Shown one piece after another: positions 1-64,000 of a stretch of DNA of 64,000 nt. A model generated the notes under the pieces. It had not been told where the DNA came from, ran no database searches, and saw only the letters and a list, made by a program, of their open reading frames with translations. The stretch's first letter is position 1; every line of letters begins with the position of its first letter. The translations under genes and the position numbers were made by a program. The DNA comes from Euphorbia lathyris (Eukaryota; Streptophyta; Magnoliopsida; Malpighiales; Euphorbiaceae): the NCBI RefSeq assembly GCF_963576675.1, contig NC_088910.1:26972531-27036530 (forward strand). Reading direction: 5' to 3'.

Positions 1-345
1 TGTGGCAGTGTTTCACTGCCCAACACTCCGTACCATATAACAATGCTGGTCTAATTGCCGTCCGGTAGAATTTTTCCTTCAATCTATTAGGCATGTCGGG
101 ATCACAAAGGAAACCCGTAGCACTCTTCCACTTCGACCAACCAGCTTTAATCCTATAAGCAACATCTCCATCTACTTCTCCATTCGTTTGGATAATAGAT
201 CCTAAATACCGGAAGCAATCCGAGGCCTGAACAACTCTCTCATCTAGGGTGATTGTCCCTGCCTCCCTACTCCTACGGCCGCTAAACTTACACTCCAAAT
301 ATTCTGTCTTACTTCGACTCAACTTAAAGCCTCTAGATCTCTAAT
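1..345 (-). pseudogene. LINE (non-LTR retrotransposon) reverse transcriptase fragment
   Basis: Read on the minus strand, this stretch gives an open segment with the C-terminal reverse-transcriptase signature of plant L1-type LINEs. In order it shows LSRSKTEYLEC, then FRYLGSII, then RLKEKFYRTAIRPALLYG, then TECWAVK. Those motifs belong to the RT thumb region of the ORF2 protein, which copies element RNA at the target site. The fragment runs off the left edge of the window and ends at an in-frame TAG near 346, beyond which no further LINE coding is visible, so it is partial. It is not a host gene. Family assignment is firm from the motifs; whether a longer copy lies outside the window cannot be seen. 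Confidence 0.85.
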
Positions 346-607
346 AATATCCATGGGTAAAATAATAAAAAAAACTACAAGTATAGAAATATTAGTGTGT
401 ATGCATTATACAAATTTAATTATGGATATGTTGATTAAATTTAAGAACTAAAATGATAAGGGTATTTTCATATATTACAACACATAAACAAAAAAATTAT
501 TTATTCTAAAAACTATTTAACATTAATTCTTTTTTTTTTATCCTTTATAGTAATTTTTAAATAGCATATATATACATTTCAAGAGTAGTTAGCTCATTCG
601 TACAAGT

Positions 608-1003
608 AGCTAGCTAAAGGCTCAGTTTGGCAAATAGTTGTTAGCTGTTAGCTGATTATATTAGTTGTTAGTTGATTACCTTTTTACTTAGCTGATTTGG
701 ATAGTTGATTACCTTTTTACTTAGCTGATTTGGCCAACTAGTTTGACTAGCTGATTGTGTAAATTTGTTTGGTAAAATTTAGCTGATTGTTAATAATTGT
801 TTGAGTAAATGACAAATAATGATATGATAAAGCATTTATTTAGGATTAAAGTGTAGTAATTAAAGGTAAAAATGTCATTAAAAAAGATGAGACAATAAGC
901 TAATTGAAAAAACTCTTAAAATGAACTTTTTCAAAATTAGTTTTTTTTTTGGACCAATAAGCTCTTTCACATCTCTTTTCACTAAACACTACTATTAGAG
1001 GTT
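608..1003. repeat. Probable hAT-like MITE with internal tandem repeat
   Basis: This AT-rich non-coding stretch begins with a GTTTGG-type end and finishes with a roughly complementary CTAAACAC-type end, as in small non-autonomous hAT elements. Inside, a unit of about 31 bp containing GATTACCTTTTTACTTAGC is present twice in tandem (669-699 and 703-733). I could not define a target duplication, so boundaries are approximate. Confidence 0.35.
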
Positions 1004-1172
1004 AGACTAGTCAAAACTTTTAATTTTACCCCCAAAGAGTTCTTTACCATAAAAACGTAATATCATGATATAAAGTAGAAATTAAAATTAGAAACGGTGA
1101 ATTTGAAGAAAAGGAAAATGATTAAGATTCCTTTCCGAAAAGAGGATGGTCCACACTACACTGATTACAATA

Positions 1173-1795
1173 TGTAAGTCGTTGTTTTCTATCACTTGCT
1201 GATGATGATGCTGAGTCAACAAGTCAGTATTGTAAGTCGTTGTTGTTTTCTATTACAAGAATGATGCTGGGTAATCAAGTCAGCATAATTGTAAGTCAAC
1301 CCGTGAGCAAGAGTAAAATCAAGAAGTCGGAATGCTGAGTTATCAAGTCAGCATAGCTGTGATCAGCATGGTACTGAGGTGATAATACAGGTCAACATGG
1401 TCTTGCTGTGTTACCACTGGTCAGTAGGTCTTGCTGAGTTTTTACATTTTTGAGTAAGGATATTTTGGGTATTTTCACAACTTTGTAAAGGCTATAAAAG
1501 GTCTGGGTTGGGAAGTAGTTTCATACGAGAGATTCTTAGACTAAGTCATAAGTGTACACTGTGATAATCTGAATTGGGGATTGGGAAAACACGAGAGTTT
1601 CTGGAAAAGGAGAAACTGTTTCAATCTTGTTGTAATCTCCATTGATTAGTGAAGTTGCTGGATGTAGGCAGTTAAGCCGAACCAGGGTAAATTCTGTGTG
1701 TATTCTTTTGATTGTTGTTTCAAGATCCAATCTGTGATCTTTGTGTACTTTGTTTCTCTGTGTGGTTGATTGATCGTTCGAAGCGTAGTTCAACA
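1173..1795 (+). mobile_element. Solo LTR of a copia-like retrotransposon
   Basis: The unit starts TGTAAG and ends TTCAACA, and is flanked on both sides by the same 5 bp, CAATA (1168-1172 and 1796-1800), the duplication expected from integrase insertion. It has a TATA box (CTATAAAAG, 1492-1500) and, 3' of it, a GATGTAGGCA...CCGAACCAG block typical of the R/U5 part of plant copia LTRs. No internal region follows, so this is a solo LTR left by recombination between two LTRs. It contains short diverged repeats of the CAAGTCAG type near its 5' end. No coding capacity is expected. Confidence 0.8.
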
Positions 1796-1800
1796 CAATA

Positions 1801-3100
1801 AGAAGAAAGCCTAAATTGGCATGGTTCTAAGCTAGAAATTAACACCATCACTTCACTCTCTTTCATTCTACCAATATGGTATGGATAGGTTCACTTCACT
1901 TGCTTTATATGCCTTTTCTTGAGTAAAATCTCTGCTTATCTGTTCTGATATTCGATTTTTCACTACGTCAAAATCTCGTTCTTATTGGTAGATGATCTGT
2001 AAATTCCACTTTAAATTTTCATCAATGTCTCTGGTTTGCTCTGACTTTGAAAGTGGATAGACCTAGCATTACCTAAACTTCTTCTAAAAAAAATATGCCT
2101 TTTCTTTTCCCAAATCCGGCTGATTTCATTAGTATAAACGTTACTTAATTCAAATAGGATAACTTTGAAATTTTCTCCTAATATTTGTTGTTTAATATCT
2201 CTTCGGCCCTTTAAACTTGTCTATTTTTTACCACCTAAACACAACAATTGTAACATATTTAACTCATTTTTATCTACATCACACATATGTGTCTTCTGAT
2301 ATTTGCAACATCATCATGTTCCATGTAGTAAAATCTGTTACAATTATTTAGTTTATGAGCCTAAAAGGTTAGTCACTAAAATTTGTCCCTACCTAGCTAA
2401 AACGATGTTGTTTTACTATGAAATGGGTGAAAAAAAGATGCACAAGTTTCTATGTTGGGGGTGCTATCAATATCTCACAAATAAAGATGAAATGGTAGGC
2501 AAGGAAGAACCACCATTTCCAACTATCTGGGTCATCTGTCTCCTTCCTTCCATTTATGGACTTCCTTATCTTTACCTTAATTTGCTCTATTTAGATCTAA
2601 AATATAGGATTAGACATGTTTATTTTATTTTTAACAAATTAAGCCTTACTTTGTGTTTTCATCATTAGATGAAATTTTGCACCTCATCATCCAATGGTGA
2701 AAGACACAAAATAAGATTTATTTTGTCAAAAACAAAGTAACTATAGAAGGCACCCTAAAATATATTCAACGTTATAGATAAATTTTTATCATTTATTATA
2801 TTTAGAGGTATATCCTGCACTTCTTTCTTTTGAGATATTTTTTCTCTTTCCTATGTTGGCTTCTATATTACTCCAAAGCTAATCATTAATATCTTCCATG
2901 AACTTCTACTAATAATAATAATAATAATGGGAAAATAAAACAAAAGCAGTTATGATTTTTAAGGATTATATATAAAATATATATATTATGTTTCACTAAT
3001 CCATTTTTCTATTGGAAACTTGTCATTCACGAAGGAATCAATCCCATGTTGTACCAGATGGGATGCAACCCTAACTTCCCTTTCTAAACTTCAAAATTTA
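1801..3100. other. AT-rich intergenic DNA, no gene seen
   Basis: Only short unconvincing reading frames occur here. A short (TAA)n run lies near 2910. I see no domain, splice pattern or element ends. Confidence 0.6.
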
Positions 3101-3580
3101 CGGGTAAATTATATCCATGGCCACTGAACTTCAAGTTTTAACAGTATGGTCACTGAACTTTATACTTTTTAATATTTATGGTCACTCAAAGCATCAAAAC
3201 GACCATTGGCTATCTCAAAGTTCAAAGATTTAATGATATTCTAAAGAACTTTAATTCTTGAAAATTTTTGTTGTGAGGTTTATTTAGGTGTTGTTTGGTT
3301 AGGAGAGAGAAAATGAATTTTTAGAAAGAGAAATCTCCATAAAATGTGATTTTAGAAAATTAAAAATACGGTTTCATGGTAACCGTCGTTCTGAATAACT
3401 TTAATTCTTGAATATTTTCATTTTAAGGTCGTTAACGGTTATTTTGAGGAGTTAGTTAAAGTTGAATGGCCACCGGTGTTAAAAAGTGTAAAGTTCTGTG
3501 GCAATACCATTAAAAATTAAAGTTTAGTAGCCACAATGTTAAAATGATAAAGTTCAATGGCCATGGGTGTAATTTACCCT
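3101..3580. repeat. MITE with terminal inverted repeats
   Basis: The left end reads GGGTAAATT...CCATGGCCACTGAACTT and the right end is its reverse complement with small changes, giving inverted termini of about 30 bp around a 480-bp non-coding body. Short ATTTA copies flank both ends and may be the target duplication. The interior repeats the motif 'gtcactgaacttt' in both orientations. The superfamily is not certain. Confidence 0.6.
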
Positions 3581-4244
3581 ATTTAAGTATTTCGATACTT
3601 TCAACTTGAAATATATGTTAATTGAGATTTAGTTATTCAATAAAAATAAATTATTAATTTTGTAAACATACCCTTTCAAATTAAACTCAAATTGAAAGAA
3701 TTTCAATCCTTTACCCAAATTATCCATACTACAACTATTTCCTTTTTCATGGTTTGCCTCTCACCTCCAGTTGAATAATCGAATTCTACGCTCACCGTCC
3801 ATCAACGTGAACATCAATAGTAGTAATAGAAATCGTCAAACTTTGAGTAAAAAAAAAAATCTCCCAAATATCGTGTGCCACTTGATAGTAAAAAAAAACA
3901 TGAAACACGAGAAATTTTATTATATAGTTCTAGTACAATAATTTTACTAATACAAAAATGATAATTATGTTACTTTATTCTTTACATTAATTATTTTTTT
4001 TTAGTGAAATAATAACTTCATTTTTCATTTATCCGATCCATTAAACGCATTCCACCATTAAAATTTTCCATTAAATATCAACAAGAATCATTCAAGTAAT
4101 TAAACTTCTCCCCAAGTCCTGTCATGTCATGTCTAATAATATCTAGTGACTGCTCAAATGTCTTATGATTTAACTTATTTGTATTATTTTAATTTTTTTA
4201 AGAATATCTTCATTAAATCAACTGATGAATATATAGAGGATAAA

Positions 4245-4304
<60 letters not shown>

Positions 4305-5680
4305 TCTACCTAAAGAGAAAACAAATCTCTCAAAAAAATTGCTTAATACTTAGAAAACTTGCACTATCAAAACCAAAAGAAAAACGACATAAGATTAAAA
4401 AAAAAATCATCATTTGGCATATAAAAATGGTTATGAAAAGGTAAAAAAAATTCATCAACGTTACACACCTAGAAATGTTTATAGGTCAATTCAATAATTA
4501 TTGAATAAAAAAACAATCTAATTCAATTAAAGATTAGTTGGAATTTGATATTTTATAGAATTGAATTAGATTGGTTATGATTCACCAATCCATGAATTAA
4601 TTTTACATGAAACTGATATTTTAGCTCGATTAAATAATAGAAAATTTACATAAAATATCATTTTTAGAGATTATATTCCCGAGTGTACTTATACTTTTTC
4701 TACACGTGTCCTCTTTTTCATTCATAGAAAAAAAAAATACATCTCGACATAAGTAACTAAAAAAATTACAATCTAAAATTACATTAAAGGAGCTTCATTT
4801 TGCATCTCCAATTTCATAAATCGTAATAAAGCAATACTAGATAGTGGTTGAAATTTTTTTGGCACAACGTTAAGAAACCGGCTCGACCCAGAATCGACTT
4901 CAAAATCTATTTCTCCACAAATGACTTCATTATCTTTTAATAAGTCAAATCTATGTGATAATAGACAAAACTCTTATTCTTTTACCATGAATGAAAACTT
5001 GATAACACAAATATAGGGAGACAGAACACCCATATAGGGAAAATACCTCTCATATAGGGAGAAAAAACAATACACTTCATATAAAGGAGAAACAACCAAA
5101 CCTATTGTTGGGTCTGGTCCAACTTCTCATGGTTGACTTTCTCTAGAATGGTTGACCTACATTGGGTGGCCCCGTTGTAAGCTTCAATGCCAAAGTAGTT
5201 GAGTAGATCATAATGAATAGAGAGATAGAGAGAGTTACCCCATTTATACTGACATCTAAGGGTGAACGTACCCTTATGCCCCTAAGTGAGGTAGTTCTAG
5301 ATGTGGTGGTGATGTGAGCGATTTACGCTCTAGGCCCGTTTTCCTTGTTGAAGGCATGTTTTCCAATTGGACTTCCCTTTGAGGCGAAATGGGACTAAGC
5401 AAGAGTGGACACGAAATAGATGCCCCCCCCCCCCACGTTACTTCGTGTGAATCATTTTATGTGAGAGAAAATCCGTATCATCCATCGATATGAGTATCCC
5501 AAGAAGTAACTGTCATTCCTTGGAGAGTTAATGGACGTTGCTTGTAATAATTTAATAGGTACTTGATGGTGAAAAAATATATAGACTTGGATTGAGTTGC
5601 TTAAAACCTTTTCACATTCACATGAACTCAAAGAACTCGGATATAAAGGACATTTCTCCAACCTCCATGTTCCATTTTCA
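3581..5680. other. AT-rich intergenic DNA with a long (TA)n tract
   Basis: A (TA)n microsatellite of about 58 bp occupies 4248-4305. Near 5180-5300 a segment containing CAATGCCAAAGTAG resembles the 'ccgatgccaaagtcag' block of the gypsy LTRs at 48.9 and 58.4 kb, so it may be an old LTR scrap. A 12-bp poly-C run sits near 5424. No gene is seen. Confidence 0.5.
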
Positions 5681-5683
5681 CTT

Positions 5684-5812
5684 TAGAAGTTCCTCGGTGC
5701 TTCAAATACAAGAAGTTTGGACACGTGCAAAGGAATTGCAGAAACAAAACAGAAGAAAGTTTCAATTTGACAAATGTTGCTGAACAAAAAGAAGAAAATT
5801 TGTTTTAATATT
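5684..5812 (+). pseudogene. Degenerate copia gag zinc-knuckle remnant
   Basis: The plus frame gives a segment reading CFKYKKFGHVQRNCRNK, which aligns with the gag CCHC knuckle of plant copia elements (C-X2-C-X4-H-X4-C), with the second cysteine replaced by tyrosine. It ends at a TAA after about 40 codons, and no protease, integrase or RT follows before the LTR at 5988. With that LTR it forms the rump of one copia element with nearly all of pol deleted. Confidence 0.55.
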
Positions 5813-5987
5813 GGAGAGATGTGCTCCAATAATTTAAAGTTAGTGAGAAATATATATCAACAAATTGAATTGGTGAGAAGTGTACTGATAAGAAGTTTGT
5901 AAAGAGACATACTCCGAATACTGAAGTGGTGATGGTAAGTACATCATGTGTCATAAAAAAAATTTACAACCTTAAATCAAGAGGGAG

Positions 5988-6239
5988 TGTTGAAAGAATG
6001 ATTCATAATTAGTTTTTATTATTATTGATAATGTTTTAGTGGTCTAAGTAATAATCATGTTTTTATGCTTTTTAATTAATTAAATTTCCATATTTTAGTT
6101 CATGTATTAGTGGATAATATTATTCTAGTTGATTCTTTTGTAAGACTATATATAGACTTATTTGTTTACATTTTCTTAATGTAGGGAATGAGCAATGTTT
6201 TGATTAATATCATCTCTACCATTTCCTTTATTTCTATCA
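5988..6239 (+). mobile_element. Short copia-type 3' LTR with polypurine tract
   Basis: A polypurine tract (AAGAGGGAG, ending at 5987) is directly followed by TGTTGAAAGAATG, a classic copia LTR start. The unit ends near TTTCTATCA at 6239, where an A-rich run begins, giving about 252 bp. A TATA-like ACTATATATAG lies at about 6146. Orientation matches the gag remnant just upstream. Confidence 0.6.
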
Positions 6240-6897
6240 AAAAAAAAAAACAAAAAAACCAACAACATGAAACCAAAATCGGATACAACACAAGCTTTAT
6301 TTGAAGGAGTATGATGAGTGTAAATGGAAGGTATTGCAGGATTGGATTCCTTGCAAGAAAAGTTTCCAGTTCTAACACAATTCAAACATAGTTTTGATTC
6401 TGGGAGACGGTCCAATTAGCTCTTATATTTTAGCTTTATATGCGAAACTTCAAGTTATTTTTCATAGTATTTGTTTGGCTCGTGATGCAAGCTTCTTCTA
6501 GATAGGTGCGTTCGCTCTAGATGTCTTTAGATACTAGAACAAGATCAATTAATAGCATCTCCAATGTAAGCACTTTTCAAAATTATTAAAACTTAACACA
6601 TTATTTTAAAATATATTATTTTATTTTCTCTCTTATTCACATCTGGCAACTTTTTAAAAAAAAAAAACTCAAATGCTAAGCAACTATAAAAGTTGTCATT
6701 ATATTCCCACAAATCATTATTTTATATATAATTTACTATAATTATAAATATTGCCATATAATTCAATAAATAGTAGGTAATTAAATCATTGGGCTAGATC
6801 CGTATTTAAAAAAAAAATCATTTTTTATATTAAAATAAAAAAAAAGTAAAGGTGCCAAAGGGCTGCAATTTTTTTTGATAACATTGCCATAATCATG

Positions 6898-7118
6898 TAG
6901 AACCCGTTTGATTGCTCATTTTTATGCTCCTATTTGCCTTTTCACTTCAAAATGATGAGTTTTAAGTGTTTAATTAGTGACCTCATGTTTACCTTTTACA
7001 CATAAAAAGTAGCCTTTTACAAAAGCAGCGAAGTCCCGCTTTTTGGAAAATGAGTTTTTTCCAACAGCAAACCGTAACAACAAATAACAAAAAGTGGGTA
7101 AAACAAACGGATCTAAGC
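6898..7118. repeat. Small MITE, hAT-like
   Basis: The ends AGAACCCGTTTG and CAAACGGATCT are inverted copies of each other around about 220 bp of non-coding sequence. The GTTTG-type terminus is common in non-autonomous hAT elements. The target duplication was not resolved. Confidence 0.4.
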
Positions 7119-7404
7119 AACATTTGTTACTCCAATGCAAGTTACTCTTTCAAACACCTTCCACCTGATCAGGTATCATTCCACGCATTCTAATGTGTCG
7201 ACCCACCCATATTTGAAAATTCTTATGGAGGATTTCTCCTTTTTTGTTTGATTATCCTCTTTTTGAACAAACACATAATTATTTCAATAAAAGAAGCTAA
7301 GCTAAATATACAAAATGTTCAGAAATTTCTAAGGCACCAACAAAATATCCAAAATTAAGAGAAGCTGCTACAAGTCACAACATCAGCATCAAAATCAAAA
7401 TCTT

Positions 7405-7912
7405 TCATTTTCCTCCACTCCTTTTCTTTGATTTGGCCTTCATATAGCTGCGCCGTATCATGTATGACCTTAAACTATAATCAGAATAGGAATTGGATTG
7501 TGTTTCTGTTTCTGTTTGTTCGGTATAAAACAGATTACTAAACCAGAAACACATTTCCTATATGCATATTTAGGGCAACGTGCCCGAAAACTAATGGTGA
7601 ATGCAATTCAAAATCAGGAGCAATATAAATTCAACCAGTTGAACTGAAAAAAGGGAATTGAATTATAAACAAAATTACCATCTGAATCTAGAAGAAAAAT
7701 TACGCAAAAACAGAAATCAATGAGAATTTAGAAACATAAACAATAATCCTTTCTTTTTCTGGAATTGAAATATAAATTGTAAGTGTAAATGAAATTGAAA
7801 TACAAGACAAAGAGCATCGATTCCCAATTTAAGAAAACCCTAACTAACCTCTCAATAGCGGAGGAGGCCGCAGTCAGAACTGGCCGGTAACTTGGGTGCT
7901 GCTGGTATTGTT
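7405..7912 (-). pseudogene. Two-exon gene fragment of unknown identity
   Basis: On the minus strand, a possible exon at 7912-7849 (64 nt) begins after a T-rich stretch ending in AG and ends at a donor GAGAG|gttagt. An acceptor ending tttaag leads into a second exon, 7468-7405 (64 nt), which keeps frame and ends in TGA. The joined frame is basic at its end (KAKSKKRSGGK) and contains HPSYRPVLTAA. The intron is about 380 bp and T-rich, as in dicots. I do not recognise the protein, and nothing convincing continues upstream. It may be the 3' end of a duplicated gene, or chance. Confidence 0.3.
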
Positions 7913-7918
7913 CTCAAA

Positions 7919-9436
7919 ACAAAAGACTATTCGAAAAGATGATGCATGTTTTAAATTTGTGTATGTAAATTACTATTAAATTATCATATATTATTATGCT
8001 CTTCCATAGAATGCAGGTAGTGCTAAAAGCGTTCCGAACATAAACGCGTTTAACAATTTCTGAAGTCGAAGAACTTAGGCAAACGCGTGCAGGGTAAAAC
8101 CGTTCCAACGGGGGACGCGTTTACCAGAACCTGCATATCTGTCGAAGAGCATAGTGGCTCTCCTTCAAAGGAAAGCCACGCCACACTAAAATGGCTCTCC
8201 CTAGGAGTGCCACTTTCAGAGGCAGATACAGGGGGCGGGTTTATATAGACTATATAGACTTTATTTAGAAATATTTTATTGTTTAAAAATAGATTGGATG
8301 GTTAAAAAAGCTTGTTTTTTTTTAAAGGTTCTAGGTTCAATTCCTTTGACCTCAATTTATTTTAGAAAGTGTTTATTTATTTAAATTTTATTTTTCAATA
8401 ATTATAAAACTATGTTACCATTATTAATTTATTTATTTATTTTCATAAGATTTTTTAACTCATTTTTATTATGTCTTTTCAATTAACAAAAATAATTTCT
8501 TATTTTTGAGATTCAAACAACTGAATTTTTAAATTAAATTTTAAAACTAAAAATAAGAAAAATGTAAAAAAAAATATAATTTTTTTAAAAGCTAGTATTG
8601 AACTAATAAAAAAAATTAAAGATATCCCATTACGTGTTAAGTTTGTCCAAAATTCAAAATTTCAAATATTAGGACTATTAAACAAAATCTAGCTTAATTT
8701 TGACAAATTGTATATTAATACTTAAAATTGATTCTTGACCATTCAAATTATAACACGAATATATACAAAAAAAAAAAATAAGCAAGTTCGATTTAGCAGA
8801 AGAAAAAAATTCCCGAACGCACATGTAAAATCGACCCCCCCACCAAGTAATCTTGTATTCACCACTGGCCACTTTAATTATTTTCATATATATATATATA
8901 TATATATATTAAAAAAATTAATATTACATATTTCAAATGCATTCTTTTATAAAATAATTATATATATCACAAAAAAATTAAATTAATAATAAAAAAATAA
9001 TATATCATGTGTATCTGGTTCAAGAGCGCAATCGCTAACTCAATCTTTAGAGGTTGATATGCTTTGGAGTGTGCCTCTTGGTTCACTTTGATGTCAAACT
9101 CAATAAAATTGCCATAAAAAGTACTGCAGTGGAATGTCAATCTGTCCTAAAAATAGAGAAAAATATCTTTTTTAATTGGGGTTCCAAAAGGGTGACATTA
9201 TCTTACTATCCTCAGGTGAGAGTATGGTGGTAAGTCGGTGTACAAAATGAGAGGCTTCTAGATCTATAGAGGGATGAGCCTTTTGGGGAGTCTCATGCCC
9301 ATTTGGGGTTGGGTCTTTAATATAGTGTATCCGTAACAGATATCTCACATTGATGCATTTCGAATCATTATATTAAGGAATAAGAACCCTCTATAAGATT
9401 AATTAATTGCTTTATGTACTAACGATTGTGTTCATG
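7919..9436. other. AT-rich intergenic DNA, no gene seen
   Basis: A short (TA)n tract lies near 8886-8910. Around 8150-8220 'gtggctctcc' and 'atggctctcc' occur with 'aaagccac', suggesting a decayed repeat. No coding or element ends can be supported. Confidence 0.5.
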
Positions 9437-10618
9437 TGTTAATAACTAATTAAACGTAATTAGCTGCTTCTAAGTAAAATAAGAAAAATCAATAAAAGGC
9501 CTTATTCAACTAAAGGCCCAATCAGAAGCAAAGCCTAAAAGCCCAATGAACTAGAAGACATAAGCCCATATCGAATTCAGAAGCAGACAACAATATCGTC
9601 TTCCTCAAAGATTGCCCGTTTTGGTTCATCGTAGAAGACAGTCTTCTTTGCAAATAGCCCATCTCTCTTTCCATACACAATAATGGAAACGCTCCAACCT
9701 GCAAGATCAAAAACTAGAGAAAATAATTGTATGAAGCTTTTCAACGGTCATTGATCCTCTACGTCAGAAACGGCTAGTTTCCCAAATAGGCAAATAGTCA
9801 GACAGAACCAGAAACCCAGAGAAAAAGAGAGGATGTTTCTTCGTTCATCTTCTAGATTCAAGCGGCTAGTTTGAATTTTTTCCTGTATAAGCATAGCTCA
9901 AGAACAAGTTCGAAAAAGATTTTTCAAGCGCATAAAGTCATATACGAGATATATTCCGAAAAGTGCAAAAACAGAGCAAAGTGCTAAACATAATCAAAGT
10001 TCATATCTGCGTAAACATTTGAGAGATATTAGTTCAAATACATTTTTCTATCTGCAAATTTGTAATTTTTTTATTGTATTCAGTTAGTTGTTTGTTATTT
10101 TGGTCATAAGTAGCAAAGTGTGAATTAGTGTGAGTGTTGAGTGAAGGAAGTATCTCATTCAAAATTAGGCTTTTCTATAAAAATTTGGTTCTCTACCTCT
10201 GAAAGAGATCGTTAGTGGATTATAGCTCAAGAGAATGCAGGCAAGTGGTCGAACTAGTATAAATCTATTAAGTATTTCTTTCCTTGCTACTGTCGTTTAC
10301 TTCTACTGGATTATTTATGCTCTGAACTTTATCTCATATATCAACATTCTGAATATTATTAACATTGTGTATATTTTACATATCAATTGCTTTACATTCT
10401 TCAGAGCCTCTAATAAAAAGGCATCCTCTGGAATTATTCAAAGTTGAAGCAATCTCAGTAGATTGAATTGCTGAATAGTTCAGTAGACTGAAATTTCTTC
10501 TTATACTTAAATTACCCTTCATGTTGTATTGACTTAAGTAAAAAAAATAAAGGCATAAAAGTACTCAATACTTTTATTCACGCACCTTAGAACTATTCTG
10601 CCTTATTAGTGACCAACA
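9437..10618 (+). mobile_element. Probable copia 5' LTR
   Basis: The end is well supported: ...GACCAACA is followed two bases later by a primer-binding site for initiator tRNA-Met. The start is inferred at TGTTAATAAC (9437), which makes TGTT...AACA termini and an LTR of about 1.18 kb. The internal region after the primer site runs only about 880 bp before the viral inverted repeat begins. No gag is recognisable there. Confidence 0.5.
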
Positions 10619-10620
10619 AG

Positions 10621-10632
10621 TGGTATCAGAGT
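10621..10632 (+). promoter_or_regulatory. Primer-binding site for initiator tRNA-Met
   Basis: TGGTATCAGAGT matches the complement of plant initiator tRNA-Met in 11 of 12 positions and sits two bases after an LTR end. Caulimovirids use the same primer, but this site lies about 900 bp outside the viral repeat, so it belongs to the LTR element. Confidence 0.65.
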
Positions 10633-11515
10633 AAATGTTCTATCTTAAACGTATAACTATCATTATTTTATTTTTTATCGTTCAAATTATTGTGAGAGGA
10701 GATAAATTCGTCAATAATAAATTATTAATAAAAATTGAAATAAGAAAAAACTAGAGGGAGAAACTTCTCAATAATTGAGATGAAATATAAACTTTTATTA
10801 GTAATTTGATGATAAATTAAAAAATAGATTTTGTTATAAACTTTTCTTTAAGTTAAAAATCTAATAAATGAATATGTTGGAGATATAGTTAACATTTATA
10901 AGCTATATAAAATTGTTGAAATTCCATGGTAGAGATTTCATTAATTTCTAGAAACCTTGAAACAAGAATTACAGTCACTTTAAAAAAAAAAAAAAAAATT
11001 ACAGTCACTTTGTGATTTGTGAATGGTAAGTAGTATTTATTACATAACAACTTTGTCCGTTACTTTCAACCATGTGGGACGCAAGATTGCTATGCTAAGC
11101 TTTAGCCAGTTGGCACTTATCTTTGTTTGTGGTAGGAAACTTAATGGAAAGCGCCCACGCCTTTAACGCGTTTCGAACCTCTTAGTCAGCCACTTTTAGT
11201 AGTTGGATGTCAACCACGTTTTGCCCCTTTTAAGAAATGTCTGACGTCACTATTTCCCATCTTCCTTTCCTACTTCACTTTCACCAGTACAATTCACAAA
11301 TAAAAACATCTGGCCATCCTTTTTTCAGTTTTTCTATTATTATTATTATATACTTTGATAAAAAAAAAATCTATAATTTACTTTTATTTATGATAATAAA
11401 TAAATTTAATATCAATATAAATAATTCTAATTAAACTTTAAAAATTAAAAGGAAAATAATTTTTGTTTAGAAAGTAGAGATTTAAGAAAAAACTATTAAG
11501 AATAAATTACCATTT
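10633..11515. other. Internal remnant of LTR element or intergenic DNA
   Basis: Non-coding, AT-rich. A small tandem duplication containing AATTACAGTCACTTT flanks a poly-A run at about 10966-11012. The block ends at the sharp border with the viral inverted repeat at 11516. Confidence 0.4.
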
Positions 11516-12312
11516 TATGTGGACCGTTTTTTCTGATGTGTATAATGTGTGCAGGATCGCTCTTATGACCCTAAAAAGGGTAGGAAGACAAACGACTGCT
11601 GAAGTAAACATTGTTAAATGAAATTTAACATCCATAATATATTAAACCTTTAAGTGTAACTAATGATAACAAATTAATTTAATTAGAACAAGAGTTATAG
11701 AGGAACTCTAGTATACCTTTCAAAGCAATCCTCAGTGGAGACTTCTGAACTCTGCCTGACACCCTCTCATCATCATCATGGGTTATGGCTGTGTTCCAGC
11801 ATCTCTACACACCTCTTGGATTTGTCTGAAGGCTAACTATTGTTGCTTTATAACTCTGGATCTTTTTAAACTAATATGCTATACGGAAGTTAAACTTAAG
11901 TAGTTAACAACTATGGATGCTAAAAGGGGAAGTTTAGAAAGCCATGGATATAGAGAGAAAGAAAGCTTTTATTGCTCAAAGCAAGTTATATCTCATACAT
12001 CATATGTCTTCTCCTTATATAGGTAGAAGATCAAAGGTGAAATTACCAAAAAGGAGATTACATCATCACAAAAGTTAAAAGTACAAACTTTTAGGTTACA
12101 CGTGTCGAATGCTTCTTATTTTGCTCTTCCACCTCAAGCTTTACATCTTGCCACTAATCTCTAATGTTTCCACCTCATGCTTCTTCTTTGGACACATGTC
12201 TCTTCATATCTTCATGTCTTGCCACGTGTTGATCTTATTGCCACCTTTTCTTTAGGTATTGACACCTCGTTCTTATATTTCTTATTTTTCTTATCCATTT
12301 TTATCTCATTTT
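11516..12312 (-). promoter_or_regulatory. Viral large intergenic region, left copy
   Basis: This is the mirror of 25128-25924. It holds the viral promoter with TATA at 12013-12021 (minus strand), a candidate poly(A) signal at 11968-11973, two CACGTG cores upstream, and about 450 bp of leader. Transcription would run leftward out of the viral DNA into the copia remnant, not into the viral genes. Confidence 0.7.
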
Positions 12313-13413
12313 CTAAATAAATGGATCCTCCTCTTTTCTTGGATGGGCTTCTTCTTTGGGCCTTATGGAGTCAATATTCATGGGCTCAGGTCTTATGGGC
12401 TCAATTCTAATTAAACATGATTTTCTTGAGCCATATATAGATTCATAATGGGCTAATGTATCTGAACTATGTTTATATTTCTTATCCATCAATTTCGTAT
12501 GCATTTCTATCAAAATTTGTTGACTCGTTTCATCACCCATTTCCATTAAATAGTTGATAGTTATCATTTCTTCAACTTCTCCATGATTCGATCTGGCTAT
12601 TATAGCCACCTTTTTATTTCTAATATAGTCTTCGAGTCTACATTTGATCGTATGGATTCCATGTGCTCGTTTTTCTCCTAACCAAGATTTAAAATTTTCT
12701 AATTTGCATGGAATGTCCCATTGATGGTCGGAATTATCTACATCAATCTTAGTGTTTCTACCAGTCTTAAAAATCTGAGCAATTATTATCGGTTTCCCTT
12801 CTAAGTCCATAGCAGCATCAAAAATTTGAACACAAAATATTCCTCTTCCAAATCTTAATCCAAGTTCGTCAATGGATCTGGGTATGATAGATGGGAGTTT
12901 TGAAACACTATTAAGGCTCTCATCAGTCATGACTTTGTCCAGAAATCCATATCGAAATAGTTTCTGAACAACATCTGGACTGCAGTCTTCTGAGCATATA
13001 TACCTAGGGTATTTGGTCATCTTAATGGTTCTATATACGGTTTGACTCTTCTTATATGTAAAAAATTTCATGATATTCTTATATGCTTCTGTCATTTCTG
13101 GAGGGAATTGTATAACCTGGGAGGTTGTGATTTCTGATGAGTTCTGATTAATCAGCTTAGAATGGTTCAAGGTGGTGGCTCCTGAGAGTCCACTAGATGA
13201 AGTTGGCAGCTCAATTGGCTTCTTATGAAGATCTCCTAACAACTCATAAGATGATCTAGGAGTCATGGTTCGTATATTCTGATTGTTCTGAGACTGGAGT
13301 TTCTTGAGTTCTTCCTCAAGGTTGTCCAGAAAGTTCTCATGATTTCTGATCATTGCCAGCATCTGGCGGTTCTGATTTCTGATTTCTGATATTCGCTGGA
13401 TCATTATCTCCAT
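12313..13413 (-). CDS. TAV-like protein of endogenous caulimovirid, left copy
   Basis: The 366-codon frame sits last in the genome, where caulimoviruses and soymoviruses place the translational transactivator/viroplasmin. In the family, that protein forms cytoplasmic inclusion bodies and lets ribosomes reinitiate on the polycistronic RNA. The N-terminus is predicted coiled coil (about residues 1-45). A conserved-looking core lies at about 185-290 (GRGIFCVQIFDAA). Its start overlaps the end of Pol by 77 nt, so an internal start is possible. It differs from the right copy by one residue near position 331 (Ser here, Pro there). The product call rests on position and size more than on motif. Confidence 0.65.
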   Translation of the reverse strand: MEIMIQRISEIRNQNRQMLAMIRNHENFLDNLEEELKKLQSQNNQNIRTMTPRSSYELLGDLHKKPIELPTSSSGLSGATTLNHSKLINQNSSEITTSQVIQFPPEMTEAYKNIMKFFTYKKSQTVYRTIKMTKYPRYICSEDCSPDVVQKLFRYGFLDKVMTDESLNSVSKLPSIIPRSIDELGLRFGRGIFCVQIFDAAMDLEGKPIIIAQIFKTGRNTKIDVDNSDHQWDIPCKLENFKSWLGEKRAHGIHTIKCRLEDYIRNKKVAIIARSNHGEVEEMITINYLMEMGDETSQQILIEMHTKLMDKKYKHSSDTLAHYESIYGSRKSCLIRIEPIRPEPMNIDSIRPKEEAHPRKEEDPFI

Positions 13414-15259
13414 TCCTGCTCAAAAAATCAGCTAAGATATTTCGTTTTCCAGAGATAGGTTTAACAACAAAATTATAGCAATTGAAAAAACTTTGCCAAT
13501 GCCTTCTTTTGTTCAATTCTGGTAGGGGATCTATTTTATTTCTGATAAATGCTCCTACTTGTGTATTATCTGTTCTTATGATAAATTCTATAGGTAACAA
13601 ATGATACCTAAATCCTTTAATTCCATTTTTAACAGCTAGTAATTCTTTTTCATTGATATGATAATTTTTCTCTGAGGGTTTCCAAGTTCCTGATCTATAG
13701 CCACATATTAAAGGAGTTTCTTTGTCTATATCTTCTTTTCTATATGCGATGAGTACTGCTCCCCACCCGATATCACTAGCATCTGTATATAATTCTAATT
13801 GATCATTATCTTTAGGTAGTCTTAATTTTGGGAGAACTTTTACTGCTTCTTTTATTTTTCTTATAGTATCAGTGTGAGTTGTCGTCCATTCAAATACTTT
13901 ATGTTTCTTAATTAGCTCTTGCAAGGGTTGTCGTAATTTTGGTAAGTCTTTTATATAATCTGATGCATAATTTATTATTCCTAGAAATTGTTGGACTTCT
14001 TTCTTAGTATCTAATTTTTCTTTAAAATTTTCGATTCTAGTTACGATATGATCTTGTAGTTGTAATCCTTCACTATCTATTATATATCCTAAATATTCTA
14101 TTTTATTTTTAAAGATTTCTGATTTCTTTTCAGATAAAAGGATTCCATGTTGTCGTACTGTTTTTATAAATGCATCTAGGTGCTGTAAATGGTCTGCTAT
14201 ATTATTGCTATAGATTAATATATCATCGACATAAACTACACAGAAGTCATTTAATTTTCTAAATATCGTATCCATTCGTCGTTGAAATATCTGGGGTGCA
14301 TTTTTCAAACCAAAAGGTAACACAATCCATTCATAATGTCCTTGTGGTGCACTAAATGCTGTTAAAGGTCTTGATTCTTTAGTAAGCTTAATTTGCCAAA
14401 AGCCACTTTTACAATCAAATTTACTAAACCACTTTTTTCCTGATAATCTATTAATTAAATTTCTCTTATAAGGTAAAAAATATCCATCAAAAATCGTTTT
14501 CTTATTTAGTTCTCGATAATCTATTACCATTCTTGCTTTGCCTCTCTTTTGTTCGCTATGTTTTCTTACTAAGAATGCCGGGCTACTATGAGGGCTTTTA
14601 CTTTCTTGAATTAATTTTAAGTCTAATAATTCTTTTATTTGTATTTCAAATTCCTTTTGATCATCAGGACTATATCTTATTGGTCTAGTGCGAACAACAT
14701 CATTAGGGTTTATGAGTTCTATCTTAGCATATATCTTTTCTTTTTCCCACAACGTTATAGGGTTTTCTCCAAAGTTGATCTTTAAATGGTCTAAATATTT
14801 TTGTTTTAAAAGTTCTAAATTAGTATCTCTATTTGTTTTGATATTATGTATTGTGAGTGGATATAAAGGTAGGACGCGCTTAAGGATAATCCATTTATTA
14901 CAAGGAGTTAAAAGACTTATGGTTTCAGGTTTGATTAGCTGGACTTTAAAGAAATCAAGAAAATTATTTCCTAATAATATATGTTGTTTCATATTATTTT
15001 CTTGATAAATTATGGGTAATCGAAAGATTGTCTTGTTAAGTATTAATCTCATATTTTCGGCTATAATATCTAATTCTTTCATTTGTTCATTAAATCCTGT
15101 AACTCTGACCTTATGTCCTTTAGATCTTTTCCATTTATGGGAAACTAGTACATCTTGCTTCGCTAAACATATATCAGCTCCACTATCTATAAATATGCGG
15201 CGTTTTATAATCTTATTAGGTTTATATTCTACCGGTGCTTCTACATATATGGCTACCAT
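13337..15259 (-). CDS. Caulimovirid polymerase (protease-RT-RNase H), left copy
   Basis: This intact 640-codon frame has the family's full set. A retropepsin-like aspartic protease carries DSGAD at about residues 25-29 and a matching ILLGNNFL at about 94. Reverse transcriptase carries YVDDIL at about 343. RNase H carries YTDAS at about 491 and a later RTDNT. Length fits caulimovirus/soymovirus ORF V (about 650-700 residues), and there is no integrase, as expected. The start codon overlaps the CP stop by one base, which suits termination-reinitiation. The protein is identical to the right copy. The frame has no visible damage. Confidence 0.95.
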   Translation of the reverse strand: MVAIYVEAPVEYKPNKIIKRRIFIDSGADICLAKQDVLVSHKWKRSKGHKVRVTGFNEQMKELDIIAENMRLILNKTIFRLPIIYQENNMKQHILLGNNFLDFFKVQLIKPETISLLTPCNKWIILKRVLPLYPLTIHNIKTNRDTNLELLKQKYLDHLKINFGENPITLWEKEKIYAKIELINPNDVVRTRPIRYSPDDQKEFEIQIKELLDLKLIQESKSPHSSPAFLVRKHSEQKRGKARMVIDYRELNKKTIFDGYFLPYKRNLINRLSGKKWFSKFDCKSGFWQIKLTKESRPLTAFSAPQGHYEWIVLPFGLKNAPQIFQRRMDTIFRKLNDFCVVYVDDILIYSNNIADHLQHLDAFIKTVRQHGILLSEKKSEIFKNKIEYLGYIIDSEGLQLQDHIVTRIENFKEKLDTKKEVQQFLGIINYASDYIKDLPKLRQPLQELIKKHKVFEWTTTHTDTIRKIKEAVKVLPKLRLPKDNDQLELYTDASDIGWGAVLIAYRKEDIDKETPLICGYRSGTWKPSEKNYHINEKELLAVKNGIKGFRYHLLPIEFIIRTDNTQVGAFIRNKIDPLPELNKRRHWQSFFNCYNFVVKPISGKRNILADFLSRNGDNDPANIRNQKSEPPDAGNDQKS

Positions 15260-17262
15260 TAGTTATTAGTTTCACTATCTTCATATTCTATTGGTTCTAA
15301 TTCTTCTGAGTTCTCACCTTCTGTTTCAGTAATATAAAATTCATCTTCTTTATGCCATTTATCATCGCTGGCTCTTATTTGTTCTAGACTCATTATAAAT
15401 TCTGTTGTTCCTATATATTTGACACCTTTTTGTTTTAATTTAGGGCATTTATTAGCATAATGTCCTTTCTCATTACAATTCCAACATTTACATTCTGTAA
15501 GTTTAGTATTTTTATCCCTTAGTGGTCTTTCTCGTCTTTTCCTAAATTTTCGTTTATATCTAAATCTGTTCCGATTTTCGGGATTATTTTTATATCGTCT
15601 AAATCGTTTTCGTCGAAATCGTCCATTATCATACTTGTTAGTATAAGACTTCTTATATGTCGGATTATGTCTATAAGTGCGATTAGGAGTATATCGTCTA
15701 TATTTTCTCCTAATTTTATCATCACAACCAAAAACTAACCGTTTTTCCGTGAATCCACATATTTCTCGTAACCCGAGTTTCTTATCCTTTTTAACCTTTT
15801 GTTGAACTCTATATTCTTCACATTTTCGCATAAGATAAGCTCGTAGTACTCTAATTCTTTCTCCTAATGTATTTTCTTTTGGTTCTAATTGAGTATATTC
15901 TTTTGAAACTTCTACGTTGTATGGGTTTGGTAAGTGGTCATAATATAGTTGTTGGTATATCAATCCTTCTTGTGGTAAAAACCTAGCTTCATAAAAGAAC
16001 TTAGTAAAACTGATAGTATATTCTGGTAATTTACTAATTTTACAACATTTCATGTTATTCAAATTCATTATTATTTCAGCTTTTCTTTCAGCAAATACTG
16101 TTTCTCTAGCCACTAACCATCTTTCTCCTAAAAATTCTCTTTTTAATACCATATCGAATAATAATAACATTGATTTCCAATCATGAGCACAAGCTTCTAT
16201 TTGTGGTCTTAACTGATGAGTTATTGATTCCATCCAAAATCCTACTTTTCCTATCATTGTTTTAGATATTAGGTCATACATATAGTCTAAATTTTCAGTG
16301 TGAGATGAATTCATTAAGGCTATGTACATTCCTAAATTCCAATCATTTATTCGTCTACTTATTTCTTGTTCATCATAGACATTATCTAAGTCTAAAAAAT
16401 ATCCATTTGGATTTAATCCTTGAGACATAGATCCTATAAATTCTTTAAAGTCTCCTTGTTGGCCTATAGGTATATGTTGTGGAATCGTAGGTACTCTTTT
16501 AGTTACTACGTCTAAATTGGGGTCTATCATTTCTTCTTCTGGATAATTATCGGCATCTTCGTTTACTATATTTTCTGATCCTATATCTGATTCTTCATAC
16601 CTAGTGTATTTGTTGTTGTATTCGTTGTTTTCTATATCACTTTCTGGTTCTTCTTCTATTATTGCATTAATGTTCTTCATTTGTTCTAATGCTTTCATTA
16701 TTTGATGATTTTCTTCTATTAATTTTGTTTCATCTTTATTTTCTTCTTCTATATACCCAATGATTTTTAGTTTATTTTCACTTTGAGTATCTGAACTATC
16801 TGAACTATCACTACTACTGTTACTGATGTGAATAGTTTTCCCTTTTACTTCTTTAACCATTGTTCTTAAGACTCTTACTTCTTCCTTTAATTCTTTTAAT
16901 TCATCTGTAATGTGGATTAGCTCTGTTTTTGTTTGTTTTAATTCTAGCTTTGTTTCTTTTAATTCTTTTTTAGTATTTTTAAATTTGTGTTTATATTTTT
17001 TATATTTTTCGACCCATTCTGTACTCGAATTTATGACTAATTTTATGTTTTCTTTTTGTAGGTCTTTGATTTCTTTATGTTGTTTTTCGATTTTTAGTTG
17101 AAGGTATTCGGCTTCGGTGCTTACGTCTACATTGGATGGTTTAGCATCATTGTCTTTGAGTTTGCTGTTTTTTAGCGGTTCATATTTGTATTTTTCCTTT
17201 TCAATAATTTCTTGGGCGTGATTTTTAAGAAATGTTATTACACTATGTTCTTGTTCGGCCAT
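15259..17262 (-). CDS. Caulimovirid coat protein with zinc knuckle, left copy
   Basis: The 667-codon frame has an acidic, coiled-coil-prone N-terminal third with a serine-rich patch (SSSDSSDSSDTQS). A globular middle follows, then a very basic stretch (about 515-580) with repeated Arg/Lys/Tyr, and a gag-type CCHC knuckle (CWNCNEKGHYANKC) at about 592-605. An acidic tail ends the protein. This is the layout of caulimovirid CP precursors, whose acidic arms are trimmed in the particle. It is intact and identical in protein to the right copy. It lies between the VAP-like ORF and Pol as in CaMV-type genomes. Confidence 0.93.
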   Translation of the reverse strand: MAEQEHSVITFLKNHAQEIIEKEKYKYEPLKNSKLKDNDAKPSNVDVSTEAEYLQLKIEKQHKEIKDLQKENIKLVINSSTEWVEKYKKYKHKFKNTKKELKETKLELKQTKTELIHITDELKELKEEVRVLRTMVKEVKGKTIHISNSSSDSSDSSDTQSENKLKIIGYIEEENKDETKLIEENHQIMKALEQMKNINAIIEEEPESDIENNEYNNKYTRYEESDIGSENIVNEDADNYPEEEMIDPNLDVVTKRVPTIPQHIPIGQQGDFKEFIGSMSQGLNPNGYFLDLDNVYDEQEISRRINDWNLGMYIALMNSSHTENLDYMYDLISKTMIGKVGFWMESITHQLRPQIEACAHDWKSMLLLFDMVLKREFLGERWLVARETVFAERKAEIIMNLNNMKCCKISKLPEYTISFTKFFYEARFLPQEGLIYQQLYYDHLPNPYNVEVSKEYTQLEPKENTLGERIRVLRAYLMRKCEEYRVQQKVKKDKKLGLREICGFTEKRLVFGCDDKIRRKYRRYTPNRTYRHNPTYKKSYTNKYDNGRFRRKRFRRYKNNPENRNRFRYKRKFRKRRERPLRDKNTKLTECKCWNCNEKGHYANKCPKLKQKGVKYIGTTEFIMSLEQIRASDDKWHKEDEFYITETEGENSEELEPIEYEDSETNN

Positions 17263-17266
17263 TAGA

Positions 17267-17701
17267 TTAGAATTGTCCTTTTTTGTGTAAATCGGTTAAC
17301 AGATCTAAGTTTTTATTTACGGTTGTAGGGATTTTAGGTTTTATTTCACTTATATCCATCATTATTGGGTCCTTGCTTCGTCTCCAAACATCTATGGGTA
17401 CTATTTCTGGAGTTTTAGTTTGTGTTATAGTAATGTTTAGATTTTCTCCTGAGGTAATGCTACAGCTTTCTTCTATGGGTCTTTTTCTTTTGTCTATATT
17501 AGCTACTAACATGTTTAATTTTTCCAAAATTATCTTAAACGTTGGTATTTCCGATGTATTCCACAGTTTTGTTAATTCATGTGTTATCATTTCTTGGATT
17601 TGAATATGGTTTTCTTGTATTAAACTAAGAGTATTCTTTAATTGTTCTTTTGCTACAATCTCTATCCATATTTGGTCCAATTTTTGGTTAGGATCACTCA
17701 T
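17267..17701 (-). CDS. VAP-like small protein, intact left copy
   Basis: A 144-codon frame directly before CP, the slot of the virion-associated protein (129 residues in CaMV ORF III). The N-terminal half is helical and likely coiled coil, and the C-terminus is basic and proline-containing. In the family, VAP anchors to the capsid by its C-terminus and bridges to movement and vector functions. This copy is open, whereas the right copy has a stop at codon 19. Four changes separate them, three of them substitutions after the stop (G/E, V/A, N/T). Function is inferred from position. Confidence 0.65.
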   Translation of the reverse strand: MSDPNQKLDQIWIEIVAKEQLKNTLSLIQENHIQIQEMITHELTKLWNTSEIPTFKIILEKLNMLVANIDKRKRPIEESCSITSGENLNITITQTKTPEIVPIDVWRRSKDPIMMDISEIKPKIPTTVNKNLDLLTDLHKKGQF

Positions 17702-17834
17702 CTTTGTAGATTCTTTTTATCCATCCGTCTTCAAGTTTGATCCATTCTTTCTTAGGTGGTTCTAATAAAGAGTTTAATTGTTTGATTTCACATTCTAGTC
17801 TCTGTTGTTTAGATTCAATTTCTAAATATTTTAG
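17694..17834 (-). pseudogene. Truncated 75-codon coiled-coil ORF at repeat junction
   Basis: Only the last 46 or so codons of the ORF seen whole at 19519-19746 are present. The frame is cut at the inversion breakpoint at 17834, so no start codon from the parent gene survives. The remaining bases match the right copy. Confidence 0.8.
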
Positions 17835-17873
17835 CAGAGACAATCATAGAATCTCAACTAAAATATTTAGAAA
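17819..17873. repeat. Inversion breakpoint with 16-bp hairpin arms
   Basis: TTTCTAAATATTTTAG (17819-17834) is the exact reverse complement of CTAAAATATTTAGAAA (17858-17873), with a 23-base loop. The segment 17834-17873 is also a 40-bp direct copy of 19582-19621. After 17873 the sequence switches to the viral leader before the first ORF. The pattern fits a fold-back or template-switch join. Confidence 0.85.
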
Positions 17874-17940
17874 AGTAGAAATGATTAAATGCCTAATTAA
17901 TTTCACAATCGTGATTTTTCAGAATTATACACACTAGATA

Positions 17941-18264
17941 ATGGATATACCAGTTGAAAGTCTTAGGATTATTGCTGAAAAACCATTAATTTATAATCAG
18001 GATATCAATCAACATATTATAAGTTGTAGAAGAGCATTACAAATTATGGAATTAAAAGATAGACAATTAGAAGTAGCACAAGGTGCTTTAGATGCTAAGC
18101 GTATTGAAAAGATAAAATTACAAAAAAGAGTTTTTGACTTAGAAGATGAAGTAAAACGATTAGAAGAAAAACATAGAGAGCAAGAAGAGACAATAGAAAT
18201 TCAAAAACAAATAATTACTGAAAGTTACAGACATATTCAAGTTTTAATCAATGGAAGAGAATAA
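17941..18264 (+). CDS. Small coiled-coil viral ORF before the movement protein
   Basis: The 107-codon frame opens the viral coding block. Residues about 45-100 are heptad-rich and highly charged (for example RVFDLEDEVKRLEEKHREQE), so a long coiled coil is expected. I see no motif that names it. The position recalls the small ORF VII of CaMV, but the sequence gives no proof of homology. Its end overlaps the movement-protein start by 14 nt. It is present once only, in the loop between the two arms. Confidence 0.6.
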   Translation: MDIPVESLRIIAEKPLIYNQDINQHIISCRRALQIMELKDRQLEVAQGALDAKRIEKIKLQKRVFDLEDEVKRLEEKHREQEETIEIQKQIITESYRHIQVLINGRE

Positions 18265-19522
18265 AGAAATAACAGAACAAACCCATACAGAAAATACTAA
18301 TATCTACTATCAAATGGATACTTATGAAGGTGGTATAACTCAAACTTTAAGTTTTAAACCAGATATTTATCAGAAAATACAAGATGAAACTGAAGAGCTA
18401 TCTGTAAATAAGATATTTAAAACAAAATGGTTTGAGAGAAATAAAAATATACGATATATTGTTCAGAAGCATGAGAATATTATAGATACAACTACTATAA
18501 ATGGTAGAGCAAGGATAAATTTAATAACAAATGACGTAATAAAAAGAGAATTATCCAAATTATCACATAAAGAAGCAAAGAAATATAGGAATATTTACTT
18601 TGGAGGAATAGAATTCACTATAAAAGCATATTTTCAGAAAAATATCGATACTCCTATTCAAATATATGTATTAGATGATAGAATATTAGATAATATCCAA
18701 GATGCCTTAATAGCAGTAGTAAGAGGAAACTTAATTTATCAGAAACTTAAATTCACAATTCAACCAGATTTTAGTATCTCATTAGAAGATAAACATAAAG
18801 ATCTAGCTTTAACACTCTATTATAAATTAGAAGGAATAAGAATGCCCCCAGGAAGTAAAGTAATTAGTATAGAAACAAAAATGATATATGCCCTTACAGG
18901 TAATCATCATATCAGAAAACAAAATGATAGGGATATATTAGTACCAAAATTATATCAGGAAATATTAGAACCACTAGAACATAAGGAAAATTCCATCATA
19001 ACAATACCAGACGAAATATGTATAGATTTTAATTCTAGAAAACTACAACCAATCCAGAAATTATTACCTAGGATAGAAGGAGGAAGGTTAAGTTTTAAGA
19101 AAGACATAATAAGACAACCGAGAACATTAGATTTATTACATACATATTATGAAGATAAGTTACGAATAAAAGTAATATTATTTAATGAGCTACGAGCAAC
19201 TGACTGTATAGCTGAAATTAATACAGGAACCAAAAGTTTAGTACATATTAGCCAAATAAATGAGAATAAATGTGAACTAATCGAACCACAAACTTATAAC
19301 TGTCCAAATAGTACAAGAGAAATAATCATAACTAAAAGCATAAGAATTAGATTTAAAATTCAAGATCTAGAATATGAGATAATTGTAGGAGTAACAGAAT
19401 ATGATAGTACATATGCACTATTATTAGGATACGACTTTTTAAATAAAATAAAATATAAGATAAATAATGAAGGAATTACGATAGAGGACCAAAACAAAAT
19501 ACGGTATATAAATAAAATATGA
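18251..19522 (+). CDS. Viral movement protein (30K type) with protease-like tail
   Basis: The 423-codon frame carries a 30K-superfamily movement domain at about 80-230, with IDTPIQIYVLDDRI at about 132-145, the region holding the conserved aspartate. Such proteins line plasmodesmata with tubules for cell-to-cell passage. The C-terminal part (about 305-400) is unusual: AEINTGTK at 321-328 and LLGYDFL at 391-397 resemble the DSGAD and ILLGNNFL strands of the protease in Pol, but the catalytic Asp-Thr/Ser-Gly is not intact. It therefore looks like an inactive retropepsin fold. The stop overlaps the next ORF start as ATGA. It is a single copy, open throughout. Confidence 0.8.
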   Translation: MEENKEITEQTHTENTNIYYQMDTYEGGITQTLSFKPDIYQKIQDETEELSVNKIFKTKWFERNKNIRYIVQKHENIIDTTTINGRARINLITNDVIKRELSKLSHKEAKKYRNIYFGGIEFTIKAYFQKNIDTPIQIYVLDDRILDNIQDALIAVVRGNLIYQKLKFTIQPDFSISLEDKHKDLALTLYYKLEGIRMPPGSKVISIETKMIYALTGNHHIRKQNDRDILVPKLYQEILEPLEHKENSIITIPDEICIDFNSRKLQPIQKLLPRIEGGRLSFKKDIIRQPRTLDLLHTYYEDKLRIKVILFNELRATDCIAEINTGTKSLVHISQINENKCELIEPQTYNCPNSTREIIITKSIRIRFKIQDLEYEIIVGVTEYDSTYALLLGYDFLNKIKYKINNEGITIEDQNKIRYINKI

Positions 19523-19746
19523 ACATACGACAACAACTTGATAAAAAAGAGAAAAAATTACAAATAATAAAAACTATTATGGCAGAGACAATCATAGAAT
19601 CTCAACTAAAATATTTAGAAATTGAATCTAAACAACAGAGACTAGAATGTGAAATCAAACAATTAAACTCTTTATTAGAACCACCTAAGAAAGAATGGAT
19701 CAAACTTGAAGACGGATGGATAAAAAGAATCTACAAAGATGAGTGA
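19519..19746 (+). CDS. 75-codon coiled-coil viral ORF
   Basis: A small lysine/glutamate-rich frame between MP and the VAP-like ORF, starting inside the MP stop (ATGA) and overlapping the next ORF by 8 nt. Its predicted structure is mostly helix with heptads. The position is that of caulimovirus ORF II (vector transmission factor), but it is much shorter and shares no motif I can see, so function is unassigned. The right arm of the inverted repeat begins within it at 19606. Confidence 0.55.
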   Translation: MNIRQQLDKKEKKLQIIKTIMAETIIESQLKYLEIESKQQRLECEIKQLNSLLEPPKKEWIKLEDGWIKRIYKDE

Positions 19747-20173
19747 TCCTAACCAAAAATTGGACCAAATATGGATAGAGATTGTAGCAAAATAACAATT
19801 AAAGAATACTCTTAGTTTAATACAAGAAAACCATATTCAAATCCAAGAAATGATAACACATGAATTAACAAAACTGTGGAATACATCGGAAATACCAACG
19901 TTTAAGATAATTTTGGAAAAATTAAACATGTTAGTAGCTAATATAGACAAAAGAAAAAGACCCATAGAAGAAAGCTGTAGCATTACCTCAGAAGAAAATC
20001 TAAACATTACTATAACACAAACTAAAACTCCAGAAATAGTACCCATAGATGCTTGGAGACGAAGCAAGGACCCAATAATGATGGATATAAGTGAAATAAA
20101 ACCTAAAATCCCTACAACCGTAAATAAAACCTTAGATCTGTTAACCGATTTACACAAAAAAGGACAATTCTAA
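19739..20173 (+). pseudogene. VAP-like ORF, right copy, stopped at codon 19
   Basis: Same ORF as 17267-17701, but codon 19 is TAA (19793-19795) where the left copy has GAA. Translation could only restart at an internal ATG (19850), giving a 107-residue product without the first part of the coiled coil. Three further amino-acid differences from the left copy follow. CP begins 5 nt after its stop. Confidence 0.85.
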
Positions 20174-20177
20174 TCTA

Positions 20178-22181
20178 ATGGCCGAACAAGAACATAGTGT
20201 AATAACATTTCTTAAAAATCACGCCCAAGAAATTATTGAAAAGGAAAAATACAAATATGAACCGCTAAAAAACAGCAAACTCAAAGACAATGATGCTAAA
20301 CCATCCAATGTAGACGTAAGCACCGAAGCCGAATACCTTCAACTAAAAATCGAAAAACAACATAAAGAAATCAAAGACCTACAAAAAGAAAACATAAAAT
20401 TAGTCATAAATTCGAGTACAGAATGGGTCGAAAAATATAAAAAATATAAACACAAATTTAAAAATACTAAAAAAGAATTAAAAGAAACAAAGCTAGAATT
20501 AAAACAAACAAAAACAGAGCTAATCCACATTACAGATGAATTAAAAGAATTAAAGGAAGAAGTAAGAGTCTTAAGAACAATGGTTAAAGAAGTAAAAGGG
20601 AAAACTATTCACATCAGTAACAGTAGTAGTGATAGTTCAGATAGTTCAGATACTCAAAGTGAAAATAAACTAAAAATCATTGGGTATATAGAAGAAGAAA
20701 ATAAAGATGAAACAAAATTAATAGAAGAAAATCATCAAATAATGAAAGCATTAGAACAAATGAAGAACATTAATGCAATAATAGAAGAAGAACCAGAAAG
20801 TGATATAGAAAACAACGAATACAACAACAAATACACTAGGTATGAAGAATCAGATATAGGATCAGAAAATATAGTAAACGAAGATGCCGATAATTATCCA
20901 GAAGAAGAAATGATAGACCCCAATTTAGACGTAGTAACTAAAAGAGTACCTACGATTCCACAACATATACCTATAGGCCAACAAGGAGACTTTAAAGAAT
21001 TTATAGGATCTATGTCTCAAGGATTAAATCCAAATGGATATTTTTTAGACTTAGATAATGTCTATGATGAACAAGAAATAAGTAGACGAATAAATGATTG
21101 GAATTTAGGAATGTACATAGCCTTAATGAATTCATCTCACACTGAAAATTTAGACTATATGTATGACCTAATATCTAAAACAATGATAGGAAAAGTAGGA
21201 TTTTGGATGGAATCAATAACTCATCAGTTAAGACCACAAATAGAAGCTTGTGCTCATGATTGGAAATCAATGTTATTATTATTCGATATGGTATTAAAAA
21301 GAGAATTTTTAGGAGAAAGATGGTTAGTGGCTAGAGAAACAGTATTTGCTGAAAGAAAAGCTGAAATAATAATGAATTTGAATAACATGAAATGTTGTAA
21401 AATTAGTAAATTACCAGAATATACTATCAGTTTTACTAAGTTCTTTTATGAAGCTAGGTTTTTACCACAAGAAGGATTGATATACCAACAACTATATTAT
21501 GACCACTTACCAAACCCATACAACGTAGAAGTTTCAAAAGAATATACTCAATTAGAACCAAAAGAAAATACATTAGGAGAAAGAATTAGAGTACTACGAG
21601 CTTATCTTATGCGAAAATGTGAAGAATATAGAGTTCAACAAAAGGTTAAAAAGGATAAGAAACTCGGGTTACGAGAAATATGTGGATTCACGGAAAAACG
21701 GTTAGTTTTTGGTTGTGATGATAAAATTAGGAGAAAATATAGACGATATACTCCTAATCGCACTTATAGACATAATCCGACATATAAGAAGTCTTATACT
21801 AACAAGTATGATAATGGACGATTTCGACGAAAACGATTTAGACGATATAAAAATAATCCCGAAAATCGGAACAGATTTAGATATAAACGAAAATTTAGGA
21901 AAAGACGAGAAAGACCACTAAGGGATAAAAATACTAAACTTACAGAATGTAAATGTTGGAATTGTAATGAGAAAGGACATTATGCTAATAAATGCCCTAA
22001 ATTAAAACAAAAAGGTGTCAAATATATAGGAACAACAGAATTTATAATGAGTCTAGAACAAATAAGAGCCAGCGATGATAAATGGCATAAAGAAGATGAA
22101 TTTTATATTACTGAAACAGAAGGTGAGAACTCAGAAGAATTAGAACCAATAGAATATGAAGATAGTGAAACTAATAACTAA
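20178..22181 (+). CDS. Caulimovirid coat protein with zinc knuckle, right copy
   Basis: Identical in protein to the left copy (667 residues): acidic N-terminal region, serine patch, globular middle, Arg/Lys/Tyr-rich basic region at about 515-580, CCHC knuckle at about 592-605 that would bind viral RNA, and acidic tail. It is followed by Pol with a TAATG stop-start overlap. No stop or shift is seen. Confidence 0.93.
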   Translation: MAEQEHSVITFLKNHAQEIIEKEKYKYEPLKNSKLKDNDAKPSNVDVSTEAEYLQLKIEKQHKEIKDLQKENIKLVINSSTEWVEKYKKYKHKFKNTKKELKETKLELKQTKTELIHITDELKELKEEVRVLRTMVKEVKGKTIHISNSSSDSSDSSDTQSENKLKIIGYIEEENKDETKLIEENHQIMKALEQMKNINAIIEEEPESDIENNEYNNKYTRYEESDIGSENIVNEDADNYPEEEMIDPNLDVVTKRVPTIPQHIPIGQQGDFKEFIGSMSQGLNPNGYFLDLDNVYDEQEISRRINDWNLGMYIALMNSSHTENLDYMYDLISKTMIGKVGFWMESITHQLRPQIEACAHDWKSMLLLFDMVLKREFLGERWLVARETVFAERKAEIIMNLNNMKCCKISKLPEYTISFTKFFYEARFLPQEGLIYQQLYYDHLPNPYNVEVSKEYTQLEPKENTLGERIRVLRAYLMRKCEEYRVQQKVKKDKKLGLREICGFTEKRLVFGCDDKIRRKYRRYTPNRTYRHNPTYKKSYTNKYDNGRFRRKRFRRYKNNPENRNRFRYKRKFRKRRERPLRDKNTKLTECKCWNCNEKGHYANKCPKLKQKGVKYIGTTEFIMSLEQIRASDDKWHKEDEFYITETEGENSEELEPIEYEDSETNN

Positions 22182-24103
22182 TGGTAGCCATATATGTAGA
22201 AGCACCGGTAGAATATAAACCTAATAAGATTATAAAACGCCGCATATTTATAGATAGTGGAGCTGATATATGTTTAGCGAAGCAAGATGTACTAGTTTCC
22301 CATAAATGGAAAAGATCTAAAGGACATAAGGTCAGAGTTACAGGATTTAATGAACAAATGAAAGAATTAGATATTATAGCCGAAAATATGAGATTAATAC
22401 TTAACAAGACAATCTTTCGATTACCCATAATTTATCAAGAAAATAATATGAAACAACATATATTATTAGGAAATAATTTTCTTGATTTCTTTAAAGTCCA
22501 GCTAATCAAACCTGAAACCATAAGTCTTTTAACTCCTTGTAATAAATGGATTATCCTTAAGCGCGTCCTACCTTTATATCCACTCACAATACATAATATC
22601 AAAACAAATAGAGATACTAATTTAGAACTTTTAAAACAAAAATATTTAGACCATTTAAAGATCAACTTTGGAGAAAACCCTATAACGTTGTGGGAAAAAG
22701 AAAAGATATATGCTAAGATAGAACTCATAAACCCTAATGATGTTGTTCGCACTAGACCAATAAGATATAGTCCTGATGATCAAAAGGAATTTGAAATACA
22801 AATAAAAGAATTATTAGACTTAAAATTAATTCAAGAAAGTAAAAGCCCTCATAGTAGCCCGGCATTCTTAGTAAGAAAACATAGCGAACAAAAGAGAGGC
22901 AAAGCAAGAATGGTAATAGATTATCGAGAACTAAATAAAAAAACGATTTTTGATGGATATTTTTTACCTTATAAGAGAAATTTAATTAATAGATTATCAG
23001 GAAAAAAGTGGTTTAGTAAATTTGATTGTAAAAGTGGCTTTTGGCAAATTAAGCTTACTAAAGAATCAAGACCTTTAACAGCATTTAGTGCACCACAAGG
23101 ACATTATGAATGGATTGTGTTACCTTTTGGTTTGAAAAATGCACCCCAGATATTTCAACGACGAATGGATACGATATTTAGAAAATTAAATGACTTCTGT
23201 GTAGTTTATGTCGATGATATATTAATCTATAGCAATAATATAGCAGACCATTTACAGCACCTAGATGCATTTATAAAAACAGTACGACAACATGGAATCC
23301 TTTTATCTGAAAAGAAATCAGAAATCTTTAAAAATAAAATAGAATATTTAGGATATATAATAGATAGTGAAGGATTACAACTACAAGATCATATCGTAAC
23401 TAGAATCGAAAATTTTAAAGAAAAATTAGATACTAAGAAAGAAGTCCAACAATTTCTAGGAATAATAAATTATGCATCAGATTATATAAAAGACTTACCA
23501 AAATTACGACAACCCTTGCAAGAGCTAATTAAGAAACATAAAGTATTTGAATGGACGACAACTCACACTGATACTATAAGAAAAATAAAAGAAGCAGTAA
23601 AAGTTCTCCCAAAATTAAGACTACCTAAAGATAATGATCAATTAGAATTATATACAGATGCTAGTGATATCGGGTGGGGAGCAGTACTCATCGCATATAG
23701 AAAAGAAGATATAGACAAAGAAACTCCTTTAATATGTGGCTATAGATCAGGAACTTGGAAACCCTCAGAGAAAAATTATCATATCAATGAAAAAGAATTA
23801 CTAGCTGTTAAAAATGGAATTAAAGGATTTAGGTATCATTTGTTACCTATAGAATTTATCATAAGAACAGATAATACACAAGTAGGAGCATTTATCAGAA
23901 ATAAAATAGATCCCCTACCAGAATTGAACAAAAGAAGGCATTGGCAAAGTTTTTTCAATTGCTATAATTTTGTTGTTAAACCTATCTCTGGAAAACGAAA
24001 TATCTTAGCTGATTTTTTGAGCAGGAATGGAGATAATGATCCAGCGAATATCAGAAATCAGAAATCAGAACCGCCAGATGCTGGCAATGATCAGAAATCA
24101 TGA
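22181..24103 (+). CDS. Caulimovirid polymerase (protease-RT-RNase H), right copy
   Basis: The frame is 640 codons and intact. The aspartic protease has DSGAD near residue 25, RT has YVDDIL near 343, and RNase H has YTDAS near 491. In the family it cleaves the CP and Pol precursors and copies pregenomic RNA to DNA in cytoplasmic inclusion bodies. The lack of integrase means the copies here arose by illegitimate recombination, not by enzyme-led integration. Protein identity with the left copy is complete. Confidence 0.95.
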   Translation: MVAIYVEAPVEYKPNKIIKRRIFIDSGADICLAKQDVLVSHKWKRSKGHKVRVTGFNEQMKELDIIAENMRLILNKTIFRLPIIYQENNMKQHILLGNNFLDFFKVQLIKPETISLLTPCNKWIILKRVLPLYPLTIHNIKTNRDTNLELLKQKYLDHLKINFGENPITLWEKEKIYAKIELINPNDVVRTRPIRYSPDDQKEFEIQIKELLDLKLIQESKSPHSSPAFLVRKHSEQKRGKARMVIDYRELNKKTIFDGYFLPYKRNLINRLSGKKWFSKFDCKSGFWQIKLTKESRPLTAFSAPQGHYEWIVLPFGLKNAPQIFQRRMDTIFRKLNDFCVVYVDDILIYSNNIADHLQHLDAFIKTVRQHGILLSEKKSEIFKNKIEYLGYIIDSEGLQLQDHIVTRIENFKEKLDTKKEVQQFLGIINYASDYIKDLPKLRQPLQELIKKHKVFEWTTTHTDTIRKIKEAVKVLPKLRLPKDNDQLELYTDASDIGWGAVLIAYRKEDIDKETPLICGYRSGTWKPSEKNYHINEKELLAVKNGIKGFRYHLLPIEFIIRTDNTQVGAFIRNKIDPLPELNKRRHWQSFFNCYNFVVKPISGKRNILADFLSRNGDNDPANIRNQKSEPPDAGNDQKS

Positions 24104-25127
24104 GAACTTTCTGGACAACCTTGAGGAAGAACTCAAGAAACTCCAGTCTCAGAACAATCAGAATATACGAACCATGACTCCTAGATCATCTTATGAGTTG
24201 TTAGGAGATCTTCATAAGAAGCCAATTGAGCTGCCAACTTCATCTAGTGGACTCTCAGGAGCCACCACCTTGAACCATTCTAAGCTGATTAATCAGAACT
24301 CATCAGAAATCACAACCTCCCAGGTTATACAATTCCCTCCAGAAATGACAGAAGCATATAAGAATATCATGAAATTTTTTACATATAAGAAGAGTCAAAC
24401 CGTATATAGAACCATTAAGATGACCAAATACCCTAGGTATATATGCTCAGAAGACTGCAGTCCAGATGTTGTTCAGAAACTATTTCGATATGGATTTCTG
24501 GACAAAGTCATGACTGATGAGAGCCTTAATAGTGTTTCAAAACTCCCATCTATCATACCCAGATCCATTGACGAACTTGGATTAAGATTTGGAAGAGGAA
24601 TATTTTGTGTTCAAATTTTTGATGCTGCTATGGACTTAGAAGGGAAACCGATAATAATTGCTCAGATTTTTAAGACTGGTAGAAACACTAAGATTGATGT
24701 AGATAATTCCGACCATCAATGGGACATTCCATGCAAATTAGAAAATTTTAAATCTTGGTTAGGAGAAAAACGAGCACATGGAATCCATACGATCAAATGT
24801 AGACTCGAAGACTATATTAGAAATAAAAAGGTGGCTATAATAGCCAGATCGAATCATGGAGAAGTTGAAGAAATGATAACTATCAACTATTTAATGGAAA
24901 TGGGTGATGAAACGAGTCAACAAATTTTGATAGAAATGCATACGAAATTGATGGATAAGAAATATAAACATAGTTCAGATACATTAGCCCATTATGAATC
25001 TATATATGGCCCAAGAAAATCATGTTTAATTAGAATTGAGCCCATAAGACCTGAGCCCATGAATATTGACTCCATAAGGCCCAAAGAAGAAGCCCATCCA
25101 AGAAAAGAGGAGGATCCATTTATTTAG
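24027..25127 (+). CDS. TAV-like protein, right copy
   Basis: A 366-codon frame overlapping the Pol end by 77 nt in another phase. It has an N-terminal coiled coil and a core like that of caulimovirid inclusion-body/transactivator proteins. The close packing of all upstream ORFs (overlaps of 1-14 nt) is the arrangement that depends on TAV-driven reinitiation. One residue differs from the left copy. Function is inferred mostly from gene order. Confidence 0.65.
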   Translation: MEIMIQRISEIRNQNRQMLAMIRNHENFLDNLEEELKKLQSQNNQNIRTMTPRSSYELLGDLHKKPIELPTSSSGLSGATTLNHSKLINQNSSEITTSQVIQFPPEMTEAYKNIMKFFTYKKSQTVYRTIKMTKYPRYICSEDCSPDVVQKLFRYGFLDKVMTDESLNSVSKLPSIIPRSIDELGLRFGRGIFCVQIFDAAMDLEGKPIIIAQIFKTGRNTKIDVDNSDHQWDIPCKLENFKSWLGEKRAHGIHTIKCRLEDYIRNKKVAIIARSNHGEVEEMITINYLMEMGDETSQQILIEMHTKLMDKKYKHSSDTLAHYESIYGPRKSCLIRIEPIRPEPMNIDSIRPKEEAHPRKEEDPFI

Positions 25128-25924
25128 AAAATGAGATAAAAATGGATAAGAAAAATAAGAAATATAAGAACGAGGTGTCAATACCTAAAGAAAAGGTGGC
25201 AATAAGATCAACACGTGGCAAGACATGAAGATATGAAGAGACATGTGTCCAAAGAAGAAGCATGAGGTGGAAACATTAGAGATTAGTGGCAAGATGTAAA
25301 GCTTGAGGTGGAAGAGCAAAATAAGAAGCATTCGACACGTGTAACCTAAAAGTTTGTACTTTTAACTTTTGTGATGATGTAATCTCCTTTTTGGTAATTT
25401 CACCTTTGATCTTCTACCTATATAAGGAGAAGACATATGATGTATGAGATATAACTTGCTTTGAGCAATAAAAGCTTTCTTTCTCTCTATATCCATGGCT
25501 TTCTAAACTTCCCCTTTTAGCATCCATAGTTGTTAACTACTTAAGTTTAACTTCCGTATAGCATATTAGTTTAAAAAGATCCAGAGTTATAAAGCAACAA
25601 TAGTTAGCCTTCAGACAAATCCAAGAGGTGTGTAGAGATGCTGGAACACAGCCATAACCCATGATGATGATGAGAGGGTGTCAGGCAGAGTTCAGAAGTC
25701 TCCACTGAGGATTGCTTTGAAAGGTATACTAGAGTTCCTCTATAACTCTTGTTCTAATGAAATTAATTTGTTATCATTAGTTACACTTAAAGGTTTAATA
25801 TATTATGGATGTTAAATTTCATTTAACAATGTTTACTTCAGCAGTCGTTTGTCTTCCTACCCTTTTTAGGGTCATAAGAGCGATCCTGCACACATTATAC
25901 ACATCAGAAAAAACGGTCCACATA
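25128..25924 (+). promoter_or_regulatory. Viral large intergenic region, right copy
   Basis: Upstream of TATA there are CACGTG cores at 25212-25217 and 25336-25341 and two 'tgaggtggaa' repeats (about 25263 and 25303), a plausible enhancer. Downstream is the leader of the pregenomic RNA with several short ATG-led frames. No site resembling TGGTATCAGAGC is present between here and 25924, nor in the 67 bp before the first ORF, so the genome appears cut at or near its primer site. Confidence 0.7.
25419..25472 (+). promoter_or_regulatory. Viral core promoter and poly(A) signal, right copy
   Basis: CTATATAAGG at 25419-25427 is a strong TATA box, followed 40 bases on by AATAAA at 25467-25472. A poly(A) signal just after the start site is the arrangement of caulimovirid pregenomic RNA, read past once and used on the second pass. 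In this linear copy the promoter points rightward into host DNA. Confidence 0.65.
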
Positions 25925-26090
25925 GTAAAGGCTACTCCTCCCTTAACCAAAGGTCCAGGGTTTGATCCTCACCTTTGGGAATGGAAAGAATTTTCGTGGC
26001 CAGCAGTTCCACCCATAGAGGTGCAAACCATCTGCGAAAGTGAATAGTCACGCCTGTCGGCGGTGGATACACTTACGAACCCAAATTAAT
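25925..26090 (+). mobile_element. 5'-truncated tRNA-derived SINE at viral border
   Basis: Directly after the viral end comes a SINE-like body: CTTAACCAAAGGTCCAGGG followed by a box B-like GGTTTGATCCT, then a GGAATGGAAAGAATTTTCG block and GTGAATAGTCACGCC, as in plant SINE bodies. The box A head is missing exactly at the viral junction and is not found at the left border. Confidence 0.45.
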
Positions 26091-26396
26091 TATTTTAATA
26101 ATTTAATTAATATTTCATTTATTATAATGAAAAAATCTCGAGCCCCGGCAGGCGGCCAGAGAATTGAGAATTTTTTTAGTAATGGTGTCTGGTAATATTT
26201 TGGAGAGAATTATATTGACTCTATGTAGTATTATATCAATGTTTAAAGGTATATGAGATGGTTAAGGATACTTATTTTTATTTAAGAGTTCTTATGTTCG
26301 GCTCTTTTCAACCTCATTTTCTTTCAAAAAGTTTTTATTTATTTTTATTTTATTTTTCAATAATTATAAAAACATGTTACCATTATTAATTAATTT

Positions 26397-26688
26397 AAAT
26401 GGACTCTTTATTTTTTATTTTGATAATACTTTTGAATTCATTTTTTTTTGGTTAAACCATCCGGCACTCCGAACCACATTTAGCCGACTAATCCGGATTC
26501 GGGACGGGTCCAAGGATTACGGTATTTACGGTATTTAAACCGAAATGGACTCTTTATTTTTTATTTTGATAATACTTTTGAATTCATTTTTTTTTTTGGG
26601 TTAAACCATCCGGCACTCCGAACCACATTTAGCCGACTAATCCGGATTCGGGACGGGTCCAAGGATTACGGTATTTAAACCGTTCCCA
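26397..26688. repeat. Tandem duplication, period 146 bp
   Basis: The block starting AAATGGACTCTTTATTTT at 26397 recurs at 26543. Each copy carries the 3' part of a SINE (minus strand) plus its flank. The second copy continues into the full SINE. Confidence 0.8.
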
Positions 26689-26768
26689 ATCGCCATTGTG
26701 GGGGATCGATCCTGAGACCGCCCTACTAAGCGTAGCCCCATGATACCACTGCGCCAACCAACGATTAG
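26592..26768 (-). mobile_element. tRNA-derived SINE with 19-bp target duplication
   Basis: On the minus strand there is a box A-like TGGCGCAGTGG (26756-26746) and a box B-like GGATCGATCCC (26712-26702), the internal RNA polymerase III promoter of tRNA-derived SINEs. TACTTTTGAATTCATTTTT flanks both sides (26573-26591 and 26769-26787). No coding. Confidence 0.8.
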
Positions 26769-27149
26769 TACTTTTGAATTCATTTTTAATATGTCTTTAC
26801 CATTAAAAAAAATAGACATATTTAATATTCATTTTTATTATGTCTTTGCCATTAAAAAAAGTAAACATGTTTGATTTTCTATTAGTTCAATGCTAGTTTC
26901 TAAAAAAATGATAACATTTTTACAGTTTTAATGCGTTGAAGGCTAAAAATTTTTTGCTCTGGACTTTAAAAATTTACCATCAACCGTACAATTAATTTCG
27001 ATTTTTTTTTACGTTTTGAAATTTTTTTTACTGATATGTTTGAGTCCCGGGTCATCCGAGGTCTTGATTCTGCCACTGTTCAAGTTTAAAGGGAAAAAAA
27101 CAGATTAGCTTTTTCTATTTTAGTTAAGGCTTCTCCCAACTTTTTAAAC

Positions 27150-27654
27150 AGGCTTAATACATCATTTTGCCCCTAAACTTATCCAAAAAACTTGATTGGT
27201 TCTCTGAACTTTTAAAGTGTCTCAACTTGCATAAAATGTTAAGTTAGCTCTATGAACTTGCGTAAAATATAATCAATTGATCACTCGGTTGCAAAAAAAA
27301 TAGGTTAAATGCGGAAGATGTATTCCACGTATCTTATAATATTATTACATAATTCAAAAATAGATTTAAAAATGAAGTTATTACTTGCTCAAGTATAAAA
27401 CTTGTCTTCTCTTATATTAGAACCGCATACCCCGATTTTGGTTGTTTTACTTTTTTTAAGACTTGTGCAATACATCTTCCGCATTTAACTTACTTTTTTA
27501 CAACCGAGTGATCAATTGATTACATTTTGTGCAAGTTCAGTTGGCTAATTGAACATTTTATGTAAGTTGAATGGGCTATGAGGACACTTTAAAAGTTCAT
27601 GAGACCAATCAAATTTTTTGAACAAGTTCAGAAGACAATTGGTATATTAAGCCT
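27150..27654. repeat. MITE with long inverted repeats, family member 1
   Basis: The ends AGGCTTAATAC and TATTAAGCCT are inverted, and pairing continues inward: CAATTGATCACTCGGTTG on the left and CAACCGAGTGATCAATTG on the right. Two arms of about 170-200 bp surround a short centre. A relative lies at 37655-38344. Confidence 0.7.
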
Positions 27655-27748
27655 TTTAAAAATGTTTTCATTGTTAACTAAGTTACCCCTGTAATATTTA
27701 TTCAAAATATAGTGAATTGGATGTGAATTTAGAAAATGAAAATAAGCA

Positions 27749-27749
27749 A

Positions 27750-27793
<44 letters not shown>

Positions 27794-28200
27794 AAGTATC
27801 TGAATCTTGACTAATTGTCCGAATGTCTTGTTGTTTCTTCCGTATATTAACCTGTAAAACAAAACTAAGGTTAGAGTGGGGTTGGAGTCTGGTGAACCTG
27901 CTCTGATGCCTAAGTCAGTAAAGTGCTTAGAAATGATTGAAGGGTATGGACTAGTTGTCATATCATAATTAACGTACCGTATGGTGTGGTAATACCTGTC
28001 TAGAAGTCCTTTAGATATTAGGATTCCTTCTCGTATTAGGAGTCTAGTCGTAAGAGAATTCCTTTGCAATGTAGAACTCTAGTTGTAACTTGTATGGGGA
28101 TTTCCCTTATAGGAGAAATGTTTGAATAGAAGTTTCTTAATGATCTGAATGTCCGTTTACAGACGAATAACATTAGAAGTATGGTTGCAAGCAAATTAAT
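27749..28200. other. (AT)n tract and probable gypsy LTR scrap
   Basis: A (TA)n run at 27752-27791 is followed by a region with CTCTGATGCCTAAGTCAG, close to the CTCCGATGCCAAAGTCAG block of the gypsy LTRs at 48.9 and 58.5 kb. No ends could be set. Confidence 0.35.
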
Positions 28201-28395
28201 TGTAACATCCTGGCTCAATACCATGTAGATATTGTCCATTTTGATCCAAATCTAACACATTAGACCTCACGGCTTTAAAACGCATCTTCATATATTGGAT
28301 TCTCACCTTACTAATAAGCCACATTTACTCTCAATGTGGGATTCAGTTCATTTATGTCCTCATCACCATCCCTTAGGGCCTCTTTTTGCTCAGTA
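28201..28395 (+). repeat. TRIM/solo-LTR-like repeat, copy 1 (truncated)
   Basis: TGTAAC start, then ATGTAGATATTGTCC, CCTCACGGCTTTAAAACGC and GATGTGGGATTCAGTTCATT-like blocks shared with 34313-34560 and 42546-42783. It breaks off after a TTGCTCAG block, so the 3' end is lost. Confidence 0.6.
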
Positions 28396-29980
28396 TAGAT
28401 ATATAATCACATTATACTATCTAACTAACAGTATCCCTTTAATTGATTTAACCATAAATATAATCTAATTACATTTATCTAAATAAATCAATTTATCCAT
28501 TTTAATTTATTAACTATAAATTTCGGCCCCCATGTATCTCTCTCTTAAATTACCGTTCCGTCCTCTGATATTAATTTTGTGTGTGACCCACTAGGTTCTT
28601 ACCGCAGTTAGTCGTATATATGTTTATTTAAATTAATTTTACTGAATTAATTTAACCTAAACATATAACAGAATGAGTGCGCAAACTGTTTTATTAGAAT
28701 TGTCACATTCCTCAAGAGCGATAAGAAGTCATGTTGATTCCGACATTTGCCTTTCCATATTAGGTCTAATATAAATTCGATCATTCATCAGCTATATCCT
28801 TAGACGAATCTGTAACTATGGAATATGTCAAGTTACATATAATGAGACGTCTTTTTTACTTGTTCCGGTAAAATTAACTCCGAATAGATAGGTTAAGTGA
28901 AATCTCTCTTTCTACTCTTAACCTTATTACCTTGCAAGGATTCCAATTAATTCTTCCACAAGTGGTCCGTGGATATATCTCCTCTCTATCAGGAGTAACG
29001 AATGACCAATCTAACATTACCTATCATACAATTACTTTATGTGATACCCAACCTTGCTCTCACACACCCTAGGGCCCCCTGTAGTGGATCGTACTCGCAC
29101 AGAGTCAAAACATCACACTCCATAATCCATAATCACTAATTAATATTTATTTGAGTCTGATGATTACTTATACCTACTAATACCATTTGAGATGAAACAT
29201 GTGACACTAGATAAATTCATTCATCATGTTATCTCAAGTCGAGTCCCCAATCCTAATGAACTCTTTCACCGGATCCATATGACTACCTAGATATCTTAAT
29301 ACCTAAAGCTCGTGAGATCAGCTCTCCGTTCACAATAGAAGACATTATCACATGCAAATCTCAACAGTATTATGATAATCTCATAAACACATTACTTGAG
29401 TTGAAATTGTTTTAAGTTTATCAGTTTATTATAAAGTTCAGTCTAACTTCATGATTGTATAAACATTTTATGATCACTTAAATAAACTTTGAGATTTATT
29501 TTATTTAACTTGATTAGTTCTGATAAAAGATAAATGTTTTTATATAGTCAAACATACTATATCTTATAAAACAAACGATAACGAAACGATTCATTTACAA
29601 CTAGTTTATATCCTACAATAATTAACTAAATAAAAAAATATAATTAATGAATTGTATTGAACATCCAAGATAGCAACTCCAAAACCTAACTAAAAGGAGG
29701 TGTGTAACTAAACTAAGTGAGATTACCCGTTATAGAAACCGATAAAAGAAACTGAGATTGTCCTCCTTTGACTAAGACAGCCCTGAATATTATAATTACA
29801 TATTCACCCTCTTATCTTCTTCTCAAGTCTTATCGCCTAAGAAAAAGAAATATTAATAGTACAGTCTATCAGAAGTCAAAATCACACGTGTCGACCTGAA
29901 GAAAAATGTGCCCCCATCTAATCCAGCTGGTACAAGCACAATGGAGACCCTGGATATGCTCCCTGGCCCACATAGCCAGG
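28396..29980. other. Non-coding DNA upstream of the CBF gene
   Basis: No coding is seen. The stretch 28560-29400 has the mixed composition of a retrotransposon LTR, but ends and target duplications were not found. Confidence 0.4.
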
Positions 29981-30031
29981 CTGGCTCGTTTTCACACCCC
30001 GTGTTCGCAATTGTCATAAACACTATATATA
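29885..30031 (+). promoter_or_regulatory. Promoter elements of the CBF/DREB1 gene
   Basis: A G-box/ABRE-type CACGTG at 29885-29890 lies about 220 bp before the ATG, and a TATA box CTATATATA at 30023-30031 lies about 80 bp before it. These are visible motifs; cold or ABA response is inference. Confidence 0.5.
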
Positions 30032-30111
30032 TTCAAATATCATGTCATGGCAACTATGTTTCAATTCAGTAAATTAAATTTCACCTACTTCACTCACTCT
30101 ACTCTACTCAA

Positions 30112-30822
30112 ATGGATGATGGTTCCTCTCACTTTTCCGACCCACTTCCTTTAGAAGGTTTTCAGTTTGATCCTTTATCTTCTTCTTCGCCGCTATCGGA
30201 TAGTCGGAGTGCCACCCGAGCTAATTTTTCCGATGAGGAAGTCGTCATGTTAGCTTCAAGTCACCCCAAGAAGCGAGCAGGAAGAAAGAAATTTAAGGAA
30301 ACTAGGCATCCGATTTACCGCGGGGTTCGCCGGAGGAACTCCGGCAAGTGGGTTTGTGAACTTAGAGAGCCTAACAAGAAAACAAGGATTTGGTTGGGTA
30401 CTTTTGCGACACTGGAAATGGCTGCTCGTGCTCATGACGTGGCAGCTCTCGCTTTGAGAGGAAAGTCAGCGTGCTTGAACTTTGCTGATTCGGCTTGGCG
30501 GCTTCCGGTACCGGATTCTACTGATCCGAGAGATATTCAAAAGGCGGCGGCTGAGGCGGCCAAAGCATTTGCTCCGGTGGAGGAGACAGAGGCCGGAAGT
30601 AAAAATATGGAGATGGAGATCACAGCAGGAACTGATGCAACGACGTCGGATAATGCGTTTTATATGGATGAAGAAGAGGCGGGTTTTGGAATGCCGGGGT
30701 TACTAGCAAATATGGCTGAAGGAATGCTATTGTCTCCACCACATTGTGTTTCGGAAAGTCGAGATAACAGTATTGAAACAGACATTGAAGCTGATTTGCC
30801 GTTATGGAATTTTTCTACATAG
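30112..30822 (+). CDS. CBF/DREB1-type AP2/ERF transcription factor
   Basis: Intronless, 236 codons. Before the AP2 domain is the CBF signature [16 protein letters not shown] (residues 52-67). The AP2/ERF domain spans about 68-125 ([19 protein letters not shown], then [20 protein letters not shown]). The second CBF signature DSAWR follows at 126-130, and the acidic C-terminal half ends LWNFST, a variant of the LWSY end. Family members are nuclear activators that bind CRT/DRE (core CCGAC) in cold- and drought-response promoters. Length and lack of introns fit the family. The first ATG is chosen because it lies about 80 bp after a TATA box and no upstream in-frame start is needed. It stands alone among mobile elements. 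No damage is seen. Which CBF paralogue it is cannot be told. Confidence 0.95.
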
Positions 30823-31330
30823 GTAATTAAATTCTGGTTTTAGGGGTAATTAATTAAGATACGATAATTAAGAACCGTACTCAATAATTATTTTTTGACT
30901 GATACGGTTAATTTTTAATTGTAGTGTGGTCTGGAATCAATTAATTCTAGATCACTCAAGAAATAATATATTAATTCTGGTATTGATGTGTTTCCAAGAG
31001 AGATGTAAGATCATCTCTAATGGTAAGATTGAAAGACTTATTAGTAATTTTTAACAATTGGTCGAGTGTATTGAACCATTAAAGGAGACTTTTTTTTCAC
31101 CAAAAAGCTAGAGACAACCAAAATTGGTTGTATCCTCCATATGATTCTAGATTGATGGAAGAGAAGGCGCACGGAGGAGAGTAAACGACATGCACGTCCC
31201 TGGTTGGTTGTCTATATCACGTTTTCATTAGGCACCATGAAGAGTGCATGGAGCGATTGATGAAATTGGTATAGCTTCAGCTCTATGGTGTACTTGGATG
31301 ATTACTTGAATCCAATAAGGCACGATTATA
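30823..31330 (+). other. 3' flank of the CBF gene
   Basis: Probable 3' UTR (AT-rich, AATAAT-type signals within 150 bp), then unassigned sequence with no clear frame. Confidence 0.4.
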
Positions 31331-31740
31331 TGCGGCTGATGAACTTGGTATATCTTCAGCTCTATGGTTAGGTTGAATCACAGGTTGAAAAACGTTCACG
31401 CTAACTGCACCAGATGAATCCTAGAGTTTATGAGCAACCTTTAACTTTGACTGCTGACCATCTTAGATCAATTGAAGAGCAACATGCCTGACTCCGGAGA
31501 ATGAGCATCTCCCTTCCTCAAAGTAATGAGAGGGCTCATCTTCCCCCATCCTCAACAAAACTAGGCATATTTACTCAGTATTTAGAATGAGAGATGGGAT
31601 TTCCTCTTCCCGAAGGCGTAGTAGATGTTGTGAATGAGTTCGCCCTGTGCCTTTGTCAAATTACTCTGAACGCATGGCTTGAACTTTTCAGCTCCAACAA
31701 AGTCTGCGAACATTTGAATGTTGAATTGACCGGCCCATTA
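31331..31740 (+). pseudogene. Decayed 'gypsy-type transposon' domain remnant
   Basis: With stops removed, the plus frame reads pieces such as LGIFTQYLE, EMGFPLPEGVVDVVNEF and QITLNAWLEL. These match the layout of the antisense-ORF domain seen whole at 49648 (there GFRLPLPKMMADILSYF and QLHPNCWLDI), i.e. Pfam Transposase_28-like. Several in-frame stops make it a pseudogene. The 31741-32240 stretch may continue the same ORF (NPYIRGFPFVT), less clearly. Confidence 0.5.
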
Positions 31741-32261
31741 TTTTGGAACTACTAGCGTCCCATAATGAAGACAGATGAGGACATGGTTTATTAGATGCTT
31801 TCTTCTCGAAGACGAACCTTTTTGAATGAGAAGGTCTAAAGCGTGAAAGACTTTAAACCTAAGTAGTTTTAGGTGAACAGAGATGATCCAAACAATCCCT
31901 ACATTCGGGGATTTCCCTTCGTCACAAAATGCAATGAAAATCCCACTATGAAGTAGTCCTTCTGGAAACCAATAGAGCGCTAAGCCCCGAAGAAGAAGTG
32001 GGAGCCAAAAGGATTGAAACATACATACTTTAGTGGAAGTATCACGACATGATAGCAATGATCCAAACAGACGGATACACCAACTTTTTCAGTAAAACCA
32101 AAGGAATCGCGTATCTAGGATCTGAAAGATTTGCCTTTATAGAAGGTGACCTTCTTTTCATTCCTATAATTTATGTTTTCCTTTTCTTTGAAGCAGGTGA
32201 TTCTGACCAATGTCTACTCTTCATGATCAATAATGCCTGAAGTAGCCGTTTTAGTGGATCT

Positions 32262-32820
32262 ATGCATATGACATGCAACAACGAACTTAATGTGTTGAGC
32301 ATATCGAATTTGTTCCAAGACAAATTTCAAAGAACATTTTCAGAAGTTCTATTCAAAGTTAACAACACTACGTACAACACTAGATACTACTTAACAAATG
32401 GTATCTATCATGAATGGGTTGCATTTGTCCAAAACTTTCCACATGCAACTGACCATACGCGACTTTACTTCAAACAAAAGCACAAGAATGAAAGAAAGGA
32501 TGTCACACAAGCATTTGGGGTACTTAAAGCCCGTTTTGCAATCGTTCATAGATCAATAAGAAGTTGACATAAAAATAAACTCCACGATATTATGGAAGCT
32601 TGTGTTATATTACATAACATGATTATTGAAAATGGTTGACACACATACTCCAGAACCTATCGTGAATAATTATTCGAATCAAGCGTTAGTGAAGACCTCG
32701 AACACAAACATGTTCCTGATTTTGTCATTTTTCTTGCCCGAGATTTAAGCATCTGTGATAGAGCGAAATATAACAAACTCATATATGATCTGGTGGACCT
32801 TATAATTAGTAATCGTAAAA
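32262..32820 (+). pseudogene. PIF/Harbinger transposase (DDE_Tnp_4) remnant
   Basis: The open part includes YYLTNGIYHEW, FKQKHKNERKDVTQAFGVL and KARFAIVHRSIRSW. After a stop the frame continues with LHDIMEACVILHNMIIE and then RDLSICDRAKYNKLIYDLV. This is the C-terminal catalytic half of plant Harbinger transposases, in which RKDVE-AFGVLQARFAI and ACIILHNMIVED are hallmarks. Several stops interrupt it. The N-terminal half and element ends are missing. Confidence 0.8.
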
Positions 32821-32829
32821 TGTTATTTT

Positions 32830-34312
32830 TATTTTATCGTATGTAATCTCATTCGTTTGGTGACGCGTTTTTTACATTTAGTTTTCACGATGTATTTTTT
32901 CAGTTAATAATAACTACTATTAACTAATCAATAATTTTTAGTCAATTAATAATTATTAATCACTTAATAATCATTATTCAATTAATAATTTTGTTAAATA
33001 AAAGATTATCAATTAAATAAAAATAATAAATGTATAATATTTTATCACAAATAAAGTTTGTTTGAGTGGTTAAGAGTTTCAAATCGCTTAAATTATATCT
33101 AGAGTTCGAATTGTAATGTAGACAAAAAGTTTTAATTGGAAGAGAATTCATCTAAAAAGTATGCAACGACCTTCAAACCGAAAAATCAGATAGAATATTA
33201 TATATAGAATTGGATATGACTAAAAGCATGCTCTAATATGAGAATGGCTTTAGTGAAGTCATAGGTTTATGATGAAAGCATAAGCTATAATGAATGTGAA
33301 GTTGTATTGGCATTTATGGTGAAACCATATGCTATAATTAATGTGAAGTTATATGTGGAGTATTTTTTCTTGTATCAATGTGTGATTAATTTTCCTTTTT
33401 TGTTTTGTTTTGTTTTTTTTGATAATATTCAATTTGTGATTATGATGTGTAAGGTGCAAGTATAATTTAACCTACCCACGTGTTATAACTTATACAAAAA
33501 GACGCGAGATATTTTCTTCTTCTTTCCCATATTATTATTATTTTCAAATGTATACATCATTGTTGATTGAATTTTCAAAATTTCCTACTTTCCATTTTTA
33601 TGACTTCCCCCTAATTGGCTCTTAAAATAGTAGTTTTCTAAAATAAATAAAATGTGGAAAACTGTATATGATGAAATAAATCTGATTTAAAAATATTAAT
33701 TAGATGATGAAATAAATATCTTCTTCATAAACAGAAAACTATATTTTTTTTTTTTTTTTTTTTTTGAGAAGAAGTAGGAAAAATAAGAAATTTGGTGGAT
33801 GTAGATGAAATTATTATAAACTGGGTGGGGAGGCGACAACCACCAACGTAAGAATGTAACCACAGCGACAAGGGTGGTGGACAGGACAAGAGGTCTGAGC
33901 GGAAACACCTTTGGAGTGGAGATTGCGCATATGAGAACGTGAGCCACGATATCTGCTCATAAAGTTGAATGTGATGTGAGTATAGACGATAGATTGTGTC
34001 TCTGTCTCACTGGCGTAGCTACAAAACTGCAATTACTATTATACCCGTTTGAGACCAAAAACAAAAAATCTAAAAAAAAATGAAACCAAAATTCTGAAAT
34101 TGCAATTGAAACTAGGGACGTTTGGTTACCTCTATTGTTTACTGTTATGGTTTGCTGCTGCAAAAAGTTAATTTTTATATAAAAACATGGATTATGATTT
34201 TGTGAAAAACTACTTTTCAACCATAAAAGATAAATATTAGATATCTAACCAAACACTTAAAATGGTTTTCCAACGAAAAGGAGTGCAAACCATCAGTCCT
34301 TCGTGTCATTCC
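32830..34312. other. AT-rich intergenic DNA with MITE-like end near 34.1-34.26 kb
   Basis: No gene is seen. A poly-T run of about 22 lies near 33746-33767. Around 34113-34260, ACGTTTGGTTACC and CTAACCAAACACT are inverted ends of a probable small hAT-like MITE. Confidence 0.4.
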
Positions 34313-34560
34313 TGTAACACTCTGGTCCAATACTATGTAGATATTGTCCGCTTTTGTTCAATTCCAACACATTGGGCCTCACGGCTTTAAAACGCGTCTG
34401 CATGTATTGGATTCACATCTTACTAATAAGCCTCAATCACTCCCTCTCCATTTCCGATGTGGGATTCAGTTCATTCCTGTCCTCATCGTCATCCCTTAGG
34501 GCCGCTCCTTGCTCAGGCCTTCTTACCCCGGCGCCACCCACTCCGAACCGGGTCGTTACA
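34313..34560 (+). mobile_element. Short solo LTR / TRIM copy 2 with ATTCC duplication
   Basis: The unit TGTAACACTC...GGGTCGTTACA (248 bp) has TGTAAC/GTTACA termini and is flanked by ATTCC on both sides (34308-34312 and 34561-34565). Internal blocks are shared with the copies at 28201 and 42546. It has no coding. The short size suggests a TRIM-type element. Confidence 0.75.
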
Positions 34561-35089
34561 ATTCCTGATGAGTTCTTTGAAGAAATCGGGATTAAAGACA
34601 TGTTGGAATGGACTCTGTTACGCGATTGGATGAAGAGGTTTGCCATCACCTAACCACAGTTCCAATGGTAAGTGAATCCGGGACCACATAGCACGTCTCA
34701 CTGTGAGAGAAACAGTGTGATCCAAGACATAAAGTGTTTAGTAACTAGATCCACCAATCCGTTACAAAACCTCTTAACATCATATTTCATGTAAAAGGTA
34801 AGCATGAGGTTAAAAGTAGGTAACGAAATACCATTTAAAATTCTAAATAATGAAATTAGAATCACTGTTGTTATTTATTTATTTGATTCTATAAATAAAC
34901 AATATCAAACTTATTAAATATATATTTTGATAAAATGTTAAAATATATTTTTCAAATGACAGTAAGGAATTTAACAAAACTAATAATATAATAATAATTA
35001 TTATTATGATTATAATAATAATAATAATAAAGACTTCCCTAAAGTACTAGTATTATAATAATAAAGACTTCCCTAAAGTATTAATAATG

Positions 35090-35541
35090 TGGCTGCAGTA
35101 CAAGTGCAGGCCATACGGAGGGTGTTGGCCGAGTTCAAGAGGTCTAGTACGTAAGGGGATAGACAATGGCTCAATGACGGAAACCAACTACGGATTATGT
35201 TAAGTGTAATATCAATGCGGTCATTTTCCAATCAAAGAATAGTTTCGATATGAGAGCCGTTTTTCAGAGTTGTACCAGCACTTTTATTACGTGTTGTAGC
35301 TCGTTTGCGGTAGGTAATATTCAGGCTATGTTAGCTGAGGTGTTGGTTCTTCGTGACGCGATACTCTAGGTAATTTCTCTCCAATTTCAGAATGTTCAGT
35401 TCGAAACTGATGTTAAGAGGATGGTGGATCGCATGTTAATAAATATCCATGATATTACAGGGTTCGAGGTTGTTTTAGAAGAAATTCAAGATATGTACTT
35501 ATCTTATCCTCAGATTATTATGTGGCTTTTGTTCCTAGATT
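35090..35541 (+). pseudogene. LINE RNase H (RVT_3) remnant
   Basis: The plus frame reads DYVKCNINAVIF, NSFDMRAVFQS, AMLAEVLVLRDAIL, a stop, then VISLQFQNVQFETDVKRMVD, ending near WLLFLD. This is the RVT_3-type RNase H of plant LINEs (compare VKCNVDA, AEALALREAL and ETDCK patterns). The first catalytic Asp is Asn here and one internal TAG interrupts it, so it is dead. Confidence 0.7.
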
Positions 35542-35952
35542 AGCAAATGAAGTGCCTTATTTAATCACATGCTAATTTTTTTTTAATGATGTTTACTTTG
35601 ACGATACTCTTTCTACATTGACAATATTTATATTTCTTAATAATAGTCTGATTTTTTTCTTAAACAAAAAAAATTATATATATGGTCTACATGCCTACTT
35701 AATATGAAATGCATTCTTAAGTTCCAATTTTCCATATTTGATTAATTTAATAATCACCAAAACTAGCTGTACAATAAAATTTCAGTTCAATTTGGTAAAA
35801 GTTTCATATATGAGAAATTTGTGAATTATTATAAAAAGTAAAAATAAAATAATAGTTAGAAAGAAGATAAGAATCAATAATTCCCAAAGTATGGGGCAAT
35901 CATATTCTCATTCTATATTGTTTTTGATTTTAACCAAACAATAAAATTGGAT

Positions 35953-37411
35953 GAAAATTATAATACTAGACATTTGGTGGAGCTCATTTACATATTTAGA
36001 CTCATTTCATCACATGTTATCATACTATTAAACTAGATATTTTCATATATTTTTCCAAAAATACCCTTGCAAACTCTTCATCTTTCTCAACCCATCTTCT
36101 TCAACCTCATTTTCTTCATCAACGAATCTTCTTCAACATCATCTTCTCATTGTTTAGAGTTAATTTTTACAACATAAAAAAACAGAAACTAAACACAATG
36201 ATGAACAAATATTATTTCAACCTAAGAACAACTAGAAAACAAAAACTAAGCATAATGAAGAACAAATACAAGTAAATTTTGAATGTTTAGAGTAAATTTC
36301 TACAATCTCTTCTTCTTCTTCAACCTATCTTTTGTATGATTTTAAATTTTAAAGTAAATTTTATGAATCGCATTTCATAAAATGTTATCCCCATGAGGTT
36401 AGCATTTTATGAATTTGGATCACATTTCATAAAATGGTATCCCCATGGGGTTAATATTTTACGAAATGCGATCCAAATTCATAAAATTCTAACCCCATGG
36501 GATAACATTTTATGAAATGCGATCCTAAATTCATAAAATGCTAACCTCGTGGGAATTTAGATTATCAATCAAAGCTTTTTTTTTTATTAAGTATGAGAAC
36601 CCATGGAAGTTGTGATATTCACATTCAAAATTTACTTCTACTTGTTCTTTATTGTTCTTAGTTTCTTTTTGTTTTCTTCATTGTTCTTAGATTTAAACAT
36701 GATTGTGTTGTTTGTTCTTCTTTAGTTTAAATTGTCTACTAGATTAGGAAGAAGAAGGATGAAGAAGAAGATTAGGTTGAAGAAGATGAAAGGTTTGTAA
36801 GGGTATTTTTGAAAAAATATAGGAAAAATTACACAGAAATTCAACTTTTAAAAACTATTTACAACTATATCAAGTCATAACTTTTGATTATGCCAAACTA
36901 GTAAAATCAGTAGTTTTAATATATTTTAATGACTAGAATTTATAAATTAGAAGTCTACAATATATTTTATAGGATTTATGATTTATGAATTGGAGTCTAG
37001 TATTTTTAAACTATGGTATAAAATCATAAATATATTGAGAATGATGATATATTAAGAATTAAGTTTGGTGATATGACTTAGTTGTCATTTTGTAGTTAAT
37101 TATGATATTCATGTATTTGACCCAAGAATATATTGGAAAAGTCTAGCTTAGTAGCATGTGATGAAATGAGTCTAAATCATTATTTTTCATATGGACCCTA
37201 ATGACCACGTGAATTTGGTCATTCATCATTAGATGTAGGCTGATTAAATCTACGTTTTAAGATGTTTTGAATCACCACCTTAAGATTTTAATCAGCCTAC
37301 ATCTAACGGTGAGTGACCAAATTCACAGTGATCATTAAGGTCCATGTGAATACTACTGTGAGTCTAAATATGTAAATGGACTTCACCAAATATCTAGTTT
37401 TGTAATTTTTC
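35953..37411. repeat. Fold-back (MULE-like) element with palindromic core
   Basis: The left end (TAGACATTTGGTGGAGCTC, then TTACATATTTAGACTCA) is matched in reverse at 37340-37411. The inner part near 36060-36150 (ATACCCTTGCAAACTC, then CTTCTTCAACCTCATTT) pairs with 36740-36810. The core 36360-36550 is a set of palindromic units built on TTTCATAAAATG and CCCCATGGGG. No coding is convincing. The right arm is interrupted by the nested element at 37178-37358. Confidence 0.6.
37178..37358. mobile_element. Nested 181-bp MITE with 11-bp target duplication
   Basis: TGAGTCTAAAT flanks it on both sides (37167-37177 and 37359-37369), and the uninterrupted left arm of the host element shows the empty site. 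Its two halves are inverted copies (ATTTGGTCATTCATCATTAG and the matching right half). A 9-11 bp duplication suggests a Mutator-type MITE. Confidence 0.75.
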
Positions 37412-37654
37412 CTAAAATTGGAAGTCAAATGGTTAATTTTAATAAAACTTACTTCTCGGTTGTTATTAATATCAAAGGTTAGACTATGCTTACTTTGTTT
37501 TTGACAAAGTAAGTCTTACTTTGTTAAAGTCTACCATCATCTAATGGTGAAAAAAACAAAATAAACTAACTTTGTCAAAAACAAAGTAACCAAGATACCT
37601 TAATATCAATGGTTGAAATAAATAAAATGAAAAAGATTACTAGTTTGCGTTTAA

Positions 37655-38344
37655 AAGGCTCAATAAATTATTTGTTTTCTAAATTTGTCCACAATATTTA
37701 ATTAGCCCTAAGAACTTTTAAATATTCTAATAGTTCTTTAATTTGTTTAAAATGTTACTATGACTTTCCCAACTTGTTTTTGTTTAAAATGTAGACATGT
37801 TCGTGGACCGGGTTCGGGCCAAGCTAAGTGGGCTTTCGTCTAAAAATATTCAGTCCAGTCTGTTGTTAATTTAGGCAGGTTCGGACCGGATTAGATTCGG
37901 GCTCAAAAATCAAATCTCAAGTCAAGCCATATAAACCCACTAAATATATATATATAGCTTTTAATAAATAAAAAATTAAATTTATACTTAAAAATAAATA
38001 TTAATATATAAATATATAAAATTTATAGATTAATATCAATAAATGGACCGGATTGGACCGACCCTTGCTATTTCTTATTTGCTCAACTGTAAAATTTATC
38101 TTCTCTAATATTGAAATCTCATACCCGACTTGGTTGTTTTACCTTTTCAAGATGCGCGCAATATACCTTTCACATGTTACTTACTTTTTTACAACTTAGT
38201 AATTAATTGATTATAATTCATGCAAGTTGAAAACGCTATCTAAATATTTTATTCAAGTTAAGGAGATTATTGAAACATTTCGAAAGTTTAAAGATCAATC
38301 AAACTTTTTAAACAAGATCACGATTGAAATGATATATTAAGCCT
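37655..38344. repeat. MITE family member 2, with inserted DNA
   Basis: The ends AGGCTCAATAA and TATTAAGCCT and inner parts (AGATCAATCAAACTTTT) match the element at 27150-27654. An inserted block of about 270 bp (about 37796-38070), itself ending in GGACCGG motifs, splits the left half. Confidence 0.5.
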
Positions 38345-40075
38345 AAATGAAATATAAATGAAATAACAAGTGGACTACACTATCTTCTTAAAACATACTC
38401 AAAACTCCACCAAACACCCCCTAAATTCAGAGTCCCACTTTTCTACCACAACAACATTAAATTACAAGTTTCCATGGATACAATCTTAAAAGCATCTAGT
38501 AATTCAATTTCACAATCAATTATCACGGTTTAAAGAACCTTACACATCAAACTAGTCTCAATCAGAGTCTGTACTGACAATTTAGGTGCGTTAGGTAAAA
38601 TAAATAATAAAGATTTCTTTAATAGTAAAAAATTTATATATAATAAAATGTGCCTTTTAATTTTTTTATCAATGGGTTTTGAAAAGAAATAGATTCTACT
38701 ATATAATTTTATCACTATTTATATTTAAAAAAATTAAATTTCATATATACATATAAATATAAATGCTAAATTTTTTTTGGCCTCTCCAGCATTAGGCTGG
38801 CGCACTCCGGACCTATGTCCAGGATCGGCCCTGGTCTCAATCCAAAAAAAAACCAAATGTTTCTTCCTCTAGCAATAGGTAATTAACTCATGGTTTTGCT
38901 GTCCTTAAACCCAAAAATGTAGCTAAACAGTGTTTTGTGTCTGAACCACGCCGTTTCGTGCCAAGACTTTCCTGAGTCGGGGTCAGCCAACTCCTACTAA
39001 AGGGGTCTATTCTTTTTTAGGTCCTGCCAATACGTCTTGTATATAAACCTTATCTTATAAGGGACACACACTATGAGCTATTTCCATGGAGACATTCGTC
39101 TCTCTTCACGAAAATCGAATGATCGGCTCTCCTAGTTCCTAACGATCTAGGTTCGATCTTTTAAACTAGTACCGATTACTGACCCAGGGGTGCCGGAGAT
39201 CCAATCCAAAGTATCTTTGTCGTGTATAGTGTTCCTTATACTAACTCGACTTCCACGTATACGTTAATATACGTTAATATGTTGTATTTGTTAGATATTT
39301 TTACCACCAAAATTTTAATCATTATTTTATTTTAATTATTATTTTGACTTAATCAAATTTATTCCTATTAATCTATCTAGTGCCAAGTTTTTCTCCTAAT
39401 TACTTTCCTATTCTTCTGTCACTATTCCACCTTATTTTCCTAACTACTAACTAAAACTATAAATATTTGTTCAGTTTTCATCTCAAGCAAGTGTTTTGAT
39501 CAGCCATTAAAAAAATATACCAAATAATTCCTTTTATTTGTCGTGGCTTTTATCAATATAATAATATATATGATTTCTTTGTTTCGGTTATTATTTGAGC
39601 ATTGAGAATAGTTGGTTCAGAAAATTCTTAGTTACACATAAGAATTTTAGAGAATTGAAGTGCATCTTACGGAAAAAATGTGATTAATTAATATTCGGTG
39701 CAGACAAACAATTTTCTCTCAAAGGATACTACAAATCAGCTTGCTTCAATTAATAAATTCATAGGATATTTTGAACTTAATCTTGTAAAAACGATTATAT
39801 GCGAACCGACCAACTCCGTGAAGTTCTTAGATCATGGTTCCCTCTTAAGGTGATTCTAATTCTTAGGTTAAGAAAATAGGGTCCATAAGTTCTGTGGCTT
39901 GTCAATTCCTATGGTTTCCAGGTTGTCAATTCCGATAAGGCAACACCTATGTGAATCCTAATAGATTTCGGAGTTTGTAATCAACCTACACAATAATCAA
40001 TTATGAGAACCAAAGCAAGTAATAAACATCAACAAGTATAGTGAAATCGAAAACCGTAAACCATATATTATAACT
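38345..40075. other. Intergenic DNA with possible old copia LTR
   Basis: No gene is seen. A unit from TGTTAGATATT (about 39288) to CAGACAAACA (about 39708) has LTR-like ends, and a following frame reads TTNQLASINKF, like a copia gag start. There is no primer site, so this is weak. GC-richer sequence at 38780-39240 is unassigned. Confidence 0.35.
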
Positions 40076-40083
40076 ATGAAAAG

Positions 40084-40898
40084 CAGTGGGGGAGCTAGGA
40101 TTTTCAATCTGGGGGGGGGGGGCTAATTTCAGTCTACGGGTTGACTAATTTTCTAAAGTCTAGCTCGTTAGGGCTGGCAAATTTTTTTTAGCCTCCACAA
40201 TGATAAAAACTGTTTCATTTTAATGTATTGACTAAAAAATTAAAAGTGTCTAACGTAAAAAGTTTAGACATATTTAATTTTTTTTTATAAGTTTAATGCT
40301 AATTTCTGAAATTAAAACTCATAAACAAGTATATTATTATTTATCAATTGAATATTTACATTGATATTTTGATTAGAGGAAAAAAATTAAAACTAATTAA
40401 TAATGATGATAAAAAAGATAATTAAATTATGTAATAATATTGATATTTTAATTTAGGAAAAAAATTATAATTAGATAAAAGTAATGATGAAAAAATAATA
40501 AAATTTAATATTCAAATTTAAGATTTAAAGGAAAAAAATTGTAATTGGATAAAAACACAACTTGAGATTTAAGGGAAAATCAAAATAAATAAAAAATTAG
40601 TGATTTAGGGCAAAATGAAAAAGAAAAGGGATTTAAGGCAAAATGAAAAAAAAAAGATTTAAGGGAAATATATGAGGATGAGGAGGTTCGAACACAACCT
40701 AAAAATATATGAAAGCCTTACATGCCACTTAAACCATCCAGGCTATCTTATTTCAATGACAAATGTTTACATTATATACTACAGGTAGTAATTTAGTTTT
40801 CATGGGGGTTACTCGAGACTGAAGCACTATTCCTCAGGAGTGGTGCTGGAGACCGAGGGGGCTCCAGCCCCCCGGGCTCTGGGCTGTCTCCGTCCCTG
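40084..40898. mobile_element. 815-bp non-autonomous hAT element
   Basis: The element starts CAGTGGGGGAGC and ends GGAGACGGACAGCC-like in reverse (…CTCCGTCCCTG), with imperfect terminal inverted repeats. ATGAAAAG is repeated exactly on both sides (40076-40083 and 40899-40906), the 8-bp duplication typical of hAT transposition. The interior is AT-rich with no transposase. A poly-G run is near the left end and a C/G-rich run near the right. Confidence 0.8.
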
Positions 40899-41357
40899 AT
40901 GAAAAGTGTAAATGTGGAATACAACCGAATCTAGCACATAAGAAGAGTACAAACTAGTTAACAAGGTAAAAGGGAAGAAGAATCAACCCTTAGAACTAGC
41001 TATCCGGACTCAAAATTGTCGCTTCAGATTCGTAGGTTGAACTCTCAATCTTGGGGAACAAGGATGGAACGTAACTTTGTAGGGAGAACGAGAGAATTAC
41101 AATAAGCTATCAAGGTGTAAGGAGCTTTATTACATGAAAATTGTATCAAAACTCTCTCAAACTAAAATGTAAACTGTACCTAATGAATTGAATTTCTAAT
41201 TGAGTGTCAAACACTACTATTTATACAGAAATAAAGCTCAGGCACAATCGTAATTACATTCATCTTCGGTCTTTTCACACTTCAAAATGGTCCCACGCGT
41301 GTGGCTTGCTTCTGGCCAAAATGGGGCAAAATTCAACGTTCGAAAAGCTATTTTAGG

Positions 41358-41388
41358 ACCCCCCCCCCCCCCACACACACACACACGT
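41358..41388. repeat. Poly-C / (CA)n tract
   Basis: About 14 cytosines followed by a (AC)n run, inside non-coding DNA. Confidence 0.8.
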
Positions 41389-41984
41389 CGTGTGCGCCAT
41401 CCACACGCCGTGTGGGTTGCCTGTTGACTAGGGAACTTATCGAAAAAGTCTCCAGTTGATTGTCATTCTTGTTCCCTTCACACCCACACGTTGTGTGGGA
41501 CTCTGAAATAGTATTTTCTTCCTTTCACATATCGTGTGATGTGTTACTTTTGTGCTTTTTGTCTGCCTCTTGCATCTTGCATGCATTCTTTGAACATGTA
41601 AAATACAACCATTGAACTCGAGATTACTTGATTTATTTATTTACTTTATTTATAACGAAATGAGATTCAAAATTATTAAAATTAACTAAAAGTACATTTT
41701 TTATTACTTCTGGTTGATTTATCAAAATATACATGACATTACATACTAAACTTAATTATTTAGCTCAAGAATAAACTGTAAATTATCCCAAAAGATAGGG
41801 GATAAAACGTCCTTATTAGTAATGCCAAACATGGAACCCTATTTGTCGAGGTTAAAGCATCCGAAAAAGGATAATCAGGTTTCGTGAGCGTTCACAACAG
41901 TTTAACTGTATGGCTTTCAGAACCTATTGTAAAAACTTATAGATCAAACTCCATTTTTCCTTCATCTCGCACGCTCAGAAAAAC

Positions 41985-42405
41985 GGAATGACTGGGGTCA
42001 CAAATAGAATCATCGTGCAAGGCCTCAAGAAAATATTAGAAAGAGTTGACTCCGACTGACTCAAACAATTATACACTATGTTATGGGCCTGCAGAACACC
42101 ATCCATAACAGCTATGGGTGAAATGCCTTTCTCACTCATATATGGGATTGGATCCTTCGTCCCATTTGAGATGGGAGAGGTCAGTCCTCGATAAGCTTTC
42201 TATTGTGAAGCCAACAATGAGACCAACATGATGCATCTATTTGGATCTCTTTGAAGAAAGGAGAGAGAAATCCCTCATACGCATGGTAGCATACATGCAA
42301 AAATTAAGTCCATCTACGATAAGAAAAGTCAGTTTGCGATAATTCTTCTTGGGCGACCTAGGAACACATTGGGAATGTTTGTACCAAGTAACAGCATGTG
42401 TAAAC
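41985..42405 (+). pseudogene. Gypsy integrase C-terminal remnant
   Basis: The broken plus frame reads NGMTGVTNRIIVQGLKKILE, then LYTMLWACRTPSITAMGEMPFSLIYG and FVPFEMGEVSPR, then NNETNMMHLF. These match the end of the integrase core of Tat-type gypsy elements (compare VTNRTIVKGIKKRL and LWAYRTTPRTATGETPFALS in the element at 52963-57144). Multiple stops are present. The rest of the element is not visible. Confidence 0.8.
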
Positions 42406-42545
42406 TTACACATATACAAGTTACCAAAACTTATTCTAATTAATTAGATTAATTAAAAACAAACAAGAGAGAGATGTGTGCCATACCTTTGAGTATATAT
42501 GGAAGAAGAGTATATTGCAAAATTTATGCAATCTATTTTCAACAA

Positions 42546-42783
42546 TCTGGGAAAATACTATGTAGATATTGTCCACTTTGACTGAAATCCAACACTCTAT
42601 ATTTCACGGTTTTAAAATGCGTCTGTATGGATTGGATTCTCACCTTACCAATAAGCCTCAGTCTCTCTCTCCAATTTCGATGTGTGATTCAGTTCATTCA
42701 TGCCCCTCATCATCATCCCTTAGAGTTGCTCATTTCTTAAGCCTTCTACCCCAATGTCACCCACTCCAGACTGGATCATTATA
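42546..42783 (+). repeat. TRIM/solo-LTR-like repeat, copy 3
   Basis: It shares TACTATGTAGATATTGTCC, the CACGGTTTTAAAATGCGTC block, ATTCAGTTCATTCATG and a GGATCATTATA end with the copies at 28201 and 34313. The first ~15 bases differ and no target duplication is clear. Confidence 0.55.
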
Positions 42784-43295
42784 GGTTCACCAGCTTTCAT
42801 CCAGTTCATCCTCGAACCACACATCCTAAGTGGAGAGTCAGCTATAATACCAATTATAATAACCTGACCCAATAGGATGAAGGCTTGATTTTCTCTTGAT
42901 TGGCTTCTCCGAATATGAGTTATTTCGAGAAAGTTGATATGGTATTAAGAATTTTTTGGATGGATTGTTCTTTCAATTAAGCGAACAGATATTTGATGGG
43001 ATGAATAGGCGATTGAGATCTCTATTTTTGTTCAAATGTTAACTATTGAATTTGTTAAGAGTACCTCCATATTCTTTTATGTTTATGTGTCTTTTAGTTA
43101 AAATTAGATTATTCATTAATTGGGTACTGTCAAGTTAGAGTGGATTATGCATCTAATATATATTCATTTATGTGTTTGTGTCATTTTAACTTTTAGAGTT
43201 CAGCATTTAGCAACAACAACGAAAAATGATACTTAAAAAACAAATATGAGATATATGTACGACGGGGATATGATAAACTTTATATATAATTAATA

Positions 43296-45432
43296 GGGAA
43301 AAGTACAAAAATAAATTTTATGGTTACATCTGTTTTCAATCGCACCCTTATAGTTTTAAAATTTACAAAATGGTACTTTGAGGTTTATTCCGTTTGCAAA
43401 CACATACCAAATTGATTAATGGTGTTAAAAGTCAAAAGAAAAAGAGTGAATTTGGTTATTATATTTATTTATTTTATAAATGAACCCCCTTATTATCTAA
43501 TTATCACAAACAAACTCCAAAATAAAAATAAAAATTAATTATACCATCTTTTCTCTCTCTTTAATTTCTTGTTTTTTTTCTTCTCTCATCTTTGTTATTT
43601 TTTTCTTCTTTCTCACTCTTCTCTCTCATCTTTCGTACCATTTTATAAACATTAAATTAAGTTGAACCATGTATTGATGCCTTATAAAAAAAAAAACATC
43701 CCGACGAGTATAATGTAAGAATTTATTATTATATGAAATGAATAAAGAAGTAAAACCTGAGTGAAGACCGAGCATAGCACTATTCCAGGAAAGCATCGGC
43801 GGTCTCCGCCGATCCACACAAATTCAACATACCAACAGCATTAGCCAAGCATTAGCCAAACAATAAGAACAATCACCTGAATTCAAATCCCCAAACACTG
43901 AGCATAACCTTCAACCAAACCAGAACTACTAACTCTAAACCCAATCCCCGTCTGCAAATCAGCAAGAACTGTAAGAAACAAACGAGGGTTACAGAAAAAG
44001 CCGAATTGAAATTAAGAACGGAAATCGAACTGTGCCATGGCGGAGGACACTGCCTTGAAAGCGATTTCGGCAGACCGAGGTGCAATCTGTAACTCCGGTC
44101 GCTCCCCAAAGTTAACACAGAAACCTTCGAACCTGTTCACTCAAAGTCGAAGATTGTAGAACAACAAAAGAGTATTTTAATTGTCCAGAAAAAATGATTG
44201 AAAGAAAAACTGTGTTTCCAAAGCTGGAAACTGGTCAGAAATATGAACGTTAGAACGTTCATATACACGATAGAACGTGGAGTAAGACCAGGAGAAAAAT
44301 AAGGTTCTGTTTTTGACTAAATAAAAAGTTGAAGAAAAATTCAAAGAAGTTAAAACGGATAAAAAGAAAAATAAAATTCAGGTCCAGTCGGGACGGGCGG
44401 GCGTCGCGCGAACGAGCAAGTGGTATATTTGCTAAAAACCACTTAACACAATTTAAAGGCTTCTAAAGCCCAACTCTATATATACCCACTCAAACCTTTG
44501 TAAATTTCCTATGTGGGATTGTGAAAGTGCTTTTGAAAGCAAAATCCTTAAAGACAAATATACCCCCACTTCAAATCCATTTTATTCAATCACCAAAGCC
44601 ATTTATTCTAACAAGAACATCATCTCTCCGCCGGAAAAACTCAACATCATTATTCGCACTCCTACTACATTTCTTAAATTTCACACCAGTATCAATCTTT
44701 CCCAAAAATCACCATGTTCATATCCCAAATAGCAACCCTTAAGTTGAAGAGCAGCACCATAAGAGTAAGGACAAAAAGGCTGATCTGATTAACCGTGCTT
44801 TGGATACATTTTGAGCAATCGATGGTCTTCAAATTGCCTCTGCACTGGTATAAGCTAAATACGGCGGATTCCGGTGAGGATGAGGTTGAGTTTCCGATTG
44901 CGAAGCTGTTGTAAGCGGCTTCAGAGGAAGAGGATACGATTGAGGAAAGGAAAGAGTTGAGATTTGATTCGAATTGTGAATTCTTTTGGTATTTTTCTTG
45001 AGAGCAACCTGCGTAGACGAAGATGTGAGCTTGCACTGAGGAATTTCCATGGATGAAGGAGAGGGAAATGGACAAGATGAAGAAAAGTGAAGTGAATTTG
45101 GTTAGAGAGAAAAATTAAGAAAGATGAGAAAGAAGAGAGAGAAATAAGAAAAAAAAACTAAAGGAAGATGGAAAAAATTGGTGCAATTGATTTTTATTTT
45201 TTATTATGAGGTTTGTTTGTAATAATTAGATAATAATGAGGTTAATTTATAAAGTAAACAAATATAAGGATCAAATTCATTCTTTTCTCTTTGATTTTTA
45301 ACCCTAATAGTCAATTTGGTATGTGTTTGTTAACAGAATGAACCTCAATGTACCATTTTGTAAACTTTTAAACAACAATGGTGCCGATCGAAAACAGATG
45401 TAACCATAAGATTTATTTTTTATACATTTCCC
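43296..45432. mobile_element. Pack-MULE with 9-bp target duplication
   Basis: The element starts GGGAAAAGTAC and ends GTATAAATGGG-like in reverse (...ATACATTTCCC). Its two ends are diverged inverted repeats about 300 bp long (GGTTACATCTGTTTTC and GAAAACAGATGTAACC lie in matching positions). TAATTAATA flanks both sides exactly (43287-43295 and 45433-45441), the 9-bp duplication of Mutator elements. There is no transposase. The body carries fragments of a host DUF26 gene, making it a Pack-MULE. Confidence 0.88.
43745..45075 (-). pseudogene. Captured PDLP-like (DUF26/Gnk2) gene inside Pack-MULE
   Basis: Minus-strand reading gives the first Gnk2 domain: FVYAGCSQEKYQ, SFLSSIVSSSS, YNSFAIGNSTSSSPESA, LYQCRGNLKTIDCSKC, then after a one-base shift CPYSYGAALQLKGCY and RRRDDVL. 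The second domain lies at about 43960-43745: VLADLQTGIGFRVSSSG, EGYAQCLG, a shift, DLNSGDCSYCLANA, an 11-bp tandem duplication, and NLCGSADTADAFLE. This order matches plasmodesmata-located proteins, membrane proteins at plasmodesmata with two extracellular Gnk2 domains. About 600 bp between the domains is foreign or rearranged, including a TATA-bearing segment near 44470. Frameshifts and stops make it non-functional as a PDLP; an open piece of 127 codons (45075-44692) remains. Confidence 0.82.
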
Positions 45433-45441
45433 TAATTAATA

Positions 45442-47474
45442 ATATATATCATTTGTAATGAAAAATTTAAAAGATACATAAATATATAAACCATAAATCA
45501 TATTCATAAAGTAATTATAAAACTACAGATAAAACTCATAAATCATTATAAGACCACAAATAATATCTATAATATTAACTAATAAGTCACATAATTCTTA
45601 TATTTTTAAAGTTTTCTTAATTTGCTAATGGGTGGTGAGTTGATATTACTTTATTTAATTTGTTATATAGTCCTTATGTTTTCAAAGTTTTTTTAAAAAC
45701 CCCTACAATTTAACTAATTAATTAAGAAAAGTATTCCGGCCGTATTTCTAATTAAAAAAAGAAAAAAATGGGATATTTCCTAGCTATATCTTGTACGTAT
45801 CCACGCTGTATCCCCATCCTCGGAGTAGCGGATACGTGTATGTTAACCTCTTAGAAGTATCAATGTTTTATAGGTTTCAATGATAAGATCTTATCAAATT
45901 GATAAGGTAAGTTGTATTGTTATTTAGACCAAAGATTGTAGAGTCTGTGTTACATTTAATTTTGTTACATATTATACCGACTTTGGTTTTGTAAATTATA
46001 AGTATGACAAATTGCAAGTTGCAACGTTATCATGCAAATATATGGTAATATTTGAGTAGCATTAGCCTATTTTCTTTGATACATATTATGAAACCTAATA
46101 AGCCATTTGGTTGGTTTTCTTGCAATCAGTTTAGTATACAACTAATTTGGTTGGATTAAGTTATGGCAACATTGAGATTTTTTTTTTTTTTTTTTTTTTT
46201 TTTTGTACCCGACTATAAGTGCACTGCACAAGCTCTATTTGTTGCAAATATCTAGACATAAACATTTTGTTTTATTCATATTTGTTACATTTAATATATG
46301 AGTTTTTCATGTGCATTTTTTGGTCATTCTTTATTCTTTGGTTTGGGATAATGAAATTGTTTCATTAGCCTATGATACGTGTAACACATATAGAGTTTAC
46401 ATGTGTTTACGAGACACTTGTAAATTCGTTATGTTGTGTATTGAATTTCCTTCATTTTTTGATCTTTTTGAAACTATCTTTAATTTGTTCTTGCCCAATC
46501 TTTATTTGCTCTACTTATTTAACACCAATTGCTCTCCAATATCAACTGTACCATCGATTCCAAGATCACTAGAATTTGCAGCCCCAAAACAGAATTTAAT
46601 ATAATAGAACAACTATCATCTATTAATCAAGTTGAAGATTTCAATTTAGGAATTTTTGGTTGATAGTAATGCGCTATATATGCTTTAGATAATCATAATC
46701 CGATTTTTTTCAACGACATAGTTTTGATCCGATCAAGTAAAATTGTTTAGATTTCCTATAAGTTTTTTCTCTTTGATTTTTCTTAGTATATTACTTGCAT
46801 TCTCTGTCTTTTCACCTGAGTTAAAAAAAAAGATAGCATGATCTTTTTAAATATTGATTTTATATAATATTTTCTTACTATTTTTATTAGGGTAAATAAT
46901 TATAAGGTTTTTATGTTTTTACTTAACACGCTAGTAAGTCCATCATATTATTATAAGGTCTTTAAATTTTATCTTAATCAATTCTTTAGTCCTTACATTT
47001 GTTTTTGTAAATGAAAGTCCAAAATTGCCCCTAGTTATATACATAAAAAAAATTATCTTTTACTTTCAAATTTAATCTAATTAATTTTATTGAAGTTTTT
47101 GAACTACATATACACCGAAATTAATATACTTGAAATTTATTATTATTAATTTTCTTAAATTATAATTAATTTTCTTTATTTTTTAATATAATATCTTTAA
47201 ACTAACATTAAATATCGTTATAAATTTTTAAAAAATCATATATGAGTATTTTTTATTCAGTAAAATTTATTAGAATTGTAAAAACGTTTTACAATGATAG
47301 TCTTACTCCTATTTTAATAATTTTGAAATATTTTTCATTCATTTTTTTAGTCAATTAAAGTTCTATAATTATATAAAAATTAATAAATCAATTATTTTAT
47401 ATTGGAAAGATTGTGATTATGTAGGAAAAAAAGAGAAAAAAATATAAAGTAGGAAAAATAGATGTTTTATTATT
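45442..47474. other. AT-rich intergenic DNA with poly-T tract
   Basis: A run of about 34 T lies at 46171-46204. I see no gene, and the short frames around 46311-46604 have no recognisable features. Confidence 0.5.
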
Positions 47475-47491
47475 AAAACATAAAATAAAGG

Positions 47492-48194
47492 TGGAGAAAC
47501 GAGGAGATCTTTGGTGAGAAGACTGTTTTTATTCAGAACTTACCCGAGTTCTTCTCTAAAAAGCTCCTTACCATTACGAGGAGCTTCAAAGGGGACCCCC
47601 TTGCCAATTCTACCCAGAATAAAGAGGTTCATCTCGTTGGGTGGTGTAGGCCGAAGGATGGGGTGGTTAAGTTGAACACGGATGGCTCTTGTCTCAACAA
47701 TGGAAAGATCGCGGCTGGAGGCGTGCTCAGGGACGCAGGAGGTGCCTGGTTGTCTGGATTCACCCATAACCTGGGTTTGGGCTCATCCTTTTCAGCGGAA
47801 CTTTGGGGTATTCTTTCTGGAGTCAAGCTTGCCAGAAATCTGGGTATTAAAAGGCTTGCTGTGGAGTCTGATAATATGGAGGCTATTAGTATGATCTCTA
47901 ATAATCATGCTTTTTGTCTTAGTAGCCAGAACCTTATCAAAGCAATAAGAAGTCTTGGCTCCTCATTTGAGTCCTTAGAGTTCAGCCACATCTACAGAGA
48001 ACAAAATCGAATTGCGGATCGCTTGGCGGCGGCTGGGCACGAGGGGATGTTAGGTGTTTCCACCCTTTCTGATCCTCCTATCTATCTTTCTTCTCTCCTT
48101 TTAGAGGAAAGAGTTGGGGTTAGCTTTCCTAGGCTGATCCCATGTTAGCTTTTGTCTCGGTGTTGGTTTGTTTTCTTTCCTGTTTCTACCAAAA
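47492..48194 (+). mobile_element. 5'-truncated LINE with 17-bp target duplication
   Basis: AAAACATAAAATAAAGG occurs at 47475-47491 and 48195-48211, flanking a 703-bp insert that ends in a short A-run. This fits target-primed reverse transcription that stopped early. Its only coding content is the RNase H domain of ORF2. Confidence 0.82.
47540..48148 (+). pseudogene. LINE ORF2 RNase H domain (partial, still open)
   Basis: The frame is open from the truncation point to a TAG at 48148. It includes LVGWCRPKDGVVKLNTDGSC, GGVLRDAGGAWLSGF, SAELWGILSGVKLA, AVESDNMEAISM and REQNRIADRLAAAGH. The four catalytic positions of RNase H (D in NTDGS, E in SAELW, D in ESDN, D in ADRLA) are all kept. An internal ATG at 47663 would give 161 codons. 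It is a fragment of a larger LINE protein; host use is not suggested by anything here. Confidence 0.8.
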
Positions 48195-48211
48195 AAAACA
48201 TAAAATAAAGG

Positions 48212-48862
48212 GTAATTTTGGTATTTTAAAATTTATTTAGTATAGTTTGACCATTGACCTAAGCATAAGGACTAAGGATTTAACAAAAACAAAAACTGAA
48301 GGACTATATAATTATTTCTAAAAACACAAGGATTAAGTAGTGTATTAGGTAAAAACATAGGGACTTTATAATTATTTATCCTTTTTATTATCATTATCAT
48401 GTATTGTCATACAAGGTTGATTCCATGCTCACTCTTATTTTCCATATTTTTATTTAATTTAATTATTGTTCTAATTTTGATATTATGTTAAAGGCTATAA
48501 CTGTATTTTAGGGATATTGTTGGTTTTAATGATGCCATTGAAGATTGAACTAAGCATGTAAAAAATATGATTAAAGGAATACTGGAAGAAAGTTATTTCA
48601 TTTGGTAAAATAAGATTTTGGACTATATTATAATTATAAATATGTAGAGTAAAAATGGTATAAACTATGTAAAAAAGAGTATAAAATGTAACAATATATT
48701 TTAGTAAAATGTTACAGTATCTTTAATTTTTTTTCTTATGTTACGGTTATCTTTAAATATTAATTTAGTAATGGACCTGTTAGCAATATTTTGCAAATAT
48801 TGATAATTTTAACATTGGTTTTTGTGAGTGATTGTGCGGACGTATTAAGGAAGTTAATTTCC
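48212..48862. other. AT-rich intergenic DNA, no gene seen
   Basis: No element ends or coding are visible up to the target duplication of the gypsy element. Confidence 0.5.
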
Positions 48863-48867
48863 AATTG

Positions 48868-49351
48868 TGATAACAGGTGGGGAAATTCCGATCAACGTCC
48901 GTCCCTGTGGGGGCGTTGTTGGGTTCGACGGGGGAAGCTCCGATGCCAAAGTCAGTAAGGTGATTCAAGGAAAACAAACTGAATTGACAAAGACTGTGAG
49001 AATGTGTGTGTGTACCTTGATAGCCTAGGGAACCAGGCTATATATAGCTGAGAAGTTGTAACCTTCAGGTAACTAGAAAGTCTCCATTAATGCTTCATTA
49101 ATGGCGGTTACGAGTTATCCTTAACCTGGCGGTTTAGCTAATTAATAACTCATTAATGATCTTTTATGGCCGAGTCGGCGGCCAGCCGTTATAGAGGCGA
49201 ATGGAGAGATTTGCCTTATAGGTCCGCCAGCGGATCTCTTAGAGCTGATCCGTGGAGATCCGCCAGCCAGCTTCCCTTTGGGGATCACCATGTGGCGTAC
49301 TTTGAGGTGAATATCCCTTTTGGTCCTCAGGATAATATCTCGATGTTATCA
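48868..49351 (-). repeat. 3' LTR of gypsy element
   Basis: It contains a self-complementary TATA block GCTATATATAGC at 49037-49048. In plus orientation this LTR lies upstream of the antisense gene and could serve as its promoter. Confidence 0.92.
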
Positions 49352-49370
49352 GAAGCCCCCCCAAAATGCC
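49352..49370 (-). promoter_or_regulatory. Polypurine tract of gypsy element
   Basis: On the minus strand TTTTGGGGGGGCTTC abuts the 3' LTR, the expected plus-strand primer site. Confidence 0.6.
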
Positions 49371-49647
49371 CTTAAAGTCCTTTAGGGCTTTTGAACTTCC
49401 GCGCGCCGTTATAAACACTTGCACTAATGATCACATTGTTCGATGCCATTGGACGATCGACACGTGTAGTGGACACACTATCCCAGGAAGGAGAAAACTC
49501 TTTTCTTCTTCTTACGCTTTCTCTTTCTTCCTCATTTCTTCATTTTTCTCTTGCGCTCGAAGCTTTTTCTGGGATTTCTTCAGAGTTTTGCACCAAGCTT
49601 CCGATTTCTCATGTAAGTTCATTTTCTTTCGCTTAACTTTTTCCTAG

Positions 49648-51942
49648 ATGTTTAGAAGTTCGTCTTCATCTTCTAGATCAACTTCAGAACTTTTTAATTC
49701 AACCTCCCATCCTGAAATAGAAGTCGATTTTAGTTGGACCACCTCGTCGTCGGAGAACTCCCATTCTTCCGAAGGCACGGTTAATTCCGATTTAGCCGAG
49801 TTTAATAACTCGGCGTGTAATCATCATCAGACTCGTTCCACTAGGAATCCGTCCCTTTTTACTTCTATCTCCGGCGCCGCTCCGGCCGGTGCCCATAGGT
49901 GGTTTACGGGATCAATGGCCTCTTCTTCGATTCCCCCTAGGAAAAAGAATCCCCGAGCGGAGTCCACTCCGTCTCGTATGAGTTCCGCGGATCTAATGGA
50001 TCTGGCGGATCGCTTTCCCTGGATTAAAAATTATGAGACTCAGCTCGCCGCATCTCATCAACGTCCTTCCTGTCCGCCTAGCGGCTTCCTTACAGTGTAT
50101 TGTAGTCATGTGGAGAGAGGGTTCCGACTTCCTCTTCCAAAGATGATGGCGGACATCCTCTCTTACTTTGACATCACAGTCAGCCAGCTACATCCTAACT
50201 GCTGGTTGGACATCGCTTTAGACTGCTATCTTGCCTTGAATTTAGGAGTTGTATATACGGGTCGTATCTTTAGAGCTTTTCACAAACCCTCAAAAAGGAA
50301 GTCCGAATCTTATCTCACTTTCGCCAAGTTCGGGGTATATTCGCCCTTTAGCGACAAAATGTCTAATGTTCATTGCTGGGATGAGAGATTCTTCTACGTG
50401 AAGATAAAGGATGGCGAACCATTGGGTTTTCCTTCAGTCTGGAATCCCAGGCCGCTACATATGGCGGGTGACATGCGTATCCTAACGGATGGTGATGAGA
50501 AGGTGGCGAAGCTCATGAAGCAAATCAAGGCGGATGCATGGACATATGCTGATGCCTTAGCCTTCATGATGAGTGATATCCCATTGATTCGCCGGGAAGG
50601 GGATCAATTCGTTTACTCAAAGATTACACAATTTGACCAAGGTACCTTCCATTTCTTCATGAACCTTGATTACTTTAATGTTTTCTTTGGCAGGGGTTTA
50701 TCTAAGGCCAATCACGCTCTTGCAGAGAAGCGCAGGAAGTTTTTGGAGGCTGAAGCACGCAAAAAGGATCAAGCGACGAATCCCCAGATTGTTACTGGCA
50801 AACATCCGGCTGAAACAGGGGTTGATCCGCCATTGAAAAGGAGGAAACCCAACACCACTGGAGTTCCTAAGCTTATGGCTGATGCCATGAGGTCCGCCAG
50901 GCCTGCAGGGGAAATTGCACAGGTAGATTTACCTTTGATTTCCTTCTGTTCATCAAGCTTTGGACCGGAGTATGACTCTTTCATGTTTGTGTAGACGGCG
51001 AAGCCCGATATTGGTGGATACTGGTCCGCCAAATTGGGAGCCCAAGGTTCTTTCGAGAACGAATCCATCCTAAATGATTTGGATGATGCCTTGGGTCAGG
51101 TGGGCGAAGTACAGAGGAACTATAACCAGATTCCTGGTTCAATTCATGCCCAAAAGGGGAAGACGGAGCTTCTTTCGGTGAGTTTCTTTAGAAAGGATGC
51201 AGACAATACTAGTTCTTTAATCCTTTTTGTCTTTTGATTGAATCGTTTGTTTTTGGGACAGTTGTATGCTCGCCTACGTACCATGGAAACTGAGCTCCTT
51301 CAGAATGTGGCGGATAAGGCAACTATCGAGAGGCTAGAGAAAGAGATAGTGGAAGCCAATTCCACTATTGCTTCTATTAATGCAGGTCTTGCTTCCGCGA
51401 ATGCAAACCTTACTTCCGCCACAGCCGCCCTATTTCTCAGGGATGAGGAAATTGAGAGGTTAAAGGCAAAGATTGTGTCTGATGCCAAAAACCATGAAGA
51501 TGCCCTTGGAGAAGCTGAATACATGGCGGGCGAACAAGCCTTTTATTATGGCGAGATGCTTATGGCGTACTTCTCCTTGGCGCATCCTGAGACTAACTTC
51601 ACCGATCCGCAATTCGCCGTCCCCGAACCAGAAGATGTGGTGAAGTTCAATAAAATGTCAAACGCTAAGGAGTACCTCCGTGATTACGTTCGGAGATGGA
51701 TGAAGGGTCCTGTGGAAGAAACCAAACCCTCTACTACGGTCTTGGCGGATGAGCTTAAAGAAGTGCCCCTCAAGGTGGATGCAGAACCAATCCCTGATCA
51801 GGCTCTTCCCCTTGGTCCCACATCTTCGGTGGATAAGGAGGTATCTCCTGATGGCGTGTCTGCGGATGTGGAGAAGGAGAATCTCCAAGCAAGCTCTGTG
51901 GGTGAAGAAAGCGCAAAGGAGGATGCTCCTATTGTTGTTTAG
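49648..51942 (+). CDS. Three-exon antisense gene inside the gypsy element
   Basis: The gene runs opposite to gag-pol. Exon 1 is 49648-50922 (425 codons). Intron 1 (50923-50994, gt...tgtag) is 72 bp and contains the stop that ends the unspliced frame. Exon 2 is 50995-51177 (61 codons). Intron 2 (51178-51261, gtgagt...gacag) is 84 bp. Exon 3 is 51262-51942. All junctions are phase 0, giving about 712 residues. Residues 1-110 are Ser-rich. Residues about 150-270 match the 'putative gypsy type transposon' (Transposase_28) domain (YCSHVERGFRLPLP, then QLHPNCWLDIAL). Exon 3 starts with a long coiled coil (residues about 490-570). Antisense ORFs of this sort are known in Tat-lineage elements such as Grande and Retand; their job is unknown. 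No stop interrupts the spliced frame. Confidence 0.75.
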
Positions 51943-52590
51943 CTTGCTTTTATTTGTGACATTGTAAAAACATTTTTAAGTACAATTTGTTTTGATCCTT
52001 TATGGAAGCTATGTTATTTTACCTTTACGTTTGCGTAAGGAAATATATAGGCATCTAGGATTTGAAGTAGGTGGCCAGCCATACTTCATTTTATGAACCT
52101 TTGTGAAGGTTAGAAGCTGTTCTATTCCTTCTAGAGGAAGTAAAGCTGCCCAGGGGATCAATTTGCTACCTATCTTTGAGGTGAAATGATCCGCCCGTAG
52201 GACTTACGAATCCTTCTCTGGAAAGGATAAAAGAGTGTAAACACCTTGCGTCCAAGGATCGTTTTAACTCTATTGGAGATTGAGATCCACCCACAAGATT
52301 GATCTTCTTGTGTTTTTAAGGCATTAAGGACGTATCTCTAAGATAGCGATACATTGTAAATGTGGAGAGCGTTGGATGCCCCCCTCTTTTTAAGACTGGA
52401 ATATTGATATTGCTGCAGTAAACAATAAAAGAGCACAGATAATAGAACAAATGATGTTTATTAATGGGAGAAATGCCTTATTACAGCAAGTAGGTCTTAT
52501 AGGTGAGCCTCGTTAAAACCTTTAATAAGAAAAACCACATGGAAAAAAGCTTATTAAAGGAAAAAGAGTACTCAAGACCGTATATACACT
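51943..52590. other. Convergent 3' region between antisense gene and gag-pol
   Basis: About 650 bp separates the two convergent stops and holds no frame. It should supply the 3' UTR of the antisense gene; AATAAAAGAG at about 52425 is one possible signal on the plus strand. Confidence 0.5.
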
Positions 52591-55500
52591 TTATTTTCTG
52601 ACAAAATATTTGCGGAGATTTTGGAGGTTCCATGTGCGTGGCAATGTATTGCCCTCCATGTCTTGGATTTTAAATGTGGCGGATCCAATCTTGTCCACTA
52701 TCTGATATGGACCCATCCAGTTGAGCCCTAACTTGCCCTTGCCTTCTCGAGACTGGACTTTGTCCGCCTTTCGGAGCACAAGATCACCCACATTTAGATC
52801 CACAAGCTTGGCATTTTTATCATGGTAAGCTGCAATCCGCTGTTTATACGGCGCCATACGCACATAGGATTGGTCCCTGCGATCCTCTATCTGATCTAGA
52901 TGCTCCCTTAGCCGTTTGTCGTTGTCCTCTTCACAATAAAAGGCCACTCGATCACTAGGGACCTATATTTCAACTGGGATCACGACTTCAACACCATGAG
53001 AAAGGGCGAATGGTGTTTCCCCTGTGGCCGTCCTTGGGGTGGTGCGATAAGCCCATAGAACACTTGTCAGATGATCCGCCCATTTCTTATCATGCTCTCC
53101 CAATCTCTTCTTTATCCCCTTTACGATCGTTCGATTGGTAACTTCAGTCATCCTGTTGGACTGGGGATAATAAACGGAGGCGAATCTGTTCAGGATGCCC
53201 AACCCTTCACAGAAAGCTTTGAATTCGCCACAGTTGAACTGTGTTCCATTATCGGTGATGATGGTATGTGGAACACCGTATCTTCCTACGATGTTGTCTT
53301 TGACGAATTCCACCATTCGTTCTACAGTAATGGAGGAAACAGCTTCGGCTTCTACCCATTTGGTGAAATGATCCACTGCCACTACCACGTACCTCCTTTG
53401 TCGGCGAGTCGGAGGAAATGGGCCAACAATGTCTATTCCCCAAAGGGCGAATGGACGTCCTTCTATGATTAGCCTCTGTATATGTTTGGCAGTATGTGAT
53501 TCATTCGCATGAATCTGACAACTGTGACAAGATTCTACCAATTTTTGGGCATCCAATTCAGCCGTGGGCCAGTAGAAACCCGCTAACCTGGATTTCTTCA
53601 AGATGGTGGCGGATGCTTCGTGAGCCCCACATGATCCCTCATGTAGCTCCTTGAGGATTTGTTGTCCCTCTTCCGACATAATGCACTTCAACCAGGGATG
53701 GCTAAAGGACTTTCTGTAGAGGCAGTCATTGATCACGGAGAAATAAGCCGCTCTCCTAACTATCCGTCGTGCCTCTTCTTTGTCCTCAGGTAAGGTTCCA
53801 TTCAGCAGATATTGGCGGATGACTGATCTCCAATCATCTTCCACTGTTGTGAGTAGAGAAACTTCCTCTAAAGCGAATGCTGGAGCTATTTTAACTTCAA
53901 AGGGACAATCCGGATCCGTCCAGCTCTCCTCACAAGAGGCCATTTTGGCCAAATGATCTGCCTCTGTGTTGGACTCCCTCGGTACGTGAATCAGTTCCCA
54001 TTTAGTTTCCTTAGCTTCAAGATGATCCAGCAACTTTTTGACTTCCGCTACGTATTTGGCCAGAACTTCGTCTTTCACCTCGTAATTCTTGATTACTTGG
54101 TTGACCATTAGTTTAGAGTCGATATAGATCACGATCCGCTCCGGAGTGATTTCTTTGAGTAGGCGTAATCCCAATATCAGAGCTTCATATTCGACAGCAT
54201 TATTAGTGGCATGGAAATTTAATTTTGCTGCATATCGTAATTTTATGTATTGGGGACCCTTGATCACAACGCCTACGCCAGCTCCATCCGCCGAGGAGGC
54301 GCCATCGGTGTACATCGACCATTCCTCTATCGGTGGCTTGGGATGATCTATCCCTTCGTCAGTGAATTCATTCACGAAGTCCGCCAGGACCTGACTCTTT
54401 AAGGCTGACCTGCTTTCGTACCTCACATCGAATTCGCCCAGGCGGATTGCCCATTCCATCAGCCTTCCCGAAGTGTCTGGTTTCTGCAACACCTTTCTCA
54501 TTGGTATATTTGTTCGAACCACTACAGTATGCGCCTGAAAATATGGCCTAAGGCGGATTGCCGTGGTTACAACAGCCAGTGCCATTTTATCAAGCTTTGA
54601 ATACCTGGTTTCGGCGTCTTTCAGAACCTTTCTCACGTAATAAATTGGAAACTGCTGGCCATCCTCTTCTTGTATCATGACCATGCATACGGCTTTGTCC
54701 GTAACCGATACATACATGTAGAGGTCTTCTCCCTTCAAAGGCCGACTCATCATGGGTGGCTCCGTGAGGAACCGCTTGATTCCTTCGAAGGCTCTTTCAT
54801 AATCCTCATTCCACTCGAATGCCTTTTGCTTCTTAATGACCTCGTAAAAGGGCTGGCATCTGCGGGCTGAACAAGAGATAAACCTGCCCAAGGCTATGAT
54901 CCGCCCGTTAAGGCGTTGTACTTCTCTGATATTCCGTGGTGCCTGCATTTCCAGAACTGCCTTAACTTTGTCAGGATTTGGGCTAACTCCTTTTTCGCTG
55001 ATCATGAACCCTAAGAATTTTCCATATGTTGCCCCGAAAGTACACTTCTCTGGGTTCAACTTAATGTTGTGGCATCGGAGTACGTCCAATACCTCCTTTA
55101 TATCATCCGCATGCTTTTCTATAGTCGTACTTTTGATGATTATGTCATCTACATAGACAGAATAGTTATCCCCTTTACTATCTGCGAATATCTTGTTCAT
55201 CATCCTCTGATAAGTTGCACCTGCGTTCTTTAGCCCAAAGGGCATAACTTTGAAACAATAAGTGGCTTGGTGTGTTACGAACGAGGTCTTGATTCTATCA
55301 GAGGGCTCCATAGGGATCTGATGATAACTTGACTTTACATCAGTAAATGAGTACATTGCGTGACCGGCAGTTCCATCTACAAGCATATCAATACATGGCA
55401 AAGGATAGTTGTCTTTGGGGCAAGCTTTATTGAGATCTATAAAGTCAATGCACATGCGGTAAGACCCGCCAGCCTTTTTCACCAAAACGACGTTCGCCAA

Positions 55501-58362
55501 CCACTGATTGTAAAGCACTTCCTCAATGGCATCCGCCTTCTGGAGCTTGGCGATCTCTTCCTCTATCACCTTCTGCCTTTCCGGGCCATGATTTCTCCGT
55601 TTTTGAGCCACAGGAACTGCATCCTTATCAATGTTGAGCTTGTGAGTGATCACGTCTGGACTGATTCCAGGGAGAATTTCATCTTTCCATGCGAAGACAT
55701 CTTCCGCCTCACAAAGCACTTTGGTGATTGCATTTTTAATTTCGCCTTTGAGCCCTTTAGCCATTCGCACCTGCTTTTCATCCGCCATAAGGTACATTTC
55801 GGTCTCGCCCAAGGCCATTGTGACGTGCTCCTCTTCATCTTCCTCCTTAGATTGTGGGCGAATCATTAGTGATGCCGAATATGTCTCCTGGGCCACCTTT
55901 TGGCTACCTCTGATCATTACACCTCCCTTGGCCGTGGGAATGTAAAGTGTTAAGTGGTGAATGGAGATAAGATCTGCAACTTCGGAGATAAAGGGCCGTC
56001 CGAGGATGATATTGTAAGCTAACTGACCATCCAAGACAGAAATTTCTAGATCTCCTTTCCAGATTTGATCATCATTTGTAAGCTCACAATCCAGAGTGAC
56101 TTTGCCTTTTGTTTGAATAGTATGTCCCGTCACTCCCAAGATATCGACCATAGTTGGCTCTACTTGAACAGGATCAATCATGAGTTTAGCGAAAGCACCT
56201 CTAGTGATGACATTGCACGAACTTCCCGTATCAATCATTACTCTTTTCATCTCCCAGCCTTCCACCATCATAGTGACGACCAGTGCATCCGCATGGGGAG
56301 GTATTTCAGGACCTATATCGGAAAAGGGGCGATTTAACGACGTCTTGTCAAGGGCCGCAGTCCTTGCCTTTTTTAGCATTGGCTGGTATCCAGGTCCGCC
56401 TGCTATGACATTAATGGTACCCTTTCCCTTCTTCTTTGGGTCCTCCTTGGATCTATCACCATCTCCTTTCTTGCCCTCAGTTTGGATGAATTGATCCAAT
56501 TTGCCCCTCTCTATGAGACGCTCTATTTCTCGAGCCAACTCCCAGCATGCGTCAGTGTCATGGCCATTTTTCCTGTGATATTTACAATAGTTTTTAGGAT
56601 TTTTACCATTATTGGTGTACTCCCCTCCCTTTGGTTCGGGGTATGAAATGCTCCGTTTGTGTTGACTGTTCTCGATCCACATAAGAACTTCACTTTTAGA
56701 AGCATTGAGAGGTGTGAAAGAGGTGACAAACGTTGATTTGCCCTTAGAATCTCTTCGCCTGTTTCTAGAGGAAGAGTCCTGACGCTTGTCCCTGTCTCTA
56801 TCTCGAGGACGAGATTCGCCCTTGTCCCTTTTCGGCGATGATGGTGAACCTCGGCGAATGTCATCCACCTCTATGAAATCTTTACAACGCTCCATCAACT
56901 CTGCCATGCTGGTGGGTTTCTTTCGAATGAGATCTTCCTGCAAACTCTTACAGGTGGTGTTTCTTACGAAACATTCCACAGCTACGGAGATATCCACATC
57001 AACGATTTGTATGCACAACTGGTTGAAAGTGTCCACATACTCCCGAAGGGACTCATTCGCCTTCTGCTTTAACTCAAAAAGCTTCCCAGATTTCACCACT
57101 GCAGGAATACAACCGGCGAATTTAGCGCAAAATTCCCTGCTCAACTGATCAAAGCTGTTTATCGAGCCTGGAGGTAGAGATTGAAATCACAAATAGGCTG
57201 GGCCCCCCAGCGTGGTGACAAACATTTTGCAGAGCACGGGCTCAGTAGCTCGGTTGAGCCTAGCCAGTATTCGATACTTTCAAACGTGAGCTTCTGGATT
57301 ATCTTTGCCTGTGTATATTGCGAGATTGGGAATCTTAAAAGCTCTTTCCGTCTCATCCGCCTCAATCCAAGCTGCGAAAGGCGAATCCCTATTGGCGAAC
57401 GGGTTGTGCCTGGCATTTTCTTCATTCATACAGAGCACCAGGGCCCTTACTCTATCATTAAAATTTTCCGGATCCGCCCTGGGGCGGCCTCTTCGTGGCG
57501 ATCTGCTTGGAGAAGAAAAAGAATTTGAATCAGACGATGGATCTGATGGCGAACGCCTTCCTCCATTACCGCGTCCACTTCCTCCTCCGCCTCCTCCTCC
57601 ACCACCACCTCCTCCTCCGTTTCCTCCACCTGGGGGAGTCGGACCGTTTCCTCCCCCCTGGCCTCCTGACGGGATATGCCCAACAGTTCCTGAAGGCGGC
57701 GGCGGTGGTGGTCCACTTGCATGGGATGTCTTTTCTGGCCTTTTACTTCGTCTACGGCCAGTAGATGGGGGCGATCTGCCACGACGGGAGGATCTCGCTC
57801 GTCAGGGCGAAGGTGACCTTGTCCGTCTACCTTTCTCTTTTCTATGCTTCTTGTGAGTTGGCCCTTTAGATCCGCCAAGGGATAAATTCGTCCGTGGACG
57901 CCTGGGTACATTGGACCCACCAAGATTCAACCGTGGACCCCCAGATCCGCCAGGAAGGGTCGTATCATTTCTTTGACTTCCTTCACCAGGGAATAATTCC
58001 CGATTAATTGGTCGCTCGCCACCGGATGTCGTGGCGGTTATCATAGAATCCGTGATGTGAGCTTGGAGGAATGAAGAACTCAGGGCACCCGGTCCAAAGT
58101 TTAACAAGGGCCGGGATGATACAGTCGATGTGGATGCCATGCTCCAGTGTGGAGGGATAGTCATGAACGACCGCAGGCGATTCCCTGTCTCGGCTCCAAA
58201 CCGCTCACCAATGGCTTGTGCACACATGTTGATGAAAGCATCAGGGTTCATACTACTTTCAACGTGTGTTGCAGGAGCAGTTGAGTCTGTGCGGCCAGCA
58301 CTAGATGGTGTAACTAATGGTGTTTCGATCCCTGAAGAGGGATTCTGATCTCCCGTCGTCAT
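52591..58362 (-). pseudogene. gypsy gag-pol with four in-frame stops
   Basis: One continuous frame of 1,924 codons from MTTGDQN to LRKYFVRK, broken only by TGA at 57804-57802, TGA at 57282-57280, TGA at 57189-57187 and TAG at 52965-52963. Order: Ser/Arg and Gly-rich N-terminus, retrotransposon gag domain (about 57390-56870), degenerate zinc-binding YCKYHRKNGHDTDAC, protease (IDTGSS, about 56230), RT (YVDDIII), RNase H, archaeal-type RNase H (WSMYTDGASS to ADHLAKMAS), integrase with an H-H-C-C zinc finger, and a D-D-E core (GIDIVGPF, ITDNGTQF). The longest open piece is 57144-52963 (1,393 codons). The final 118 codons (integrase C-terminus) follow the last stop in the same frame. Each stop is one transition away from Arg, Gln or Trp codons. 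Confidence 0.93.
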
Positions 58363-58407
58363 AGTTTCTTACTGTGAACGAAAAACCCTTTGTTTGATTA
58401 AGGATTC

Positions 58408-58425
58408 TACGATCACCGCACCAAT
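58408..58425 (-). promoter_or_regulatory. Primer-binding site region of gypsy element
   Basis: On the minus strand TTGGTGCGGTGATCGTAG follows the 5' LTR almost directly. It has the TGG start of a tRNA 3'-CCA match; I cannot name the tRNA from memory with confidence. Confidence 0.5.
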
Positions 58426-58911
58426 TGATAACAGGTGGGGAAATTCCGATCAACGTCCGTCCCTGTGGGGGGCGTCGTTGGGTTCGACGGGGGGAAGCTC
58501 CGATGCCAAAGTCAGTAAGGTGATTCAAGGAAAACAAACTGAATTGACAAAGACTATGAGAATGTGTGTGTGTACCTTGATAGCCTAGGGAACCAGGCTA
58601 TATATAGCTGAGAAGTTGTAACCTTCAGGTAACTAGAAAGTCTCCATTAATGCTTCATTAATGGCGGTTACGAGTTATCCTTAACCTGGCGGTTTAGCTA
58701 ATTAATAACTCATTAATGATCTTTTATGGCCGAGTCGGCGGCCAGCCGTTATAGAGGCGAATGGAGAGATTCGCCTTATAGGTCCGCCATCGGATCTCTT
58801 AGAGCTGATCCGTGGAGATCCGCCAGCCAGCTTCCCTTTGGGGATCACTACGTGGCGTACTTTGAGGTGAATATCCCTTTTGGTCATCAGGATAATATCT
58901 CGATGTTATCA
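58426..58911 (-). repeat. 5' LTR of gypsy element
   Basis: The TATA block GCTATATATAGC at 58597-58608 lies about 235 bp before the gag ATG on the minus strand. It is nearly identical to the 3' LTR. Confidence 0.92.
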
Positions 58912-59059
58912 AATTGATTTTAATATTTTGAGAGTGTAAAAATGCGCTTTAAACTTGACTTCTAGAAAACGAAATGATTGAGCGAATGATGTAAAAATAA
59001 TAAGAATCTTTATTGGATTCCTAGCTCTACTACAAAAAGTTTAACTAGTTAAAACAAAG

Positions 59060-59734
59060 CTTAATGCTTCTCCAGCCTCCTTAACTTGTCCAAATTGGTC
59101 ATTTTACCCCTCCAACTCATCGAATGTCCTATTTACTCTCTTAACTCCATAAAAATGGTATTTCTCACCCCCTTAACTTGTCCAAATTTGTCATTTTACC
59201 CATTTTCAACTCATCAATATCCTATTTACCCCCTTAACTCCATAAAAGTGGTATTTCTCACCACTTATGATCATATTTACCATCTTAACTCCATAAAAAT
59301 GGTATTTCTTATCCCTTTATAGTAGTCAAAAAAGTTGAAAAGGGAAAAAACGAATAAAAAATACAAATAACAAGAACATTAATATGAACAAGTTATATAC
59401 ATTATATGTAGGGATAATGTACCAAAATAGGCCTATGATTTTTGGAAAAGTATCAAATTAGATTCCACTTACAAAATAACATAAATATAGGTTTAACGTT
59501 TAAAAAAAATTATCAATTTAGGCTTCGATAACAGATTGTAAGAGGTGAAAAATACCACTTTTATAGAGTTAAAGGGGTAAATAGAATATTCTATGAGTTG
59601 GAGGAATAAATGGAAGTTGAGGGGGTGAGAAATACCACTTTTATGGAATTAAGAAGGTAAATAGAACATTCGATGAGTTGAGGGGGTAAAATGATCAATT
59701 TAGACAAGTTAAAGGAACTAGAGAAACATTAAAT
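59060..59734. repeat. MITE with long inverted repeats and internal repeats
   Basis: The left end (GCTTAATGCTTCTCC, then CCTTAACTTGTCCAAATTGG) pairs with the right end (CAATTTAGACAAGTTAAAGG, then GAGAAACATTAAAT). The inner unit 'ccccttaactccataaaaatgg' recurs about three times on the left and inverted twice on the right. Non-coding. Confidence 0.7.
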
Positions 59735-60110
59735 CTTAAAACAATAATGATTAAAATGAAATCACCATAAAAGATTTAGGAATTTTTCATTTTTTATTGA
59801 TTTTAATGATTTTTTTTTTTATTATCATTTTCTGGATAACTCTTTTTTATGGTTCGATGTCCGACTCTCGAATGGATGGTTACTCTTTCACTTTTCATCT
59901 GTACTTATAAAATCAAGCTCGTTAATTCATTGTAAAAAGAAAAAAAAAATGTTTTAGCGCCTTTTCGGGGTAAGTAAACCTACTGTTGCCTAATAAGAAA
60001 AATTTGCGAATGTATTTGGACCAAATTTTTTTACTAACTCGATGATATGATATCTTATTCTTCCTCTTCCTGGTCTTCCTTGTTCCACCATCTACACAGC
60101 CACTAAATCT
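59735..60110 (+). other. Upstream region of the ABC transporter gene
   Basis: AT-rich, with CT-rich sequence just before the start codon (about 60060-60100), typical of a plant 5' UTR. No convincing TATA box was picked. Confidence 0.4.
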
Positions 60111-63100
60111 ATGGCGTCTGCCTCTTCTCTTCTCCTTCTTCAACCCAATGCCACTCGCTTTCCACCTCCTAACTTTCAACTCCGTCCAATTTATAATTTC
60201 CAACATAAGCAACTCCGTCTCTCCTCTCGTCTCCGCCAATCATGTCGTTTCCCGCCATTTCCATCATCTGCTGCTAGCCGACGCAGCAACAAAATTTCTA
60301 CAATTTCTTGCGCCTACGTGTCGGGGGCACCGCCTGTAACCGACCCCGACCCCAAGGTCGATGCCTCCGAGGCCGCCAGCGAGAAGCCGCAGTCTCCTAA
60401 ATTGATTTCGTCGGGTCTTCTGTGGAGTCTTTTGCTTAAGCATAAACTCAGGATTGGGGCTTTGGTTCTTACTCTCGTTGGCTGCACTACTTGCACCCTC
60501 TCGATGCCTATATTTTCAGGTACCAAGTCGACTGAATTCTTTCAGTTTGTTTATCGAGAATATGAAAGGGAAAAAAAAAGAAATCGTTGAAAATCGTGTT
60601 TTATTTAATTTGAATGTGTCGAAGCAGATGAGGATGCTATACAATTAATCAGCATAATAGTTTAATTTGGTCGTTTTTTGGTGCTAGGTCGATTCTTCGA
60701 AGTGCTTATAGGCGTAAGGCCAGAGCCTCTGTGGAGGCTGCTTAGTAAGATCGGACTGTTATACTCATTGGAACCAATTTTCACCGTCATCTTTGTTGTA
60801 AACATGAACGCTGTATGGGAGAAGGTAATGTCAACATTGAGAGGTCATGTTTTCAGAAGAGTTTTGATACAGAAGGTAAAAACTTGTTATCCATTAATTA
60901 CTTTCAATATATTTCATTCTAAAATTAATTGATTTCCTTACATTTTTTTTTCTGTCCTGGATGCAGGTGGAGTTTTTTGATCGGTACAAGGTTGGTACTA
61001 TTTACTGAGGACCGGCCTAGTTCTAGTTTAGAACTTGTGTGCAAATGTATCATTTCTTAATTGAGTCGATGGACTTTGTCTTCAAAACTCTTGGCAGGTT
61101 GGTGAACTCACTGCTTTGTTAACTTCTGATTTGGGTTCCCTCAAAGATATTGTCAGTGAGAACATTTCAAGAGATCGTGGATTTAGGGCACTTTCTGAGG
61201 CAAGCCACTCTATACTTGAGCAAAAGTGAGCTTTATGTTACCTAGTCATGTTGTATGTCATCTCTGATTTAGATGCAGTTCACCCTCTTTTTTAATCTAC
61301 ACAAAGCTTATATTTTCTCCTTTAGTTTGAATAAATTCTGATGTTTTAGATATCCAATATCTTTGCTTTTCTGCAGGTCATAGGAACTATATGCATACTG
61401 TTTTCTCTGGCCCCCCAATTGGCGCCAATTCTGGGCATTCTGATGCTCAGTGTGTCTGTTTTAATTGGTAAGTATTTTCTCTAACTGCTGATTCTAATTG
61501 GCTTAGGATTGTCAGTTTAGCCTGTCTTTGTTTTTTTTTTTTTTTTTTTGCATATTTTGGACACCAGGCTGCAGTATCCTTAGAATGAAGGCCTAAGAAT
61601 TTTAAGAATTGAAATCTATTTGCGAAATATACAAATTTTCCATCATCATCACTTCTGGTAAAATCATGGGGAACCATAAAGTCCAGTAATGCACTTATAG
61701 AATCACTAGTTCTAGATGGTATTGAGCTGCAAATGAATGTTCTAGCGTAGTTCTAAGAAATCCCTTTGAAAACTTTTTTGGCAATGTATCAGCAAAAAAA
61801 AAAAAAAAAATCTCTACATAAGAACGATTACTGTGTAATTTGAAAGGGAAAATGACCAGCTAAGGGAAAGAAGTAAAAAGAAAACATTAAGGGTGGCGGA
61901 GAGAGGAAAAGGAATGAGTTCTTATAGGCTATTTATTTAATCTATGAACAATATTGTTTATTTTTTTTCAATCATGAGTAGTTGGATGAAATTTTCAACT
62001 GAGGCTCCTTTAGAACTAGTATTTAAAAAACTGAATATAATTTTGTTATGTGAAGGTTTTGCTTTTTCTGTCATTTGCCCTTTAACATGTCTGACATGTT
62101 TCACAAACATTTGTATTTGTTAAAGCATTAAATGCCTAAACTCTTTTTTCTACATGCAATTTACTAGATGCAAGGAAATTGCCATTTCATATCTATTTTA
62201 TAGGTCTTCCTATCATTTTTAATTGCATTGTGCAATTTTTATCTATCATTAACTGAAAAAATAAATAAATTTGCAAGCCATATACAAGCGGTCAACTATA
62301 CCTGTTTTTAAAGCTCATGGAAAGGCCCAAGCATCCATTGCTGATTGTGTGACGGAGACCTTTTCTGCTATTCGCACTGTAAGCCTTCAAAATGCTCTGT
62401 ACTCATTTTTGTGTATATATTTTACAGTAAAAAAAGAAAGAAATTAAAAAACCTAAAATTGTAAGGGTCAGCCTTTTATGTTTTTCAAATGTGGACTTGG
62501 GTTGTGATATGGTGTAGAAATCAATGCATGATACTGAAATAGTGATTTTTGTTTTCAGGTAAGATCCTTCAGTGGTGAAAAGCGCCAAATGTCAATGTTT
62601 GGTAAGCAGGTAAGATATGGACTAATATTCTAGCCAAAGGTTGTTCTCAGTAAGCCATTGATATGGAGTTATGGAACTTATTTCATTGCAGGTTCTTGCT
62701 TATCAGAGCAGTGGTATAAAACTTGGGACCTACAAATCTGTGAATGAATCATTGACAAGAGTCGCTGTTTATGTTTCTTTGTTGGCTTTATATTGTCTTG
62801 GAGGAAGCAAAGTGAAGGCTGTAAGCGCTTCTACTTCGTAACAACAAATTCATATGTCATCCATGCTCTTGATTCTTGCTTAGTTTATCTGATAAAAGTA
62901 TTATCCACTTGATATGTCATTATAGTTCTACGGATAAGGATTTTGAAAGTTCTTGCAGTATGGTTTGCATTTGTTAAGGCTGGAGAAGTTTCTCCCTTTT
63001 GTTACTTTTTAAGAGTTCTAGAAAGCTGAAGAATTAGCTCTAGGTTAAGAAAAAAACACAAGGCAACTCGTATGGTATTTCACTTAATGGAGCTCGTTCT

Positions 63101-63964
63101 AGACAGATTTTCTATTGTAGTGTCTTGGTGCTTTACTTTCTTTCTTCCTTCCCGTTTTTTTCCCTTTTGTTAGTTCTATATTAGTGTTTGCAGATGTGAA
63201 TGCCCCATTTACTGCATCTTTTCCGAATTTATTTGAGGAAGTTCCTCTGTATTTTCCTAACCCTCTAGTAGGTCAGTGTGTCATTGTGCCAAGCTGGACA
63301 GTAGAACACTACTTGACCACTGGCCAAACTGTAATTGCCTCCATTTTTGTACATTGTGTTCATAAAGGGGAAACTACACACCAACAAGGATTCGTATAAA
63401 TTCAGATTGTGAATTTCAGGCATACCCTTGATCTTCATCTCATTTTTTCTGCTCACGCCCTGATTCTACCCATGCTCTACATAGATGACTGATCTTTTTC
63501 GCTTTTAATTGTTTTCCCATTCTGTATAATGCTTGCAGGGTGAACTCTCTGTTGGAATTGTTGCATCTTTTATTGGATACACTTTCACATTAACATTTGC
63601 AGTGAGTCTGGTTTTACTTCTTTCTTTCAGATTACAATGATCCTTCTCTCTTCATTATGGTTTAGGATACACTAAAATTTTCAGGTTCAAGGGCTAGTCA
63701 ATACATTTGGAGATCTTCGAGGAGCACTTGCTGCTGTTGAGAGGATTAACTCTGTTCTGTCCGGAGTAGAAATTGATGAAGCCCTTGCTTATGGTTTAGA
63801 AAGAGAAATTCAGGAAAAAATTAAGCATGATGAGATCAGTAAATTGTTTTTTGTCAATGGTTACAGTGGAAAGAATCATCATATGGACACACCTTACATG
63901 TCAGCCTTGAAATCAGCTAGCAATCTTAGCACCTATGCTTGGTCCGGCGATGTTTGTCTTGAAG
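60111..63964 (+). CDS. ABCB28: ABCB28-like plastid ABC half-transporter, 5' part
   Basis: Ten exons can be placed, all in phase: 60111-60519, 60688-60875, 60967-60990, 61098-61199, 61377-61467, 62278-62378, 62559-62609, 62692-62820, 63539-63601 and 63685-63964, about 479 codons; the gene continues past the window. The N-terminus is Ser/Thr/Arg-rich, as in a chloroplast transit peptide (about 1-65). It is followed by an ABC transmembrane domain with TM spans near LRIGALVLTLVGCTT, YSLEPIFTVIFVVN, TICILFSLAPQLAPILG and VYVSLLALYCLGG. Coupling-helix-type sequence FSAIRTVRSFSGEK and FVQGLVNTFGDLRGALAA-like sequence fit ABCB half-transporters. The nucleotide-binding domain would follow. Similarity to Arabidopsis ABCB28 (NAP8) is recognised from memory. 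Intron 4 uses a GC donor. The substrate is unknown. Confidence 0.9.
61200..61376 (+). other. GC-AG intron of the ABCB28-like gene
   Basis: Exon 4 must end at ...CTTTCTGAG to keep the frame into GTCATAGGAACT at 61377. The donor is therefore gcaagc, not gt. No in-phase gt donor nearby preserves the protein. Confidence 0.75.
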
Positions 63965-64000
63965 GTATCCAAATGTAGTTTCATTTGATTATTTTCGCAT

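What the first reader, a model, noticed from the sequence alone, without database searches (positions are those of the whole stretch)
11516..25924. Head-to-head endogenous pararetrovirus forming a 6.3-kb near-perfect inverted repeat
The arms 11516-17834 and 19606-25924 are both 6,319 bp and mirror images, with only a handful of differences seen and CP and Pol protein-identical. The spacer is 1,771 bp and carries the only MP gene. A transcript crossing it would fold into a multi-kilobase double-stranded RNA covering CP, Pol and TAV. That is the form of a natural RNA-silencing locus against a related virus. Endogenous pararetroviruses are known to yield small RNAs, but a hairpin this long and uniform is unusual. 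Near-identity also implies a recent origin, or arm-to-arm conversion.
Basis: partly seen in the sequence, partly recalled or inferred. Interest (0 to 1): 0.88.

Follow-up and report, generated by a model that had tools for sequence, protein, structure and literature searches.

The report
Mirror-image virus copies in plant chromosome
A plant chromosome carries two nearly identical copies of a plant virus joined as mirror images, one of many such pairs in this genome, and the way they end suggests they were captured from virus DNA while it was being copied; whether they make virus-silencing RNA is untested.

Summary
In detail: arms 11516-17834 and 19606-25924 are 6,319 bp and differ at 7 sites; CP and Pol are protein-identical. 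It is a caulimovirid provirus, and not singular: a CP tag has 232 places in the host genome (1.02 Gb), and among the 100 listed, neighbours within 16 kb are head-to-head 15, tail-to-tail 9, direct 26. Unlinked copies are almost as alike as the arms, and each of the 7 differences is private to one arm, so arm-to-arm conversion is not needed.

Both outer ends lie at one viral place, the tRNA-Met primer-binding site (PBS), missing from this provirus but read in other copies. Minus-strand DNA starts there. Other copies break there too (7 of 30 loci within 9 nt, against 4 in the next 1,272 nt). In four other head-to-head pairs the arms share variants not seen in the other sequences compared. Best reading: a fold-back product of reverse transcription, captured by end joining with loss of host DNA.

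The silencing-locus idea is possible but untested: the viral promoters point outward, so a hairpin RNA needs a host promoter. Inverted-repeat proviruses giving 22-nt RNAs (tomato) and a head-to-head provirus (cotton) are already published.

The parts
11508..17834 (-). left viral copy (arm), viral sense on the minus strand; 11508-11515 is viral sequence (AAATGGTA read on -) reaching into the primer-binding site
11516..12312 (-). left intergenic region; mirror of 25128-25924, promoter pointing left (outward)
12313..13413 (-). 366-aa ORF in the position of TAV (no Pfam match; name by position only)
13337..15259 (-). Pol: caulimovirus peptidase A3, RT, RNase H
   Evidence: right-arm copy against solved structures
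15259..17262 (-). coat protein, Caulimovir_coat_dom (zinc-knuckle hit just below the Pfam cut-off)
17267..17701 (-). 144-aa small ORF between MP and CP; the same place in the right arm reads as shorter ORFs
17834..17873 (+). 40-bp templated filler, copy of 19582-19621, at the centre; can fold back on the left arm end
   Evidence: junction unique in genome
17874..25924 (+). right viral copy, 8,051 bp of a unit of about 8,321-8,324 bp; lacks the 273-bp stretch that begins 3 nt before the PBS in other copies
17941..18264 (+). 107-aa small ORF upstream of MP
18251..19522 (+). movement protein, single copy in the spacer
20178..22181 (+). coat protein, right copy
22181..24103 (+). Pol, right copy
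24027..25127 (+). 366-aa ORF in TAV position, right copy
25128..25924 (+). right intergenic region; TATATAA at 25419, AATAAA at 25467, pointing right (outward); ends 3 nt before where the PBS stands in other copies
25925..26085 (+). host dispersed repeat (tRNA/SINE-like by eye), cut: the 21-22 nt before it, recognisable in 8 of the 9 other copies looked at, are missing here

Best explanation
A young caulimovirid provirus integrated as a head-to-head inverted pair. Shown: both outer ends stop at the tRNA-Met primer site, where minus-strand DNA begins (that last point is established knowledge of the family); the centre is a unique join with a 40-bp templated filler; host repeat sequence is missing at the right border. 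Inferred: minus-strand DNA primed at the PBS grew to within about 270 nt of a full circle (17874), its 3' end folded back near viral position 19606 and copied itself out to its own 5' end, leaving a hairpin with the MP region as loop and two ends at the PBS; the host joined it into a chromosome break by end joining. Working mode, inferred and untested: the locus gives no complete viral RNA from its own outward promoters; a host transcript entering from either side would cross both arms, meet the AATAAA of the far arm, and fold into a 6.3-kb double-stranded RNA that Dicer-like enzymes can cut.
For: Viral sequence after 25924 in a tandem copy is AAA then TGGTATCAGAGC. Ends at this place recur: 9 of the 40 full-length matches; in 30 loci, 7 breaks at +0..+8, 3 in the next 264 nt (one is probably an indel), 1 in the next 1,008 and none in 19 (binomial P 1e-13 for 7 of 10, the indel dropped). 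Genome-wide 158 exact upstream 25-mers and 120 PBS-spanning 31-mers; 32 of 100 listed sites lack the intact 31-mer, sites with SNPs and short duplications included. A second pair has both outer ends at +6, C4:41.40M. In 4 of 4 other pairs compared over 868 bp (12 sequences in all) the arms share 1 to 5 variants (indel bases counted singly) seen in no other sequence there, and differ from each other by 0, 1, 0, 0; at C1:63.08M both arms lack the same 225 bp. Among 14 two-copy clusters 8 are -+, ours among them (expected 3.5, P 0.010). Centre stem z -6.9. Repeat 5' end lost.
Against: For this pair itself the shared-variant test is silent: no variant exclusive to both arms was found in the parts compared. 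Head-to-head over tail-to-tail among all inverted neighbours is not significant (15:9, P 0.15). Identity within pairs is not always above that between loci: two other head-to-head pairs have 99.53% and 99.37%, against 99.36-99.75% between loci. PBS ends are a trait of the whole family, not of head-to-head pairs alone, and one tail-to-tail pair (C4:13.33M) joins PBS end to PBS end, as ligation of two molecules would. The two outer ends here differ by 8 nt. No small-RNA, RNA-seq, methylation or read data were available.
Confidence: 0.6

Rival explanations
1. Two separate linear viral DNAs, each opened at the minus-strand gap, were ligated head to head by host end joining before or during integration.
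For: Copies ending at the PBS are common; arrays mix direct, head-to-head and tail-to-tail neighbours; a PBS-to-PBS tail join exists; bacterial/plastid-type 16S DNA is joined to a PBS end at C1:52.788M, as in end-joined filler.
Against: Does not by itself predict that arms of one pair share variants absent from the other sequences, unless both molecules came from the same strain of one infection.
Confidence: 0.3
2. One provirus was inserted first and later duplicated in inverted orientation by the host, or the arms were homogenised by gene conversion.
For: Arms 99.89% identical.
Against: The duplicate would have had to stop at the same viral end, at the PBS, next to different host DNA; unlinked copies are nearly as alike; all 7 differences are private single-arm changes, about 5.5e-4 per site per arm against about 3.4e-4 singletons per site per copy in the set (my arithmetic), so no sign of conversion.
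Confidence: 0.07
3. Assembly artefact.
For: Long near-identical inverted repeats and high-copy families are hard to assemble; no reads were available.
Against: Host flanks differ on the two sides, the arms differ at 7 sites, the centre is unique, and comparable pairs with different centres stand on several chromosomes.
Confidence: 0.03

Closest known systems
eCPRVE of upland cotton, chromosome A04 (PMC10458927; abstract and passages read)
   Same: about 15-kb locus of two head-to-head caulimovirid copies on opposite strands, nearly identical
   Different: 98.98% identity and interrupted ORFs there; here 99.89% over the arms, CP, Pol and TAV-position ORFs open, arms of unequal extent, hundreds of sister copies
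Tomato TSAs: rearranged inverted-repeat endogenous caulimovirids with dense 22-nt siRNAs (Valli et al. 2023; paper not held, known here only through the review PMC10377300 section 3.5)
   Same: inverted-repeat endogenous caulimovirid able to give hairpin RNA
   Different: siRNAs shown there; no expression data here
Endogenous RTBV-like segments of rice (PMC526188; passages read) and tobacco EPRVs as cited there
   Same: viral ends at the intergenic region and at DNA discontinuities, read as integration after reverse transcription
   Different: here ends are resolved to within 9 nt of one point at the PBS in near-identical young copies
Mu killer of maize (PMC3440606; start of abstract seen in a search listing)
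   Same: inverted duplication proposed to give about 4-kb hairpin RNA by read-through from a flanking gene
   Different: a transposon that it silences; here a virus and no function shown
CaMV hairpin DNAs made during reverse transcription (Turner and Covey; recalled, not found in the library)
   Same: self-primed hairpin viral DNA with its open end at the minus-strand start (recalled)
   Different: episomal products in infected plants, not chromosomal copies (recalled)

Membership tests
Caulimoviridae (endogenous caulimovirid) | MP, caulimovirid coat domain, A3 protease, RT and RNase H in one genome of 7-10 kb | tested here: met
   unit about 8,321-8,324 bp from array spacing
Caulimoviridae (endogenous caulimovirid) | tRNA-Met primer-binding site | tested here: met
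   absent from this provirus except a partial trace at its left end; present right after 25924 in other copies
Caulimoviridae (endogenous caulimovirid) | no integrase-type target-site duplication | tested here: met
   none seen by eye in 50 border bases; host repeat lost its 21-22-nt start
a named genus of Caulimoviridae | close Pol identity to a named member | tested here: not met
   named viruses at 34-43% identity among the 120 best of 783 hits; 73-78% only to four unnamed contigs
TSA / hairpin-siRNA provirus | inverted-repeat provirus | tested here: met
TSA / hairpin-siRNA provirus | transcribed across both arms | not testable with these tools
   no RNA data; viral promoters point outward
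TSA / hairpin-siRNA provirus | 22-nt siRNAs from the locus | not testable with these tools
   no small-RNA data
fold-back (hairpin DNA) origin | both open ends at the minus-strand start | tested here: met
   second case C4:41.40M
fold-back (hairpin DNA) origin | both arms from one molecule | tested here: inconclusive
   pair-exclusive variants in 4 of 4 other pairs compared; none found for this pair

The most novel reading that the evidence does not exclude
In this plant, reverse-transcription hairpins of a pararetrovirus are captured again and again with their open end at the PBS, so that the virus's own copying errors plant ready-made hairpin-RNA loci: heritable RNA-based immunity loci would arise as a by-product of viral replication rather than by later rearrangement.
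Probability: 0.3. Interest if true: 0.75.

Novelty: new variant of a known kind. Interest (0 to 1): 0.5.

Why it matters
How caulimovirid DNA is captured is called speculative in the review read (PMC10377300 section 3.1). Here a very young, high-copy family keeps its joins fresh: ends can be placed to within a few nucleotides of the site where viral DNA synthesis starts, and many head-to-head centres with different joins can be compared. That makes the question 'rearranged in the host, or folded during reverse transcription?' directly testable, and with it the origin of hairpin-RNA loci against viruses.

Tried and rejected
Rejected: foldback sequencing artefact (the flanks are not mirrored); arm conversion (see rivals); retroviral-type integration (no target-site duplication seen, host sequence lost). 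Led nowhere: IMG/VR scans for Pol relatives found none; the phage collection had no match; Rfam and tRNA scans of the window were empty; the left-flank genome search did not complete, so an empty site was not sought.

Limits of the counts: one search lists 100 of 232 places, C1 to early C4, so the orientation counts rest on 100. Of the eight two-copy -+ clusters I looked at seven, ours included, and not at C1:14.92M. C4:41.40M and C5:95.05M were picked because they have PBS ends and are no independent support for that trait. The -+ excess in two-copy clusters was tested after it was seen, and our pair is one of the eight. One search used 21 of 28 other loci, those covering at least 1,900 bp. 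The per-site numbers are locus readings, some of them the same copy held twice. In one search the copy measured in L023 is the neighbour on the other strand; both run through the PBS.

In print: hairpin DNA with CaMV and reverse transcription, 0 papers; pararetrovirus / inverted / snap-back, 113 papers with two of three terms, 10 listed, none to the point. That recurrent fold-back capture is not described rests on these and only, in a library that lacks most subscription journals.
Full report
Observation. The inverted repeat is real in the sequence: arms 11516-17834 and 19606-25924, 6,319 bp, 7 substitutions, no indel. CP and Pol are protein-identical, the TAV-position protein differs at 1 residue, and all three are open in both arms. 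Pfam gives MP in the spacer and, in both arms, the caulimovirid coat domain and peptidase A3-RT-RNase H. The 366-aa ORF is called TAV by position only. The best solved relative of Pol is an 'Enzymatic polyprotein', 8r0s. Named viruses reach 34-43% identity in Pol among the 120 best of 783 hits; the nearest sequences, 73-78%, are on four unnamed contigs. CP has seven relatives at 52-65%, none named.

Host. The window lies in a plant genome of 1.02 Gb in 33 contigs, C1:26972531-27036530. It carries a DREB1/CBF-type gene at 30112-30822. The top hits by E-value are longer proteins at 50-59% identity (Nyssa, Linum, Anisodus); among hits covering 99% or more the most alike are Euphorbiaceae (Ricinus, Vernicia, Jatropha, 69-70%). 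I do not name the species.

A large young family. A 28-base CP tag with up to 2 mismatches has 232 places, reversed control 0. Seven other loci were fetched at Pol. The two that are collinear and in the same orientation over 3,820 bp (L002, L008) differ from the arms by 1-2 bases; three on the opposite strand (L004, L006, L007) differ among themselves by 3-4; two (L003, L005) are broken inside the stretch. Over 24000-25924, 21 other copies and the two arms give pairwise differences of 0-8, median 3; the arms differ by 2. At each of the 7 arm differences one arm is alone and every other reading (6 to 34 per site, some the same copy held twice) has the other base: the right arm is odd at 4 sites, the left at 3. 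So the arms are not unusually alike for this family, and conversion is not needed. About 5.5e-4 private changes per site per arm, with a recalled plant rate near 7e-9 per site per year, suggests some 10^4 to 10^5 years; this is rough.

Orientation. In 62 copies from two searches, 33 neighbour pairs within 20 kb are direct 20, head-to-head 8, tail-to-tail 5. In the first 100 CP-tag places, within 16 kb: direct 26, head-to-head 15, tail-to-tail 9 (one-sided P 0.15 for head over tail); the 14 two-copy clusters are -+ 8, +- 2, ++ 3, -- 1. Array spacings of 8,321-8,325 give the unit length; the C1:132.75M array has 8,652-8,653, and the one intergenic region read there has a second PBS 329 nt downstream of the first.

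The ends. The tRNA-Met PBS is not in this provirus (the nearest one-mismatch match, at 10621, lies in the left flank). From the known caulimovirid layout (recalled) I expected the outer ends to lie there and fetched a tandem copy: after 25924 it reads AAA and then TGGTATCAGAGC. The left arm reads 8 nt further, AAATGGTA, before host DNA. Of the 40 full-length matches, 9 stop at this place. In the 30 of them held as loci with flanks, 7 break at +0..+8, 3 in the next 264 nt (one probably an indel), 1 in the next 1,008, and 19 not at all in the stretch read. Genome-wide the exact upstream 25-mer has 158 places and the PBS-spanning 31-mer 120; of 100 listed 25-mer places 32 lack the intact 31-mer, which includes some with an indel or a 28-bp duplication.

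Other head-to-head pairs. I looked at ten, ours included. Inner joins in viral (window) coordinates: ours 19606|40-bp filler|17874; C2:38.92M 18001|19586; C1:101.12M 21418|18934; C1:63.08M 19190|18504; C3:8.93M 18478|18497; C5:95.05M 19744|19781; C4:41.40M 23511|33 nt into the PBS-side stretch; C2:31.26M, C4:8.03M and C2:70.09M are more complex, the last a divergent subfamily. All differ, so I take them as independent events. At least one outer end lies within +0..+9 of 25924 in eight of ten, both in two (ours, C4:41.40M); but C4:41.40M and C5:95.05M were picked for PBS ends. Of the other seven five have one (C2:38.92M, C2:31.26M, C1:63.08M, C3:8.93M, C4:8.03M) and two none (C1:101.12M, C2:70.09M); with about three in ten ends at the PBS in general this is no clear excess.

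One molecule or two. Over 20160-21027, in 12 sequences, arms of one locus differ by 0, 1, 0, 0 in four other pairs and 0 in ours, while different loci differ by 1-11; each of the four pairs carries 1 to 5 variants (indel bases counted singly) found in both its arms and in no other sequence compared. At C1:63.08M both arms lack the same 225 bp. Against this, the identity within pairs at ten other loci, nine head-to-head and one tail-to-tail, ranges from 98.8 to 100% over 425-5,078 bp, with a further inverted stretch of 640 bp in L075 at 95.2%; the lower ones (C2:31.26M 99.53%, C2:70.09M 99.37%, the tail-to-tail pair 98.82%) are not above the 99.36-99.75% found between loci, although C2:70.09M is itself only 86-99% like the window copy. 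On balance this favours a single parental molecule, or two sister molecules of one strain. In our pair no variant exclusive to both arms was found, so it cannot tell.

Mechanism. Minus-strand DNA starts at the PBS; both outer ends here are that start. A strand that runs nearly the whole circle to 17874, folds back and copies itself would give two PBS ends, arms of equal reach, and a single-copy loop holding MP: the anatomy seen. The 40-bp filler at the centre, a copy of 19582-19621, can form a 16-bp stem with the left arm's end, as a slipped primer or a templated repair insert would. Ligation of two linear DNAs is the chief rival. Integration looks like end joining: the right border cuts a dispersed host repeat whose preceding 21-22 nt, recognisable in 8 of 9 other copies inspected (seven closely, one with more changes, one not at all), are gone and were not found in 9000-11515, where only chance-level matches came up; no target-site duplication shows by eye.

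What it could do. TATATAA at 25419 and AATAAA at 25467, with their mirror images on the left, point outward. The copy's own promoter therefore lies after its genes, and neither arm's promoter reads through the centre. A transcript starting in either flank would cross both arms and meet the far AATAAA. So a hairpin RNA is possible only with host read-through; this is inference. Literature: tomato inverted-repeat proviruses have dense 22-nt siRNAs (review PMC10377300, section 3.5 read; original not held), and cotton has a head-to-head locus at 98.98% whose transcription was unclear to its authors (PMC10458927, abstract and passages). Rice segments ending at discontinuities were read in the same sense earlier (PMC526188, passages).

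Noticed in passing
48861-58911: Ty3/gypsy LTR retrotransposon with LTRs of 491 bp, 97.8% alike, pol (protease, RT, RNase H, integrase) on the minus strand and an extra 448-aa ORF (PF04195) on the plus strand.
   Followed up: no
25419-30822: The right copy's outward promoter points at a DREB1/CBF-type gene (30112-30822) on the same strand, 4.7 kb away; an effect on that gene is conceivable.
   Followed up: no
L035 1912-2363 (C1:52.788M): A PBS-terminated viral end is joined to bacterial/plastid-type 16S rRNA sequence (Rfam RF00177), at the end of a cluster of at least 16 copies over about 128 kb.
   Followed up: partly
L080 585-697 (C4:13.33M): Tail-to-tail pair joining one copy's 25924 end to the other's with 11 bp between.
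   Followed up: partly
L009 105-445: The intergenic region read in the C1:132.75M array has two primer-binding sites 329 nt apart; array spacing 8,652 instead of 8,321.
   Followed up: no
L078, L079 (C2:70.09M): A divergent subfamily copy pair: 86-99% identical to the window copy by region, arms 99.4% to each other.
   Followed up: no
window 19793-20130: Four of the seven arm differences fall in 338 bp between MP and CP (P 0.016), while other copies vary little there; unexplained.
   Followed up: partly
26397-26677: Two 149-bp tandem copies, 97% alike, in the right flank.
   Followed up: no
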